The notes under the pieces were generated by a model that saw only the letters and a list, made by a program, of their open reading frames with translations, did no database searches and was not told the origin of the DNA. From the NCBI RefSeq assembly GCF_040954645.1, contig NC_092807.1, forward strand, positions 75,780,021 through 75,844,020: DNA of 64,000 bases, given 5' to 3'. How positions within the stretch are numbered: position 1 is the stretch's first letter; every line of letters begins with the position of its first letter. Origin of the DNA: Diabrotica undecimpunctata (lineage: Eukaryota; Arthropoda; Insecta; Coleoptera; Chrysomelidae). The position numbers and the translations under genes are program-made. Positions 1-64,000 of this stretch are shown piece after piece.

Positions 1-54
<54 letters not shown>

Positions 55-55
55 C
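1..55. repeat. (TA)n microsatellite at the window edge
   Basis: Uninterrupted AT dinucleotides with one G substitution. It is the first of about a dozen long (TA)n tracts in the window, most of which sit exactly at the ends of mobile elements. Confidence 0.97.
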
Positions 56-439
56 TACGGCATAAAGTAAACTCCGCCCATGTTAAAATTAAGGTTCAAG
101 TGAGCTCCGTGGTGAAGTGGACACCGATATACGGAGCTCACTTGACCATTCCATAATATTGGCTCTGTCGATTCGTTAACATGTATAGTTTCATAATTTT
201 TAAAAATTTTGTAGAGTCCATAAATACCCCTGTATCATAAATGTATATCGCTTAGTTCACGTGTATATATTATAGGGGTCGTTCAGATCTTTTTCACTCT
301 ATATTGGAACCATAAGTATATCGGTATAAGTAAGCTCTGATAGTTTGGCAACTATGCGATTAAGCTTATTAAGATTATGTATATTTTTAGCGTATATTCT
401 AAACGGTTCATACGGACTCCTTAGTTCTTATTTTTGTTA
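56..439. other. No recognisable gene
   Basis: AT-rich sequence. The segment between about 100 and 145 contains a short imperfect inverted repeat around the phrase gagctcc. I see no open frame with family resemblance and no RNA gene. Confidence 0.6.
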
Positions 440-840
440 TCATTCATACGCATTACAGTATGTAATAAATATGTATACTACCAAATACCTGTTTTTGGTA
501 GGTACGTGCTTTTCTAAAAATAGCTTTATAGATACAAAAGGATTTCGTTACCAAGTTGGATGTTTTTTTCATATGCGGAAATTTCCTAATGCATTTTGTT
601 AACGTTAGTATGTCTTTATACGTTTTATTTAAGAATCCGATTAATATAAACTTGTTTTATTTCATCCATCTATTGTTTTACGATATCTTGTAGCTTCTTT
701 ATTATTTTATTTTTGGTTTTGTTTGTATAATACATATAATTCTGGATAGGTTATTTTAAAATAAATATTTAAGTGCTAAAATAGATATTTTTGTGTAAAA
801 ATGGATAGTAGTCCGCAAAAAAGGGAAGAATGCTTAATTT
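440..840. repeat. Dispersed repeat, copy 1 (partner 16230-16740)
   Basis: This stretch aligns by eye with 16230-16740: both run through the same series of phrases (aaaactgcttttatttcatcc-like, gatatcttgta, gtgctaaaatagatatttttgtg, gtccgcaaaaa-like) with many substitutions. A short frame at 345-602 has a counterpart at 16367-16582 but is not conserved as protein, so I do not call a gene. In the second copy the repeat runs straight into a LINE reverse-transcriptase relic, which suggests that it belongs to the same element. Confidence 0.6.
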
Positions 841-1339
841 ATCTAGCCATAATATATCACTTTACCAATATTACATACTTCTGAATGGTAAGGTAATTTA
901 GGGGTAATATGTAATCAATATAAGTGGAGTTAGTGTCAAATTTGCAATGATCTTTATAAGCAATAGCTTACTGACTGTACTTTACATGTTCAGTTTAAAT
1001 AATTAAACCTTGTCCCTTCAGAAAAGAGCAATTTAAATGGCAAAGTCAACTAAGAAGGTGTGAAGAATCTTTTATCACCCCACATTCACATAAGTTAACC
1101 AGTGTTTGCAGGCAAGAGTCCTCCCGAGGGTTCAGATGGCGAGGATTAGCGTGGAGTACATGTTGCGAATCTAGATTTTGTTTGTTTCGTTCTTTAGCTA
1201 CTTATCTTCGGATATTTGGATATTCGGAAATTTGGATGACTAATTTATAGCTAAATCTACGTGTTAAGTATGTGTTGGTGTCATTCATACTGGCAAGGTA
1301 TATTCGGCAGCAGAAGCATAGAATGCAAGCGTTTACGTT
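841..1339. other. No recognisable gene
   Basis: AT-rich spacer between the dispersed repeat and the LINE fragment. No open frame with family resemblance was seen. Confidence 0.55.
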
Positions 1340-2480
1340 TTAAGGGTGGAAGGATGTGCTTCTCATTTTTAACTGACAAGTTTGCGGAGAATATTACTTC
1401 TGATCCTCAGTGTGCCTTTTAGTTTCAAGCAAAGTTCTGTGAATGACTAAGTGTAATACAAACTATCTTCAAAGTATTTATAGCAAGTCCAGAGTATAAG
1501 GATTTCATGACACTATTGGATGTTCAGATTTGTGAAAACGTCTGTGTTGGGGACATTAAAATAGCACACCTGAGTTTTTCCGGGGTTTGGCTTAAAAATG
1601 ATTTATAGTCTATTTTTATTGTGTTTAAGGAATGACTTAGATTTTTCTCCACTTCAGCAACAAAAGTTGTTGGTTGTGCAATAATAGATGTGTCGTATAC
1701 ATAATAAAAGTCGTATACATAATAAAAGTAAAATATTTACTGGTATGGGTTGATGGTTTGTGTACATGTTATACAGTGTAGGTGCCATTACGCTACCCCA
1801 AATGAGACCGTTCTTCTGCGTTCTCCATCTGCTATTCTTACCATTGAGAAATACCAAAAATCTTCTGTTGTGTAGGCATACGCTAGTAAAACAAGTAAGT
1901 TTATTACCTAAGGAGATATCATATAGATTTTGAAAAAATGCCGTCTTATTTAAGGTGTCGTAAGCTGCAAATTGCTGCTTAGATTGACAAATACCACTCC
2001 TCATACCTGATATCTTTCGTACCCATCTTTGCTGTGTTGGGCAAGATTTAGTATTTGTGACGTACATGATCTTCCCTGTCTATAGCAACTTTTGTCTTTT
2101 AATTTGAGTTTTTCTTCTCTTTTACCTCTTGAGAAGTATTTTGTAAAGCTGACAAAATAAATATATTGACCGATAGCTTTTGGGGTCGTTGGAGTTTTTG
2201 TCAGGTTTAAGCAAGGCAACAACTTTGTCTTTGCTTTGTTTGTCTGCAGACTTTGGATATCAGTAACTGTTGTGTTTTTGGTCCAAATTTTATAATAAGC
2301 TTTGTGCTCAGATCTTCAGTCAGTGCCGTACTATTCTTTATTATATACGTAGATAGTGGATCCAAGCTCAACATCGTTAAAAGGTTCCTTCAGCTGACTG
2401 GTTTTGTCCTCTCTCATTTTAAGTTTTTCTTTGCTTCTTTGCCGGCAGAGATAGATAGCACTTTCACATTTATTATGTGA
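1340..2480 (-). pseudogene. Non-LTR retrotransposon reverse transcriptase relic 1
   Basis: On the minus strand broken frames give a LINE reverse transcriptase in the right order: a motif resembling RPISLL followed by GRSCTSQILNLAQH near 2060, LSAAYDTLNH-like text near 1950, then RRFLVFLNGKNSRWR and GSVMAPTLYNMYTN near 1800. The catalytic YADD box near 1690 is degenerate (Y-V-Y-D), and next to it a phrase of about 15 bases (cgtatacataataaa) is directly duplicated, which breaks the frame. Three related fragments lie at 4262, 16741 and 21778. I read this as a jockey/CR1-group element but the clade is not certain. It is dead. Confidence 0.8.
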
Positions 2481-2489
2481 TTTTCAGCC

Positions 2490-3180
2490 ATCAGCATCCT
2501 GATTTTTGGGATTTGTATTAGACTTCTGGATTTAAAAGTGTTATGTGGGTTATATTTACATCAGTTAGCTACCTGAATATTCCTTTTTATTTCTTATGTG
2601 ACAGCGTTATCTACGATACCTAAAACGCTGCAATCTTTCAAAATTATATGGGTTTATTGTTACGTTATGCCCTACTCTACGTCCTCTCTCTTGTATGTTA
2701 AAGAAAATTTATTTAGTTTTCTCATTACTTACTATCAGACCGTTTTTATAGCATTCTAATATTTAATCTATGGATTAAATCCGGATAGCAAATAGATATT
2801 TTTCACTTTCTCGGAAAATAATATTCTAACATACAAAATCCTATTAAATTGCCAAAACCTTTCTTGCATATTATATTTACTTATGAGGGACAGCAGCAAT
2901 ATCAGTACCATAATAAGGCGTATAGTCCTGGACTGGCTAATCGTTGGATAATTGGAAGCATGAGTGTAGCAGTTTTAATATTTTTGGGACTGCTACCTGG
3001 TATCGGGGAGCAGAGATATCGGTACCAAGTTAGTGCATATAGGAATTATTACTTGAACTTTATTATTATTAAACAGCACTATATTTCCTAGTAAAATCGT
3101 AATGACTTTACAGTAAGACAAATTTTCGAACGTTGGTTATGGAAACTTCATGTACATACCACCGGATTCCCTAGATCGAC
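2490..3180. repeat. Dispersed repeat (partner 25860-26690)
   Basis: Long colinear similarity with 25860-26690, including the phrases acttctggatttaaaagtgt, caatctttcaaaattatatg and taccaccggattcccta. The second copy contains about 70 extra bases near 26470. It adjoins LINE relic 1 on the side that would be upstream of the reverse transcriptase, so it may be the 5' part of the same LINE. No coding frame is preserved. Confidence 0.7.
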
Positions 3181-3189
3181 ATTCAGCAA

Positions 3190-3800
3190 AATCCTTTTAA
3201 TAATGATACGGGACTAAAAATATAAGTATCTGGGAGCTTACATCAACAAAGAATTAGATTCAGACTAAGAAATCAGGGTACGAATAGAAATGGTAAGTAC
3301 AGCGTTCTTAAAATTCAAGCAATTGTTCTGTGACAAAAATCTGAATACTGCGCTGAGACTGAGGTTTGTTGAATGTTACGTCTGGTCTCAACTATTGTAC
3401 GGAGTAGAAATATGAACGGTAAAAGCGCAAATAGTTAAGAAGCTTCAAGCCTTTGAATTTTGATACCGGAGAATGTTGAGAATTCCATGGACTGCCAGGG
3501 TCACCAATGAGGAAGTGCTGAGAAGGATGGGTCGAGACAAAAAATTGTTGAGAACAATAAAAGTACGCAGGACTGCATACCTGGGACACATACTAAGGAA
3601 TATAAAGTCTTCTGCAGGCCATCATGCAGGGTAGAGTCGATGGCAAAAAGGGAATAGGTAGAAAGAGGAAGTCATTGCTGCGAAATATTCGTGACTGGAC
3701 AAACATGACTGTAGACGAATTATTCCACGTTGCAAAAGACAGAGATACTTTTAGAAATGTGGTCGCCAACCTCCGCTAATGGGGACGGCATAGGAAGAAG
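3190..3800 (+). pseudogene. LINE 3' end: C-terminal region of a reverse transcriptase
   Basis: In the plus direction a frame with stops reads KYKYLGAYINKELDSD, then LRFVECYVWSQLLYGVE, RMLRIPWTARVTNEEVLRRM, VRRTAYLGHILRN and VVANLR before a stop near 3780. This is the region after the reverse-transcriptase thumb in insect jockey/CR1-group LINEs, where a HILRG-like motif and a terminal VVANL are typical. The tail is a short run of gaa trinucleotides near 3797-3810, which fits the 3' end of such an element. It is 5'-truncated and decayed. Confidence 0.8.
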
Positions 3801-3810
3801 AAGAATGATA

Positions 3811-4261
3811 CGCTAAACAAAAAAAAAACGGAGATGAAGATAGGCGCCAAGAAACTCTGTGTTATAAAACAGTTGAATAAAATACAGATTCTCGATTCCA
3901 ATATTCAAAAATTTAATGAACAGCTTACTAAAATAGAAATAACGTCTATTTAAAATGCAATCCATTAATTGCTCAAGGTAAAAAGCAAATAAAGAAAGCT
4001 CTTATAAATATATTGTTTAGGAAAATAAATCGCTTAAGGTAGATCGAACACGTGCATAGACGCCAAGATGTCAAACTTGGTTAAAAAACGTAAACCCATT
4101 TTTGAAACCAAATTCAGTATTTTGCAAAAATATCCTGCAAATTGCATTCCACAACATATCTCCTCAACTAAGCAAAAATCCTTAACGAATTGGTTTTTAG
4201 TACTCGTACAGAGTATATCGGAATAAAAGGAAAAATACAGTAAAGCAAGAAGAAGAGTGCA
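3811..4261. other. No recognisable gene
   Basis: AT-rich sequence with a poly-A run near 3820. No frame or repeat partner was recognised. Confidence 0.55.
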
Positions 4262-4900
4262 AGCATTTACGTTTTAATGGTGAAAGGATGTGCGCCCCAT
4301 TTTTAGCTGACAAGCTTGCGGAGCATACTATTTCTGGTCCTTAGTTTGCCTTTTAGTTTTAAACAAGATTCTGTGATTGACAACGTGCGATATAAACTAT
4401 CTACACGGTATTTATAGGAAATTCAGAGTTCAAGGATTTCATCACACTATTGGATGTTCAGTTTTGTGAAAGCGCCTGTGTTGGGAAAATTGAAGGAGCG
4501 CTCCTAAGATTTTCGGGGTTTGGCTTAAAATTAATCGTTATATTTAAGGCATCTATTAGATTTTTTTCCACTGCAGCAATAAAAGTTTTTGGTTGTGCAA
4601 TGTATCGTCTACATGAAAATCCTAGTATCTACTGGTACCTGTTGATCATTTGTGTAAATGTAATACAGTGTAAGTACCATTACGCTACCCCAAGCGAGAC
4701 CGTTTGCCTGCGTTCTCCATATTACCATTGAATGAATGATACGAAAAATCTTCTGTTCTGTAGATATACGCGGATAAAACGATGTTTACAGTTTGTCATA
4801 CAGTTTTTGGAGAAATGTCCTCTAATTTAATATGTCGTAGGCGGCATTTAGATTGACAAATACCACCCCTGATACCTGATATCTTTCGTACCCGTTGTTG
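4262..4900 (-). pseudogene. Non-LTR reverse transcriptase relic 2
   Basis: Diverged second copy of the element at 1340-2060. The two share colinear phrases such as gcaagcgtttacgttttaa and ccccaa(g/a)(c/t)gagaccgtt in the same orientation. The minus strand is the coding one, with the YADD-adjacent region near 4590 and the GSV..PT box region near 4680. It is shorter than copy 1 and carries several indels, so no protein is possible. Confidence 0.7.
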
Positions 4901-6024
4901 CTTTTTGCAACAACGCGTACGTTATTACGTACGTTATAAGTATTACAAATAAAAATAAATAAGCAAGGAGAATATAAGTGAACCATATTTAAAATAAGTG
5001 ACAGAAAAAAGAATATTATAATTTACTTCTAAATTAAAAATAAAATACTCGTAACAACGAAAGATACAAAAACAAAATATTTAAAGTTGAAAATAATGAT
5101 AGCTTGTATAAGCTATATATACAAGCGACAAAGTATTTTTTAAAACAATAAGACCGAACATATTATATTATGTAATAATTGTAATAGATATGTTGGCTAG
5201 AATCAAATTACCATAAAGTCACCGAAATATTTTATCTGAGTAATGACTCACTACTGATTGCTACGTTACGTTATACGATACATTTATAGTTAAAAGCGAA
5301 ATTAGGTGTTATGCCTCCTTATTATTTTAGTATCTGTTACAAGTGTATCCATGTATAATATATGTGTATCTAAAGTATTATAGTAAGATATTGAATTCCC
5401 TAAATTTAAAAATCGAAATATTGAAATTGGACAGTAAAAAATTATATTTTTAGGATTGATTTATAAATTATTATAATTTAAATTTTACTACTTTCTGGAA
5501 CAAATATTGTACATCTTAAAACGTAGCAATCGAAACATCGGAACGTACATTTATATAATAAATTTTTCAGTGTCAATGCATTAAAAAAATACTAATAAAT
5601 AAAAATGGACACTTGCCTTTTCCAAGCTTATAACAGACACTAACTTAAGTTTAAAAATAATTAAAGCTAGTAATATAAATTACCACCATAAAATATTTAA
5701 CTACATTAACCAAGTATTTGTGAAATTTCGGGAAGACTAAAATGATTGATATTTAAATAAATTTTAAGTTCCAAAACGTACCTGCTGTAAAATTTAAAAA
5801 TCTATGACTAATCAAATTATTGGCAACATCGGAGGAGTTTATTTGTGTACGCAAAAAAATATATACGGATCCCAAAATGGTTTTAACCTATTACGGAGTC
5901 CATTTAATCCTACGTGTTGGTCGGAGTCTACATAAAGCGCTACCCAGATAATAATATACACGGTGTATATTCTCCTGGAGTTATATAATACCGTTTTAGT
6001 ACGGGGCCCACATTAACCGCTAGA

Positions 6025-6026
<2 letters not shown>
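4901..6026. other. AT-rich spacer without a recognisable gene
   Basis: About 1.1 kb with no frame showing family resemblance. A small palindromic stretch (acgtacgttattacgtacgt) lies near 4917-4936. The last 200 bases before the TA tract are less AT-rich but give no recognisable product. Confidence 0.55.

Positions 6027-6112
<86 letters not shown>
6027..6112. repeat. (TA)n microsatellite, left flank of the 362-bp array
   Basis: About 86 bases of pure AT dinucleotides. It ends exactly where the first 362-bp monomer starts, and a second TA tract lies at the other end of the array. Confidence 0.97.
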
Positions 6113-6117
<5 letters not shown>

Positions 6118-8706
6118 GTAAAAGATTGCATTTCATTTCAATCGGAACTCCACCATTGCTCTACACGTGTTTCGAGTTATTCAACTCGTCATCAGGAGCA
6201 CTTGTGGAAGTTCAACTGAAATGAAATGCAGTCTAGTATTTGGTTATTATAACCAAAATAATAAGCCAGGTACGCTAGCAGCGACATCTATACGAAGTAA
6301 CAAGAAGTCCAGAGACCTCTCTCTGATAGTAAATTAGGTGAACCGCAAATTCAAAGCCTCTTACTAGAGACTTTTAACGACGCTAGAAGTACATTTTTAC
6401 TTCAACATGCATCTACGATTCACCTTTGAAAATTACTATCTTTTTCGCTCTTTACGTAGAGAAAGACGTTTAAATGAAAGTAAAAGATTGCATTTCATTT
6501 CAATCGGAACTCCACCATTGCTCTACACGTGTTTCGAGTTATTCAACTCGTCATCAGGAGCACTTGTGGAAGTTCAACTGAAATGAAATGCAGTCTAGTA
6601 TTTGGTTATTATAACCAAAATAATAAGCCAGGTACGCTAGCAGCGACATCTATACGAAGTAACAAGAAGTCCAGAGACCTCTCTCTGATAGTAAATTAGG
6701 TGAACCGCAAATTCAAAGCCTCTTACTAGAGACTTTTAACGACGCTAGAAGTACATTTTTACTTCAACATGCATCTACGATTCACCTTTGAAAATTACTA
6801 TCTTTTTCGCTCTTTACGTAGAGAAAGACGTTTAAATGAAAGTAAAAGATTGCATTTCATTTCAATCGGAACTCCACCATTGCTCTACACGTGTTTCGAG
6901 TTATTCAACTCGTCATCAGGAGCACTTGTGGAAGTTCAACTGAAATGAAATGCAGTCTAGTATTTGGTTATTATAACCAAAATAATAAGCCAGGTACGCT
7001 AGCAGCGACATCTATACGAAGTAACAAGAAGTCCAGAGACCTCTCTCTGATAGTAAATTAGGTGAACCGCAAATTCAAAGCCTCTTACTAGAGACTTTTA
7101 ACGACGCTAGAAGTACATTTTTACTTCAACATGCATCTACGATTCACCTTTGAAAATTACTATCTTTTTCGCTCTTTACGTAGAGAAAGACGTTTAAATG
7201 AAAGTAAAAGATTGCATTTCATTTCAATCGGAACTCCACCATTGCTCTACACGTGTTTCGAGTTATTCAACTCGTCATCAGGAGCACTTGTGGAAGTTCA
7301 ACTGAAATGAAATGCAGTCTAGTATTTGGTTATTATAACCAAAATAATAAGCCAGGTACGCTAGCAGCGACATCTATACGAAGTAACAAGAAGTCCAGAG
7401 ACCTCTCTCTGATAGTAAATTAGGTGAACCGCAAATTCAAAGCCTCTTACTAGAGACTTTTAACGACGCTAGAAGTACATTTTTACTTCAACATGCATCT
7501 ACGATTCACCTTTGAAAATTACTATCTTTTTCGCTCTTTACGTAGAGAAAGACGTTTAAATGAAAGTAAAAGATTGCATTTCATTTCAATCGGAACTCCA
7601 CCATTGCTCTACACGTGTTTCGAGTTATTCAACTCGTCATCAGGAGCACTTGTGGAAGTTCAACTGAAATGAAATGCAGTCTAGTATTTGGTTATTATAA
7701 CCAAAATAATAAGCCAGGTACGCTAGCAGCGACATCTATACGAAGTAACAAGAAGTCCAGAGACCTCTCTCTGATAGTAAATTAGGTGAACCGCAAATTC
7801 AAAGCCTCTTACTAGAGACTTTTAACGACGCTAGAAGTACATTTTTACTTCAACATGCATCTACGATTCACCTTTGAAAATTACTATCTTTTTCGCTCTT
7901 TACGTAGAGAAAGACGTTTAAATGAAAGTAAAAGATTGCATTTCATTTCAATCGGAACTCCACCATTGCTCTACACGTGTTTCGAGTTATTCAACTCGTC
8001 ATCAGGAGCACTTGTGGAAGTTCAACTGAAATGAAATGCAGTCTAGTATTTGGTTATTATAACCAAAATAATAAGCCAGGTACGCTAGCAGCGACATCTA
8101 TACGAAGTAACAAGAAGTCCAGAGACCTCTCTCTGATAGTAAATTAGGTGAACCGCAAATTCAAAGCCTCTTACTAGAGACTTTTAACGACGCTAGAAGT
8201 ACATTTTTACTTCAACATGCATCTACGATTCACCTTTGAAAATTACTATCTTTTTCGCTCTTTACGTAGAGAAAGACGTTTAAATGAAAGTAAAAGATTG
8301 CATTTCATTTCAATCGGAACTCCACCATTGCTCTACACGTGTTTCGAGTTATTCAACTCGTCATCAGGAGCACTTGTGGAAGTTCAACTGAAATGAAATG
8401 CAGTCTAGTATTTGGTTATTATAACCAAAATAATAAGCCAGGTACGCTAGCAGCGACATCTATACGAAGTAACAAGAAGTCCAGAGACCTCTCTCTGATA
8501 GTAAATTAGGTGAACCGCAAATTCAAAGCCTCTTACTAGAGACTTTTAACGACGCTAGAAGTACATTTTTACTTCAACATGCATCTACGATTCACCTTTG
8601 AAAATTACTATCTTTTTCGCTCTTTACGTAGAGAAAGACGTTTAAATGAAAGTAAAAGATTGCATTTCATTTCAATCGGAACTCCACCATTGCTCTACAC
8701 GTGTTT
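6113..8706. repeat. 362-bp tandem array with a hammerhead ribozyme in each unit
   Basis: The same phrase (tgaaagtaaaagattgcat) starts at 6113, 6475, 6837, 7199, 7561, 7923, 8285 and 8647, a constant spacing of exactly 362 bases. There are seven full units and a 60-base partial one, and the units look identical wherever I compared them. Each full unit holds, on the minus strand, the complement of a hammerhead core with a long helix I, plus a separate palindrome (ttggttattataaccaa). There is no open reading frame. Unit size, tandem arrangement, ribozyme type and microsatellite flanks match what is known of animal retrozymes and hammerhead satellites such as pDo500 of cave crickets. Calling it a retrozyme is inference. 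Confidence 0.93.
6128..6229 (-). ncRNA. Predicted type I hammerhead ribozyme (array monomer 1)
   Basis: Read on the minus strand, this segment contains CUGAUGA (complement at 6189-6195), a helix II hairpin capped by GAAU, then GAAA, a minimal helix III and a UA cleavage site. The outer ends pair as a 13-bp perfect helix. The same motif recurs at 6490-6591, 6852-6953, 7214-7315, 7576-7677, 7938-8039 and 8300-8401. The full pairing is described under the plus-strand copy at 8734-8835. Self-cleavage of an array transcript would release unit-length RNA. Confidence 0.85.
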
Positions 8707-9031
8707 TTGGTTATAATAACCAAATACTAGACTGCATTTCATTTCAGTTGAACTTCCACAAGTGCTCCTGATGACGAGTTGAATAACTCGAAACACGTGT
8801 AGAGCAATGGTGGAGTTCCGATTGAAATGAAATGCAATCTTTTACTTTCATTTAAACGTCTTTCTCTACGTAAAGAGCGAAAAAGATAATAATTTTCAAA
8901 GGTGAATCGTAGATGCATGTTGAAGTAAAAATGTACTTCTAGCGTCGTTAAAAGTCTCTAGTAAGAGGCTTTGAATTTGCGGTTCACCTAATTTACTATC
9001 AGAGAGAGGTCTCTGGACTTCTTGTTACTTC

Positions 9032-9032
<1 letters not shown>
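8707..9032. repeat. Inverted terminal copy of the 362-bp unit
   Basis: Reverse complement of the monomer, starting within the palindrome near 8707 and running back through the ribozyme and on through the preceding unit's tail to a phrase ending cttcgta, where the TA tract begins. At the junction the forward partial copy stops inside the ribozyme and about 85 bases of the unit are missing, so the DNA forms a fold-back with a short spacer. One substitution is visible near 8888 (aataatt against aataggt-type text in the forward units). Confidence 0.9.
8734..8835 (+). ncRNA. Predicted type I hammerhead ribozyme (inverted copy)
   Basis: Core CUGAUGA is at 8768-8774. Helix II is GAGUU (8776-8780) with AACUC (8785-8789) around a GAAU loop, leaving C8775 unpaired. 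G12-A13-A14 are at 8790-8792. Helix III is minimal, ACAC/GUGU (8793-8800), with cleavage expected after A8801. Helix I pairs GCUC (8764-8767) with GAGC (8802-8805), then after a 4x4 internal loop CCAC (8756-8759) with GUGG (8810-8813), then GAAC (8750-8753) with GUUC (8815-8818), and after another mismatch 8734-8746 with 8823-8835 (13 bp). The minimal helix III is a hallmark of PLE-type hammerheads, which often work as dimers. Confidence 0.87.

Positions 9033-9097
<65 letters not shown>
9033..9097. repeat. (TA)n between the array and the solo LTR
   Basis: About 65 bases of AT dinucleotides that directly join the inverted ribozyme unit to the 5' TG of an LTR. Confidence 0.97.
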
Positions 9098-9099
<2 letters not shown>

Positions 9100-10505
9100 A
9101 TATGATATAGGAGAAAGAAAGATATTGTTTAAAAAATTAATTTATAAGTTATATACTAGATAATTTTAGATATAACAAGTATTTGGTTATTTTAAGAAGT
9201 TATATACTAGAGAATTTAATAAAAATATATTTATGTGAGGGCATTTTTAATAAATTAGCATATAATAGGTGTAAAAAGTTGTATTTTAATGTTGTAAATA
9301 TATTTAAGTGAGCCATGTGCATAGGCAACCAACTATACAGTAAATTGACAGACAGAAATTAATCATAATACGAATATAAAGTGGGGTTATAATAATAACG
9401 TTAGTTTAAAATGTTTAATTTATATATATTTAATGATTTAAATGTTTATTCTGATCTGAAAAGCCTAAATGTCAACAAAATTATTAATAGAAAAGAATGG
9501 AATTCTCTGGATCACCGGAGATGGCCATGTTTGCGAAATGGTTTGTTCCAGAAAATTCAGACATGTATTTAATAGAACAAATGGAACATGATTTATTGCC
9601 AGATGATTCTAGAACAGAAAAAAAGATATAAATACCCGATGATTTGGATTAGAAGGGATCAGTTATGAGTTACAGTTACTGTGAGTCCAGTTTATTATGA
9701 AAGTTAGTAGACACATTTAGTTAGTGAAGTAAATTGTTCAGAATTTTCAAGAAGTCAGTCAGAAAAGTTTAGTAAGAAATATGAAAGTTAGTTGGAGTCA
9801 GTGAATCAGTTACAAATAGTCCAATTGTTTAATATAGTGAGTTAAATGAAGATTAAAAATTATGCATATATTTTAATGCACATTTATAATTATACACAAA
9901 TAATTATTGAAGATTAAAAAGGTATATTGGAAGAAATTAAAATTATATTATGATTGGAGATTAGTATAAATCAACTTATAATAATTGGATATTGGTATAT
10001 TGAAAAGAAGAATAAATATAAATGCTGTTTTGCTGGTTTGCTTGGTGGTGTATAAATGCTGGTGAAGAAAAATATATCTTAAATTGGTAGAAGCTGATAA
10101 TTGGAAAAAGTAATTTCACAAAAACAAGGATAACCGAAGTAAGAAGACATTCAGTGGTGATTAGAATACATATAGTGGAAAACAGTTCATTTAGGCATTC
10201 AGTGAAAGAAAGGTACAAAATTTTGTTAATATAATTTAGTAATAATAACAATTTCAATTTTGAAGATAGTTTGTTTAAATTTAACATTGTCTATAGAATT
10301 TAATTAGTTTTATAAGAATATCAATTTAAAGATAGTTTATTTTAAATTTACATTGGCTAGGTTAGATATATATGTGTGTTTCATAATAGTTATAATAAAG
10401 ATAATTTAAAAAAGTACTTACAAACTAATTCTTTGAGAACCGCGATAAAAACCCTATATTATTAAAAATACTCATTGCTCATCATTCAAACAACAAATAC
10501 ATCAT

Positions 10506-10509
<4 letters not shown>
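9098..10509 (+). mobile_element. Solo LTR of the Gypsy-C family (about 1.4 kb)
   Basis: It starts TGATATGATATAGG and ends CATCATAACA, matching the ends of the Gypsy-C LTRs at 56599-57928 and 62428-63757 in the opposite orientation. Shared internal phrases include aagttatatactagagaatt, tatttatgtgagggcattttt and gtgagccatgtgc. Both ends abut (TA)n. No internal region, primer site or coding sequence accompanies it, so it is most simply a solo LTR left by LTR-LTR recombination. The short frame at 9976-10287 on the other strand is not a gene. Confidence 0.85.

Positions 10510-10586
<77 letters not shown>
10510..10586. repeat. (TA)n between the solo LTR and Gypsy-D
   Basis: About 77 bases of AT dinucleotides. 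The gypsy fragment on its right begins abruptly inside gag. Confidence 0.97.
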
Positions 10587-10589
<3 letters not shown>

Positions 10590-10609
10590 CGCCGCCCTCG
10601 AATACGAGT

Positions 10610-10828
10610 CACCTACTCAGGCCTCTTGCGGGTACAGTAAAGTTAGAACTGTAAAAGAGGAAGGAGATGAAGATAAACTTGACCAGCTTGTTAATATGAT
10701 GAAAAGTATGACATACAAGAAAACGAAGACCATAAGATGCTGGAATTGTGGCGAAATAGGACACGCACGAAATTCATGTAAGCACCCTAGGTACGACGCA
10801 AATCAAGAAACTCACCATCAGAAAAACT
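10610..10828 (+). pseudogene. Gag C-terminus with CCHC zinc knuckle (Gypsy-D)
   Basis: An open stretch ends in CWNCGEIGHARNSC (10738-10779), a perfect C-x2-C-x4-H-x4-C nucleocapsid knuckle that would bind the element's RNA. It is preceded by a charged segment (KVRTVKEEGDEDKLDQ). A stop codon follows at about 10826, and the next 100 bases are frameshifted before the protease resumes. The N-terminal Gag is missing. Confidence 0.8.
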
Positions 10829-10922
10829 AGAACGGGTCGGCCTTAGGAGGGCAGCTTCGACTCGGAACTTTTCCAAAGACCCACTCATACTAAGAGCTTC
10901 TTTGAAATAGCGTGAAGATAGT

Positions 10923-11489
10923 GTATATGTAGAAGGAGAAATAAATGGTAAAAGGCATACGTTGTTGGTGGATACCGGACCGACCAGAACCATTATACGC
11001 CCGACAGTTATAATCAGCCGTAAGAAACTGTTACCAACGAGGTTGCGACTTCGGACCGCTACAGGTGAAAATGCCAACATTCATGGAGAAATCCAGGTAC
11101 AATTGGGAATTAGAGCAGAAAAGTTCATCCATACTGTTATAGTTGCTGACATCGAAGAGGATGTTATATTAGGAATGGACGTAATGAATATGCATGGATT
11201 CCAATTGGATTTTAAGAATAAGATAATCAAAATTGGCAACGAGGAGGTATTCCTTCATTCACATGATGACAACACTCTGCAAGCAGTCATTAATGAAGAT
11301 ACAGTCGTGCATGCGAGAAGCGAAACGATCATAGTAGCGCGGCTACAGGGAATTGTGGACGAAGGGACACCTGTTATGATGGAGCATTGGAACGATGACG
11401 ACGAGGTTGGCCGTGGAATCATAATTGGAAAAGAATTGGTGACTTCGACTAAAGAAATTCTTGTGAGACTTATCAATGTCAATGACTAG
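10923..11489 (+). pseudogene. Retroviral-type aspartic protease (Gypsy-D)
   Basis: The open frame contains LLVDTGPTRTII, with the active-site D-T-G at about 10970, and VILGMDVMNMHG near 11165-11200, the second conserved protease motif. This enzyme would cut the Gag-Pol polyprotein. The frame ends at a TAG at 11487, just before a continuing Pol frame at 11493 in the same phase (QPVTIKKETKVGT-like text), so a single nonsense change separates protease from the linker to reverse transcriptase. Confidence 0.82.
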
Positions 11490-11492
11490 CCA

Positions 11493-12126
11493 GTGACCAT
11501 CAAGAAAGAGACAAAAGTAGGAACTTGTGTACCTGTGACATCCTTAATCCGTCAGGCGACTACATCTGATAATTCCAACGACAAATTCCACCAAATGGTT
11601 GCAGTTGCTGGACAGTCTCTAAATCAAATGGAGAAAAGGAAATTAAGGGAATTTCTTCGGCAGTATCGTGATATTTTCGTACCGAAAGGAGGAAAGACGG
11701 GAAGAACTACCGGTGTTAAGCATAAAATTGATACTGGTAATGCTAAGCCAATTCGTCAAACAGCTCGACGATTACCACAGACGAAAAGAGAGGAAGCTGA
11801 AACAATTGTTCAGAAAATGAAGAAAGACGGGGTGATAGAACCTTCGGTTCGACGAGCCCATGGGTCTTTCCGGTGGTCCTGGTTAAGAAGAAACACGGAA
11901 CGTCGAGGTTCTGTGTGGATTACCGTTTGCTGTACAACGTTACCAATAAAGATAGTTATCCTCTGCCTCGGATCGACGACACGTTGGACACATTGGCTGG
12001 AAGTATATTGTTTTCTACTTTGGATCTGAAGTCTGGATACTGGCAGGTAGAAATGGACCCAGTAGATAAACAAAAGACAGCCTTCACCATAGGATCTGGA
12101 TTGTGGCAATTCAACGTTATGCCATT
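11493..12126 (+). pseudogene. Reverse transcriptase, N-terminal half (Gypsy-D)
   Basis: Two overlapping frames: 11493-11870 gives the connection and fingers (LREFLRQYRDIF, TARRLPQTKREEAETIVQ, MKKDGVIEPS), then a frameshift near 11870 moves to the frame of VLVKKKHGTSRFCVDYRLL, SYPLPRIDDTLDTL, FSTLDLKSGYWQVEM and LWQFNVMPF. The sequence stops before the catalytic YxDD box, because motif 4 (MPFG) is fused to integrase at about 12127. With no YxDD this cannot be a functional polymerase. Confidence 0.88.
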
Positions 12127-12560
12127 CACAATGGCCTACAGATCTGCTGTTAACGAATCAACAGGCCAGACACCAGCCAGAGTCCTATTCGGACGCGAAA
12201 TGCGACTACCTTGTGATCTAGAGTTTGGTTGTCGACCTGGAGAAGATGTAGCAGGTGAAGATTATGTGATCGAATTACGAAGAAGAATGGACGATGTACA
12301 TGAGTTGGTCCGTTCCCACCTTCAGATCGCTAGCGACCGAATGAAGAAACGGTACGATACACAAGCCGAAAAGGGTTGCTTTAAGAAGAACGACAAAGTC
12401 TGGCTGTATAATCCCAAGAAGCGAAAAGGTTGTTCTCCCAAATTGCAGCAGTTTTGGGAAGGTCCATAACTCATTATGGAGAAGATCAACGATGCCATCT
12501 ACTGAATAGCAAGATTCCGAGGGGAAAGCCGATGATAGTACACCATAACCGGCTGGCGTC
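12127..12560 (+). pseudogene. Integrase C-terminal region, joined to RT by deletion (Gypsy-D)
   Basis: Directly after the RT fragment the same frame reads MAYRSAVNESTGQTPARVLF, then REMRLPCDLEFG and DKVWLYNPKKRKGCSPKLQQ, ending FWEGP at 12469. This is the end of the integrase catalytic core and the GPY/F-like module. Everything between RT motif 4 and the late integrase core, about two-thirds of pol, is gone. After FWEGP two stop codons (TAA, TGA) and a frameshift near 12520 lead into KPMIVHHNRLASF. The join lies in a short shared phrase, which suggests deletion by end-joining. Confidence 0.85.
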
Positions 12561-12717
12561 TTTCGAAGGTGACCACGACGTAGATGAAGAAGTGGAAGTA
12601 AACCAAGTCCAAGATGTGTCTGACCTCACGTTTGAGGAATTCATGGGTGCCTATGGAGGTACCGGTAAAGCAAGACATGGTGTTACCACTGAAGAAAATC
12701 AAGATCTACTCGCGCTT

Positions 12718-13092
12718 CCCGATGACTACTCGCTGGCCCTTACCATCCCGGCCAGTATCAAAGATGCACCAGGGTTGGCATCCGTATTTCGAAGTAAGTT
12801 CGGTCGAGTTGCAGAACTTCAATGCCAAGTGCCAGCTACCGGGAAAGCCTTGAAACTCCAAGATGCATCACGTTACCTTTTCTACCTGGTAACAAAAGAC
12901 ACTGCCCGTGACCAACCCTACCTACCGAGATGTATGGGAAGCCTGACTTCAATTGAGAGATCACGTACTAGAGTCCGACGTGCAAAAGTTAGCCATGCCA
13001 AAGTTAGAGTGCCGCCAATTAGATTGGAGGGTTATCCGAAATATGGTGGAGGAGATCTTTAAAGAAACCGAAGTCCAGGTGTTAGTCTGTTG
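12718..13092 (+). pseudogene. Macrodomain, TARG1/OARD1-like, at the 3' end of Gypsy-D pol
   Basis: Two frames joined by a frameshift near 12920, the second with one TGA, read LPDDYSLALTIPA, APGLASVFRSKFGRVAEL, RYLFYLVTK, QLDWRVI and NMVEEIFKETEVQVLVC. Order and spacing match ADP-ribose-binding macrodomains of the TARG1/OARD1 (C6orf130) type: a G-x-A-x-x-F-x-x-K-F-G loop, an R-Y-x-x-Y-L-x-T-K strand and a closing M-x-E-E-x-F helix. Family members bind or remove ADP-ribose. The strand lysine equivalent to human Lys84 is kept, while the C-G-L-D segment with Asp125 is replaced by C-R-Q-L-D, so catalysis is doubtful. It lies in phase with the end of integrase after about 60 linker residues. Confidence 0.82.
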
Positions 13093-13132
13093 CAATCCGC
13101 ATAGTTACTGGTGCGGAGAGAAAACCGTCCCT

Positions 13133-13189
13133 TGTCATTTTTATACAACTGGAAGTTGTAAAAGAGGGTCCAGTTGCTGATACCAGCAT
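13133..13189 (+). pseudogene. CCCH zinc finger after the macrodomain (Gypsy-D)
   Basis: In the macrodomain's second frame, CHFYTTGSCKRGSSC is followed by a TGA codon, then Y-Q-H. The spacing C-x7-C-x5-C-x3-H is that of RNA-binding CCCH fingers. The TGA falls at the first residue of the last spacer, where arginine (CGA) is usual, so a single C-to-T change probably broke it. It is the last coding feature before the polypurine tract, 49 bases downstream. A role in binding element RNA is inference. Confidence 0.78.
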
Positions 13190-13250
13190 ACCGTTTCAGT
13201 TCCAGTCCCGACAAGGTTCCAGGAGGCACCATCTTTTAAGAGGGGGGCAA

Positions 13251-13440
13251 TGTTACGATAGATGATGACGCATCGTATGGCTCAGAACTGTAAACATATT
13301 TATTACTAATATCTTTTCTATTCAAGTATTTTCTAGATCATACACCGGCCGGCGGAGACAACAGGTAGTGGCCGATGGGTCCCCTCCGATAAAAAACCTG
13401 CTTTTGTAGGAGTTCCCCCGATAGAAGGTCATCGATTCTT

Positions 13441-13444
<4 letters not shown>
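13251..13444 (+). mobile_element. 3' LTR of Gypsy-D, truncated
   Basis: It begins TGTTACGATAG three bases after a purine tract (13238-13247), the expected start of a 3' LTR. It continues for about 194 bases and stops at a (TA)n tract without a recognisable CA end. No 5' LTR is present for comparison, so the boundary rests on the purine tract and the TG. Confidence 0.7.

Positions 13445-13531
<87 letters not shown>
13445..13531. repeat. (TA)n between Gypsy-D and the Penelope-like element
   Basis: About 87 bases of AT dinucleotides. The translated IYIYIY frame across it is an artefact. Confidence 0.97.
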
Positions 13532-13534
<3 letters not shown>

Positions 13535-13563
13535 AGTTTTGATATTTCCGCGGGAGCTGTATG

Positions 13564-13730
13564 TTATATCAATGGTATTCCGGGTTTGACTCCGCGTTAA
13601 ATGTTGTTGGTTTTGATAAAAACCATTTTGACGACGTTTCGGCAAGATCTCACTTGCCATTTTCAAATCTCTCTGGATGGTCTGCTTCTTGTCGATGTTC
13701 GAGTGGAAGTGACGCTACGGGTGTTAGGCG
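13564..13730 (-). repeat. PLE terminal repeat, minus-strand copy, with decayed hammerhead motif
   Basis: It pairs with 14623-14788 as an inverted repeat. On the minus strand it carries UUUGAAAAUGGCAAG, UGAG and CUUGCC followed by GAAACGUC, which has the helix II, GAAA and minimal helix III of PLE hammerheads, but the CUGANGA box reads UUGAAAA and so lacks the essential C3 and G8. Cleavage is therefore not expected. The codons for the protein's last residues lie within the repeat. Confidence 0.75.
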
Positions 13731-14626
13731 GCTGGTTTTTGTAGTTACTGCGCGTTGCGCGCGCTCTTGTAATTGGTCCAGTGCGCAGGTCAGTGGGCAG
13801 GGTCTTGGTCGATTCCGTTCTTGCGTTATTCTTCGGGATAATTGGTTTCCATGTTTTTGGCAATCTTTGGGCATCGTCTCGAGAATTTAAATTATTTTCT
13901 TGTTTTTCTATTTCTATGGCTTCTCTGATAATTCGTTTTCTCTTGTTTTCGACATTCGCTAACATTACCGTATGTTTGAGGTCAATTTTGTGTCCTGTAG
14001 CTAAAGAATGCTGGGCTAGGGATGACGTCGTTTCTTTTCGTTCGATGGCATTGCGATGTTCTTCTTGTCTTACTTGGATCCTTCTATTTGTCTGTCCAAT
14101 ATAGGCTCTATCGCATTCTCCACAGGGAATTTTGTATACTCCTTGGTTTTCTAGGAGAATCTTTGTCTTGGCAGATGGTAATATGTTTGCGATTTTTCTG
14201 TCGGTGTTGAAGACAGTCTCTATTTTGTGTTTTCTCAGGACCCTGCTTATCTTCTCTGTTGTGCCTTTAATATACGGTAGAGTGGTTTTGGCAATCGGTT
14301 TTTCGTCTTCTTTTATTTCTTTTGTTGTTTTTTGTGGTCTTCGTGCCTTTTCGATTCTGTGTGTGGAAAAGCCGTTGTTTTTTAACGCTTTTGTAACTTT
14401 CTGCATTTCTTCTTTCTTGTGTTCTTCGTCTGTTAGTCGTTCAGATCTTACAGTCAGAGTTTTTATGACTGAATTCAATTGTGCAGGATGGTGGTGTGAA
14501 TCTGCATGTAGGTATCTGTCAGTGTGAGTTGGTTTTCGATACACTGTATATCCAATGTTGCCGTTTTCTTTCTTTATTATTAAGACGTCTAGGAAAGGTA
14601 GTTGTTGATTACTTTCTAATACCGCC
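13663..14626 (-). pseudogene. Penelope polymerase C-terminus with GIY-YIG endonuclease
   Basis: The minus-strand frame opens at the inverted-repeat junction near 14622 with QQLPFLDVLI and TVYRKPTHTDRYLHADS, the conserved end of the PLE reverse transcriptase, then a basic linker, then GVYKIPCGECDRAYIGQTNR (about 14130-14080) followed by RQEEHRNAI, which is the GIY-YIG nuclease motif with its conserved arginine. A downstream basic tail (RARATRSNYKNQ) ends in a serine/arginine-rich segment. The nuclease nicks target DNA for primed reverse transcription. The frame is open to its stop, but without the catalytic RT core the copy cannot move by itself. Confidence 0.9.
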
Positions 14627-14783
14627 TAACACCCGTAGCGTCACTTCCACTCGAACATCGACAAGAAGCAGACCATCCAGAGAGGCTTGAAAATGGCAAG
14701 TGAGATCTTGCCGAAACGTCGTCAAAATGGTTTTTATCAAAACCAACAACATTTAACGCGGAGTCAAACCCGGAATACCATTG

Positions 14784-14788
<5 letters not shown>
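14623..14788 (+). repeat. PLE terminal repeat, inverted plus-strand copy
   Basis: Reverse complement of 13564-13730 apart from a few changes, starting at cgcctaacacccgtagcg. The hammerhead-like segment is at 14686-14718, with GAAAC at 14713-14717 and the same damaged box as in the other copy. The shared damage suggests that it was already present in the source element before this inverted copy formed. Confidence 0.78.

Positions 14789-14843
<55 letters not shown>
14788..14843. repeat. (TA)n right of the Penelope-like element
   Basis: About 56 bases of AT dinucleotides directly after the inverted terminal repeat. Confidence 0.97.
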
Positions 14844-14848
<5 letters not shown>

Positions 14849-16229
14849 CATTTTAGTTAAAGGAACAGTTAGTTTTTGAACATTGCGTCGAGTTTTTAAA
14901 ATGTAACGCACGTAGATAAATTATATATTTATTAGTGTAAAATAAATTAGTTATATTGTACAAATAAAGACTTTAAATAAACTTGTAAGTGTTATAAGTG
15001 TAGAACATTTGATAATAAATAAAAACAATAAATTAGATTAATAATAATATAACAATAGTTTAAGAAAGTGTTCGTCGAAATGTTTATTAAAACCACGGAC
15101 AATAGGTTTTAGTTAAAGAAAGGAGAGACCATTAAGTTTTCGAGATATGCGGGTAGGAAACTCATTAGCCCGTACGGTACATGGTAGATAGTTTAAATCT
15201 ACCTTTGTATTAAGATTCTCAAAAATAGATAAGAATTTGATTATTTGTAGAAAATAGAATAAGGATACGGAATTTTATTTCTTTCTTGGAACTCCATAAA
15301 GACAAAAAGATACGTAAATTTGAAAATTTGTTTAGATTAAGGAGAGAGGTAGTTTTGGATAAATGATGAGACATGATTGAATGTTGGTTTTGATTGGATG
15401 GAAAATTAATTGTGGGGGAACGATTTGGAAGTCGGAGAATGAATGGGGAGAGTGAGGCAGTGTGTTTTGTTCGATTGAAAGGAGAAGTCCAGTTTTGAGT
15501 GCAGTGTACTAAAAAAGGAAAAGGCCGGTTTGTGTTTGAAAAGTTACAAGCATCATCAAAAAAATCGTAAAACGAGTAATAGGCCAAGTCGAGAGATGAT
15601 GATTCTTGAGTCTAAAGTATCCAGTATTGTGTGAAACGTGGTATGGGTGAAGACAGTGTATAATCATCAGCAAAGGCCAGTAGATTTCTCTTATGATATG
15701 AATGTATTGTTTTTCGTGTTAAATACCACAGGGTATATGGAACTACATATTTCACTACTATAAAATCATCAAATTTCAATCAGTTTTGTTTATTATAAAT
15801 CATTGTAGTTGATTTTTTTGATGATACAATAATATTGATAAATAAAAATTGTTTTTATATCAAGAAAATTAAACATCGAGAACATTCTGTAAAGCAGAAG
15901 TAGAGAGATTCACAGTTATTGATTTAAAAAAAATTGGAGACAAAAAGAAATAAGATTCCTTTTTTTTGTAATAATTGTTATATGAAATAAAGATAGGAGA
16001 ATAAATAAAATTTGCAATATTGAATATCGATTTCCGTTTTGATAAAATAAACGATTTTTATAATTTCTAATTGAAATCCATATGTGTATTATTTTGATTC
16101 TCTTTTGTCTATCCCTATAAGGAAAACACTGAGAAATATTTGAAGCCACAAAAGTAAGTATCGACAGGATCATTCAGCCCTGAGATTTATATTTTATTTA
16201 TGTTTTGATTTGTTTAATTAAGATTTTGT
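14844..16229. other. Unclassified sequence, possibly a non-coding element
   Basis: About 1.4 kb with no coding frame that I recognise. It starts next to a TA tract, has several aataaa phrases between 14940 and 15040, and its composition (long purine-rich stretches at 15280-15560) resembles the non-coding LTR relics elsewhere in the window. I found no matching second copy, so no element is called. Confidence 0.5.
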
Positions 16230-16740
16230 CGCCTTACGCATTACACTGTGTAACAGAGGATATCTGATTACCTGGTATTACTACGTATTAATAGGTACCG
16301 GGTTCTTTAAAAAACAGGTATACAAATACAAAAGAACTTGGGCTTATTATTTAATGGAATGGTCACTTGCATAGAAAATTTTATTTTCTCTGTATTTTTA
16401 AAAATGTTATTTTTTTATTTAATATAATTTTATTAGTTCAATGCCGAAGTCGATGTTTTTTTAATTGCAGAAATTTCATAATATATTTTGTTTACGTAAG
16501 TACGTATTGTACGTTTTATGTAAGCACCCGATTAATAAAAACTGCTTTTATTTCATCCAATGTTCTGCGATATCTTGTATAAAGTTTTTTTTATTATTTT
16601 AATTCTGGTCTTATTTGTGTAGTACATATGATATCTCGATAAAAGGTTATCTCAACATAAATATGGTTAAGTGCTACAATAGATATTTTTGTGTTAAAAT
16701 GGGTAATAGTGTGCACAAAAAGAAAGAATGGTTAATTTGT
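16230..16740. repeat. Dispersed repeat, copy 2 (partner 440-840)
   Basis: Colinear with 440-840, ending at the phrase aagaatggttaattt. It passes directly into LINE relic 3 at 16741, which places this repeat next to the same LINE in at least one copy. Confidence 0.6.
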
Positions 16741-17130
16741 AGGGCGGAAGGACGTGCGCCTCATTTTTAGCTAACAAGCTTGCGAAGAATATTAATTCTG
16801 GTCCTCAATTTACCTTTTGGTTTTAAACAATGATCTGTGAATGACCACGTGCGATACAAACTATTTTCAAGGAATTTATAGGAAGTCTACAGTTCAACGA
16901 TTTCATGACATGGTTGGATGTTCAGTTTTGTGAAAGCGTCTATGTTAGGGAAATTGAAGGAGCACACATGAGTTTTTCAGGGGGTTTGGCTGAAAATTGA
17001 TTCATAGTTTATTTTTTATTGTGCAATAATAGGTGTATCATCTATATAATAGAAGTCCTAGTATCTACCGGTATGGGTTGATCGTTTGTGTAAATGTTAT
17101 ACAGTGTAGGTGTCTTATTGCTGTAACGAA
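16741..17130 (-). pseudogene. Non-LTR reverse transcriptase relic 3
   Basis: Third copy of the minus-strand LINE, equivalent to about 1343-1770 in the first. It retains the downstream part and the region of the YADD box near 17030, where a YTNDQPIP-like phrase ends near 17090, but the upstream fingers are absent. Several stops are present. Confidence 0.7.
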
Positions 17131-17581
17131 GATATTTTGCCTACCATAGGGTAAGATTTTGGGGGTAGAAGATTGGGGAATAGAAACTATGGGGGTGGAG
17201 ATAGGGTAAGCAAGATAAACGCTACTTGTGCGAACGGCACTCAGGGTTCGTTAGGAGAGCTGGGGTGGATAAGTAAAAGATAAGTGGTTTGGATTGGGGC
17301 AACTACAGAAATATAAAACAAAAGGTCATAAATCTCTTGGGACAAAACAAAACAACAAGAAATAGGAAACACCTCTAGTAATTTATAAAGAGCGCCACTT
17401 CAAGGTGCCTAATTATAAAAATTACAACAAGTTTTAACTAGGGAAATAATTATCAGAAATGCAAAACATATATTTTTCAAATAAAACTAAAAAGTATTAG
17501 TTAAAAAAATAAACAAATGTTAAGAAACAAAATTTAACATTTATTTTTGTGTCACCACAAACAGTTACAAAAATAAGACAA
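17131..17581. other. Spacer without a recognisable gene
   Basis: It includes a G-rich stretch at 17155-17300 with several runs of four or five G, and an AT-rich part leading to the Gypsy-A 5' LTR. No coding frame or RNA gene was recognised. Confidence 0.55.
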
Positions 17582-17790
17582 TGTAACAGCCACACCGCTC
17601 CATGGCTGAATACCACCGAAGTTACCATGACAGTGTCCACCGAGAGTGAACGGTGACAAGAGACATATATATATGTTTGTTGTTGTAAGATGTAGGTTAA
17701 ATTGTAACACATGGTTTTCCTTTTAATAAAATCGTGTACATCAATATTCACAGTCATTACCTAACTATTTTAACTAATACCCACATCACA
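17582..17790 (+). mobile_element. 5' LTR of Gypsy-A copy 1
   Basis: 209 bp with TG and CA ends, matching the 200- and 208-bp LTRs of copy 2. It contains tggttttccttttaataaaa, a candidate polyadenylation region, near the 3' side. Confidence 0.88.
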
Positions 17791-17792
17791 AC

Positions 17793-17809
17793 TGGCACCC
17801 AACTTGGGC
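17793..17809 (+). promoter_or_regulatory. Primer-binding site, tRNA-Lys type
   Basis: TGGCACCCAACTTGGGC lies two bases after the LTR. It differs at two positions from the TGGCGCCCAACGTGGGG complementary to the insect tRNA-Lys 3' end that primes gypsy-type elements. Confidence 0.8.
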
Positions 17810-18230
17810 AAAATAGTTTAAAGTGTAGTTCGTACTTTCGTACTGTGAAAATCGTAAAGTTTCATTGTGAACAGGAAAAAGTGTTTTTGCTCCTGCCATT
17901 GTAAGGTGATTAGTGGACATTTTCACTTAGTTTAGTGCTTCACAACAATAAATCTACTGTGTATGTGACTGCTGTGGAAACTCCGCACAGACCATCCAAA
18001 AACATCCTGTGGGAATATCAATCTTCCACTAGGCCATTCAGAAACATCCTGTGGGAATATCAAGCTTCCATTCAAGGGTATTTACAAGAAATAAGCAACA
18101 GAAACTGTAAGCCTTTAATTTTTATTACTATTTTTGTGTTAAACTTGCAATCACGGCAACAAACGATAAACACAGTTATTCGCTTAGGTCGACGACGGTT
18201 TTTAGTTCAAGTGAATCAACATCAACAGAA

Positions 18231-19040
18231 ATGTCTTCGGTAAATTTAACAAGCGAACAGTTTCAAGCCTTATTAAATACAATAGCAAGGCCTATTTCGG
18301 ACTCAGGTAGTTTAGCAAAATGCGCTTCTCGCTTCGATGGATCAAAGGGGACTGATGTAAAAGCTTTTATAGATGCGGTCGAGATCTATAAAGAGTGCAC
18401 CCACGTGTCTGACGCGAACGCATTAAAGGGTATACCCATGCTGCTAGACGGTTTCGCCGTCACGTGGTTTCAAGGTGTTAAAAATACGGTAAACATGTGG
18501 GCCAGCGCCATTAATTTATTACGATCGACTTTTGGACCTCAAAAACCAGCCTACAGAGTATATCGGGAACTGTTTTCGACGGAACAAGATGCTAAAACTC
18601 CGTGTGACATTTTTGTATGCAAAGCGCGCGCGATAATAGCTGAGTTACCGGCAGATACATTAACCGAAGCCACTCAATTAGATATGGTATACGGTTTGTT
18701 GCATAGGAGAATACGTGAAAAAGTAGCACGTGATAAGATCAATACATTTAGCGAACTCTTAAAAGAAGCGAGGCAAACTGAAGAATCGTATGAAAATCCG
18801 GAAATAAACATTAAAAACGAAAACGAATCAAAACGGGTACGGTGTAGCTTTTGCCAAAAACCAGGTCACGTGAAGGATGAATGTCGAAAATTGGCCGCAG
18901 CCAGAACCAGGGAAGCAGATTCTCGAAAATCTTCGGTTGAGCCCAAACCTAATCCTCCTCTAGTAACTTCTCGTACTAGCCCTAAACCAACCTTTTCCAC
19001 TTCGAATCAGATTTCGTGTTATGGATGTAAGACTCCTTGA
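18231..19040 (+). pseudogene. Gag of Gypsy-A copy 1 (ends at a nonsense codon)
   Basis: Starts MSSVNLTSEQFQALLNTI at an ATG 440 bases after the LTR. It has the retrotransposon Gag core (FIDAVEIYKECTHV, LLRSTFGPQKPAYRVYRELF) and one CCHC knuckle, CSFCQKPGHVKDEC, at about residues 203-216. A second, degenerate knuckle begins CYGCKTP and is cut by TGA at 19038-19040, where copy 2 has GGA. The Pol frame at 19104 continues in the same phase, so the family's gag and pol form one reading frame and this stop is a lesion. Confidence 0.9.
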
Positions 19041-19103
19041 TTCATTAAGAGTAATTGTCCAAAATGCAAATCATCCAGTAAATCCTCAGCAGTATCTGAA
19101 TTT

Positions 19104-20390
19104 ATGCTTGCTGAAACAGTTAATGTCGACCAACAGTTTGCCACAAACCTATCAACTAAACCCATTGTTCAGGTCACTATTGAAGGTCATGTAGGTCATT
19201 GTTATCTTGATTCGGGAGCACAGTGCAGTATTGCTGGCTCTCAGCTAAGAGATATCCTCTTGAAGGATGAGGTACCCTTTTCCACAAAAAGTGTAGACAT
19301 GACCCTAGCGGATGGTAGGACTACTTCTACTACTGTTTTGGTCTTTGATTTAGTTGTTATCTTACAAAACCGCTCTCATAGCATTTCCTTAATTTCTGTG
19401 CCCACACACACAAATAGTCGTACCTTACTGGGGGCAGACTTCTTAAGAAAAGCTAACATCATTCTAGACATTCCTAATGACTCATGGTTTTATGGTGATG
19501 TCCCTAATATCCCCTACTCATTTGCTCCAGATCCAGCTCAGGTCAGCTCTCCTTGCCAGGTCAATAGCGTTACTCTTGCTCATTTAGAACTACGAGTAGA
19601 TGAAGGAATTTCTCTATCCTTAGACGAAAGATCCAATCTTAACAACATTGTTAAGGAAAATTCTGATTTATTCGTATATAATATAGACCCTACTCCATAT
19701 GCTGAACACTCCATTGTATTGGTTGATGATGTACCAATATCTGTTCCACCTTACCGTATGTCAGAGCCCAAAAGGCAATTACTGCGTCAGGAATTAGATA
19801 AACTTTTGGCTCAAGGCATAATCGAAGAGTGTGAGTCCCCATATGCTTCACCCGTGGTACTTGTGCCTAAGAGAGATGGAGGTATCAGATTAACAGTAGA
19901 CTATCGACGCTTAAACGCAATAACACGTGCAGATAAGTACCCTCTGCCACGTATTGAAGATATTTTGCATGCAGCAAAGGAAACCCGATTTATGACTACC
20001 CTCGACTTAAAATATGGTTATCATCAAATCTCTGTACGAACAGCTGATCGTGACAAAACAGCCTTCGTGTGTCCATTTGGCACCTTTCGTTACACACGCA
20101 TGCCCTTTGGTATGTGTAACAGTCCCGCTAGTTTCCAAAGGATGATTGATAAATTTCGTGCTGGTCTTCAAAATCTGAATATCCTAGCTTATTTAGATGA
20201 TCTGATATTATCCCCATCCTTCTCTGATCCCATAGACGATTTGAAACAAGTATTCAACCGGATGCGCCTATTTAAATTATGTCTAAATAGAGCAAAATGT
20301 TCATTCGCCTGTGAGGAATCCTATATCTCGGACACATTCTTTCACCTTTGGGTATCCGGCCAAGTGAAAATAAAGTATCTGCCAACATGA
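19104..20390 (+). pseudogene. Protease and reverse transcriptase of Gypsy-A copy 1
   Basis: The protease has YLDSGAQCSIAG (active-site D-S-G) and LLGADFLRKANIIL. RT follows with VVLVPKRDGGIRLTVDYRRL, YPLPRIEDIL, TTLDLKYGYHQISV, FRYTRMPFGMCNSPASFQRM and the catalytic AYLDDLI near 20195. Relative to copy 2 one isoleucine codon after YLDD is deleted. A 1-base deletion near 20320 throws the frame off just after CSFACEE, so the last residues are out of frame. Confidence 0.92.
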
Positions 20391-21292
20391 CACCACCCCT
20401 AAATTTTACTCAACTGCTAAAATTCCTGCAAACATGCTCATGGTTCCGTAGATTCATCGAAAATTTCTCCCATGTTGATAAACCTTTGTCGAATTTAACC
20501 AAGAAAAATGTGAAATGGACCTGGGGAGCAGAACAACAAGAGGCCTTTGAATGTCTGAAACAATTATTGTGTTCCGCCCCAATCCTACGACAAGCTGACT
20601 GCAATTTACCTTATATACTTCGTACAGATGATAGCAATTATGCTTTGGGGGCATGTCTTCTCCAGGGGGAGAAAGAGAACGAACGACCTGTAGAGTATGC
20701 TTCGAGACTCCTGACTCCTGCTGAACAAAACTATAGCACTACAGAACGAGAAGCTCTCGCTGTGGTTTGGGCAGTGAAGAAATTTCGAGGATACTTAGAA
20801 GGCGCTACTACAATAGTGCAAAGTGATCACCAAGCCTTAAAATGGCTAATGGCATATGGCATGGCTTTAGAGCTCATGCCATATGACCTAAAAATAGAAT
20901 ACATCACAGGAAGAAAAAATGTAATCGCAGATACTCTATCAAGGCCTCCCATGACAGAAGTTCCCATCATAGCTGAAGTTCATCTAGTAAGAGTAGATTT
21001 TCCAACTCTTAGTGTTGCTGATGTTCGAGAAGAGCAGCTTAATGATCCAGATGTTGCCAAGATTATTAGATGTTTAGAAGATCCCTCTTCTGACACGAGC
21101 GTAGATTTCAAGAGGTGGGCAGAAAGAGGATATATCATGAACAATGGGATATTATACCGTTATACTCCTGAAGTAGATGAAGAAGAGCCCCAATTGGTAG
21201 CGGCTAGTACACGTTTTCCTCACATACTGCATGATTCCATGATTCCGCTACTGTTGGTCATTATGGAGTGGAGAAGACATATCAAAGAATAA
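20348..21292 (+). pseudogene. RT connection, RNase H and integrase zinc region start, copy 1
   Basis: Continues the RT in a new frame with GIRPSENKVSA, FLQTCSWFRRFIENFSHV and ALGACLLQGEKENERPVEYA, then RNase H motifs TEREALAVVWAVKKFRGYLE and QSDHQALKWLM. The segment after KWLM is shortened and rearranged relative to copy 2. Near 21231 a further 1-base deletion within the H2C2 zinc-binding region of integrase shifts the frame. Confidence 0.9.
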
Positions 21293-21300
21293 TAAAACGC

Positions 21301-21597
21301 TACTAGTGGCCTGGAATGAAGAAAATTATCTCTGACCATGTAAGTAAATGTCTTGAGTGCCAACGCTATAAAGTCTCTAACCTCAAACCCGCTGGTCTCC
21401 TACAAACCCCTGTTCAGTCCCAGAGGTTTGAAGTGATATCTATTGATTTATTTGGGCCTTTGCCCCTCTCTCCTCAAGGTTATACATGGATTCTGGTAGT
21501 GGAAGACACTGCTAGTCGTTGGGTAGAATTATTCCCGTTAGAATCTGCTACTGCCGCTGCCTGCGCCAAGTGTTTCATGAAGAATTTGCGCCTGTGA
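21301..21597 (+). pseudogene. Integrase fragment of Gypsy-A copy 1
   Basis: After a TAG codon (21304-21306; tyrosine in copy 2) the frame reads MKKIISDHVSKCLECQRYK, the end of the H2C2 zinc domain, then ISIDLFGPLPLSPQGYTWIL with the first catalytic aspartate. Homology with copy 2 ends after AKCF at about 21577. The last six codons belong to the flanking sequence. The second D and the E are missing. Confidence 0.88.
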
Positions 21598-21777
21598 CAT
21601 AAACAAACAATAAAATGATTTATTATCGACGGCGGCGACGTAAAAAGAACGAAAGATTATTTGGGTTTTAAATTGAAAGATACGAACTAAGAAACATTGA
21701 AAAAAAATTCTTCGTTATTATAATGCATACATAAGGGGATTTCAATTTAACACATATAAGAGGGGATTTCAATAAAT
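21578..21777. other. Short spacer with a small direct repeat
   Basis: Contains two copies of a phrase ggggatttcaat about 30 bases apart, near 21735 and 21765. No gene. Confidence 0.5.
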
Positions 21778-22440
21778 TTACAAATGCTACAATGCTACCC
21801 CAAACGAGACCGTTCTTCATCTGCTATTCTTACCATTGAGTGATAAGAAAAATATTCTGTTGTGTAGGCATACGCAGATAATACAAATGAGTTTGTTATC
21901 TAAGGGGATATCATATAGTTTTTGGAGAAATATCCTGTAATTTAAGGTGCCGTAAGCGGCATTTATATTGAAAAATACCACCCCTGATACCCGATATTTT
22001 TCGTACCCATCTTTGCTGTGTTGGGTAAGATTTGGTATTTGTGATGTACATGATCTTCCCTATCTATAGCCACTTTCGTCTTTTATTTTGAGTTTTTTTT
22101 ATAATATCGTCGAAATCATATTAACGATCTTGTGGAAAAGTATTTTGAATAGCTGACAAAATAAGTATATTGGCCGATAGTTTTTGTGGTTGTTGGAGTT
22201 TTTGCCAGGTTTAAGCAAAATAACAACTTTGGCTTGTCTCTAGACTTTGGGTATCTGCATAATTTGAATACAGTTGTTAAGCCATTGTAGTGTTTTTGTT
22301 CCAGATTTCATAATTAGCTTTGTGCTCAGATCCTCAATGTCGGTAGTTGTATTATTTTTCATTTAATATGTAGATGGTGGATCCAAGCTCAATATCGTTG
22401 AAAGGTTCTCTCAGCTGACTGGTTTTGTCCTAACGCATAT
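21778..22440 (-). pseudogene. Non-LTR reverse transcriptase relic 4
   Basis: Colinear with 1770-2420 of relic 1 and coding on the minus strand. It covers the region from the GSV..PT box (near 21800) upstream through the AAYDT-equivalent (near 21960) and the RPISLL-like region (near 22190). Many stops are present. A tail-like phrase, aagtttaagtaaagtaaag, adjoins its right end at 22451. Confidence 0.72.
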
Positions 22441-24525
22441 TATGTTTGATAAGTTTAAGTAAAGTAAAGTTTCTTTATCTCTAGATATGCCCTTAACAGT
22501 TATAGACATATGTTATAAGAATAGTTGGTCCTAAAAAGGACCAATTTGACAAAATCATATTAAAAGGGTGACTGAAGAATTAGCCGATTAATTAATGAAT
22601 CATTATCCGGAGGTACGCCCGATTGCGGTGGTTTTATTAGTACTTCAATCTTCGTAAAGGCTCGTTCTTTGAACCCCATAAGTAATGCCTAATCTTTTAC
22701 TTTTTATTAAACATTTAAATTTTGCATGCTGTGTATTACTTTTTGACGTTATTTCGAATCAGATTTGTATAGTAATAATTGTAGGTACTGAAGAGAATAT
22801 ATAGATAATAAGAAAATAAACAGTTAAAATAAGTGTAAAAAATTTCAAGTACATACATCGGCGCCATTGTTCAAGTGATGGGTTTATTACAGATATCAAA
22901 GCTTTATTTTTTTTAATCTATTCTATTTTCTTTCTAGAGTTTCGTCTTTTTTGAACGACCTGTGTTCTTTTTTCAATTGGGCAGTCCAATTGTCCAAGGC
23001 TATGGTAAACACTTTGTTCTACATTACTCTACATTAATATGACTGATTCATTATTTTCTCTTTAAGCAGCTATTTTAATGTTGTTTATCCTATTAATTGT
23101 CTTGTTTCTGCGGTACCAATATATGTGTATCATGATAGGTTGTAATGCATATTTCATTTAATATAATTAAAGTGCTCTTTGCTTTTGCCAATTGCTTTCT
23201 CACTTCCTCAGCGATAGGTCTTTTTATCCTCATCAATAACCTCATCCTCGCTCGATACAGCTATTCTACCATATTTAGATTTCACTATATTCTCGTATCA
23301 TTTGGTTTTTATCTCAAATTTGCACCTATGATGAAATATTTATCATATCTTATATATGATGCTTTCATGTTAAACTGGAATAAAATACTTTTTTTAGAAC
23401 CTAGTACATAAAAGAATAAATATTTAGCTGTTCAGTGTTTTCCAAGTATGTAAAACATAAACAGACTTACATATTAGATTATACACTTAATAAGAATGTC
23501 TAATATCTAAATTTAAGATTTCATATCACAAAATATGACTGTGCCCTACGTGCCTTATACAAAATATGATCTACTTTTATACTATTATACTATACTATAA
23601 TATTACTATTTTCTGAGATACCGGTATGAATTTTAAATTCTTTTTAATTATATACTTGTGGCGTTATCTCACTGTAAAGGGATAATGCTGGGAATAAGGT
23701 TCAATAAGTTTTTATATTTTGTTTATCGTTTTAATCTTCGAATCGGAGTTCATTTTTCGAAAAACTATAAAATTGTGACAACAAATTGCTATCTAAAAGT
23801 ACGAGGCAATATTCTCATGCTGTGAGCTTTGCTACTCTGTTGCTTTTATGGATGTCTCCTCTATTTCTATTCACAATTCTTTAATTTTTTTAACGCTTAA
23901 GCCATTTTTAATTTATTGTCAATATTTTTGAGGTGTGTTTCCTTGAATGGCTTTGTTTAAGGTTAGTACGTTTGATTAAATGAAATTGACATTAATTTAA
24001 TAGTTTTCATTTTATTAGTACTGATGGTATATGACTAGCATCTGTTGGTACTATATATCAATTTCAACATGTAATAATTTCAACAAGAAATAACCCATGA
24101 TATTCTCCCGTGATCTTAGTATTTCCGTTGACTGAATATTATAGGGTATCCAATACTTCAATCAACGGTATTTCAGAGTGATTTTCATTAATGTTTATAT
24201 ATATTTGCAAAATGGAGAAGAAAGTTCAGTACAGGCGGTTAAACAGCTGATCTGTCAATTTAGAAGTAAGAGCAAGTACCAACTTGCTGAAAAGCATACC
24301 CATACACAAAAGGGATGATAAAATGTACTGCACAAACTGTAGCGGTACAAGCTCTATATTAATAATTAGGATATACAGTATTTTCTCTAATAAACCTGGA
24401 ACGATTGAGTGAATAGGTGAACTATCAAATAGGAAACTATTAGTGTGGAATTAGAACAACTTAATAAATCGTTGATTAATTATTCACTATTAGGCAGTTA
24501 ATGAGAAATGTTGGAAATACAGAAA
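22441..24525. other. AT-rich sequence without a recognisable gene
   Basis: About 2.1 kb. A perfect 16-base palindrome, ggtcctaaaaaggacc, lies at 22528-22543. A frame at 23145-23411 is hydrophobic and AT-driven, without homology that I recognise. From about 24430 the sequence resembles the segment at 24905, so the next LINE fragment may begin there. Confidence 0.5.
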
Positions 24526-25760
24526 AAACATTAAACTAGTTATTTATAGATTTTAAACAAACACGCGATATAATCATAATAATAAAACTATAGAATACTA
24601 TGGCAGAACAAGGCTTACCTAAGAAATTAATTAATTTAGCAAGGAGTAATCTACAAGTAAAGTAAGATTTCAAGGAAAACTGGACAAAGTGCTTTAAAAA
24701 AGGTGAACGAATTAGCGTAACAGCTGTTTTGAAAACCAAATATTATGAGACGAATTGGGGATATATTACCCAAACTAAACCTTTTCTACAAAAAATATTA
24801 GGAAAATATGATACGGCAGGAAAGACTAATGACTTTACAGCTAATTGCCACATAAATATCAATGTAACGCAAATAGGATGATTTTGTATATAAGACAAAT
24901 AATATTATATTATAAATTATACCTATATAGATACAAATGAATCGTTGATCAAATATTCCCTATTATATACTTAATGAAAAATGTTGGGAATAAAAAAAAC
25001 ATTGAGCTAGTTATTTATAGATTTTAAACAAACATATGATATAATTATAAGATTGTAACTAAAATGCTATGGAAGAACTAGGCATACCTAAGGAAATAAA
25101 CTGTCAACTTACTTTCAAATGTACAGTTACCTCCAACAGGAAGATGTCGTGTCTCCAATCGTGTTTACCATCGTTTCGGAGAGCATCGCCCGGAAAGCTA
25201 ATACAGAAAATCTCACAGTTTAATAATCAAGGTCCTCACATTATACGGATTTTCGACGATGAATTTAATATAGTAGCGAGTATAATTATTAGTAACAAAA
25301 AAACATTAATCCATTCAATAGGAAAAGCGCAAAAAAGGGTCCTCCAAATCAACGATGATAAAAAATATATGGCTATCATAAGAAGAGCACTGCGAAACAG
25401 AATAGGACATAATATTTCAATAGACCAGTACAACTTTGAAATGGTTCATCGGTCTAAATATTTGGGATTTAAGAGCACTCTTAACAAAAACACTACAAAA
25501 GAGAATAACAACAGAATACAAGCTGGCAATTGCTAAGGTTTAAGCAAAACAAATTAAATCCAAAAATACATTCCGCAGTAAGAAAAATAAGAATCTACGT
25601 ATGTAAGTGAAACACGGACAATGAAAAAATAACATAAGAGCTGATTGAGCGTCGCAGAAAGAAGAATTCTTAGAGAGATATATGAATCTGTTATGAATAA
25701 GATCACAAATCAATACAGAGTGCAAAACAATAACTTTAGAGATGAGATTTAGTTTCTTAT
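24526..25760 (+). pseudogene. Decayed non-LTR retrotransposon, two overlapping RT pieces
   Basis: The plus strand reads an IDFKQ..DIIII-like segment and MAEQGLPKKLINLARS near 24600, then from 25020 a second copy of the same RT region (MEELGIPKEI). This continues in one open frame (25069-25536) through IFDDEFNIVASIIISNKKTL and RIGHNISIDQYNFEMVHRSK to YLGFKSTLN, with a later out-of-frame RRILREIYESVMNK near 25660. Insect jockey/CR1-group LINEs end this way. The catalytic YADD-equivalent reads FDDE. The repeated start (24463-24660 against 24941-25090) suggests two elements or an internal duplication. Confidence 0.75.
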
Positions 25761-25859
25761 ACGACGCGACGTTGCAATCTTTATATACCTGTTTGACCTT
25801 AGCATTAGTTCCCGGTCGTAAACACTTCTGGGGTCTTTTCTAATTAATACCTGAGTTTT

Positions 25860-26690
25860 ACTTTCATTGTTTTATATATCCTGATATTAGTAGTTCGTAT
25901 TACACTTCTGGATTTAAAAGTGTTATGAGAGTTATACATATATCAGTTTGCTACCTGAATTTTCCCTTTTATCTCTTATGTGACAACGTTATTTGCGATA
26001 TCTAAAACGCTCCAATCTTTCAAAATTATATGGGTCTATTGTTACGTTATATACCCTATTCTATATCGTCCCTTTTGTCTTTTAATGAACATTTATTTAC
26101 TTTTCTCGTTACTGACTATTATACCGTTTTTTGCTGGTAATAGCAATACTCTATAGTATTCTAATATTTAATCTATGGATTAAATCCGGATAGCGGATAG
26201 ATATTCTTTACTTTCTCGGAGAAATTATATTCTAACACACAAAAATCCTATTAAATTGACAAAACCTTCCTTGCATATTCTATTTACTTATAGGGGCAGC
26301 AGCAATATCAGTACCATAATAATGCATATAGTCCTGGATTGGCTAATCGTTGTATAATAGGAAGCATGAATGTAGCAGTTTTAATGGTTTGGTGACTGCT
26401 TGCTGAAATCGGGGAGCAGCGATATCAGTACCAAGTTAATAACTATAGGAATTGTTACTTGACCGGTAAAATATTAAAGGTATAACGGTAGCAGTCTCAC
26501 TGCGACCTCGATGGAGAATGCAAAGCGAAACAACTTTATTATTATTAAACAAAATTATATTTTCTAGTAAAATCATCACGATTTTACAGTAAGACAAATT
26601 TTCTAATGTTTGTAATCAAAACATCATGTACGTACCACCGGATTCCCTATTTCGGTATCCAGCAAAATCCTTGTAATAACGATACATGAA
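25860..26690. repeat. Dispersed repeat, copy 2 (partner 2490-3180)
   Basis: Colinear with 2490-3180 through most of its length. About 70 bases near 26465-26535 (including gcagtctcactgcgacctcg) have no counterpart in the other copy, an insertion here or a deletion there. Confidence 0.7.
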
Positions 26691-26713
26691 ACAAAACACC
26701 AGAGGTATAACTA

Positions 26714-26716
<3 letters not shown>

Positions 26717-26773
<57 letters not shown>
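26717..26773. repeat. (TA)n microsatellite
   Basis: About 57 bases of AT dinucleotides ending at TGTTATG, which starts the LTR-like repeat to its right. Confidence 0.96.
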
Positions 26774-26777
<4 letters not shown>

Positions 26778-27430
26778 ATGCTATGTACAATTGAAAATAA
26801 TATTGGTTTGCTCTTAATATATAATAATAATGCTCAAAGTATAAAATATAATAATTCAAAATATTTCAACTGATAAACTATAAAAGATATTTCGAAGAAA
26901 TGAAAGTCCATTATCTTTGGATTACCGGTAGTAAACAAAATTTAAGATATGCATAAATTATTTTCTTTGTAAAATATATATTCGAGTGACGTGAGGTAGC
27001 TTAAGTGAAATAATGGAACAATGAAAGTGGATTTTCCAAATAGACTTGTACGCCGATACGGTGAATGAGACAAAATAATCGAAATATTTAAAATGTATAA
27101 TTCTCCGTTAGTTTTTAAGAATTTGTAGAACCGATTAGCATGTTAATAGTTTTTAGGAAATTTATAATTGTAGGTAAAATTGTTTGTTATCTAAATGGTA
27201 GATGGGGATACGTATGACGAGCTTTGATTGGAGGAGATTTAAAAAAGGTGGGATAGCTATGTAAGAAGGAGAGTTTAGCTAGATTTTTGAGGGAAAAAAG
27301 ATAATCAGTTGTTTTCCAAGGGTGCAAGGCGAACAGTAGTTGTTCTTTGGTGGTTCCCAAGTGATAGTAAGCATTAGAAGTGAATGTTTGTGAGTTTTTG
27401 TGGACTAAGTGTATCCTGACGGAAGCACTT
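26774..27430. repeat. LTR-like repeat RepB, copy 1 (partner 54336-55815)
   Basis: Starts TGTTATG next to a TA tract, like the LTRs of Gypsy-B and Gypsy-C as written in this strand. It is colinear with 54336-54470 and then 55385-55800 (shared phrases: gaaaataatattggtttgct, gattagcatgttaatagttt, caagtgatagtaagcattag). It ends at gacggaagc and passes into a different LTR relic. No coding frame. An LTR of an unseen gypsy family is my reading. Confidence 0.65.
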
Positions 27431-28804
27431 TTTGAAATTATCTTTATTATCTCTATTATGAAACACACATATATATCTAATATAGACAATGTACATTTAA
27501 AACAAACTATCTTTAAATTGAAATTCTTATGACACTAATTAAATTATATAGACAATGTAAATTTAAAACAAACTCTCTTTAACTTGAAATTCTTATGATA
27601 CTAAATAAATTATATTAACAAAATTTGGTACCTTCTCTGTCACTGAATGCCTAAATGAAACTGTTTTCCACAATAAAGATTTTAATCACCACTCAATGTC
27701 TTCGTTGTCAGCCTCAGTTATCTTTCTTTTGTAAACTTGCCTTGCCAAATACACCACAATGTTATCAGCTTCCACCATTTTAGAATATTTTTCTTCTTAA
27801 TAGTATTTATAAATCAGTAAAATATTGTTCTTTCTTCTTCTTTTCTATTTATTCTTTTTTCTAATAATCTTTTTTTTTTTCTTCCAATCTTCAATCACCA
27901 TATATTAACTCCAATCCAATATACATTAACTCCAATAAATATATCTCCAATCGATATACAATATACAATTTATAACATAATTTTTAATCTTCAATAATAT
28001 TATCTTTATTCTGTTTCTTAATCTTCATTGAACTTACTATTTGTTACTATATTGAACATCCCACCCACTGACTGACTGTATTCTATCTTGAACTTACTGA
28101 ACAACTGTCCCCATTGAAAATCTGATCTTACTGACTGACTTTCTGACCTTACTATCTTAAAATTACTGAACAACTGACTCTCTTATTGAAATTCTGACCG
28201 ACTGATTTTACTATATTGAAATTCTGACCGACTGACCATTTTGAATCCAAATCACCTCATATTTATATCATTTTTTCTATTCACGAATGTTCTTGAAAAA
28301 ATATTTGTTCGAATGTTTTCTATTTCATAGACATAACCATGTTCGCGAAGGTTCTACCGTAAACAAAGGTTAAATTCTGTCTATTGACGTCTTGTTTCTA
28401 TATTTTTAGATAGTTCCTTCCCATTCTATATAGAAGATTACTATTCTAACTAAAATTCTATCTAGAATTTTATGGAAATTTAGGCTTTTCATATCAGAAT
28501 ACAAATTTATATATAAATTACACATTTTAAATTAATAAATGACACTATTTTAAATCCATAATTCTATATAAAAGTTCCTATTACCCAATTCACTTAAGTG
28601 TATACTTGGTTGCCTACAAAGATGGCTCACTCAAATATATTTACAATATTATAATTATTAAATAACCAAATACATTGCAACTTAAACACTTTTTAAACTT
28701 ATTATTATATTAATTTCTTAAGAATGCCCTCATATAAATGCTTTTTATAACTAATATTATCTAGTATATAACTATCTTTGTTTCTTCTATATTTAATATC
28801 ATCT

Positions 28805-28805
<1 letters not shown>
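27431..28805 (-). mobile_element. Diverged relative of the Gypsy-C LTR, incomplete
   Basis: Follows the Gypsy-C LTR order: aaattatctttattat, gaaacacacatatatatct, ctttcactgaatgcctaaatg, gtggttgcctac-like and tgcccctca-like phrases, in the same orientation as 56599-57928 but with many substitutions. The first 110 bases or so of the LTR (TGTTATGATG onward) are replaced by RepB. It contains pyrimidine-rich variants and several copies of a gactgact motif around 28080-28230. Confidence 0.65.

Positions 28806-28856
<51 letters not shown>
28806..28856. repeat. (TA)n left of Gypsy-A copy 2
   Basis: About 50 bases of AT dinucleotides. The LTR starts directly at its end, and a second TA tract follows the other LTR, so the element sits inside (TA)n. 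Confidence 0.97.
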
Positions 28857-28859
<3 letters not shown>

Positions 28860-29064
28860 GATGTGGGTATTAGTTAAAATAGTTAGGTAATGACTGTGAA
28901 TATTGATTTACACGATTTTATTAAAAGGAAAACCATGTATTACCATTTAACCTACATTTTACAACAACAAAACATATATCTGTCTCTTGTCACCGTTCAC
29001 TCTCGGTGGACACTGTCATGGTAACTTCGGTGGTATTCAGCCATGGAGCGGTGTGGCTGTTACA
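28857..29064 (-). mobile_element. 3' LTR of Gypsy-A copy 2
   Basis: 208 bp with TG/CA ends. The last 28 bases of the pol frame, including its stop, lie inside this LTR. Relative to the other LTR it keeps a 10-base segment (tgtattacca region, near 28940). Confidence 0.93.
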
Positions 29065-31394
29065 TCCTCCCCCTTTGCACCACCCTGGCGACTCGCGGGT
29101 GGGGCAACAGAGTCTAAGCAGGAATAGAGCTCTACAGGACAGCAATGACAACGTTTTGGTCGGGGTTGTCTACGTCTGGCAATAGGGTCAGGTTCAGGTT
29201 CAGCTTCAATTTGAGCAAGGTCATCTCCAACAGGGGGGCCCATTTCGCCATCGTCTAACCCAAGGGTCAAAGACTCTGGGCAGGAGACCAGTGGAGCAGG
29301 AGGGTCGGCTTCTGAGGATTTCACTGGACGACCTCTTCTACGGAGAGGTTGAACTGGAGCAGGGCACGGATCTTCTGGATCGGCATGGAAAGGCGTCAAG
29401 GCTGAGACATGATATTTTCCAGCAGGAACATCCGGAGTGTCGATGTGTGAAACTTCATAGGTTGTAGGGGAGAGCATTTTGGTCACCTTGTAGGGTCCGT
29501 CACGACGCGGCGCGAACTTCGAAGTTATGGACTTAGACGCGTCACTTAGTGTATGCGAATCGACTAGCACAATATCACCTACTTCGAACGAAACCGAGCG
29601 GCGGTGGCAGTCTTTATACTTCTTACGTCTATCTTGGGATTGTTCATGTGTCTCGCGGGCTTCACTAAGAGCTTTACACAAAGTTATTAGATAGGGCGTG
29701 ATTTGTGGCACGAAGTTGTCCTTAGCTATGATGCTTCGAAAATCACGATTTGCATCATCAGGAGTTCGTAACTCGCGACCGAACGTGAGGTACGCAGGAG
29801 TGAAACCGGTTGAGTCGCACTTCACAGTGTTCATCGCGAACCGTATAGCGGGTAACTTTTCAGACCAAGACGAATGGTCATTATTTGTTAGAATAGCTAA
29901 CTGAGTTTTAATGTCTCTATTTTTTCGTTCGACGGGGTTAGCTTCCGGGTGGTATACAGGTATAAGGTTCTGTTGGTACCCAAAACAATGCGCCACTTGT
30001 TGCATTACCGCACTCACGAACTGAGTACCGTTGTCACTGACGACTCGACGAGGGATTCCGTATCTTAAGATTATGTTGTCTATGAAACACTTGGCACAGG
30101 CAGCGGCAGTAGCAGATTCTAACGGGAATAATTCTACCCAACGACTAGCAGTGTCTTCCACTACCAGAATCCATGTATAACCTTGAGGAGAGAGGGGCAA
30201 AGGCCCAAATAAATCAATAGATAGCACTTCAAACCTCTGGGACTGAACAGGGGTTTGTAGGAGACCAGCGGGTTTGAGGTTAGAGACTTTATAGCGTTGG
30301 CACTCAAGACATTTACTTACATGGTCAGAGATAATTTTCTTCATTCCAGGCCAATAGTAGCGTTTTATTATTCTTTGATATGTCTTCTCCACTCCATAAT
30401 GACCAGCAGTAGCGGAATCATGGTACTCATGCAGTATGTGAGGAATACGTGTACTAGCCGCTACCAATTGGGGCTCTTCTTCATCTACTTCAGGAGTATA
30501 ACGGTATAATATCCCATTGTTCATGATATATCCTCTTTCTGCCCACCTCTTGAAATCTACGCTTGTGTCAGAAGAGGGATCTTCTAAACATCTAATAATC
30601 TTGGCAACATCTGGATCATTAAGCTGCTCTTCTCGAACATCAGCAACACTAAGAGTTGGAAAATCTACTCTTACTAGATGAACTTCAGCTATGATGGGAA
30701 CTTCTGTCATGGGAGGCCTTGATAGAGTATCTGCGATTACATTTTTTCTTCCTGTGATATATTCTATTTTTAGGTCATATGGCATGAGCTCTAAAGCCCA
30801 TCGAGCTAACCGTCCAGTAGGGGACTTTAAGGTCATTAGCCATTTTAAGGCCTGGTGATCACTTTGCACTATTGTAGTAGCGCCTTCTAAGTATCCTCGA
30901 AATTTCTTCACTGCCCAAACCACAGCGAGAGCTTCTCGTTCTGTAGTGCTATAGTTTTGTTCAGCAGGAGTCAGAAGTCTCGAAGCATACTCTACAGGTC
31001 GTTCATTCTCTTTCTCCCCCTGGAGAAGACATGCCCCCAAAGCATAATTGCAAGCATCTGTACGAAGTATATAAGGTAAAATGCAGTCAGCTTGTCGTAG
31101 GATTGGGGCGGAACACAATAATTGTTTCAGACATTCAAAGGCCTCTTGTTGTTCTGCTCCCCAGGTCCATTTCACATTTTTCTTGGTTAAATTCGACAAA
31201 GGTTTAGCAACATGGGAGAAATTTTCGATGAATCTACGGAACCATGCGCATGTTTGCAGGAATTTTAGCAGTTGAGTAACATTTAGGGGTGGTGTCATGT
31301 TTAATATGGCAGATACTTTATTTTCACTTGCCGGATACCCAAAGGTGAAAGGATGTGTCCGAGATATAGGACTTCCTCGCAGGCGAATGAACAT
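29037..31394 (-). CDS. Pol, C-terminal part: RT connection, RNase H, integrase
   Basis: 785 codons by the longest frame, with true homology from about residue 22 (SENKVSAILN). RNase H: RTDACNYALGACLLQ, TEREALAVVWAVKKFRGYLE, QSDHQALKWLM. Integrase: H2C2 zinc finger (HEYHDSATAGH, then CLEC), core with D in SIDLFGPLPLS, D in VVSDNGTQFVS and E in NPVERKNRDIK, and a C-terminal barrel segment ITSKFAPRRDGPYKVTKML. All three catalytic residues are present. The tail is proline-rich. A missing base at about 31330 separates it from the gag-RT frame, so the full polyprotein would need that lesion to be bypassed. It could be an assembly error. Confidence 0.93.
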   Translation of the reverse strand: MFIRLRGSPISRTHPFTFGYPASENKVSAILNMTPPLNVTQLLKFLQTCAWFRRFIENFSHVAKPLSNLTKKNVKWTWGAEQQEAFECLKQLLCSAPILRQADCILPYILRTDACNYALGACLLQGEKENERPVEYASRLLTPAEQNYSTTEREALAVVWAVKKFRGYLEGATTIVQSDHQALKWLMTLKSPTGRLARWALELMPYDLKIEYITGRKNVIADTLSRPPMTEVPIIAEVHLVRVDFPTLSVADVREEQLNDPDVAKIIRCLEDPSSDTSVDFKRWAERGYIMNNGILYRYTPEVDEEEPQLVAASTRIPHILHEYHDSATAGHYGVEKTYQRIIKRYYWPGMKKIISDHVSKCLECQRYKVSNLKPAGLLQTPVQSQRFEVLSIDLFGPLPLSPQGYTWILVVEDTASRWVELFPLESATAAACAKCFIDNIILRYGIPRRVVSDNGTQFVSAVMQQVAHCFGYQQNLIPVYHPEANPVERKNRDIKTQLAILTNNDHSSWSEKLPAIRFAMNTVKCDSTGFTPAYLTFGRELRTPDDANRDFRSIIAKDNFVPQITPYLITLCKALSEARETHEQSQDRRKKYKDCHRRSVSFEVGDIVLVDSHTLSDASKSITSKFAPRRDGPYKVTKMLSPTTYEVSHIDTPDVPAGKYHVSALTPFHADPEDPCPAPVQPLRRRGRPVKSSEADPPAPLVSCPESLTLGLDDGEMGPPVGDDLAQIEAEPEPDPIARRRQPRPKRCHCCPVELYSCLDSVAPPASRQGGAKGEDVTATPLHG

Positions 31395-33463
31395 TTTGCT
31401 CTATTTAGACATAATTTAAATAGGCGCATCCGGTTGAATACTTGTTTCAAATCGTCTATGTGATCAGAGAAGGATGGGGATAATATTATCAGATCATCTA
31501 AATAAGCTAGGATATTCAGATTTTGAAGACCAGCACGAAATTTATCAATCATCCTTTGGAAACTAGCGGGACTGTTACACATACCAAAGGGCATGCGTGT
31601 GTAACGAAAGGTGCCAAATGGACACACGAAGGCTGTTTTGTCACGATCAGCTGTTCGTACAGAGATTTGATGATAACCATATTTTAAGTCGAGGGTAGTC
31701 ATAAATCGGGTTTCCTTTGCTGCATGCAAAATATCTTCAATACGTGGCAGAGGGTACTTATCTGCACGTGTTATTGCGTTTAAGCGTCGATAGTCTACTG
31801 TTAATCTGATACCTCCATCTCTCTTAGGCACAAGTACCACGGGTGAAGCATATGGGGACTCACACTCTTCGATTATGCCTTGAGCCAAAAGTTTATCTAA
31901 TTCCTGACGCAGTAATTGCCTTTTGGGCTCTGACATACGGTAAGGTGGAACAGATATTGGTACATCATCAACCAATACAATGGAGTGTTCAGCATATGGA
32001 GTAGGGTCTATATTATATACGAATAAATCAGAATTTTCCTTAACAATGTTGTTAAGATTGGATCTTTCGTCTAAGGATAGAGAAATTCCTTCATCTACTC
32101 GTAGTTCTAAATGAGCAAGAGTAACGCTATTGACCTGGCAAGAAGAGCTGACCTGAGCTGGATCTGGAGCAAATGAGTAGGGGATATTAGGGACATCACC
32201 ATAAAACCATGAGTCATTAGGAATGTCTAGAATGATGTTAGCTTTTCTTAAGAAGTCTGCCCCCAGTAAGGTACGACTATTTGTGTGTGTGGGCACAGAA
32301 ATTAAGGAAATGCTATGAGAGCGGTTTTGTAAGATAACAACTAAATCAAAGACCAAAACAGTAGTAGAAGTAGTCCTACCATCCGCTAGGGTCATGTCTA
32401 CACTTTTTGTGGAAAAGGGTACCTCATCCTTCAAGAGGATATCTCTTAGCTGAGAGCCAGCAATACTGCACTGTGCTCCCGAATCAAGATAACAATGACC
32501 TACATGACCTTCAATAGTGACCTGAACAATGGGTTTAGTTGATAGGTTTGTGGCAAACTGTTGGTCGACATTAACTGTTTCAGCAAGCATAAATTCAGAT
32601 ACTGCTGAGGATTTACTGGATGATTTGCATTTTGGACAATTACTCTTAATGAATCCAGGAGTCTTACATCCATAACACGAAATCTGATTCGAAGTGGAAA
32701 AGGTTGGTTTAGTGCTAGTACGAGAAGTTACTAAAGGAGGATTAGGTTTGGGCTCAACCGAAGATTTTCGAGAATCTGCTTCCCTGGTTCTGGCTGCGGC
32801 CAATTTTCGACATTCATCCTTCACGTGACCTGGATTTTTGCAAAAGCTACACCGTACCCGTTTTGATTCGTTTTCGTTTTTAATGTTTATTTCCGGATTT
32901 TCATACGATTCTTCAGTTTGCCTCGATTCTTTTAAGAGTTCGCTAAATGTATTGATCTTATCACGTGCTACTTTTTCACGTATTCTCCTATGCAACAAAC
33001 CATATACCATATCTAATTGAGTGGCTTCGGTTAATGTATCTGCCGGTAACTGAGCTATTATCGCGCGCGCTTTGCATACAAAAATGTCACACGGAGTTTT
33101 AGCATCTTGTTCCGTCGAAAACAGTTCCCGATATACTCTGTAGGCTGGTTTTTGAGGTCCAAAAGTTGATCGTAATAAATTAATGGCGCTGGCCCACGTG
33201 TTTACCGTATTTTTAACACCTTGAAACCACGTGGCGGCGAAACCGTCTAGCAGCATGGGTATACCCTTTAATGCGTTCGCGTCAGACACGTGGGTGCACT
33301 CTTTATAGATCTCGACCGCATCTATAAAAGCTTTTACATCAGCCCCCTTTGATCCATCGAAGCGAGAAGCGCATTTTGCAAAACTACCTGAGTCCGAAAT
33401 AGGCCTTGCTATTGTATTTAATAGGGCTTGAAACTGTTCGCTTGTTAAATTTACCGAAGACAT
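31301..33463 (-). CDS. Gag, protease and reverse transcriptase in one frame
   Basis: 720 codons from ATG at 33463. Gag core (FIDAVEIYKECTHV, STFGPQKPAYRVYRELF), CCHC knuckle CSFCKNPGHVKDEC and a second C-x2-C element lacking the histidine (CYGCKTPGFIKSNC). The protease D-S-G is in YLDSGAQCSIAG. RT motifs follow in order: VDYRRLNAITRADKYPLPRI, TTLDLKYGYHQI, RMPFGMCNSPASFQRMID, and the catalytic LAYLDDLIILS. Gag passes into Pol without a stop or frame change, unlike Gypsy-B and -C here. The frame ends out of phase after the 1-base deletion near 31330. Confidence 0.94.
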   Translation of the reverse strand: MSSVNLTSEQFQALLNTIARPISDSGSFAKCASRFDGSKGADVKAFIDAVEIYKECTHVSDANALKGIPMLLDGFAATWFQGVKNTVNTWASAINLLRSTFGPQKPAYRVYRELFSTEQDAKTPCDIFVCKARAIIAQLPADTLTEATQLDMVYGLLHRRIREKVARDKINTFSELLKESRQTEESYENPEINIKNENESKRVRCSFCKNPGHVKDECRKLAAARTREADSRKSSVEPKPNPPLVTSRTSTKPTFSTSNQISCYGCKTPGFIKSNCPKCKSSSKSSAVSEFMLAETVNVDQQFATNLSTKPIVQVTIEGHVGHCYLDSGAQCSIAGSQLRDILLKDEVPFSTKSVDMTLADGRTTSTTVLVFDLVVILQNRSHSISLISVPTHTNSRTLLGADFLRKANIILDIPNDSWFYGDVPNIPYSFAPDPAQVSSSCQVNSVTLAHLELRVDEGISLSLDERSNLNNIVKENSDLFVYNIDPTPYAEHSIVLVDDVPISVPPYRMSEPKRQLLRQELDKLLAQGIIEECESPYASPVVLVPKRDGGIRLTVDYRRLNAITRADKYPLPRIEDILHAAKETRFMTTLDLKYGYHQISVRTADRDKTAFVCPFGTFRYTRMPFGMCNSPASFQRMIDKFRAGLQNLNILAYLDDLIILSPSFSDHIDDLKQVFNRMRLFKLCLNRAKCSFACEEVLYLGHILSPLGIRQVKIKYLPY

Positions 33464-33919
33464 TTCTGCTGATGTTGATTCGCTTGAACTAAAAACCGTC
33501 GTCGACCTAAGCGAATAACTGTGTTTATCGTTTGTTGCCGTGATTGCAAGTTTAACACAAAAATAGTAATAAAAATTAAAGGCTTACAGTTTCTGTTGCT
33601 TATTTCTTGTAAATACCCTTGAATGGAAGCTTGATATTCCCACAGGATGTTTCTGAATGGCCTAGTGGAAGATTGACATTCCCACAGGATGTTTTGAATG
33701 GTCTGTAGTGGAAGATTGATATTCCCACACGATGTTTTTGGATGGTCTGTGCGGAGTTTCCACAGCAGTCACATACACAGTAGATTTATTGTTGTGAAGC
33801 ACTAAACTAAGTGAAAATGTCCACTAATCACCTTACAATGGCGGGAGCAAAAACACTTTTTTCTGTTCACAATGAAACTTTACGATTTTCACAGTACGAA
33901 CTACACTTTAAACTATTTT

Positions 33920-33936
33920 GCCCAAGTTGGGTGCCA
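33920..33936 (-). promoter_or_regulatory. Primer-binding site of Gypsy-A copy 2
   Basis: On the minus strand TGGCACCCAACTTGGGC, identical to copy 1, two bases from the 5' LTR end. It fits a tRNA-Lys primer with two mismatches. Confidence 0.8.
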
Positions 33937-33938
33937 GT

Positions 33939-34135
33939 TGTGATGTGGGTATTAGTTAAAATAGTTAGGTAATGACTGTGAATATTGATTTACACGATTT
34001 TATTAAAAGGAAAACCATTTAACCTACATTTTACAACAACAAAACATATATATCTGTCTCTTGTCACCGTTCACTCTCGGTGGACACTGTCATGGTAACT
34101 TCGGTGGTATTCAGCCATGGAGCGGTGTGGCTGTT

Positions 34136-34138
<3 letters not shown>
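33939..34138 (-). mobile_element. 5' LTR of Gypsy-A copy 2
   Basis: 200 bp with TG/CA ends. It abuts a (TA)n tract on the outside and the primer site on the inside. The leader between it and the gag ATG (33464-33919) contains three degenerate copies of a motif gatattcccacaggatgtt near 33630-33740. Confidence 0.93.

Positions 34139-34202
<64 letters not shown>
34139..34202. repeat. (TA)n between Gypsy-A copy 2 and Gypsy-B
   Basis: About 62 bases of AT dinucleotides plus two T. It is the only sequence separating two unrelated LTR elements of opposite orientation. Confidence 0.97.
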
Positions 34203-34204
<2 letters not shown>

Positions 34205-36878
34205 TTATGAAATTAAAGCTCCTAAACAGTTTTTTTTTATATGAATAGTATGAACATAAAACAAAATGACAATATTGAATATACCACATATATATTTAAC
34301 TCAAACAATTGTATTATTGTTGTTAATTTAATAGTTGAAACTAGATTCAACAATAAGAAAGAAACTAAAAGCAAAAATAAGCAGAATTCACAGACATGTA
34401 ACAAACCAATAACGACTATATTGTATCACCAGATTTAATTAATGTTTTCAAAATAATTTTATTATTATTATAATTAAAACCAGTTGGTTTATTATAAACA
34501 AATTTAGCATAATAGAAATAAGATTCTTTTAATACGTGAGTTATTATAGCCACTGAGTTATAGTTGGTTGATAAACACTTTTCAATTATAAAAAAAAATA
34601 TATATATAAAAAAAAATTAAACCAAAAACAATTGTTGATCATGAAATTGATTATGATTTAAACTTAAGTTATTGTTCGTTATATATATTATATTATTTAT
34701 GTAAGAGAGACTTACAGAATATGCCAATATAGCCACAACATAAAGATACAAAAAGCAAATATCAAACCACTTCGGATCGAGTGGAAATAAAAACCATAAA
34801 TTTGTATTTATTAATTAATTTCATTTTTTTATTATAATCCAAATTCTAATATATACAAGTCAATAGAATCTTCAACAGTCCTAAAACAGATAAAATATTT
34901 AAGTCATTTATTCACAAAGTAAGAAGTTTCAATTTGTTAGTAAACATACAGTTAACATGGATAGAGCTCGGAAAATAAAACGTGTTAGGAGGTGAAATAG
35001 GATATAGCTCATAAATAAGAGTTCAGAATGATATAATCTTTAATGGACAGGTAATCTGAAGACCATTCTCAGTGATTCAATATCAAAAGTGCATTCAGAT
35101 ATCTTTAAAATTAAATAAAAGCAACTAATTCATGTTAAAATTGGTGTATGTCAAATTTGTTAGTAAAAATTTTAATATTTAAATTATCATTTGTTGTAGA
35201 AATTATATGTCAAAAGAAAGCTTAAATTCTCTAGTATTTGTTTCAATTCATTTCAAAAGTCAATATAGTTCTCAAGATTTAACAATTTATTAAAATTTAA
35301 AATATTTTTTATTTTAATCATAAATGTCAAAAATATACAAAAATCCTGTCAGATCTTTAAAAACACTGTCAAAATGCTTGGAGATCTGGTAAGCAATGAA
35401 AAATAAAAGATAGAAAATCAATAGTTACGAAGAAGTCCAGAAAATTTTTTGATTTTTCAGCAAGCACAATTTTTCAAAAGTATTTTAAAACCTTAAAAAA
35501 GTCCTGAATTATAACAAAGTATATTCAAATTACCTTGCCGATAAGAAACCATCGTTTCTGATTAAATTTTAGCAAAGCCTGCAGATTAACAGTATATTTT
35601 CCGATAAGGGAATTGTTAGCAGTCATCATAAAGAGGTCAACAGCTACCAGAAAGGTGAGTTTTTCCACTCATTTGAATTCTCGCTGAATAAAGAGACCGT
35701 TTGGTGTTTATTTTTGACTGAAGATCATTTAAAATTCATTTTGGGTACTTATAAATATTTCTCAACCATTGGAGAAATAATTCTGATAGTTTTGCGGCCC
35801 TAATCCATTAGAAGACGTCACTGAAAGATGCAATCTTTGTTATTGAAGATTTCCATAAAATTTTAGAGAAGGGATTATCTGAAAGACGAAAGTGAACTTT
35901 AATAAAGTTAAACGCAAGTTTTGAAATTTCTTTAGAAATAATCTTACCTTTTTAAACAGCCTATATCATTCTAAATCATCTTTGTGTTAAAAAAAATTTA
36001 ATTTGAAGTCAAGTTCACAAAAATTTTATTATCGCTTTTGTAATATTAACCAAATATAATTCGCCGTTTCTTTTGCTTACTAAAATCATTAAACAAAACA
36101 GTTAATCGATATTAAACTAAAAATTGAAGGATTATAAACCTTTGTTTTCGCTCTAAAAAGATAGTAAGTGAGGTTATAAATACTTTGACAAACAAACACG
36201 TATTAGATCAAGGATTTCTTGTTGCAACTTCACAAAACACTAATTTCATATACTTACTTCAATATTGTTTTACGTCATAAATCTAAATCCATTCATATTA
36301 GTATTAAACGGTTAAGTATTGGCTTATTTATTGGAAGAATCTTAAATAATTTTCTTTATATATTATACAAGATATCGTTGTGTAATATTTAATTGATCAC
36401 TTGTGAATAATTGCACAGTACATTAAAAATAAAACTTCTTGTGTGGTGATTTTTGCTTTATATAATTTTGTATTTCTTTATCAAGCACTACAGGTCACAG
36501 AACTCGCTTGAGTTAAGAGTCTGCATGTTCTAAGAAAAATAAGTAAAAATTCAAATTCAAAATACAGCACGTTTCTTTCTATACTTTAGATAAACAAACG
36601 AAATTTTCTTTTATCAATAATAGAAAAGATTCACTTTGCATAAAAAAAGAGCAGTATCCTGTGAGATTTAGAGAATACAAGGTGAGTAGAATAAATGTTT
36701 GTCTAATTTTTTTTATATTTTCAGGCGTTCAATAAATTTTATTAAAAGCATTTCTAAATTTATCAATATTACAAATTAATCAACTTAAAAAAAAAAAAAT
36801 TATTTTTATCTTCATAAAGCTAGCCGGTAAATAAGAGCAATTTGTAGTTTTCTTACATCGCATTCACATATCATAGCA
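34203..36878 (+). mobile_element. 5' LTR of Gypsy-B (2,676 bp)
   Basis: Begins TGTTATGAAATT and ends TCATAGCA, an imperfect inverted end pair. It has no convincing coding frame: the short frame at 34241-34438 recurs in the other LTR but is compositionally AT-driven. Four differences from the 3' LTR are visible to me: 34731 region (atatgcc against ataagcc), 35094 (gcattc against gctttc), and two homopolymer or TA length changes near 36650 and 36800. Confidence 0.92.
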
Positions 36879-36881
36879 ATT

Positions 36882-36901
36882 TGGCGAGCCCAACGTGTGG
36901 C
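36882..36901 (+). promoter_or_regulatory. Primer-binding site of Gypsy-B
   Basis: TGGCGAGCCCAACGTGTGGC, three bases after the LTR. It resembles the tRNA-Lys complement seen in Gypsy-C (TGGCGCCCAACGTGGGG) with an inserted AG-type change, so the primer identity is probable rather than certain. Confidence 0.7.
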
Positions 36902-37068
36902 TGTGTCTAGGTAGTGCATTATAACAAAGTATTAACCAGTAGTGTACCTTAAAAAAAAAAAAAAAAAATTATTTACAACATTTAATAACATAATATACAG
37001 GGTGTGAAGAGTATAATTTGTGAAGATAATAAGTTTATTGAGTGAATTGAAATTAAATAAAAATAAAC

Positions 37069-39037
37069 ACGGACAAAAGAAAGACTAGATCACATAAGAA
37101 CGTAGAAGAAGAACAGAAAGTGACAGACAGAACCGAAGAACAAATTAAAGAGACTGAAGAAGTACAGGAGACGATGGAGGAAAAAAGACAGCCAGAAGAA
37201 GCACAAATGGAAAGGCAAATGGCAAGTGGAGACCAAGCTCAGCCCGTAAAGAAGGATGAATCGGACTTTCACAAGATGATGGCAATTTTGTTACAGGAAA
37301 TAAAAAAAAACTGAGCAAAATATAAACCAGAAAGCAGAAGAAAATAAACAAGACATGACTCAGAAGTTGACAAAAGAACTTGAAGATACAAAAAAAGAAA
37401 TAAAACGGGAAATAACACAAAATTTTGACGACAAAATACAACAGATGGCACAACAGGTTGAGGATAAGTTGGGAAAGAAGATAGAAGATGTAAAAGAAGA
37501 GTTAACCCTAGAAATGGCCAAGAGGGAAGAGCAGTGCAAAGAACAAATGGAAGTGTTATCGGCACAGCTGGAAAAGAATAATGAAACTCAAAATAAAAAG
37601 ATTGAATTAATGGAACAAAATTTAAAGCTAGAACAACAAAATAACCAAAAAAAGTTCGAAGATGTTGACGAACAAATGGGAGTGTTGGCAGTACAGCTGG
37701 AACATCACATTGAGCAGAAGGAAGAGATATTTCGACGAGACATTAATGAACAGTGGAAGAAAAAAGAAGATGAAATAGATGAAAATATGAATAAGACCAA
37801 AGAGATAATGGAGAAAGAAATTGGGAGAGTACAAGAGTCTCTTAAAGAAGTGACACAGAAGGAATTGGATGCAAGGCCGGTTGTACAAACGGTCGAAAGA
37901 GATTGTAAAATCTATTTTAGTGGAAGAATAAAACAGCAGCATCCAGTACCTTTCATGAAATTCCTTAGGCACAGATATGCATCTTACAGAAATTTCGAAG
38001 ACTTTAAAGAATTCATCAGAAACCAGATGACAGATGAGGCGTTACTATGGTTTTCGAACAAAGAAAATGAGTTGGTGGATCTGGAAGACTTTGCGACCAA
38101 ATTCAGTGAATATTTCTGGGGTCAAGCACAACAGCGTTCAATCAAAAACGAGCTGTTAAGTGGCAAATACAACCCAAATCGTAGCATGTCATACCACCGG
38201 TACGCCATGCAAATTTACAGCACAGCTCAATACTTAGACTGTGGTTTTAACGAAGAATACATTGTGGGTTGTATCGTGCAACACTTTGATCGGACATTGG
38301 AAGATATCATGATGTTATACAACTTTAAAGAAATAGACAAACTGTGCCAATTTTTGATGATGCATGAGCAACGAAACCCCAGGTATCAAAACAATGACCA
38401 AGCAAATAATAATAATAATAACAACTTCAATGGGAACAATAACTACAGCAGAAACAATAATCAGAACGGCAATAATTTCAATAATCATCGTAATTTTAAC
38501 AATAACTATAGACAAAATAATGGTAACAACAACTATAATAACTCGAACTTTAGGAATAATAATAATAACTACCGCAACCAAAATAATCAGAACTTTAATC
38601 GCCAAAACTATAATCGTAACAATCAAACTAACAACAATAACTATGGAAATAATGGACGGTATCAAAACGGTAATTACAATAATCAAAACAACGGAAATTT
38701 TAACAGAAATAATTACAATAATAACAACAGAAACTTTAACTCCAATGGCAATATGAATCACACATTTTCAAACAGTGCCATTCAACAGAATCAGACAAAC
38801 AATTCACAACAACAGTCAAATCAAAACTACACAAATAATCGAAACCATAACACTAGAAGTCTAGAAGATATAAATAGAAATAACCAAAAAAGACAAGTGA
38901 ATTTTCTAAGTCACCATCAATCATATACCGACGTCAGTCAACAAGAGTCACCAATTGAAACACTCAACACATCATCACCATCACAACCCTTTGACACACA
39001 ATACACAACAGATTCACAATCACCAAATTTTCAATAA
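37069..39037 (+). pseudogene. Gag of Gypsy-B: coiled coil and Asn-rich tail
   Basis: The frame begins near 37069 at ACG (ATG probably lost), runs as charged coiled coil (TEEQIKETEEVQETMEEK), meets an extra A in a poly-A run near 37310, then continues openly from 37355 to 39037. The coiled coil covers about the first 180 residues. A Gag core follows (KIYFSGRIKQQHPVPFMKFL, NEEYIVGCIVQHFDRTLEDI), then about 110 residues rich in Asn with Phe, Tyr, Arg and Gly and no CCHC knuckle. It presumably packages RNA through this low-complexity tail. The homopolymer frameshift may be a sequencing error. Confidence 0.87.
39025..39031 (+). promoter_or_regulatory. -1 frameshift slippery site A-AAT-TTT (Gypsy-B gag/pol)
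   Basis: Heptamer AAATTTT in the gag phase A-AAT-TTT, one codon before the gag stop at 39035-39037. The -1 frame stays open from here into the protease. Gypsy-C has the same heptamer in the same phase at 60722-60728. Confidence 0.8.
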
Positions 39038-40267
39038 AGCACCTGCTAAATGCGGCCGTATGTCACTATGAGCATCCAAGGGAGTTCATAAAATTTGGGG
39101 AAGAAAAGAAAAATCAAAATTTGCAAGGGTTAATTTTAATTCAGGGTAAATTCTTTCAAAAACAAGTTAAAATTTTAATAGACACGGGTTCTGAAGTTTC
39201 ACTAATTGACAATAAAGTTATTAATGAATTAAATTTTCAAAAATATTGTTATTCAATTCCAAAAGGTTAATCTAGTGCGTGCAAACAACAAAAAACTATA
39301 TGAAGCAAAGAAGGGAATAATGGGAAAAGTATTATTTGATACAACCGAATATAGTATGCAATTCATAATAGTAGAAAACATGAGACATGATATTTTGATT
39401 GGGACAGACGAAATGGACAGAAATGGAATGGTCATCGATTATGTAAACAAAACTTTACAAATTCAAGAAGAAGTACTGAAATTTGGAAATACAGAAGACG
39501 AGGAATCAAAACAAGAGGAAATAAAGATAAAGGAAATTAACAATATTCAAAATCATACAAACTACAATTTTATAAATAATGAACCAGAAGAAAGTAAAAT
39601 GGAATTGGAAGAAAATTTAGTATGTGCAGAAGAATGGAAAGAAGATGTAGGAAGATTGTTGCAAAAATATGATGGTTTGATAAAATCCGAAAACCGAGTA
39701 GCTGAAAAGTACATGCATAAAATTGAGGTAAAAGGAATAGAAAATTTTAAATCGAAGACATATCCAATTCCTTATAAATACCGGAAAGAAGTTTCAAAGG
39801 AGATAGAGAAGATGTTACAAAACGGAATAATTGAAAACAGCAATTCAAAGTACATAAACCCGATAGTGGTAGTGAAGAAGAGCAATGGTGAGTTAAGATT
39901 ATGCCTCGATGCCAGGAACATTAACAAATATTCAACACCACAATATGAAGCACCACAAAGTGTAGATGCAATATTTGGAAAAATAACTAAATCAAATTAT
40001 TTTACAAAAATTGACCTGAAGCATAGCTTTTGGTTGATACCATTGCATAAAGATAGTAGGGATTTTACAGCCTTTTCGATAGATGGGGTAATATATAGAT
40101 TTAAAGTAGTTCCATACGGTTTGCAAAGTGCATGTTCAGCTCTTGTACGTGCTTTACATCAAATTTTGGATCAATACGAAGACTTTATTATACACTACAT
40201 TGACGATATTCTCATTTATTCTCACACATCACACGAACATTTAACACACATAAATATTTTGTTGTGA
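39032..40267 (+). pseudogene. Pol of Gypsy-B: protease and reverse transcriptase
   Basis: The -1 frame after gag contains HYEHPREFIKFGEEKK and the protease site ILIDTGSEVSLID (39174-39212). A frameshift near 39250 leads to VNLVRANNKKLYEAKKG and DILIGTDEMDRNGMVIDY. RT follows with PIVVVKKSNGELRLCLDARN, YFTKIDLKHSFWLIPL, FKVVPYGLQSACSALVRALH and catalytic IIHYIDDILIYS (near 40200). The frame breaks at 40267 where several codons after HEHLTH are missing. Confidence 0.9.
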
Positions 40268-40593
40268 ATGAAGCAGGATTAAAAATTAACTTAAACAAAT
40301 GCCAGTTTTATCAACAAGAGGTCACGTATTTAGGATATAAATTAGACAGAAGTGGTATTTCTATGGACGAAGAAAGAATTGAGAAAATAATGAACTATCC
40401 AGCACCGAAAAAATTGAAAAATTTACGAGGATTTATAGGCCTAATCAACTACTTTAAACGATTAATTCCAGACTTGAGTGAGAAAGAATTACCATTAATT
40501 CAACTATTGAAGAAGGATCAAAAATGGAAATGGAAAGAAGAACAAAACCAGGCTTTTCAAAATTTAAAGGACATATTTCGGACTAATCTATGA
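40264..40593 (+). pseudogene. RT thumb and connection of Gypsy-B
   Basis: A frame in a different phase continues Pol: NEAGLKINLNKCQFYQQEV, TYLGYKLDRSGISMDEERI, LRGFIGLINYFKRLIPDLSE. It ends at TGA 40591-40593, and the same phase resumes at once (IYHPRYDLPFILQTDAS), so this is a nonsense lesion within one coding region. Confidence 0.9.
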
Positions 40594-42195
40594 ATTTATC
40601 ACCCCAGGTACGATTTGCCATTCATTCTACAGACAGATGCTTCCATGCACAAATTTGCAGGAGTGTTGTTACAAGTCCAGGACAATGAAGAAGTTCCTAT
40701 TTCATTTGTGTCACGTGTAACCAGAAATTACGAGAAGAGGTATAGTGTCACCGAATTGGAATTTGCTAGCATACTCTTTTGTGTAACAAAACTTCGGTAT
40801 TATTTATTAGGATCAAAATTTTATATTGAAACTGACCATTTATCGTTAATAAATATCATGAATAACAAATTGCTTAATAATAGAATACATCGTGGGACTT
40901 TACTACTTCAAGAATATAACTTCGAAATTAGACATATAAAAGGAAGAGATAATGTCATTGCAGATGCCTTGACAAGGAACGAAGAGGAAGGAACAAGAGA
41001 AGAGAGAAAAATTCAAATCGGATTAAATATATTAAAAGAACAGGAGGGAATGTACTCAAAACAAGCCATTAGAGAAGATCAGCAAAATTTAACACAGAAA
41101 GAAAAGGAAAGATGTATACTGAAAGATCAAATTTACATTAAAAGAATTGGAGAGCAAGAGTTATATTACATCAGCAAAAATTTAGCTGAAGAAATACTGA
41201 AAGATTTACATGAAAAGAATGGACACGCGGGTAGTAAGAAAATATGGCTAATGTTTCGAGAAAACTATATCACCAAGAAGGATACAAGCATAATCAAAAA
41301 CTTGACTAGAAGATGTCATACTTGTCAAAGACAAAAATCGAAGAATTTTTCAAATTGGAATACTCCCAAAAATATAATAGCACAAGAGCCCTTAGATATA
41401 ATAGCTATAGATTTTTTGAGTGACTTGATACAAACGGAAGGAAATGGACATAAACATATCATGGTAATCGTAGATTTATTTTCAAAATTCATCAAACTTT
41501 ATTCCAGTAAAAATACAAAAGTCAACACTATCATAAATAATTTAAACAATTATTTTGAAGAGATAGGAAAACCTAAACAATGCATACTGGATAATGCCAC
41601 ATATTTCCAAAACGACCGATTCAAAAATTTTATGACAAGAAATGGAACCAAATTAAGTTTTACAAGCATCAGACATCCTCAATCAAATCCTTCGGAAAGA
41701 TATATTCAAGAAGTGATAAAATTTTTAAGAATATCAATAGAAAACAAACACACTGTATGGGATCAACATTTATTAAGGATAGAACAATACATAAATCAGT
41801 TACCAAACACTGTGACTAATGAAATACCACTATTACTAATGAAAAGGATAAGACCAGAAAGACCTTGGATTATAGAAATAGAACCTGAATATGACCAAAT
41901 TTGTCAAGATGTAAAACTAAGAATCATCAAGAATGGAGAGAAATATTTGAAAAGACAAAACAAAAGGAAGATGAGAACAAACCGAAAATTTCAAAAAGGA
42001 GAACTAGTATTAATTAGAGCACATAGGGTAAGCAATTATAGAGATAACATTTGTAACAAACTTTTACCACCATTGGAGGGACCTTATGAAGTTGAAACAG
42101 AAGATGGAGAAAATAGTTATTTATTGAAATATCCTGAGAGTGGGTATCTTAGAGGAGTTTTTAACATAAAAGACATTTACAAATATGAACAATAA
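40594..42195 (+). CDS. RNase H and integrase of Gypsy-B
   Basis: About 530 codons open to TAA. RNase H: PFILQTDASMHKFAGVLLQ, YSVTELEFASILFCVTKLRY, ETDHLSLINIM. Integrase: H-x3-H/C-x2-C zinc domain (LHEKNGHAGSKKIW, RRCHTCQRQK), catalytic D in IIAIDFLSDL, D in CILDNATYFQ and E in NPSERYIQEV, then the C-terminal GPY module LLPPLEGPYEVETEDG. All catalytic residues are present. Production depends on the upstream frames, which are broken in this copy. Confidence 0.92.
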   Translation: MYHPRYDLPFILQTDASMHKFAGVLLQVQDNEEVPISFVSRVTRNYEKRYSVTELEFASILFCVTKLRYYLLGSKFYIETDHLSLINIMNNKLLNNRIHRGTLLLQEYNFEIRHIKGRDNVIADALTRNEEEGTREERKIQIGLNILKEQEGMYSKQAIREDQQNLTQKEKERCILKDQIYIKRIGEQELYYISKNLAEEILKDLHEKNGHAGSKKIWLMFRENYITKKDTSIIKNLTRRCHTCQRQKSKNFSNWNTPKNIIAQEPLDIIAIDFLSDLIQTEGNGHKHIMVIVDLFSKFIKLYSSKNTKVNTIINNLNNYFEEIGKPKQCILDNATYFQNDRFKNFMTRNGTKLSFTSIRHPQSNPSERYIQEVIKFLRISIENKHTVWDQHLLRIEQYINQLPNTVTNEIPLLLMKRIRPERPWIIEIEPEYDQICQDVKLRIIKNGEKYLKRQNKRKMRTNRKFQKGELVLIRAHRVSNYRDNICNKLLPPLEGPYEVETEDGENSYLLKYPESGYLRGVFNIKDIYKYEQ

Positions 42196-43033
42196 GTGAA
42201 GAAATAAGAAGACATTATTAATTTTAAGTTATATTTATAAAATGAAACAATTTTTTTTTATTAAGTAAAGGACATGAATGGGATACAGAAGATGGAATAA
42301 TAATAATAATAATGCGGCTATTTATGAAATATGAAATATGATGAAATATGAATTATTGCGGATATTATGATTATGAATATGATATATAATATAATATGAA
42401 TTATGATGAATTATGAAAGATTATAATGATATAATTATGCAGTATAATAATAAAACTTGGAATGGAATTACAGAAGAAGGATTGGAGAGGAAAAATTTGA
42501 AACGAAGATGGCAGAACTCTAAGAAACCAAGGAAGAAAAACAACTATAAAATGGATTCCAAAGTAGAATATAAACTCAACCCTCAACGAAAACTTATTAA
42601 AAATAACCGAATGATAATAAAGTCACATTCAAACTAGCTTACACTCTAACCACCAAATTCAGCTCACACGTGCTTAAATAAAACTTAAACTCTATATTTT
42701 TTGTATATATTCAAAATAAAACATGCATTAATAAAACAAACTAAAGCGACCTAAGCTTACACATGCAAAATTAAAAGAACAAAACTAATTATTATTTTTT
42801 TTAAAGAGAGCATTCAAACTATCTGCAGCATAATTGTATACCATATATATGCAACTGAATCAAAAATTTAATTGTTTTCAACCATCACACATTCATAAAA
42901 TCACTGAAACATACACTTGTGTCGACGTTCAGAGAAACAATCACACAACTTGCAAAAAACCAGTCAAAGAAAAATGAATATTTGATATTTGCCAAGAAAT
43001 CTGTCAAATATGAAATATTAATTTTTGGAGAAT
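42196..43033 (+). other. Gypsy-B non-coding 3' region and polypurine tract
   Basis: AT-rich stretch from the pol stop to the 3' LTR, with a tataata-like cluster near 42290-42420. A frame at 42413-42637 is lysine- and asparagine-rich without recognised homology and could be spurious. The purine-rich ttttggagaa at 43023-43032 precedes the LTR TG. Confidence 0.65.
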
Positions 43034-45808
<2,775 letters not shown>

Positions 45809-46672
45809 ATGTATGCGACAGTAAAACGGCATGTATCCGCAAATCCGGAGGAACGTAAAAATTGCGATCTAAAGATTCAGATTTCTATATTAGTGCAAAG
45901 GGACCATACTAAATGGGATGAAGTGCTACCCAGTATTCGTTTTTCCATGAATACGGTACCAAATTTTGCTACCGGTTATTCCCCGGCGTATTTGAACTTT
46001 GCACGTGACCTACGTACGCCCACAGATGTGCATAAAGACTTACGAGCTATTATCGCGAGTGAAACGGTTATTCCTGAGATAACGCCGTACTTGCGCAGAC
46101 ATACAGACATTTTACTAAGTGCGCATAAGAATAATGAGTTAAGCCAAGACGCTTCGAAACTGTACGCAGATAAACACTTTCGCGAAACCGTTGTGTTTAA
46201 CAAAGGACAGAAAGTTCTCGTAAAGACTCACATCCTTAGTAAGAGTGATGCAGGACTGTCTTCCAAATTTGCGCCGCGTCGCGATGGCCTATACCTTATC
46301 CTCAACCAACTTTCTCCTACTTCGTACGAGTTAGCAACTGTAACGCACCCGGATATAGCAATTGGAAAGTACCATGTATCTGCTCTCCATCCTTTTGTGG
46401 AGGATGATTCCAATTCGCCTATAACACCTCTACATGAGTTACATAGTAGAGGACGACCTTCAAACACGTTGCAGAAAGGTGTTCCAGATGAAGCCAAAGG
46501 GGCTATCCCAAAACGACGCCTAAAGCCAACGCAGCAATCCGCAAGTTTTGGTGTACCTGAAACCACAACCCGTGACCCAAGTACCTCTTTGCCTGCAAAG
46601 AGTAATGATTCTATGCAGAGACCCAGGCGTTCCAAGCACCGTCCTAAGCGTTACCAAGACGCCCATGAATGA
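45809..46672 (+). pseudogene. Integrase C-terminal fragment of a Gypsy-A relative
   Basis: The open frame begins in the TG repeat. Homology starts at [14 protein letters not shown], which contains the third catalytic residue (E) of integrase. It continues LPSIRFSMNTVPNFATGYSP, LSSKFAPRRDGLYLIL and IGKYHVSALHPFVED, closely paralleling the end of Gypsy-A pol (RFAMNTV, ITSKFAPRRDGPYKV, AGKYHVSALTPF) but clearly a different family. A proline/arginine-rich tail ends in a TGA. Everything 5' of the E is missing, cut at the microsatellite. The frame is uninterrupted, so the source copy may be young. Confidence 0.9.
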
Positions 46673-47367
46673 TGCCCGAGGTTTGTCCCTAGCCCTCGCC
46701 AACAATTAACAACCATACATGTTTTGTATCAGTCATCTTCTACAGTTCATCCCAAACCCTTCTTTCAGTGCGTCATAGTTGATCGAATTCTCTCTAACGC
46801 ATTAAGCTAGAAGTGACAGAAAAAAACGTAAGTCTGTGATTATTATACATAGAACTTAGAAAAGTATGTATCGTTCACGGGTATTTGCATATTAAAGCGA
46901 ATTCTACTTACGGATATATAATTGGTTGAAGTTTAGAATGCGCTAAATAGATATCCAATCAATGATGCGCATAAATATGATTTGACGCAGATGGTCTCAA
47001 TAGTGACAGTACTATGACAATGTCAACTGATAAAATGATAATTATCATTCCAGGTTAGTATTTTCAGACATTTTACAGTGAAAATTTAATTTTGTATTTA
47101 TTGTCATAATAATATTTTAAATATGCCGAGATATACCGAGAAAGAACAAAGAGTAATATTAAAATTATTAAATTATTTTCAATTAGAAGATATTCATATG
47201 TATTAAAACGGTTCTTTTTAGAACCACATTTTATTAAAATATAAGATATAATTGATGCCAGCCACATATCCCCTGTAATCATTGATTTTAATGAATCAGG
47301 TTCTGAATCGGATTGTGGATTGTTTGAAATATAATATTCATTTTTGTTATTCATAAAAAAAGAAGGT
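46673..47367. other. Probable 3' flank of the integrase fragment, then spacer
   Basis: No gene called. A segment near 46745-46770 is matched in inverted orientation near 48212-48237. A minus-strand frame (47073-47354) starts with an acidic serine-rich segment (NNPQSDSEPDSLKS), and a plus-strand ATG at 47123 reads MPRYTEKEQRVIL before a stop. Neither has homology that I can name. Confidence 0.5.
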
Positions 47368-47690
47368 AAACTTACATTCGGTATCTTGTTTTTTAACTAA
47401 ACTCCATTAACACTATTTCATCTGCATACCGAAACTGGTAGATTAACTCAAAAATCGACTGCTTCACTATTTAACTTATTTACATAAACTTACATTCGGT
47501 ATCTTATTTTTTAACTAAACTCCATTAACACTATTTCATCTGCATACCGAAACTGATAGATTAACTCAAAAATCAACTGTTTTACTATTTAAACTGTCCA
47601 TTGTTTTTTTACCTAAACTTCATAACACTCTTTCATTTGCACACCCAATCTAGTAGAATCACTCACTATTTAAACTATTTTCACGATTTT
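47368..47690. repeat. 118-bp tandem repeat, about 2.8 copies
   Basis: Units start with aaacttacattcggtatctt at 47368 and 47486, with a diverged third partial unit from about 47595. The first two differ at only a few positions. They share ccattaacactatttcatct and ccgaaactg(g/a)tagatt. Confidence 0.85.
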
Positions 47691-48621
47691 ATGATAAATC
47701 TTCACAAAATTAAACTAATGGCTGCCACAGAAACTTTCCGAAAATTACTTATCCGAATATGACTGATTTCAATCGATGCTATTTTATCACAGGAATGTTT
47801 GCTTTGATGCCTTGCAATTGCCAGTAAATTTTTTTATCTCGCAGTTAACTCTTAAAAGATTCTATAGGAAGAAGCGTTATTTTAAATAAACAAACATTCC
47901 AATTCCATAGTGTTATATAGTTTATAAATAAATCTTAGCTAATTAAGCACTTTCTTTGGAATGTATAGAATAGCAATTATAACAAAATGAAGTTCCAATA
48001 TAAGGCGCAATAAAATTTTTTATACAGGACGGGACCTCTAATATGTAAAGTAAAAAAAAATTTGAATTCTTAAAGTTTTTACTTCACATTTTAAAAAAAT
48101 AATCTTTTCACATTTAGCCGATTACAATCCTGCAACTGTCAGATTTAACTAAAATGTCATGCAATAATTCTCGACATTCTTAAAATCTTATATGACGTCA
48201 AAATTAGTGACGCACTGAAAGAAGGGTTTGGGACAGACTGTATGTCTGATCCAAATGGGGAGGATGTAACAAGATTATACTTGGCAACCCTGTCAACCAT
48301 TGTGACGTAGGATGCTGTCAACGGTTGTCTGCCATATTCAATGGCATTGTCATATTGTCTACATAGCAATCAACATGTGTGTATCTGTATAATGTAGTTT
48401 TAATAATGTCTATTGTTTTATTTTTCATCTGAATACACCACATCAAGCAATGTGTTTTACTATCATTTACATCAACCTGTGCGTTGCTACCTATTTGCAG
48501 TGAAGTTATTACGAAATGAACCCTTATTTCTCGAGAATCACATCCCAACCTAACCATTCCCTTAAAAGTTTCTAAAAAACAACATTTTGTAAATAATTTT
48601 AGTTTTTGTTTGTTTAATCTG
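47691..48621. other. Spacer with a possible PPT-LTR junction
   Basis: At 48257-48270 the phrase ggggaggatgtaac has the same form as the purine tract plus LTR start of Gypsy-A copy 2 (ggggagga then TGTAAC), so an LTR relic may start at 48265. No second boundary was found. Otherwise no gene was recognised. Confidence 0.45.
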
Positions 48622-48915
48622 ATATATTTTGTTGTTTTTTCGGATTTACAATTTTCAATTTATTTGTAATTTATTTCTGGAAATTAAAAGATTAATCACG
48701 ACCTTAAAATATTATTATATTCTAGACAAGATCTCATTCACATGGACATGTTATCTCATTCACATGGGCATGTTATTAATTAACATGTGCTCATGTGTAA
48801 AAACGTTTTTTTGCTTAATTTCACATATATTTTGTTGTTTTTTCGTATTTGCAATTATTTGTAATTTATTTCTGGACATTAAAATATTAATCACGACCTT
48901 AAAGTATTATTTTAG
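48622..48915. repeat. Local direct duplication and palindromic repeat
   Basis: A segment at 48622-48728 (ttttgttgttttttcg, aatttatttctgga, attaatcacgacctta) recurs at 48826-48915. Between them lies an imperfect palindrome, cacatgggcatgttattaat to taacatgtgctcatgtg (48768-48805), which recurs next to the right end of the Harbinger element at 54007-54043. Confidence 0.75.
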
Positions 48916-49170
48916 ACAATCAGTTTAGATTTTAGACCTATTCCGTAACTCATTTCGATGATAGAAATGAGTAAAATCGAATCGAAATTGTCAAATAGAA
49001 ATGATCCTAAATGATATTCCATAACTTTTTTCATTTCTACAATCGAAATCGAAATTGATTTCGACAGCGTTTATTCTGTCGAAATGACTTTTCGATATCG
49101 AAATTTGATTTGCTAAAACTTCAAATTTTATTTTTATATTTGAATTAAAATTGTGTTCCTAAGTTTCATT

Positions 49171-50766
49171 ATGGATTTACAATTAAATTTCGGCATCGAT
49201 CTTGGAATTGAAATTGGGGAAGAATTGCAAAGGTAAGTAGCACATTTAAAGCGCTACAAAATGTGATATATATAATCGTTTTGTTCAAATTCTTTTTATA
49301 CTTAGTTTCTTATGTAGGTAACTGTTTTCTGTCTTTTTAGTCAAATATTCAACCTTCAGAGGCGCACCCTTAGGGATGCAAGTAATCCCTTTGAAATCCC
49401 TGAACAAATATTTAAAGGTCTGTACCGTCTACCAAAGGAAATAGCCATGGACCTTATTAATGAAATAGAACCTTTTTTGGCTGGACAGATCAGAATAACA
49501 GCTGTGCCAAATTATTTGAAGGTAAATCAATCTCAAATAAATTTAAAAACACACTAAAATACATAGTTTCATAATTTTAAATAAGGTATTTTCAGGTTTT
49601 ATGCGCTTTACATTTTTATGCCCAAGGAGATTATCAAAAAGCTGTTGGCCAAGACTTTTTGTTGGGTATGAGCCAGCCAATGGTTAGTCGGTGCATAAAC
49701 AGTATAAGTGAAATACTGTCAAATCACATTAGTCGGCGATACATAAAGTTTCCCAGTACGATAGAAGAAAAACGTTTCTTAACACAAGGGTAAATAATTT
49801 TGAACCTATTAATATGGCTTTTTTAAAATGTGCTTAAAATTTTAGATTTATGAATAAATTTAACTTCCCAGGAGTAGTAGGGTGCATTGATTGCACACAC
49901 ATTGCAATTGTTGCACCTCCTCTAGATCACCCTGTACATCCAGGTATTGCATACCTCAACAGAAAGGGATATCACAGTATAAATTGCCAACTGGTATGTT
50001 TTAAACTTTCACTAGCAACTTATTTTTTAGATATGTGATTCAAATTTAAAAATTTTAAATTGTAATTCAAGATATCCTGGATCCACGCATGACTCCGCTA
50101 TATGGACCATGTCTAATATTTTTCATCATATAGAACAAACATATGATGATGGAGAATGAGGATTCTGGTTATTAGGTTGGTTGGTTGGTTCAGTTGCCTT
50201 AAATATATTACACATTAAATTTCTAGGTGATTCTGGCTATCCTTTACAGCCATGGTTAGTAACACCAATAGAAGGTGCCGAACAAAATACTCCAGAAGGA
50301 CGATATACTGTTGCACATAGTTCAGTAAGAAACTGTATTGAACGGTGCAATGGAGTATTAAAAATGAGATTTCGTTGTCTGTTAAAACATAGAGTTCTAC
50401 ACTACAGTCCTGTTAAAGCTGCTGAAATAATAAATGCTTGCTGTGTATTACACAATATTCTTGTTGCTCACAATATTGAACCAGAAGAAGATCAGATTAT
50501 AAATGACATGGAGGAAAATGTACCAGAAAATAATTGTAAGTCTATTTGTATTTTATTTAAACTAGTAAGCAGTGACCTAGCATAATAAAGTCTTGCATAT
50601 CTTTTTCAATAATCATTTGAAACACTGAAAATAATCTACCAAAATGTATAGATAGAAAAATTGTGGACAACATTGAAATTTTATTTTTGTTACAGTGTCA
50701 CTAGATGATAGATTGGATGCTGGCCGCAGAATTCGAAACCAATTAATAAGAAATTATTTTAATTAA
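49171..50766 (+). pseudogene. HARBI1-like: Harbinger transposase, seven exons, one nonsense codon
   Basis: Consensus splice sites give exons 49171-49232, 49341-49521, 49596-49789, 49846-49993, 50031-50175, 50227-50535 and 50696-50766, with phases that join exactly, encoding 369 residues. Signature segments: MSQPMVSRCINSISEIL (helix-turn-helix region), [16 protein letters not shown] (first catalytic Asp), RYPGSTHDSAIW, GDSGYPLQPWLVTP and RNCIERCNGVLKMRFRCLL (catalytic Glu), then INACCVLHNILVAHNI. This is the DDE_Tnp_4 fold of HARBI1-type enzymes (about 350 residues). One in-frame TGA lies at 50157-50159. The introns at 49994-50030 (37 bases) and 50176-50226 (51) are very short. It cuts and pastes the element with help from the Myb-like partner. 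Confidence 0.87.
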
Positions 50767-50929
50767 TATATAACGTTAAATCCTAGATATTATTGAAAAA
50801 TGAATAAACAACACAACATTAAACATTCTTTTATTTACAGAAAACCATTTGATACATTACAAATCACAATAAACAAACATTTAGCTGCCAGATATAGGGC
50901 AAAACTCACCTCAAACTAAATCGCTCCCA
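50767..50929. other. 3' flank of the transposase gene
   Basis: Contains aataaa near 50803, a likely polyadenylation signal for the transposase, then AT-rich sequence up to the LINE insertion. Confidence 0.5.
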
Positions 50930-52370
50930 AGGCGAAGAACTCCAAGGTTTTGTATAGAAGTGAAGGAAATATGGAAAGAAAAGAAAAAAGATCACCTAAA
51001 ATACATGTCCACTAAGGCACAAGAGGTATACAATAATTATAAGGCAATAAGAAATGAAACAAATTCACTTGTAAGAAGAATAAAAAATGATCACTGGGAA
51101 AGCTTTTCGAAAGAAATGGAACATGATTTATATGGTCTGCAAAAGGAAATACGGCACGTTATAAGAGGTTAAAGAACAGAGGGTAAAAGGAACTAATGGA
51201 ATGAAAACACATAGCAAAAGATACATCGATTGACTATCTAAAAAAGCTCTATGCAGAGAAAGAACAAATGACGCTAGAACCGGAAACACCAGAAATTACA
51301 ACAAATGAAGCTGTTAATATAGTACACAGAAAGTTTGAAAAACACCTGAAAAGCTACAGGTAAGGACAGAATAGCAAAGTAATTACTGAAATAGTGTGGA
51401 GCAGCAATGACAAAACAATAGTTAACAAAATCATAAAACAATAAAATACCAGAAGAATGGAGAACGAGCAAACTAATTCTACTATTCAAAAAACAGCCAA
51501 AAAACTACAGAGTTATCAACTTGTTTAATTTTACCCTAAAACTTACAACTAGAATTCTACAAGAACTAATGAATCAGAGGATAAGTTTAGTAGATGAACA
51601 ACAGAGTTTTCATACTGGAAGATAGTGTACAGATGCAATATTCGTCATAAAACAAATTACTGAGAAATCACTAGAGTATAATAAACCTATGTCTGATGTT
51701 ATGTCTATGTTCTATGTCTGATTGACTTTCACAGAGTAAGACTCAAAAATGTAATCCGTCTTCTGTATAATAGCAAAGACTAATGAACAACTTACAGATC
51801 CTAGACATAGGCAGCGGAATAAGTCAGGAACACTCATGGAGTCCTATGCTCTTCAATTTAATCATGGATGAAATATTCAAAATCGTCAACAAAGGAAGAG
51901 TATAGAGAACAGGAAACAAAGGAGTAAAAAATGCTCCTAGGTGACACAATACTGATAGTCCATGATGAAGATAGTCTGCAAAGATTAGTCCACAGATTCA
52001 ACATAAAAGCAAGATAATTCAATATGACAATTTCATCTCAGAAAACTAAAGCAATAGTAATCAGTCAAGATCCAATCAGATGTAAAATAGAAACTGATGA
52101 TATTAGTATTGAACAAGTAATGGAAACAAAATACCTTTGAATTACAGTGTCAAGCTATGGAGACCTGGACAAAGAAGTGAGAAATCAAATACAAAAAGCA
52201 AATAGACTGGCAGGATGTTTTAATAACACTATAGCGAAACCTACATATTAACACTTAGATGAAGTCAAGAATTTATAAAGCTAGTTTACAACCAATAATG
52301 ACATATATATTCATAAGAAACAAGACCCAATACAGCCACAACACAAAGACTACTAAAGTTGCAGACTAGT
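50930..52370 (+). pseudogene. RTE-like LINE relic nested in the Harbinger element
   Basis: The plus-strand frames start VKEIWKEKKKDHLKYM and YKAIRNETNSLVRRIKNDHW, the linker before the RT. Fragments of RT follow: KLILLFKKQPKNYRVINLFN, LTTRILQELMNQRISLVDEQ, DAIFVIKQITEKSLEYNKPM, and ISSQKTKAIVISQDPIRCKI near 52050. Wording and order resemble RTE-clade elements. Stops and shifts are frequent and the catalytic YxDD is not readable (LLGDTILIVHDED-like). It lies between the two Harbinger genes and so inserted after that element did. Confidence 0.8.
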
Positions 52371-52547
52371 TAAACAGTAAAATGTTAATTACCGGGGAGT
52401 TAAAAATTAAATATGTAGTTGTTTTTATTTTAATTAACCTATAACCAAACACTAAGGGTATTGAAATCCTTAAAGTTTAAAATTATTGTTATACATAAAA
52501 AAATTAAATATATACAAAAATAGATACTAATTAAAAATTATATTAAT

Positions 52548-53601
52548 CTATAATTGCATTGTAAAATGCTTATTGAAAGAATCATTTTCTATATCTAGAC
52601 CTTCAAGATTCAATTCTCGTTCCTTAATTATGATCTCTCTTTCCTTTAACTGCAATTCTTTTGCTTTATTTTTCGCTTCTAGTAAGCATATATTCAATTC
52701 CAATTCTTTTAAATGCAGCTGCTTCTCTCTAAACTGATTGTCACCCTCAGACTTAGCTGCTGTATCCAACAGTTTATTTAAAATTTCAGCAGTCTGCTTT
52801 TGACCTGTCATATAGTATTCCGCTGCCCTTTGTAAATTAGATGACTTATCTGAAAAGCAAAAAATATTTTGTAACAACTTTTCTACTTAACTAAACTGTA
52901 TGGTTATTGTGCAGCTTACCTTTAATGGTCTTTTTTTGAACAGAAGTTTCCATGTTGTAGTTGGAGTATGGTGGAACCAATGGAGTATGTTAAGCCACAT
53001 ACCCCATTGGTTCTTGTTTTTGTGTTTGAATCACTTGTGGTACTACAATGCTGGTATCATCTTTATGGTAGCTGGTAGCAGTTGTTTCCAAAATATCCTC
53101 TTCAGCACCTAACAATGATACGTCTGTTTGTTGCTGGGCTAAGATCCTCCACTATTATATCCTCACTTAGGCCTAATTCAACTACATCTGTTACTGATAT
53201 GAAAGAAATTGCTGCCATTAATTTTTCTTCGGCAGGTGTCAACTTTTTTGGCACTGCATCACCCCCACCTGTTTTGTTTTGTCATCGGATGGCCTCCCGG
53301 GCCTTTTTTTTTGTGTGGCTTTTCCAGTCAATAAATGTCTAAAAACAAAAAAAAATTAAAATATGGGATTTATAAAAACAGACCTAACTAATTACCTTTT
53401 TCCACTGCTGTTTATTTTTACTGGGACCACAACCCATACTATTTAAATTTAATGTGAGTTCGTCCCACAACTTCTCAACTATTTTGTTGGATGCCTCTGA
53501 GGGTTTTGTTTTCCCATGAACTAAAATTTTATTTTGGGTAACAAACTCCACCATGTGGTTTAATTGTTCCGGAGATGTCTTTTTTTACTTGGAGTAGCCA
53601 T
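52548..53601 (-). pseudogene. Harbinger Myb/SANT-like DNA-binding protein, three exons
   Basis: Minus strand, ATG complement at 53599-53601. Exon 1 (53601-53396) gives, after a frameshift in a poly-A run, TSPEQLNHMVEFVTQNKILV and KLWDELTLNLNSMGCGPSKN, then KQQWKK: a Myb/SANT-like (zeste-type) trihelical domain that continues in exon 2 (53338-52920) with TFIDWKSHTKKKAREAI. Exon 2 then has a TGA and further breaks. Exon 3 (52849-52548) is an amphipathic, Glu/Lys-rich coiled coil (LHLKELELNICLLEAKNKAK). In this superfamily such proteins bind the transposon ends and bring in the transposase. Confidence 0.82.
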
Positions 53602-53989
53602 TTCAATAGTACTCGACTGAAAAATCTAACGGTAAATAACTATGGGCACGTGAAAAACCACTAACAAATTGGTAAATATGAAATTAACCAAACCGAAAAA
53701 ACGTAAACAAATATTTCAGGTTAGTTAGACCACGTTAGACTGTCAAATTGTTGCTCGTCACGAGCGAATTGCGAGGTTGCCATCGATACTAAACCGAGTG
53801 AGATCGGAATTGTTGTTTCCGATCTGTCTCATCGAGTTAGTAGATTCTAACTCGATGATCGGTCTGTACTTCTATTTGATTTACACAATACCGATTTAAG
53901 TAGCAGTAGATGTCGAACATTACGATTTTCAAAGATTCCGATTCGACTAAGCCATTTCTATTCGATTTAGCGAAAGTTATAGAATAGGT
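53602..53989. other. Right subterminal region of the Harbinger element
   Basis: Holds a perfect 10-bp inverted repeat, atcgagttag with ctaactcgat (53831-53856), and further tcgatt/ccgatt motifs leading to the terminal inverted repeat. No coding sequence. Confidence 0.65.
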
Positions 53990-54119
53990 TTGAATATCTC
54001 ATTCACATGGGCACGTTATTAATTAACATGTGCTCATGTGTAAAAAACTTTTAATTAAGCGCTGCTAATAATTACATAATATTCTAAATTAACAAAGTTA
54101 TCTCTATACGACTTTTCAG

Positions 54120-56519
<2,400 letters not shown>

Positions 56520-56598
<79 letters not shown>
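56520..56598. repeat. (TA)n left of Gypsy-C
   Basis: About 79 bases of AT dinucleotides touching the LTR's outer end. A short ATATATATA also follows the other LTR at 63758, so the element probably inserted into TA-rich DNA. Confidence 0.97.
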
Positions 56599-56602
<4 letters not shown>

Positions 56603-57928
56603 ATGATGTGTTTTTTGTTTGAATGATGAGCAATGAGTATTTTTAATAATATAATATATAGGGTTTTTATCGCGGTTCTCAAAGAATTAGCTTGTAAGTA
56701 CTTTTTTAAATTATCTTTATTATAACTATTATGAAACACACATATATATCTAACCTAGTCAATGTAAATTTAAAATAAACTATCTTTAAACTGATATTCT
56801 TATAAAACTAATTAAATTCTATAGACAATCTAAAATTTAAACAAACTATCTTCAAAATTGAAATTGTTATGACATTAACTAAATTATATTAACAAAATTT
56901 TGTACCTTTCTTTCACTGAATGCCTAAATGAACTGTTTTCCACTATATATATTCTAATCACCACTGAAAGTCTTCGTACTTCGGTTATCCTTGTTTTTGT
57001 GAAATTACTTTTTTCAATTATCAGCTTCTACCAATTTAAGATATAGTTTTCTTCACCAGCATTTCTACACCACCAACCAAACCAGCAAACAGCATTTATA
57101 TTTATTCTTCTTTTCAATATAGCAATATCCAATTATTATAAGTTGATTTATACTAATCTCCAACCATAATATAATTTAATTTCTTCCAATATACTTTTAT
57201 AATCTTCAATAATTATTTGTGTATAATTATAAATGTGCATTAATTATATGCATAATTTTTAATCTTCATTTAACTCACTATATTAAACTATTGGACTATT
57301 TGTACTTGATTCACTGACTCTAACTAACTTTCATAATAAACTGCTTGACTTCTGACTAAAAACTTAAAAACTGCCAAAAACTGCCATCTTGAATCCAAAT
57401 CACGGGTATTTATATGTTTTTGGATTTCTAGAACCATCTCGTAAGATATCATGTTCTATTTTGTTCTATTAACTACTTGTCTGAATTTTCTGGAACAAAC
57501 CATTTCGCAAACATGGCCATCTCCGGAGATCCAGAGAATTCCATTCTTTTCTATTAATAATTTTGTTTACATTTAGGCTTTTCAGATCAGAATATATAAT
57601 TAAATTAGTAACTTAACATTCTAATTTAATAAAATACACATTTCAAACAATATATTATTATAACCCACTTATATTCGTAATTATGATTCTTAATTTGACA
57701 CTTGGAGTATGTATAGTTGGTTGCCTAGGCACATGGCTCACTTATATATATTTACAATATTAAAATACAACTTTTTACAATTATTATATGCTAATTTATT
57801 AAAAATGCCCTCACATAAATATATTTTTATAAAATTCTCTAGTATATAACTTATTTAAAACAACCAAATATCTAATATTATGTAGTATATAACTTATAAA
57901 TTATTTTCTATAAACCCTAATCGTATCA
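56599..57928 (-). mobile_element. 3' LTR of Gypsy-C (1,330 bp)
   Basis: On the minus strand it runs TGATACGATTAGG to CATCATAACA. A short purine-rich segment (attttgggg on the minus strand, about 57932-57940) lies just inside it as a possible polypurine tract. Confidence 0.93.
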
Positions 57929-58515
57929 ATACCCCAAAATAATATTTAAAATAAATAATTTACTTATTATTTTTTTAAATATTAATTTTCTCATACCTTA
58001 TTAAATTTAATAAATCAATTTTTTTTTATTTAAAATGTGTTAAATACATCCCTGTTCGCTGTCTATGTCAAAACAGAGAACAACGGAGCACAGTTCGGCT
58101 ATTCTATGGTCAAACTGTCATGTCAAATGGAGCAATGGATGCGATATCAGAGAATAAAATATAACCTTAATTAAAAATATAATAGATATGGTGTTCTGTT
58201 TATTTATAGACAAAATCTAGGAATTATTTCCATTCAAAATAACTTCATCAATATAAATTGGTAAGTTTTTCCACTTTATTATATTAGAAAGACATTTTTA
58301 TAGCAATTATAGTATCAATTTTGTGTCTAACCCCAAATTATGATTTTTAGGGTACAAATTAATTTCCATATATACAAAATTCAACAAGTACGATGTCAAA
58401 TTGATTCAAAATAATGAAATCTACCATCTACCATTTAACAAATCAAGTCTATTGAACAAAATGGACACATCAGTAAGTTATTAGTGTTATTATATTTGTG
58501 TTAAAGGTATAGAAA
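57929..58515 (+). other. Foreign segment inside Gypsy-C with splice-like signals
   Basis: This segment has no retroelement character. On the plus strand it carries a less AT-rich stretch (58045-58150), then a donor (g-gtaagttttt at 58261), an acceptor (tgatttttag ending 58350), an ATG at 58461 reading M-D-T-S, and a second donor (gtaagt at 58473). That is the layout of a gene's 5' end: exon, 90-base intron, exon with start codon, next donor. It is antisense to the element and occupies the place of integrase. Capture of host DNA is inference. Confidence 0.5.
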
Positions 58516-60730
58516 TCATTATTCAATCTCTTCATGATTTCTTCTTTAGAATATAATCCAGTACTTTCTACTAATTGATTTAATCCAATTTTTATTGTTC
58601 GCTGCCCTTTTTGTGATGTATTTTCTAACCTTGATAAAGCATCTGCCACTATATTGGATTTTCCAGAAATGTATTTGATTTCAAAGCAGTATTCACTAAG
58701 TATTAGACTCCACCGATGTATTCTACTGTTTCCATATTTGTTATTTAATATAGACGTTAAAGCTTGGTGATCTGTTTCTATTGTAAATTCATTACCCAAC
58801 AAATAAAATCTTAATTTTGTGACACAGTGTATTATACTTGCTAGTTCTAATTCTGAAACTGAGTAACCCTTTTCATGTGGCTTTGTGATTCTTGAAATGA
58901 ATTGTATTGGGTATTCGACCCCATCATGTATTTGTAATAATACCCCTGATAATCTCTCTATTGATGCATCTGTTCTTAATATGAATGGCTGTGTGTAGTC
59001 AGGATAGTATATTTTCAAATTTGACAGAAAAATGTTTTTAATTTCTTGGAATGCTAGTTCTCTTCTCTGATCCCATCTCCATTTTACACCTTTTCTCAGT
59101 AGTTCAAGTAATGGAATTTCTTTTATACTTAGATCTGGTATCATCCTTTTATAATAATTAATTATTCCAATAAATCCTCTTAAAGTTCTTAAATTGTGTG
59201 GTGTTTTATATTCCTGAATGACTTGTGTCCGTTCTGGATCCATTTCGATTCCCTTAGTGTTAAGTTTATAACCTAGATATATTACTTCTTTTTGAAAAAA
59301 TGTACATTTTTCTTGATTTATTTTTAGTCCAACTTTGTCTAATCTATTTATTATAATTTTTAGGTGTTTCTCATGATCTTCAGCCGTTTTAGAAAAAATT
59401 AATATATCATCAATGTAGTGAATTACAAAATGTTCATATTGATCCAAAATATCATGAAGACATCTACATAGAGCACTGCAAGATGAATGAAGTCCAAATG
59501 GTACTACTTTGAATTGATATACTACTCCATCTATCTGAAATCCTGTATACTGTCTACTTTTTCTTTCTAAAGGTATTAACCAGAAACTATGCTGTAAATC
59601 GATTTTAGTGAAAAATGACATTCCTGTAATTCTTCCTAATATTCCATCTATATTCATTGGTGCTTCAAATTGCTTTTCAGTAATCTTGTTAATATTCCTT
59701 GCATCCAAACATAACCTGATTTCACCTGATCTTTTTCGTACTACTACTATGGGGTTAATAAAATGTGTGTCTGCCTTCTCAATGATCCCATCTTCTAACA
59801 TATTATTAATTGTTTTGTTTACTTCTTCTCTGTATTTATATGGTATTGGGTATGATTTTGTTTTAAAATCTTTTTCTTCTTTAACTTTTATACTATGGAT
59901 ATAATTTTGTGCAATTCTATTTTCTTTATTGACAAGTCCCTTGTGTTGCTGCAATATGGAAATGACTATTGATTTATATTCTTCAGGGCAATTTAAAACT
60001 TTTATCATATCTTCTTCTTTACAAATAAAATTATTCTTCATTATGTACTCATTATTCCTTGCTTCCAATTTTCCGCACTCCGCCTCGTAGGCATCCATCT
60101 GCTTAAAATTTCCATTCCTTAAATATTCACTACAATAATTATTTTTTACATTCTTTTGGGACATTTCCCTATCATCAAAATACATTTCTTCTTCATAAAC
60201 ATCATTATTTTCTTTTAATAATATCCTATCAACTCTTATTCCTTCTTCTACCTCATCTTTCTGCATAAATTTAATTATTTGCCCTTCCAAAGTTACCATT
60301 TTTTCTTCAAAATCTATCTTTACTTTCTTCCTTTCCAATTCATCATTTCCCATTAATATATCAACACATAAATCCTTGACAATAAATCCTTGCATATTAA
60401 TTTCTTTATTAAGAATATTAATTTTAAAATTGGCTAGTTTATCAATTTCACCCAACTTCTTATTATTTGCACCAATAATTTTAATTTTTGGAATCTTTAT
60501 TATATCTGATAGTTTTAATGTATTAAAAATAAAATTCTCCGAGACTAATGTACTTTCTGAACCAGTATCTATCATAATTTTAATCATTTTATTTTTGGCC
60601 AAAGCATTTATATAAATTAAATTAATAGATTCAATAATTTTCTCTTCATCTAAAGAAATAAATTCAGAAGGTTTTTCATAATAGCAATGGCCTAACTTGT
60701 AATTCAGAAAGTTTACTGCACAAAATTTTG
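58470..60730 (-). CDS. Pol of Gypsy-C: protease, reverse transcriptase, RNase H
   Basis: The frame is open from the gag overlap (about 60730) to 58470. It starts FLNYKLGHCYYEKPSEFISL. Protease: IKIMIDTGSESTLVSENF and DILMGNDELERKKVKIDF. RT: PIVVVRKRSGEIRLCLDARN, FFTKIDLQHSFWLIPL, FKVVPFGLHSSCSALCRCLH, catalytic VIHYIDDILIFSK. RNase H: PFILRTDASIERLSGVLLQ, YSVSELELASIIHCVTKLRF, ETDHQALTSILNN. After SKEEIMKRLNND homology with Gypsy-B stops and about 17 foreign codons lead to a stop. There is no integrase. No internal lesions are visible, so RT and RNase H could be active. Translation probably needs -1 frameshifting. Confidence 0.93.
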
Positions 60731-62284
60731 ATTATTAGAATTGTCAGATTGTATCTGACCACTTGGATCTGATGTCCTATGTCTTTCCCTACTATGACTT
60801 CTACTCACATTCTCCTGCCTTGTACTACATCGTTCCCTGCCTTCGCAGCTTCTATTCCTTCGAACACAATTTACCTGTCTGTTATAGTTAGGTCGTTCTG
60901 TATTTCTTCTATTGTTAAAATCTTGTCTATTATTATTAGTACTGTTATTAAAATGTTGTCTATTATAATTAGTATTATTATTAAAATTTTGTCTATTATA
61001 ACTAGTATTATTATTAAAGTTCTGTCTATTTGGATTACTGTTAGTATTATTAAAATTTTGTAAACTATCACCATATCTATTATTATTGTTTTTCTTGTTG
61101 TTATTATTACTTGTCATATTGCCTCTTTGTATTCTTTGAATAAAATTAATAAAACTATCTATTGTTTGAATATTTTGTACAGTTACGGTTTGCACAACAT
61201 CAGCATCAAAATGTCTAGATACATTTAAGACTGTTTCATCCTCTCTAAGTGGTGGTTCTAAATATTTTGCAACTGTTATCAATTTCAATGCATAATCTAC
61301 CATATTTGATTTTAAATTTTGATTATACTTTCCAAAATATAGAATTTCTCTAAACTTTGCTTGCTCTAATTCACCCCAATAATAATTTAAAAATTTATTT
61401 TCAAATATTTGAAAGTTATCTAAATCATTTTCAATACTAGCAAACCAAGTTGCTGCATTGTCATTTAATGTCATTCTAATATAATCTTTAATATCATTAA
61501 TATTATTCACAAATCTTAATTTATGTTTTAAACTATTTATGTATACTCTAGGATGCAAATTTTTTATATTACCAGAGAATTTAATCCCAGTCTCATTTGT
61601 TAAATTTAAGTAAGGTCTCCCTATGTCTCTCATTTGTGAAATATCATCTATTCTCTGTTCCACATTTCTTATTTGATTACTATTTATTTGGATATTTTGT
61701 TGTATATTGTCTAATTTTTCTTCTGTGTTTCTCCTGTCTTCGTTAATTTTTACTTCTAAGTTACATTTCTGTAACTCTATTTTCTGTTCTATATCTATTT
61801 TATTATCTTGGATAATCCTCTTTACTTCTGTCCTCTCATTGTCTATCCTTTTCTTGTAGTCATTCCGTATACTTTTTATTTCATTTGCAACTTTTTTTTC
61901 TGCAGCTTCAAGTTTTTTATCCATTTGTTTTTCCATTTGTTTTACAATTTTATTATTATTATCTTCTATTTTCTTTTCTAATTTTCTATAATTCTCTTCC
62001 AATTTCTGTTCCATTTTTTTCATGTCTTCTTTGACTTCTTTTGAATTCTCTTCCAATTTTTTTATGTCTTCTTTGATTTCTTTTGAATTCTCTTCTATTG
62101 TCTTGTTCATCTGCATCATTAATGACATCAAAGCTGCCATATTGACATTTTCCTCTCTTTCTGGATTCATTTCTGCAGTATCTTGTGGAACTTGAACTAA
62201 ACTCTCCTCTTGTGTAGGTTGTGTTTCTACTTCCACATCTTCTTCATTCTTTTTGCTTCTTGTACCTTTCTTTCCTTGAGACAT
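60713..62284 (-). CDS. Gag of Gypsy-C: long coiled coil and Asn-rich repeats
   Basis: 523 residues from ATG at 62284 (MSQGKKGTRSKKNEEDVEVE). Residues 50-220 are a charged coiled coil (EENSKEIKEDIKKLEENSKE). A Gag core follows (GIKFSGNIKNLHPRVYINSL, NKFLNYYWGELEQAKFREIL), then an Asn-rich tail with four 11-residue repeats of the form NRQNFNNNTSY, and a Arg/Ser-rich end (RSHSRERHRTSD). No CCHC knuckle is present. RNA binding by the basic, low-complexity tail is inferred. The frame is intact. Confidence 0.92.
   Translation of the reverse strand: MSQGKKGTRSKKNEEDVEVETQPTQEESLVQVPQDTAEMNPEREENVNMAALMSLMMQMNKTIEENSKEIKEDIKKLEENSKEVKEDMKKMEQKLEENYRKLEKKIEDNNNKIVKQMEKQMDKKLEAAEKKVANEIKSIRNDYKKRIDNERTEVKRIIQDNKIDIEQKIELQKCNLEVKINEDRRNTEEKLDNIQQNIQINSNQIRNVEQRIDDISQMRDIGRPYLNLTNETGIKFSGNIKNLHPRVYINSLKHKLRFVNNINDIKDYIRMTLNDNAATWFASIENDLDNFQIFENKFLNYYWGELEQAKFREILYFGKYNQNLKSNMVDYALKLITVAKYLEPPLREDETVLNVSRHFDADVVQTVTVQNIQTIDSFINFIQRIQRGNMTSNNNNKKNNNNRYGDSLQNFNNTNSNPNRQNFNNNTSYNRQNFNNNTNYNRQHFNNSTNNNRQDFNNRRNTERPNYNRQVNCVRRNRSCEGRERCSTRQENVSRSHSRERHRTSDPSGQIQSDNSNNQNFVQ
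60722..60728 (-). promoter_or_regulatory. -1 frameshift slippery site A-AAT-TTT (Gypsy-C gag/pol)
   Basis: On the minus strand the gag codons CAA-AAT-TTT-GTG-CAG-TAA contain the heptamer A-AAT-TTT, two codons before the stop. Slipping back one base gives AAA-TTT and then the open pol frame. It has the same heptamer and phase as Gypsy-B at 39025-39031. Confidence 0.83.
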
Positions 62285-62404
62285 TTTGAGACTTTACTTG
62301 TTCAAATATAATTAAAAATAAATTCTATAATTTTTCCTTTCTACTGATAATTAATTTAATTATATGAGAGCACTTATCTTCCCAAACTAATTCTTTTAAA
62401 TAGA

Positions 62405-62424
62405 GAGCCCCACGTTGGGCGCCA
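62405..62424 (-). promoter_or_regulatory. Primer-binding site, tRNA-Lys
   Basis: TGGCGCCCAACGTGGGGCTC on the minus strand, three bases inside the 5' LTR. It is the expected complement of an insect tRNA-Lys 3' end. Confidence 0.9.
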
Positions 62425-62427
62425 AAT

Positions 62428-63757
62428 TGTTATGATGTGTTTTTTGTTTGAATGATGAGCAATGAGTATTTTTAATAATATAATATATAGGGTTTTTATC
62501 GCGGTTCTCAAAGAATTAGCTTGTAAGTACTTTTTTAAATTATCTTTATTATAACTATTATGAAACACACATATATATCTAACCTAGTCAATGTAAATTT
62601 AAAATAAACTATCTTTAAACTGATATTCTTATAAAACTAATTAAATTCTATAGACAATCTAAAATTTAAACAAACTATCTTCAAAATTGAAATTGTTATG
62701 ACATTAACTAAATTATATTAACAAAATTTTGTACCTTTCTTTCACTGAATGCCTAAATTAACTGTTTTCCACTATATATATTCTAATCACCACTGAAAGT
62801 CTTCGTACTTCGGTTATCCTTGTTTTTGTGAAATTACTTTTTTCAATTATCAGCTTCTACCAATTTAAGATATAGTTTTCTTCACCAGCATTTCTACACC
62901 ACCAACCAAACCAGCAAACAGCATTTATATTTATTCTTCTTTTCAATATAGCAATATCCAATTATTATAAGTTGATTTATACTAATCTCCAACCATAATA
63001 TAATTTAATTTCTTCCAATATACTTTTATAATCTTCAATAATTATTTGTGTATAATTATAAATGTGCATTAATTATATGCATAATTTTTAATCTTCATTT
63101 AACTCACTATATTAAACTATTGGACTATTTGTACTTGATTCACTGACTCTAACTAACTTTCATAATAAACTGCTTGACTTCTGACTAAAAACTTAAAAAC
63201 TGCCAAAAACTGCCATCTTGAATCCAAATCACGGGTATTTATATGTTTTTGGATTTCTAGAACCATCTCGTAAGATATCATGTTCTATTTTGTTCTATTA
63301 ACTACTTGTCTGAATTTTCTGGAACAAACCATTTCGCAAACATGGCCATCTCCGGAGATCCAGAGAATTCCATTCTTTTCTATTAATAATTTTGTTTACA
63401 TTTAGGCTTTTCAGATCAGAATATATAATTAAATTAGTAACTTAACATTCTAATTTAATAAAATACACATTTCAAACAATATATTATTATAACCCACTTA
63501 TATTCGTAATTATGATTCTTAATTTGACACTTGGAGTATGTATAGTTGGTTGCCTAGGCACATGGCTCACTTATATATATTTACAATATTAAAATACAAC
63601 TTTTTACAATTATTATATGCTAATTTATTAAAAATGCCCTCACATAAATATATTTTTATAAAATTCTCTAGTATATAACTTATTTAAAACAACCAAATAT
63701 CTAATATTATGTAGTATATAACTTATAAATTATTTTCTATAAACCCTAATCGTATCA
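62428..63757 (-). mobile_element. 5' LTR of Gypsy-C (1,330 bp)
   Basis: Same length and nearly the same sequence as 56599-57928. It is followed on the outside by atatatatata. Confidence 0.93.
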
Positions 63758-64000
63758 ATATATATATATACAGTATAGGTAAAAGTTTATGGTCGGTATG
63801 GACCTTATGTGAGATGGAGTGAGAAACACCTGTTTAATAAGAGAGAGGTATATTAGGTCCGCCCTTTAAATCGCCGAACTTGCATGAGTGGAAATAATAA
63901 AAAAGGGGAAATTCAACGATGCCAAACTTATTGGTTTTATTTGACCTGTTGTCTTTTTAGCATTTGAACAATGTTCTAAAATAATCAAATTTGGGCGAAA
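63758..64000. other. Possible Tc1-like transposon end
   Basis: After the short TA run, TACAGTATAGGTAAAAGTTT followed by atggtcgg resembles the TA-CAGT...AAAAGTTTATGG start of many Tc1-type inverted repeats. The window ends before a transposase or second end could be seen. Confidence 0.4.

Follow-up and report, generated by a model that had tools for sequence, protein, structure and literature searches.

A dispersed 362-bp hammerhead repeat in Diabrotica undecimpunctata, probably an animal retrozyme inserted head-to-head into (TA)n tracts

Results

Overview

The window studied here, a stretch of 64,000 nucleotides from Diabrotica undecimpunctata, contains an array of a 362-bp unit with a hammerhead motif, and we consider it likely that this unit is a non-coding, non-LTR animal retrozyme, a unit-length circle of which is copied from two starts with (TA)n as primer, a Penelope-like element (PLE) being the most likely source of the enzyme. 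The structure of the insertions, their recurrent ends, their target, a primer mark and a continuous unit-length template in the young loci are read directly from the copies. The first-pass annotation had proposed a retrozyme from the array alone, and this reading is now strongly supported by 37 insertions, a fixed anatomy in most of them, a template of unit length at the young loci, and empty counterparts of three insertions. The features are collected in Table 1.

Table 1. Features of the array, of the neighbouring PLE and of the LINE inserted in retrozyme units (window positions unless a locus is named)
Feature	Position	Strand	Remark
(TA)n tract, left half of insertion target	6027-6113	.	
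Left arm, 7.17 copies of the 362-bp unit	6112-8706	- (hammerhead sense)	ends 3' at site A (unit position 50), where it is joined to (TA)n
Hammerhead core CTGATGA-helix II-GAAA, unit 1	6170-6195	-	repeats at 6532, 6894, 7256, 7618, 7980, 8342
Head-to-head (5'-to-5') junction of both arms	8705-8706	.	2-nt overlap
Right arm, 0.92 unit, inverted	8705-9036	+	unit position 266 round to 235
Hammerhead core of the inverted unit	8768-8793	+	pattern match
(TA)n tract, right half of insertion target	9033-9109	.	
(TA)n at one end of the window PLE	13444-13530	.	
Truncated PLE, sense copy and inverted copy of its own 3' end	13532-14788	-	5 kb from the array
PLE open frame, 320 aa	13663-14625	-	RT end and GIY-YIG-like endonuclease
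(TA)n at other end of the window PLE	14789-14843	.	
LINE in retrozyme units	L021:2931-7447; L041/L042; L031:3697-4285		

The array and its inverted arm

Tandem Repeats Finder reports the left arm with a period of 362, 7.2 copies and 100% matches (6112-8706), and not one letter differs among the seven full units (6113-8646), which bears out the seven units at 362-bp spacing first described. The end of the array had been placed at 8706, which is too early, as an inverted partial unit goes on to 9036, and the (TA)n on both sides had gone unnoticed. The sense 3' end of this right arm (8705-9036) lies at unit position 235 (site B) and is fused to (TA)n; the arm is 99.7% identical to the unit, with a single difference, G88A, in 332 positions. 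No open frame of at least 110 aa is present in the array and inverted arm (6112-9036). The unit has a GC content of 37%, and its circle has a predicted folding energy of -117.4 kcal/mol, 200 shuffled sequences averaging -75.2 (sd 5.7); the antisense unit circle is likewise stable in prediction (-101.6 kcal/mol).

The hammerhead motif

The pattern CTGATGA..GAAA occurs at seven minus-strand sites 362 bp apart and at one plus-strand site (8768-8793). A loose hammerhead pattern has 19 matches in the window, 8 of them the array cores, with 3.66 expected, and none of 100 shuffles reaches this number; the exact pattern is absent from the viral and prokaryote contigs searched. Each unit reads, in sense order, helix I, CUGAUGA, an extra base, helix II (GAAU cap), GAAAC, ACGU, GUA and GAGC, so that the GAAU-capped helix II, the GAAA, the 2-bp helix III, the UA cut site and the long helix I of the first description are all present. 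A three-helix type I hammerhead structure can be folded from the unit, and its core is invariant: none of the 11 invariant core positions varies over the 37 locus consensuses, the sole core change being at the free position N7 in one locus. The additional base that separates CUGAUGA from helix II, flagged earlier as a deviation, is indeed there and is not a sign of decay: 33 of the 37 locus consensuses have T at this position, and 4 have C. The position is T also in the two PLE-type hammerhead motifs, those of the window PLE and of the locus L030.

The covariance-model check once suggested for the motif goes in part against the first-pass reading: the type I model RF00163 marks all eight window copies with 15.9 bits (E 5.3), and the copies examined overall with 14-15.9 bits, against a cut-off of 34, and an Rfam search at the gathering score does not list the motif. 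The PLE-type hammerhead of L030 likewise escapes RF00163 at E<=10, and the low scores may therefore reflect a model insensitive to this hammerhead type, and not necessarily an absent motif. Rfam recognition is a detection tool and not a published defining feature of metazoan non-LTR retrozymes. The conservation of the hammerhead region as a whole was also considered: the per-locus counts look depleted (16/102, P 0.002) but repeat inherited variants, and by distinct variable positions, 13/103 in the hammerhead region vs 36/259 elsewhere, there is no depletion outside the invariant core.

The active fold with its 2-bp helix III is predicted at -43.3 kcal/mol, compared with an MFE of -47.9 (window) and -46.4 (U336), i.e. 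3.1-4.6 kcal/mol above the best fold. Since the active fold is not the best one and ACACGUGU is self-complementary (predicted duplex -10.3), a dimeric ribozyme is plausible for the retrozyme unit.

Dispersal and anatomy of the insertions

We searched the window's own assembly (1.74 Gb, 2867 contigs) and obtained 195 listed matches, with only 40 of 1155 candidates scored; all counts below come from this sample, which is for that reason biased to near-complete units. At least 37 insertions were read, 36 from 38 fetched stretches plus that of the window, and the suggested genome search for further arrays thus finds the unit dispersed. Two insertions split by a LINE, L021/22 and L041/42, are each counted as one, about 2 kb between the two stretches of the latter lying outside the fetched DNA. 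Unit positions are numbered from the hammerhead cut.

Among the matches listed, 24 of the 37 insertions are built of a pair of arms placed head-to-head, the outer 3' end lying at 50 in one arm and at 235 in the other and each running into (TA)n; L027 is among them, its second end, mapped to 240 in TA-like letters, being taken as 235. By eye L057, with a second arm of about 11 nt, is a 25th insertion of this type. Two (TA)n-fused 3' ends are mapped at 26 loci, and 24 of these combine 50 with 235, with L021/22 (303 and 50) and L050 (27 and 235) off the rule. A pair of 50 with 50 or of 235 with 235 is found in none of the 37 insertions read among the matches listed, and 24 unlike pairs have a probability of 6e-8 under independent equal choice. 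The 12 of 37 loci that are not of this type are L021/22, L050 and ten with one or no recognised end at site A or B; the ten, single-ended or truncated (L025, L026, L037, L044, L048, L049, L051, L054, L055 and L058), belong to the 37 and not to the 24.

The arms meet head-to-head with an overlap of 0-8 nt (the L021 row, with its 50-nt alignment overlap, is excluded from this range) or with 0-16 nt of filler. Their inner (5') ends cluster in two places, with 11/59 at unit positions 187-191 (one of these cut by a LINE) and 6/59 at 263, where a palindrome has its edge. All mapped A arms measure at least 368 nt and B arms go down to 48 nt, the short A arm of L057 being unmapped. These clusters and lengths may mark RT stops, the order of events, or the search bias to full units.

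Target and empty sites

Three insertions, L033, L025 and L047, have empty counterparts in host repeats; at these empty sites nothing but (TA)n or a brief run of TA is present. The site of L033 is empty in L025 and that of L025 is empty in L033, and the site of L047 is empty in two tandem copies alongside. The host repeats at L047:1600-3891 are arranged in tandem with a length of about 578 bp, each with (TA)n, and only the first of the three holds a retrozyme. With at least 37 insertions, three empty counterparts and an array lacking any open frame of at least 110 aa, the unit is dispersed, mobile and non-autonomous. Tracts of TA measuring 20 bp or more account for 3.0% of the fetched loci, compared with 1.5% of the window and 0.4% of random stretches totalling 40 kb.

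Start sites and the primer mark

Sites A (50) and B (235) are 185 nt apart on the 362-nt unit, and TTACTT occurs in the unit only twice, just upstream of each of them. Of 62 retrozyme/(TA)n flanks, 22 read TCTTTTACTTTC, 5 read TCTTCTACTTTC, 24 read TTGTTACTTC with or without G, and 11 are others. Position 231 lies four bases short of the site-B boundary; A stands there in 10/26 terminal units and in 0/135 internal ones, all of which have G (the internal units are those matching the search string, doubly read DNA being removed and the shifted end of L027 counted among them). The change G231A is what would be expected if a TA primer were extended across a G.T pair: the 3' end of (TA)n would pair with UAUA and set its T against G231, leaving A. 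The likeness of the flanks of A and B is not significant overall, with 220 of 1752 random pairs scoring as high; for the 22 nt upstream of A and B alone, 156 of 5781 random pairs are as high, which is suggestive.

Length of the template

At 26 young loci, defined by at most 4 differences from the consensus, 14 variants are present in all units, 26 in one unit, and 2 are intermediate, both of the latter in the 14-unit locus L021/22. The 11 older loci have 29 fixed, 62 single-unit and 7 intermediate variants. These counts omit positions 262 and 336 (subfamily markers), 231 near arm ends and once-seen positions; the arm of L021 duplicating L022 and the terminal part of the first L021 arm are left out too, and at position 336 a single L028 unit departs from the others of that locus. 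In 8 of the 26 young loci both arms carry fixed variants. Three fixed variants, G214A (L039), G257A (L043) and G108A (L046), are each private to one young locus, others marking subfamilies. The hammerhead cut site is crossed by 52 of 59 arms, in 144 crossings, and is the end of none of the 59, one arm ending 3 nt past it. Since variants are fixed across units and arms and the arms cross the cut site, a template in young loci that is continuous through the cut site and unit-length is supported by the copies. A circle is its simplest form, and a homogeneous linear multimer is a possible one.

The link to Penelope-like elements

The two copies of the 3' end of the window PLE (13560-13731 and 14622-14793, inverted) are 98% alike, and a tail of about 33 nt at one 3' end is missing from the other. 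Its open frame resembles insect PLE proteins, with a protein of the beetle Anoplophora glabripennis as best relative (64% identical); because the Pfam GIY-YIG score is weak (10.9 bits, under the cut-off of 22.6), the GIY-YIG call rests on the motif and on the relatives. At L030, the (TA)n that holds the retrozyme also holds a second pair of head-to-head arms (92.6% alike), each with a hammerhead core, whose 3' ends differ by about 36 nt. A protein search gave no match for this pair, which from its anatomy and hammerhead is probably a PLE remnant.

Published tests with a purified PLE protein show cleavage of AT-rich DNA, extension of both its strands and starts internal to the RNA; the RNA used there was unprocessed, and the hammerhead was not needed (PMC11167929). 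Inserts of PLEs are described as having pLTRs in inverted orientation and, at one end, a tail that may be absent (PMC3846280). Since (TA)n targets, head-to-head arms and two unlike 3' ends are common to both, the retrozyme, judging by its copies, inserts like a PLE, and the PLE help suggested at first is supported, short of proof, by the anatomy shared with the window PLE and the L030 pair. PLE protein matches are present at 8 of 36 fetched insertion loci and absent from the random stretches, a comparison that is not decisive as it sets flanks of about 132 kb against 40 kb. An intact PLE bearing the retrozyme's start motifs was not found in the window and the fetched loci.

Discussion

Proposed mechanism and its alternatives

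We infer self-cleavage, circularity, one circle per insertion and a PLE as the enzyme, in the following order of steps. The array would be transcribed, and the hammerhead would cut its RNA into 362-nt monomers, perhaps as dimers, given the 2-bp helix III and the self-complementary ACACGUGU, whereupon a host ligase would close the monomer into a circle. The steps that follow are supported by the genomic copies: a break in (TA)n leaves two TA-ended 3' strands, each priming reverse transcription on a continuous unit-length template, one at site A and one at site B, and the cDNAs continue, often more than once around the unit, before they are joined head-to-head. The enzyme would most likely be a Penelope-like RT/endonuclease. 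We see an even chance that the circle has two dedicated start sites, on opposite sides, and that a dimeric PLE complex primes both TA ends at once; the unlike ends, together with the private variants shared by the arms, would in that case amount to two-origin, circle-templated target-primed reverse transcription. Such a dimer would hold one circle, break the (TA)n tract, and let rolling-circle cDNA synthesis run from both TA ends on the same circle. Against the proposal count the Rfam scores below the cut-off, the lack of depletion of variable positions around the core, the 12 loci that do not combine 50 with 235, the PLE tests with unprocessed RNA and a dispensable hammerhead, the bias of the sample, and the difference at position 88 between the two arms of the window. 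Homogeneous donor arrays could also yield fixed variants.

The latter point leads to the nearest alternative, in which the two-ended target-primed insertion is the same and the template is an uncleaved linear multimer of an existing array. That the studied PLE inserts unprocessed RNA, with a hammerhead dispensable in vitro (PMC11167929), and that no arm ends at the cut site would both agree with it; yet singletons of the donor would then be expected in subsets of units, and only 2 of 42 young-locus variants are intermediate, and the private variants in both arms of L039, L043 and L046 fit a single monomer template. We regard the linear multimer as unlikely. It is still less probable, and indeed improbable, that the machinery copying the circle into (TA)n is that of a LINE (APE or RTE type) and not of a PLE. 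The genome does have an APE-type LINE, inside three arrays, but this LINE is nowhere head-to-head at its sites here, has a T/A-rich tail, and makes duplications of 11 bp (L021/22), 10 bp (L031) and 2 bp (L041/42), whereas the retrozyme is two-ended and head-to-head like the PLE-type elements here, an arrangement of arms that the available text of PMC3846280 describes for PLEs.

It is hardly credible that the unit is an ordinary satellite which retains the relic of a hammerhead and owes its spread and homogeneity to unequal exchange. A long array with intermediate variants exists (14 units at L021/22), and a hammerhead satellite is known in cave crickets (PMC2837043); short dispersed insertions, two recurrent outer ends and empty sites speak against a satellite, as do the private variants shared by inverted arms, which unequal exchange cannot homogenise.

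Relation to known systems

For metazoan retrozymes a circular RNA has been proposed as the template, and PLEs as a strong candidate helper, with direct proof lacking (Cervera and de la Pena 2020, PMC7229834). Metazoan non-LTR retrozymes have repeats of about 150-450 bp with GC below 50% and a type I hammerhead in each, as here, and the present unit differs from them in having one more pyrimidine between CUGAUGA and helix II. That class is further marked by self-cleavage, by abundant RNA in linear and circular form, and by the lack of LTRs, of a primer-binding site and of a polypurine tract. Arms set head-to-head, recurrent starts such as those at 50 and 235, and a preference for (TA)n are not described for metazoan retrozymes in the portion of PMC7229834 considered. 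AT-rich targets, head-to-head inverted ends and two alternative 3' ends are common with PLEs (PMC11167929 and the available text of PMC3846280). Unlike a PLE, the array has no frame for RT and GIY-YIG and so is not itself a PLE, and its starts are 185 nt apart on the 362-nt unit, compared with about 35 nt in PLEs. The pDo500 satellite of Dolichopoda is likewise an insect tandem repeat with a hammerhead, for which a double-hammerhead form was proposed; it is described as satellite DNA, and target-primed anatomy is no part of that description in the available text (PMC2837043). Plant LTR retrozymes (PMC4918200) share the hammerhead, the circular RNA and the non-autonomous state, and differ by type III hammerheads and LTRs (PMC7229834).

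The class, that of animal retrozymes, is therefore known, and the family is new as far as our searches go. A description of head-to-head retrozyme insertions or of two start sites was not found in the titles and abstract openings of the open-licence literature, and relative to this literature the insertion architecture may be new. The young copies record the start sites, the primer mark, the target, the unit-length template and the joining step, and may show how ribozyme-bearing mobile elements of animals jump. With them, the circle-template hypothesis becomes testable by existing PLE biochemistry, and the priming of both target strands on one RNA suggests a reason for the inversion of PLE inserts and for their two unlike ends.

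Other elements in the window and the loci

The APE-type LINE encodes RT and endonuclease domains, and its copies are about 99% identical. At three loci it lies inside retrozyme units: L021/22 and L041/42 hold it at unit position 302, the latter apparently as two copies in tandem, and L031 holds it at about 190. No copy is found in the flanks, in the window or in 40 kb of random stretches, and the LINE may favour retrozyme arrays. Several unlike sequences end in CATAACA directly before (TA)n (window 10509, 26773, 54335 and 56598, and several loci), which looks like another element family or an end signal tied to TA tracts. The window has a 503-bp repeat pair (56598-57100 and 62427-62929, 99.8% identical) with a further copy at 10017-10510 (94.6%). 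Named relatives in the protein searches come mostly from insects, above all beetles, and also from spiders and reptiles, many other relatives carrying no name; none of the named proteins is near-identical. Ty3/Gypsy-like elements are located at 18111-21292, 29037-33583, 37304-42195 and 58470-62293, the last three by Pfam on parts of them; the first by eye resembles 29037-33583 in the other orientation, with broken frames. In addition, a histone 3' UTR stem-loop is found at 47205-47250, above the Rfam cut-off.
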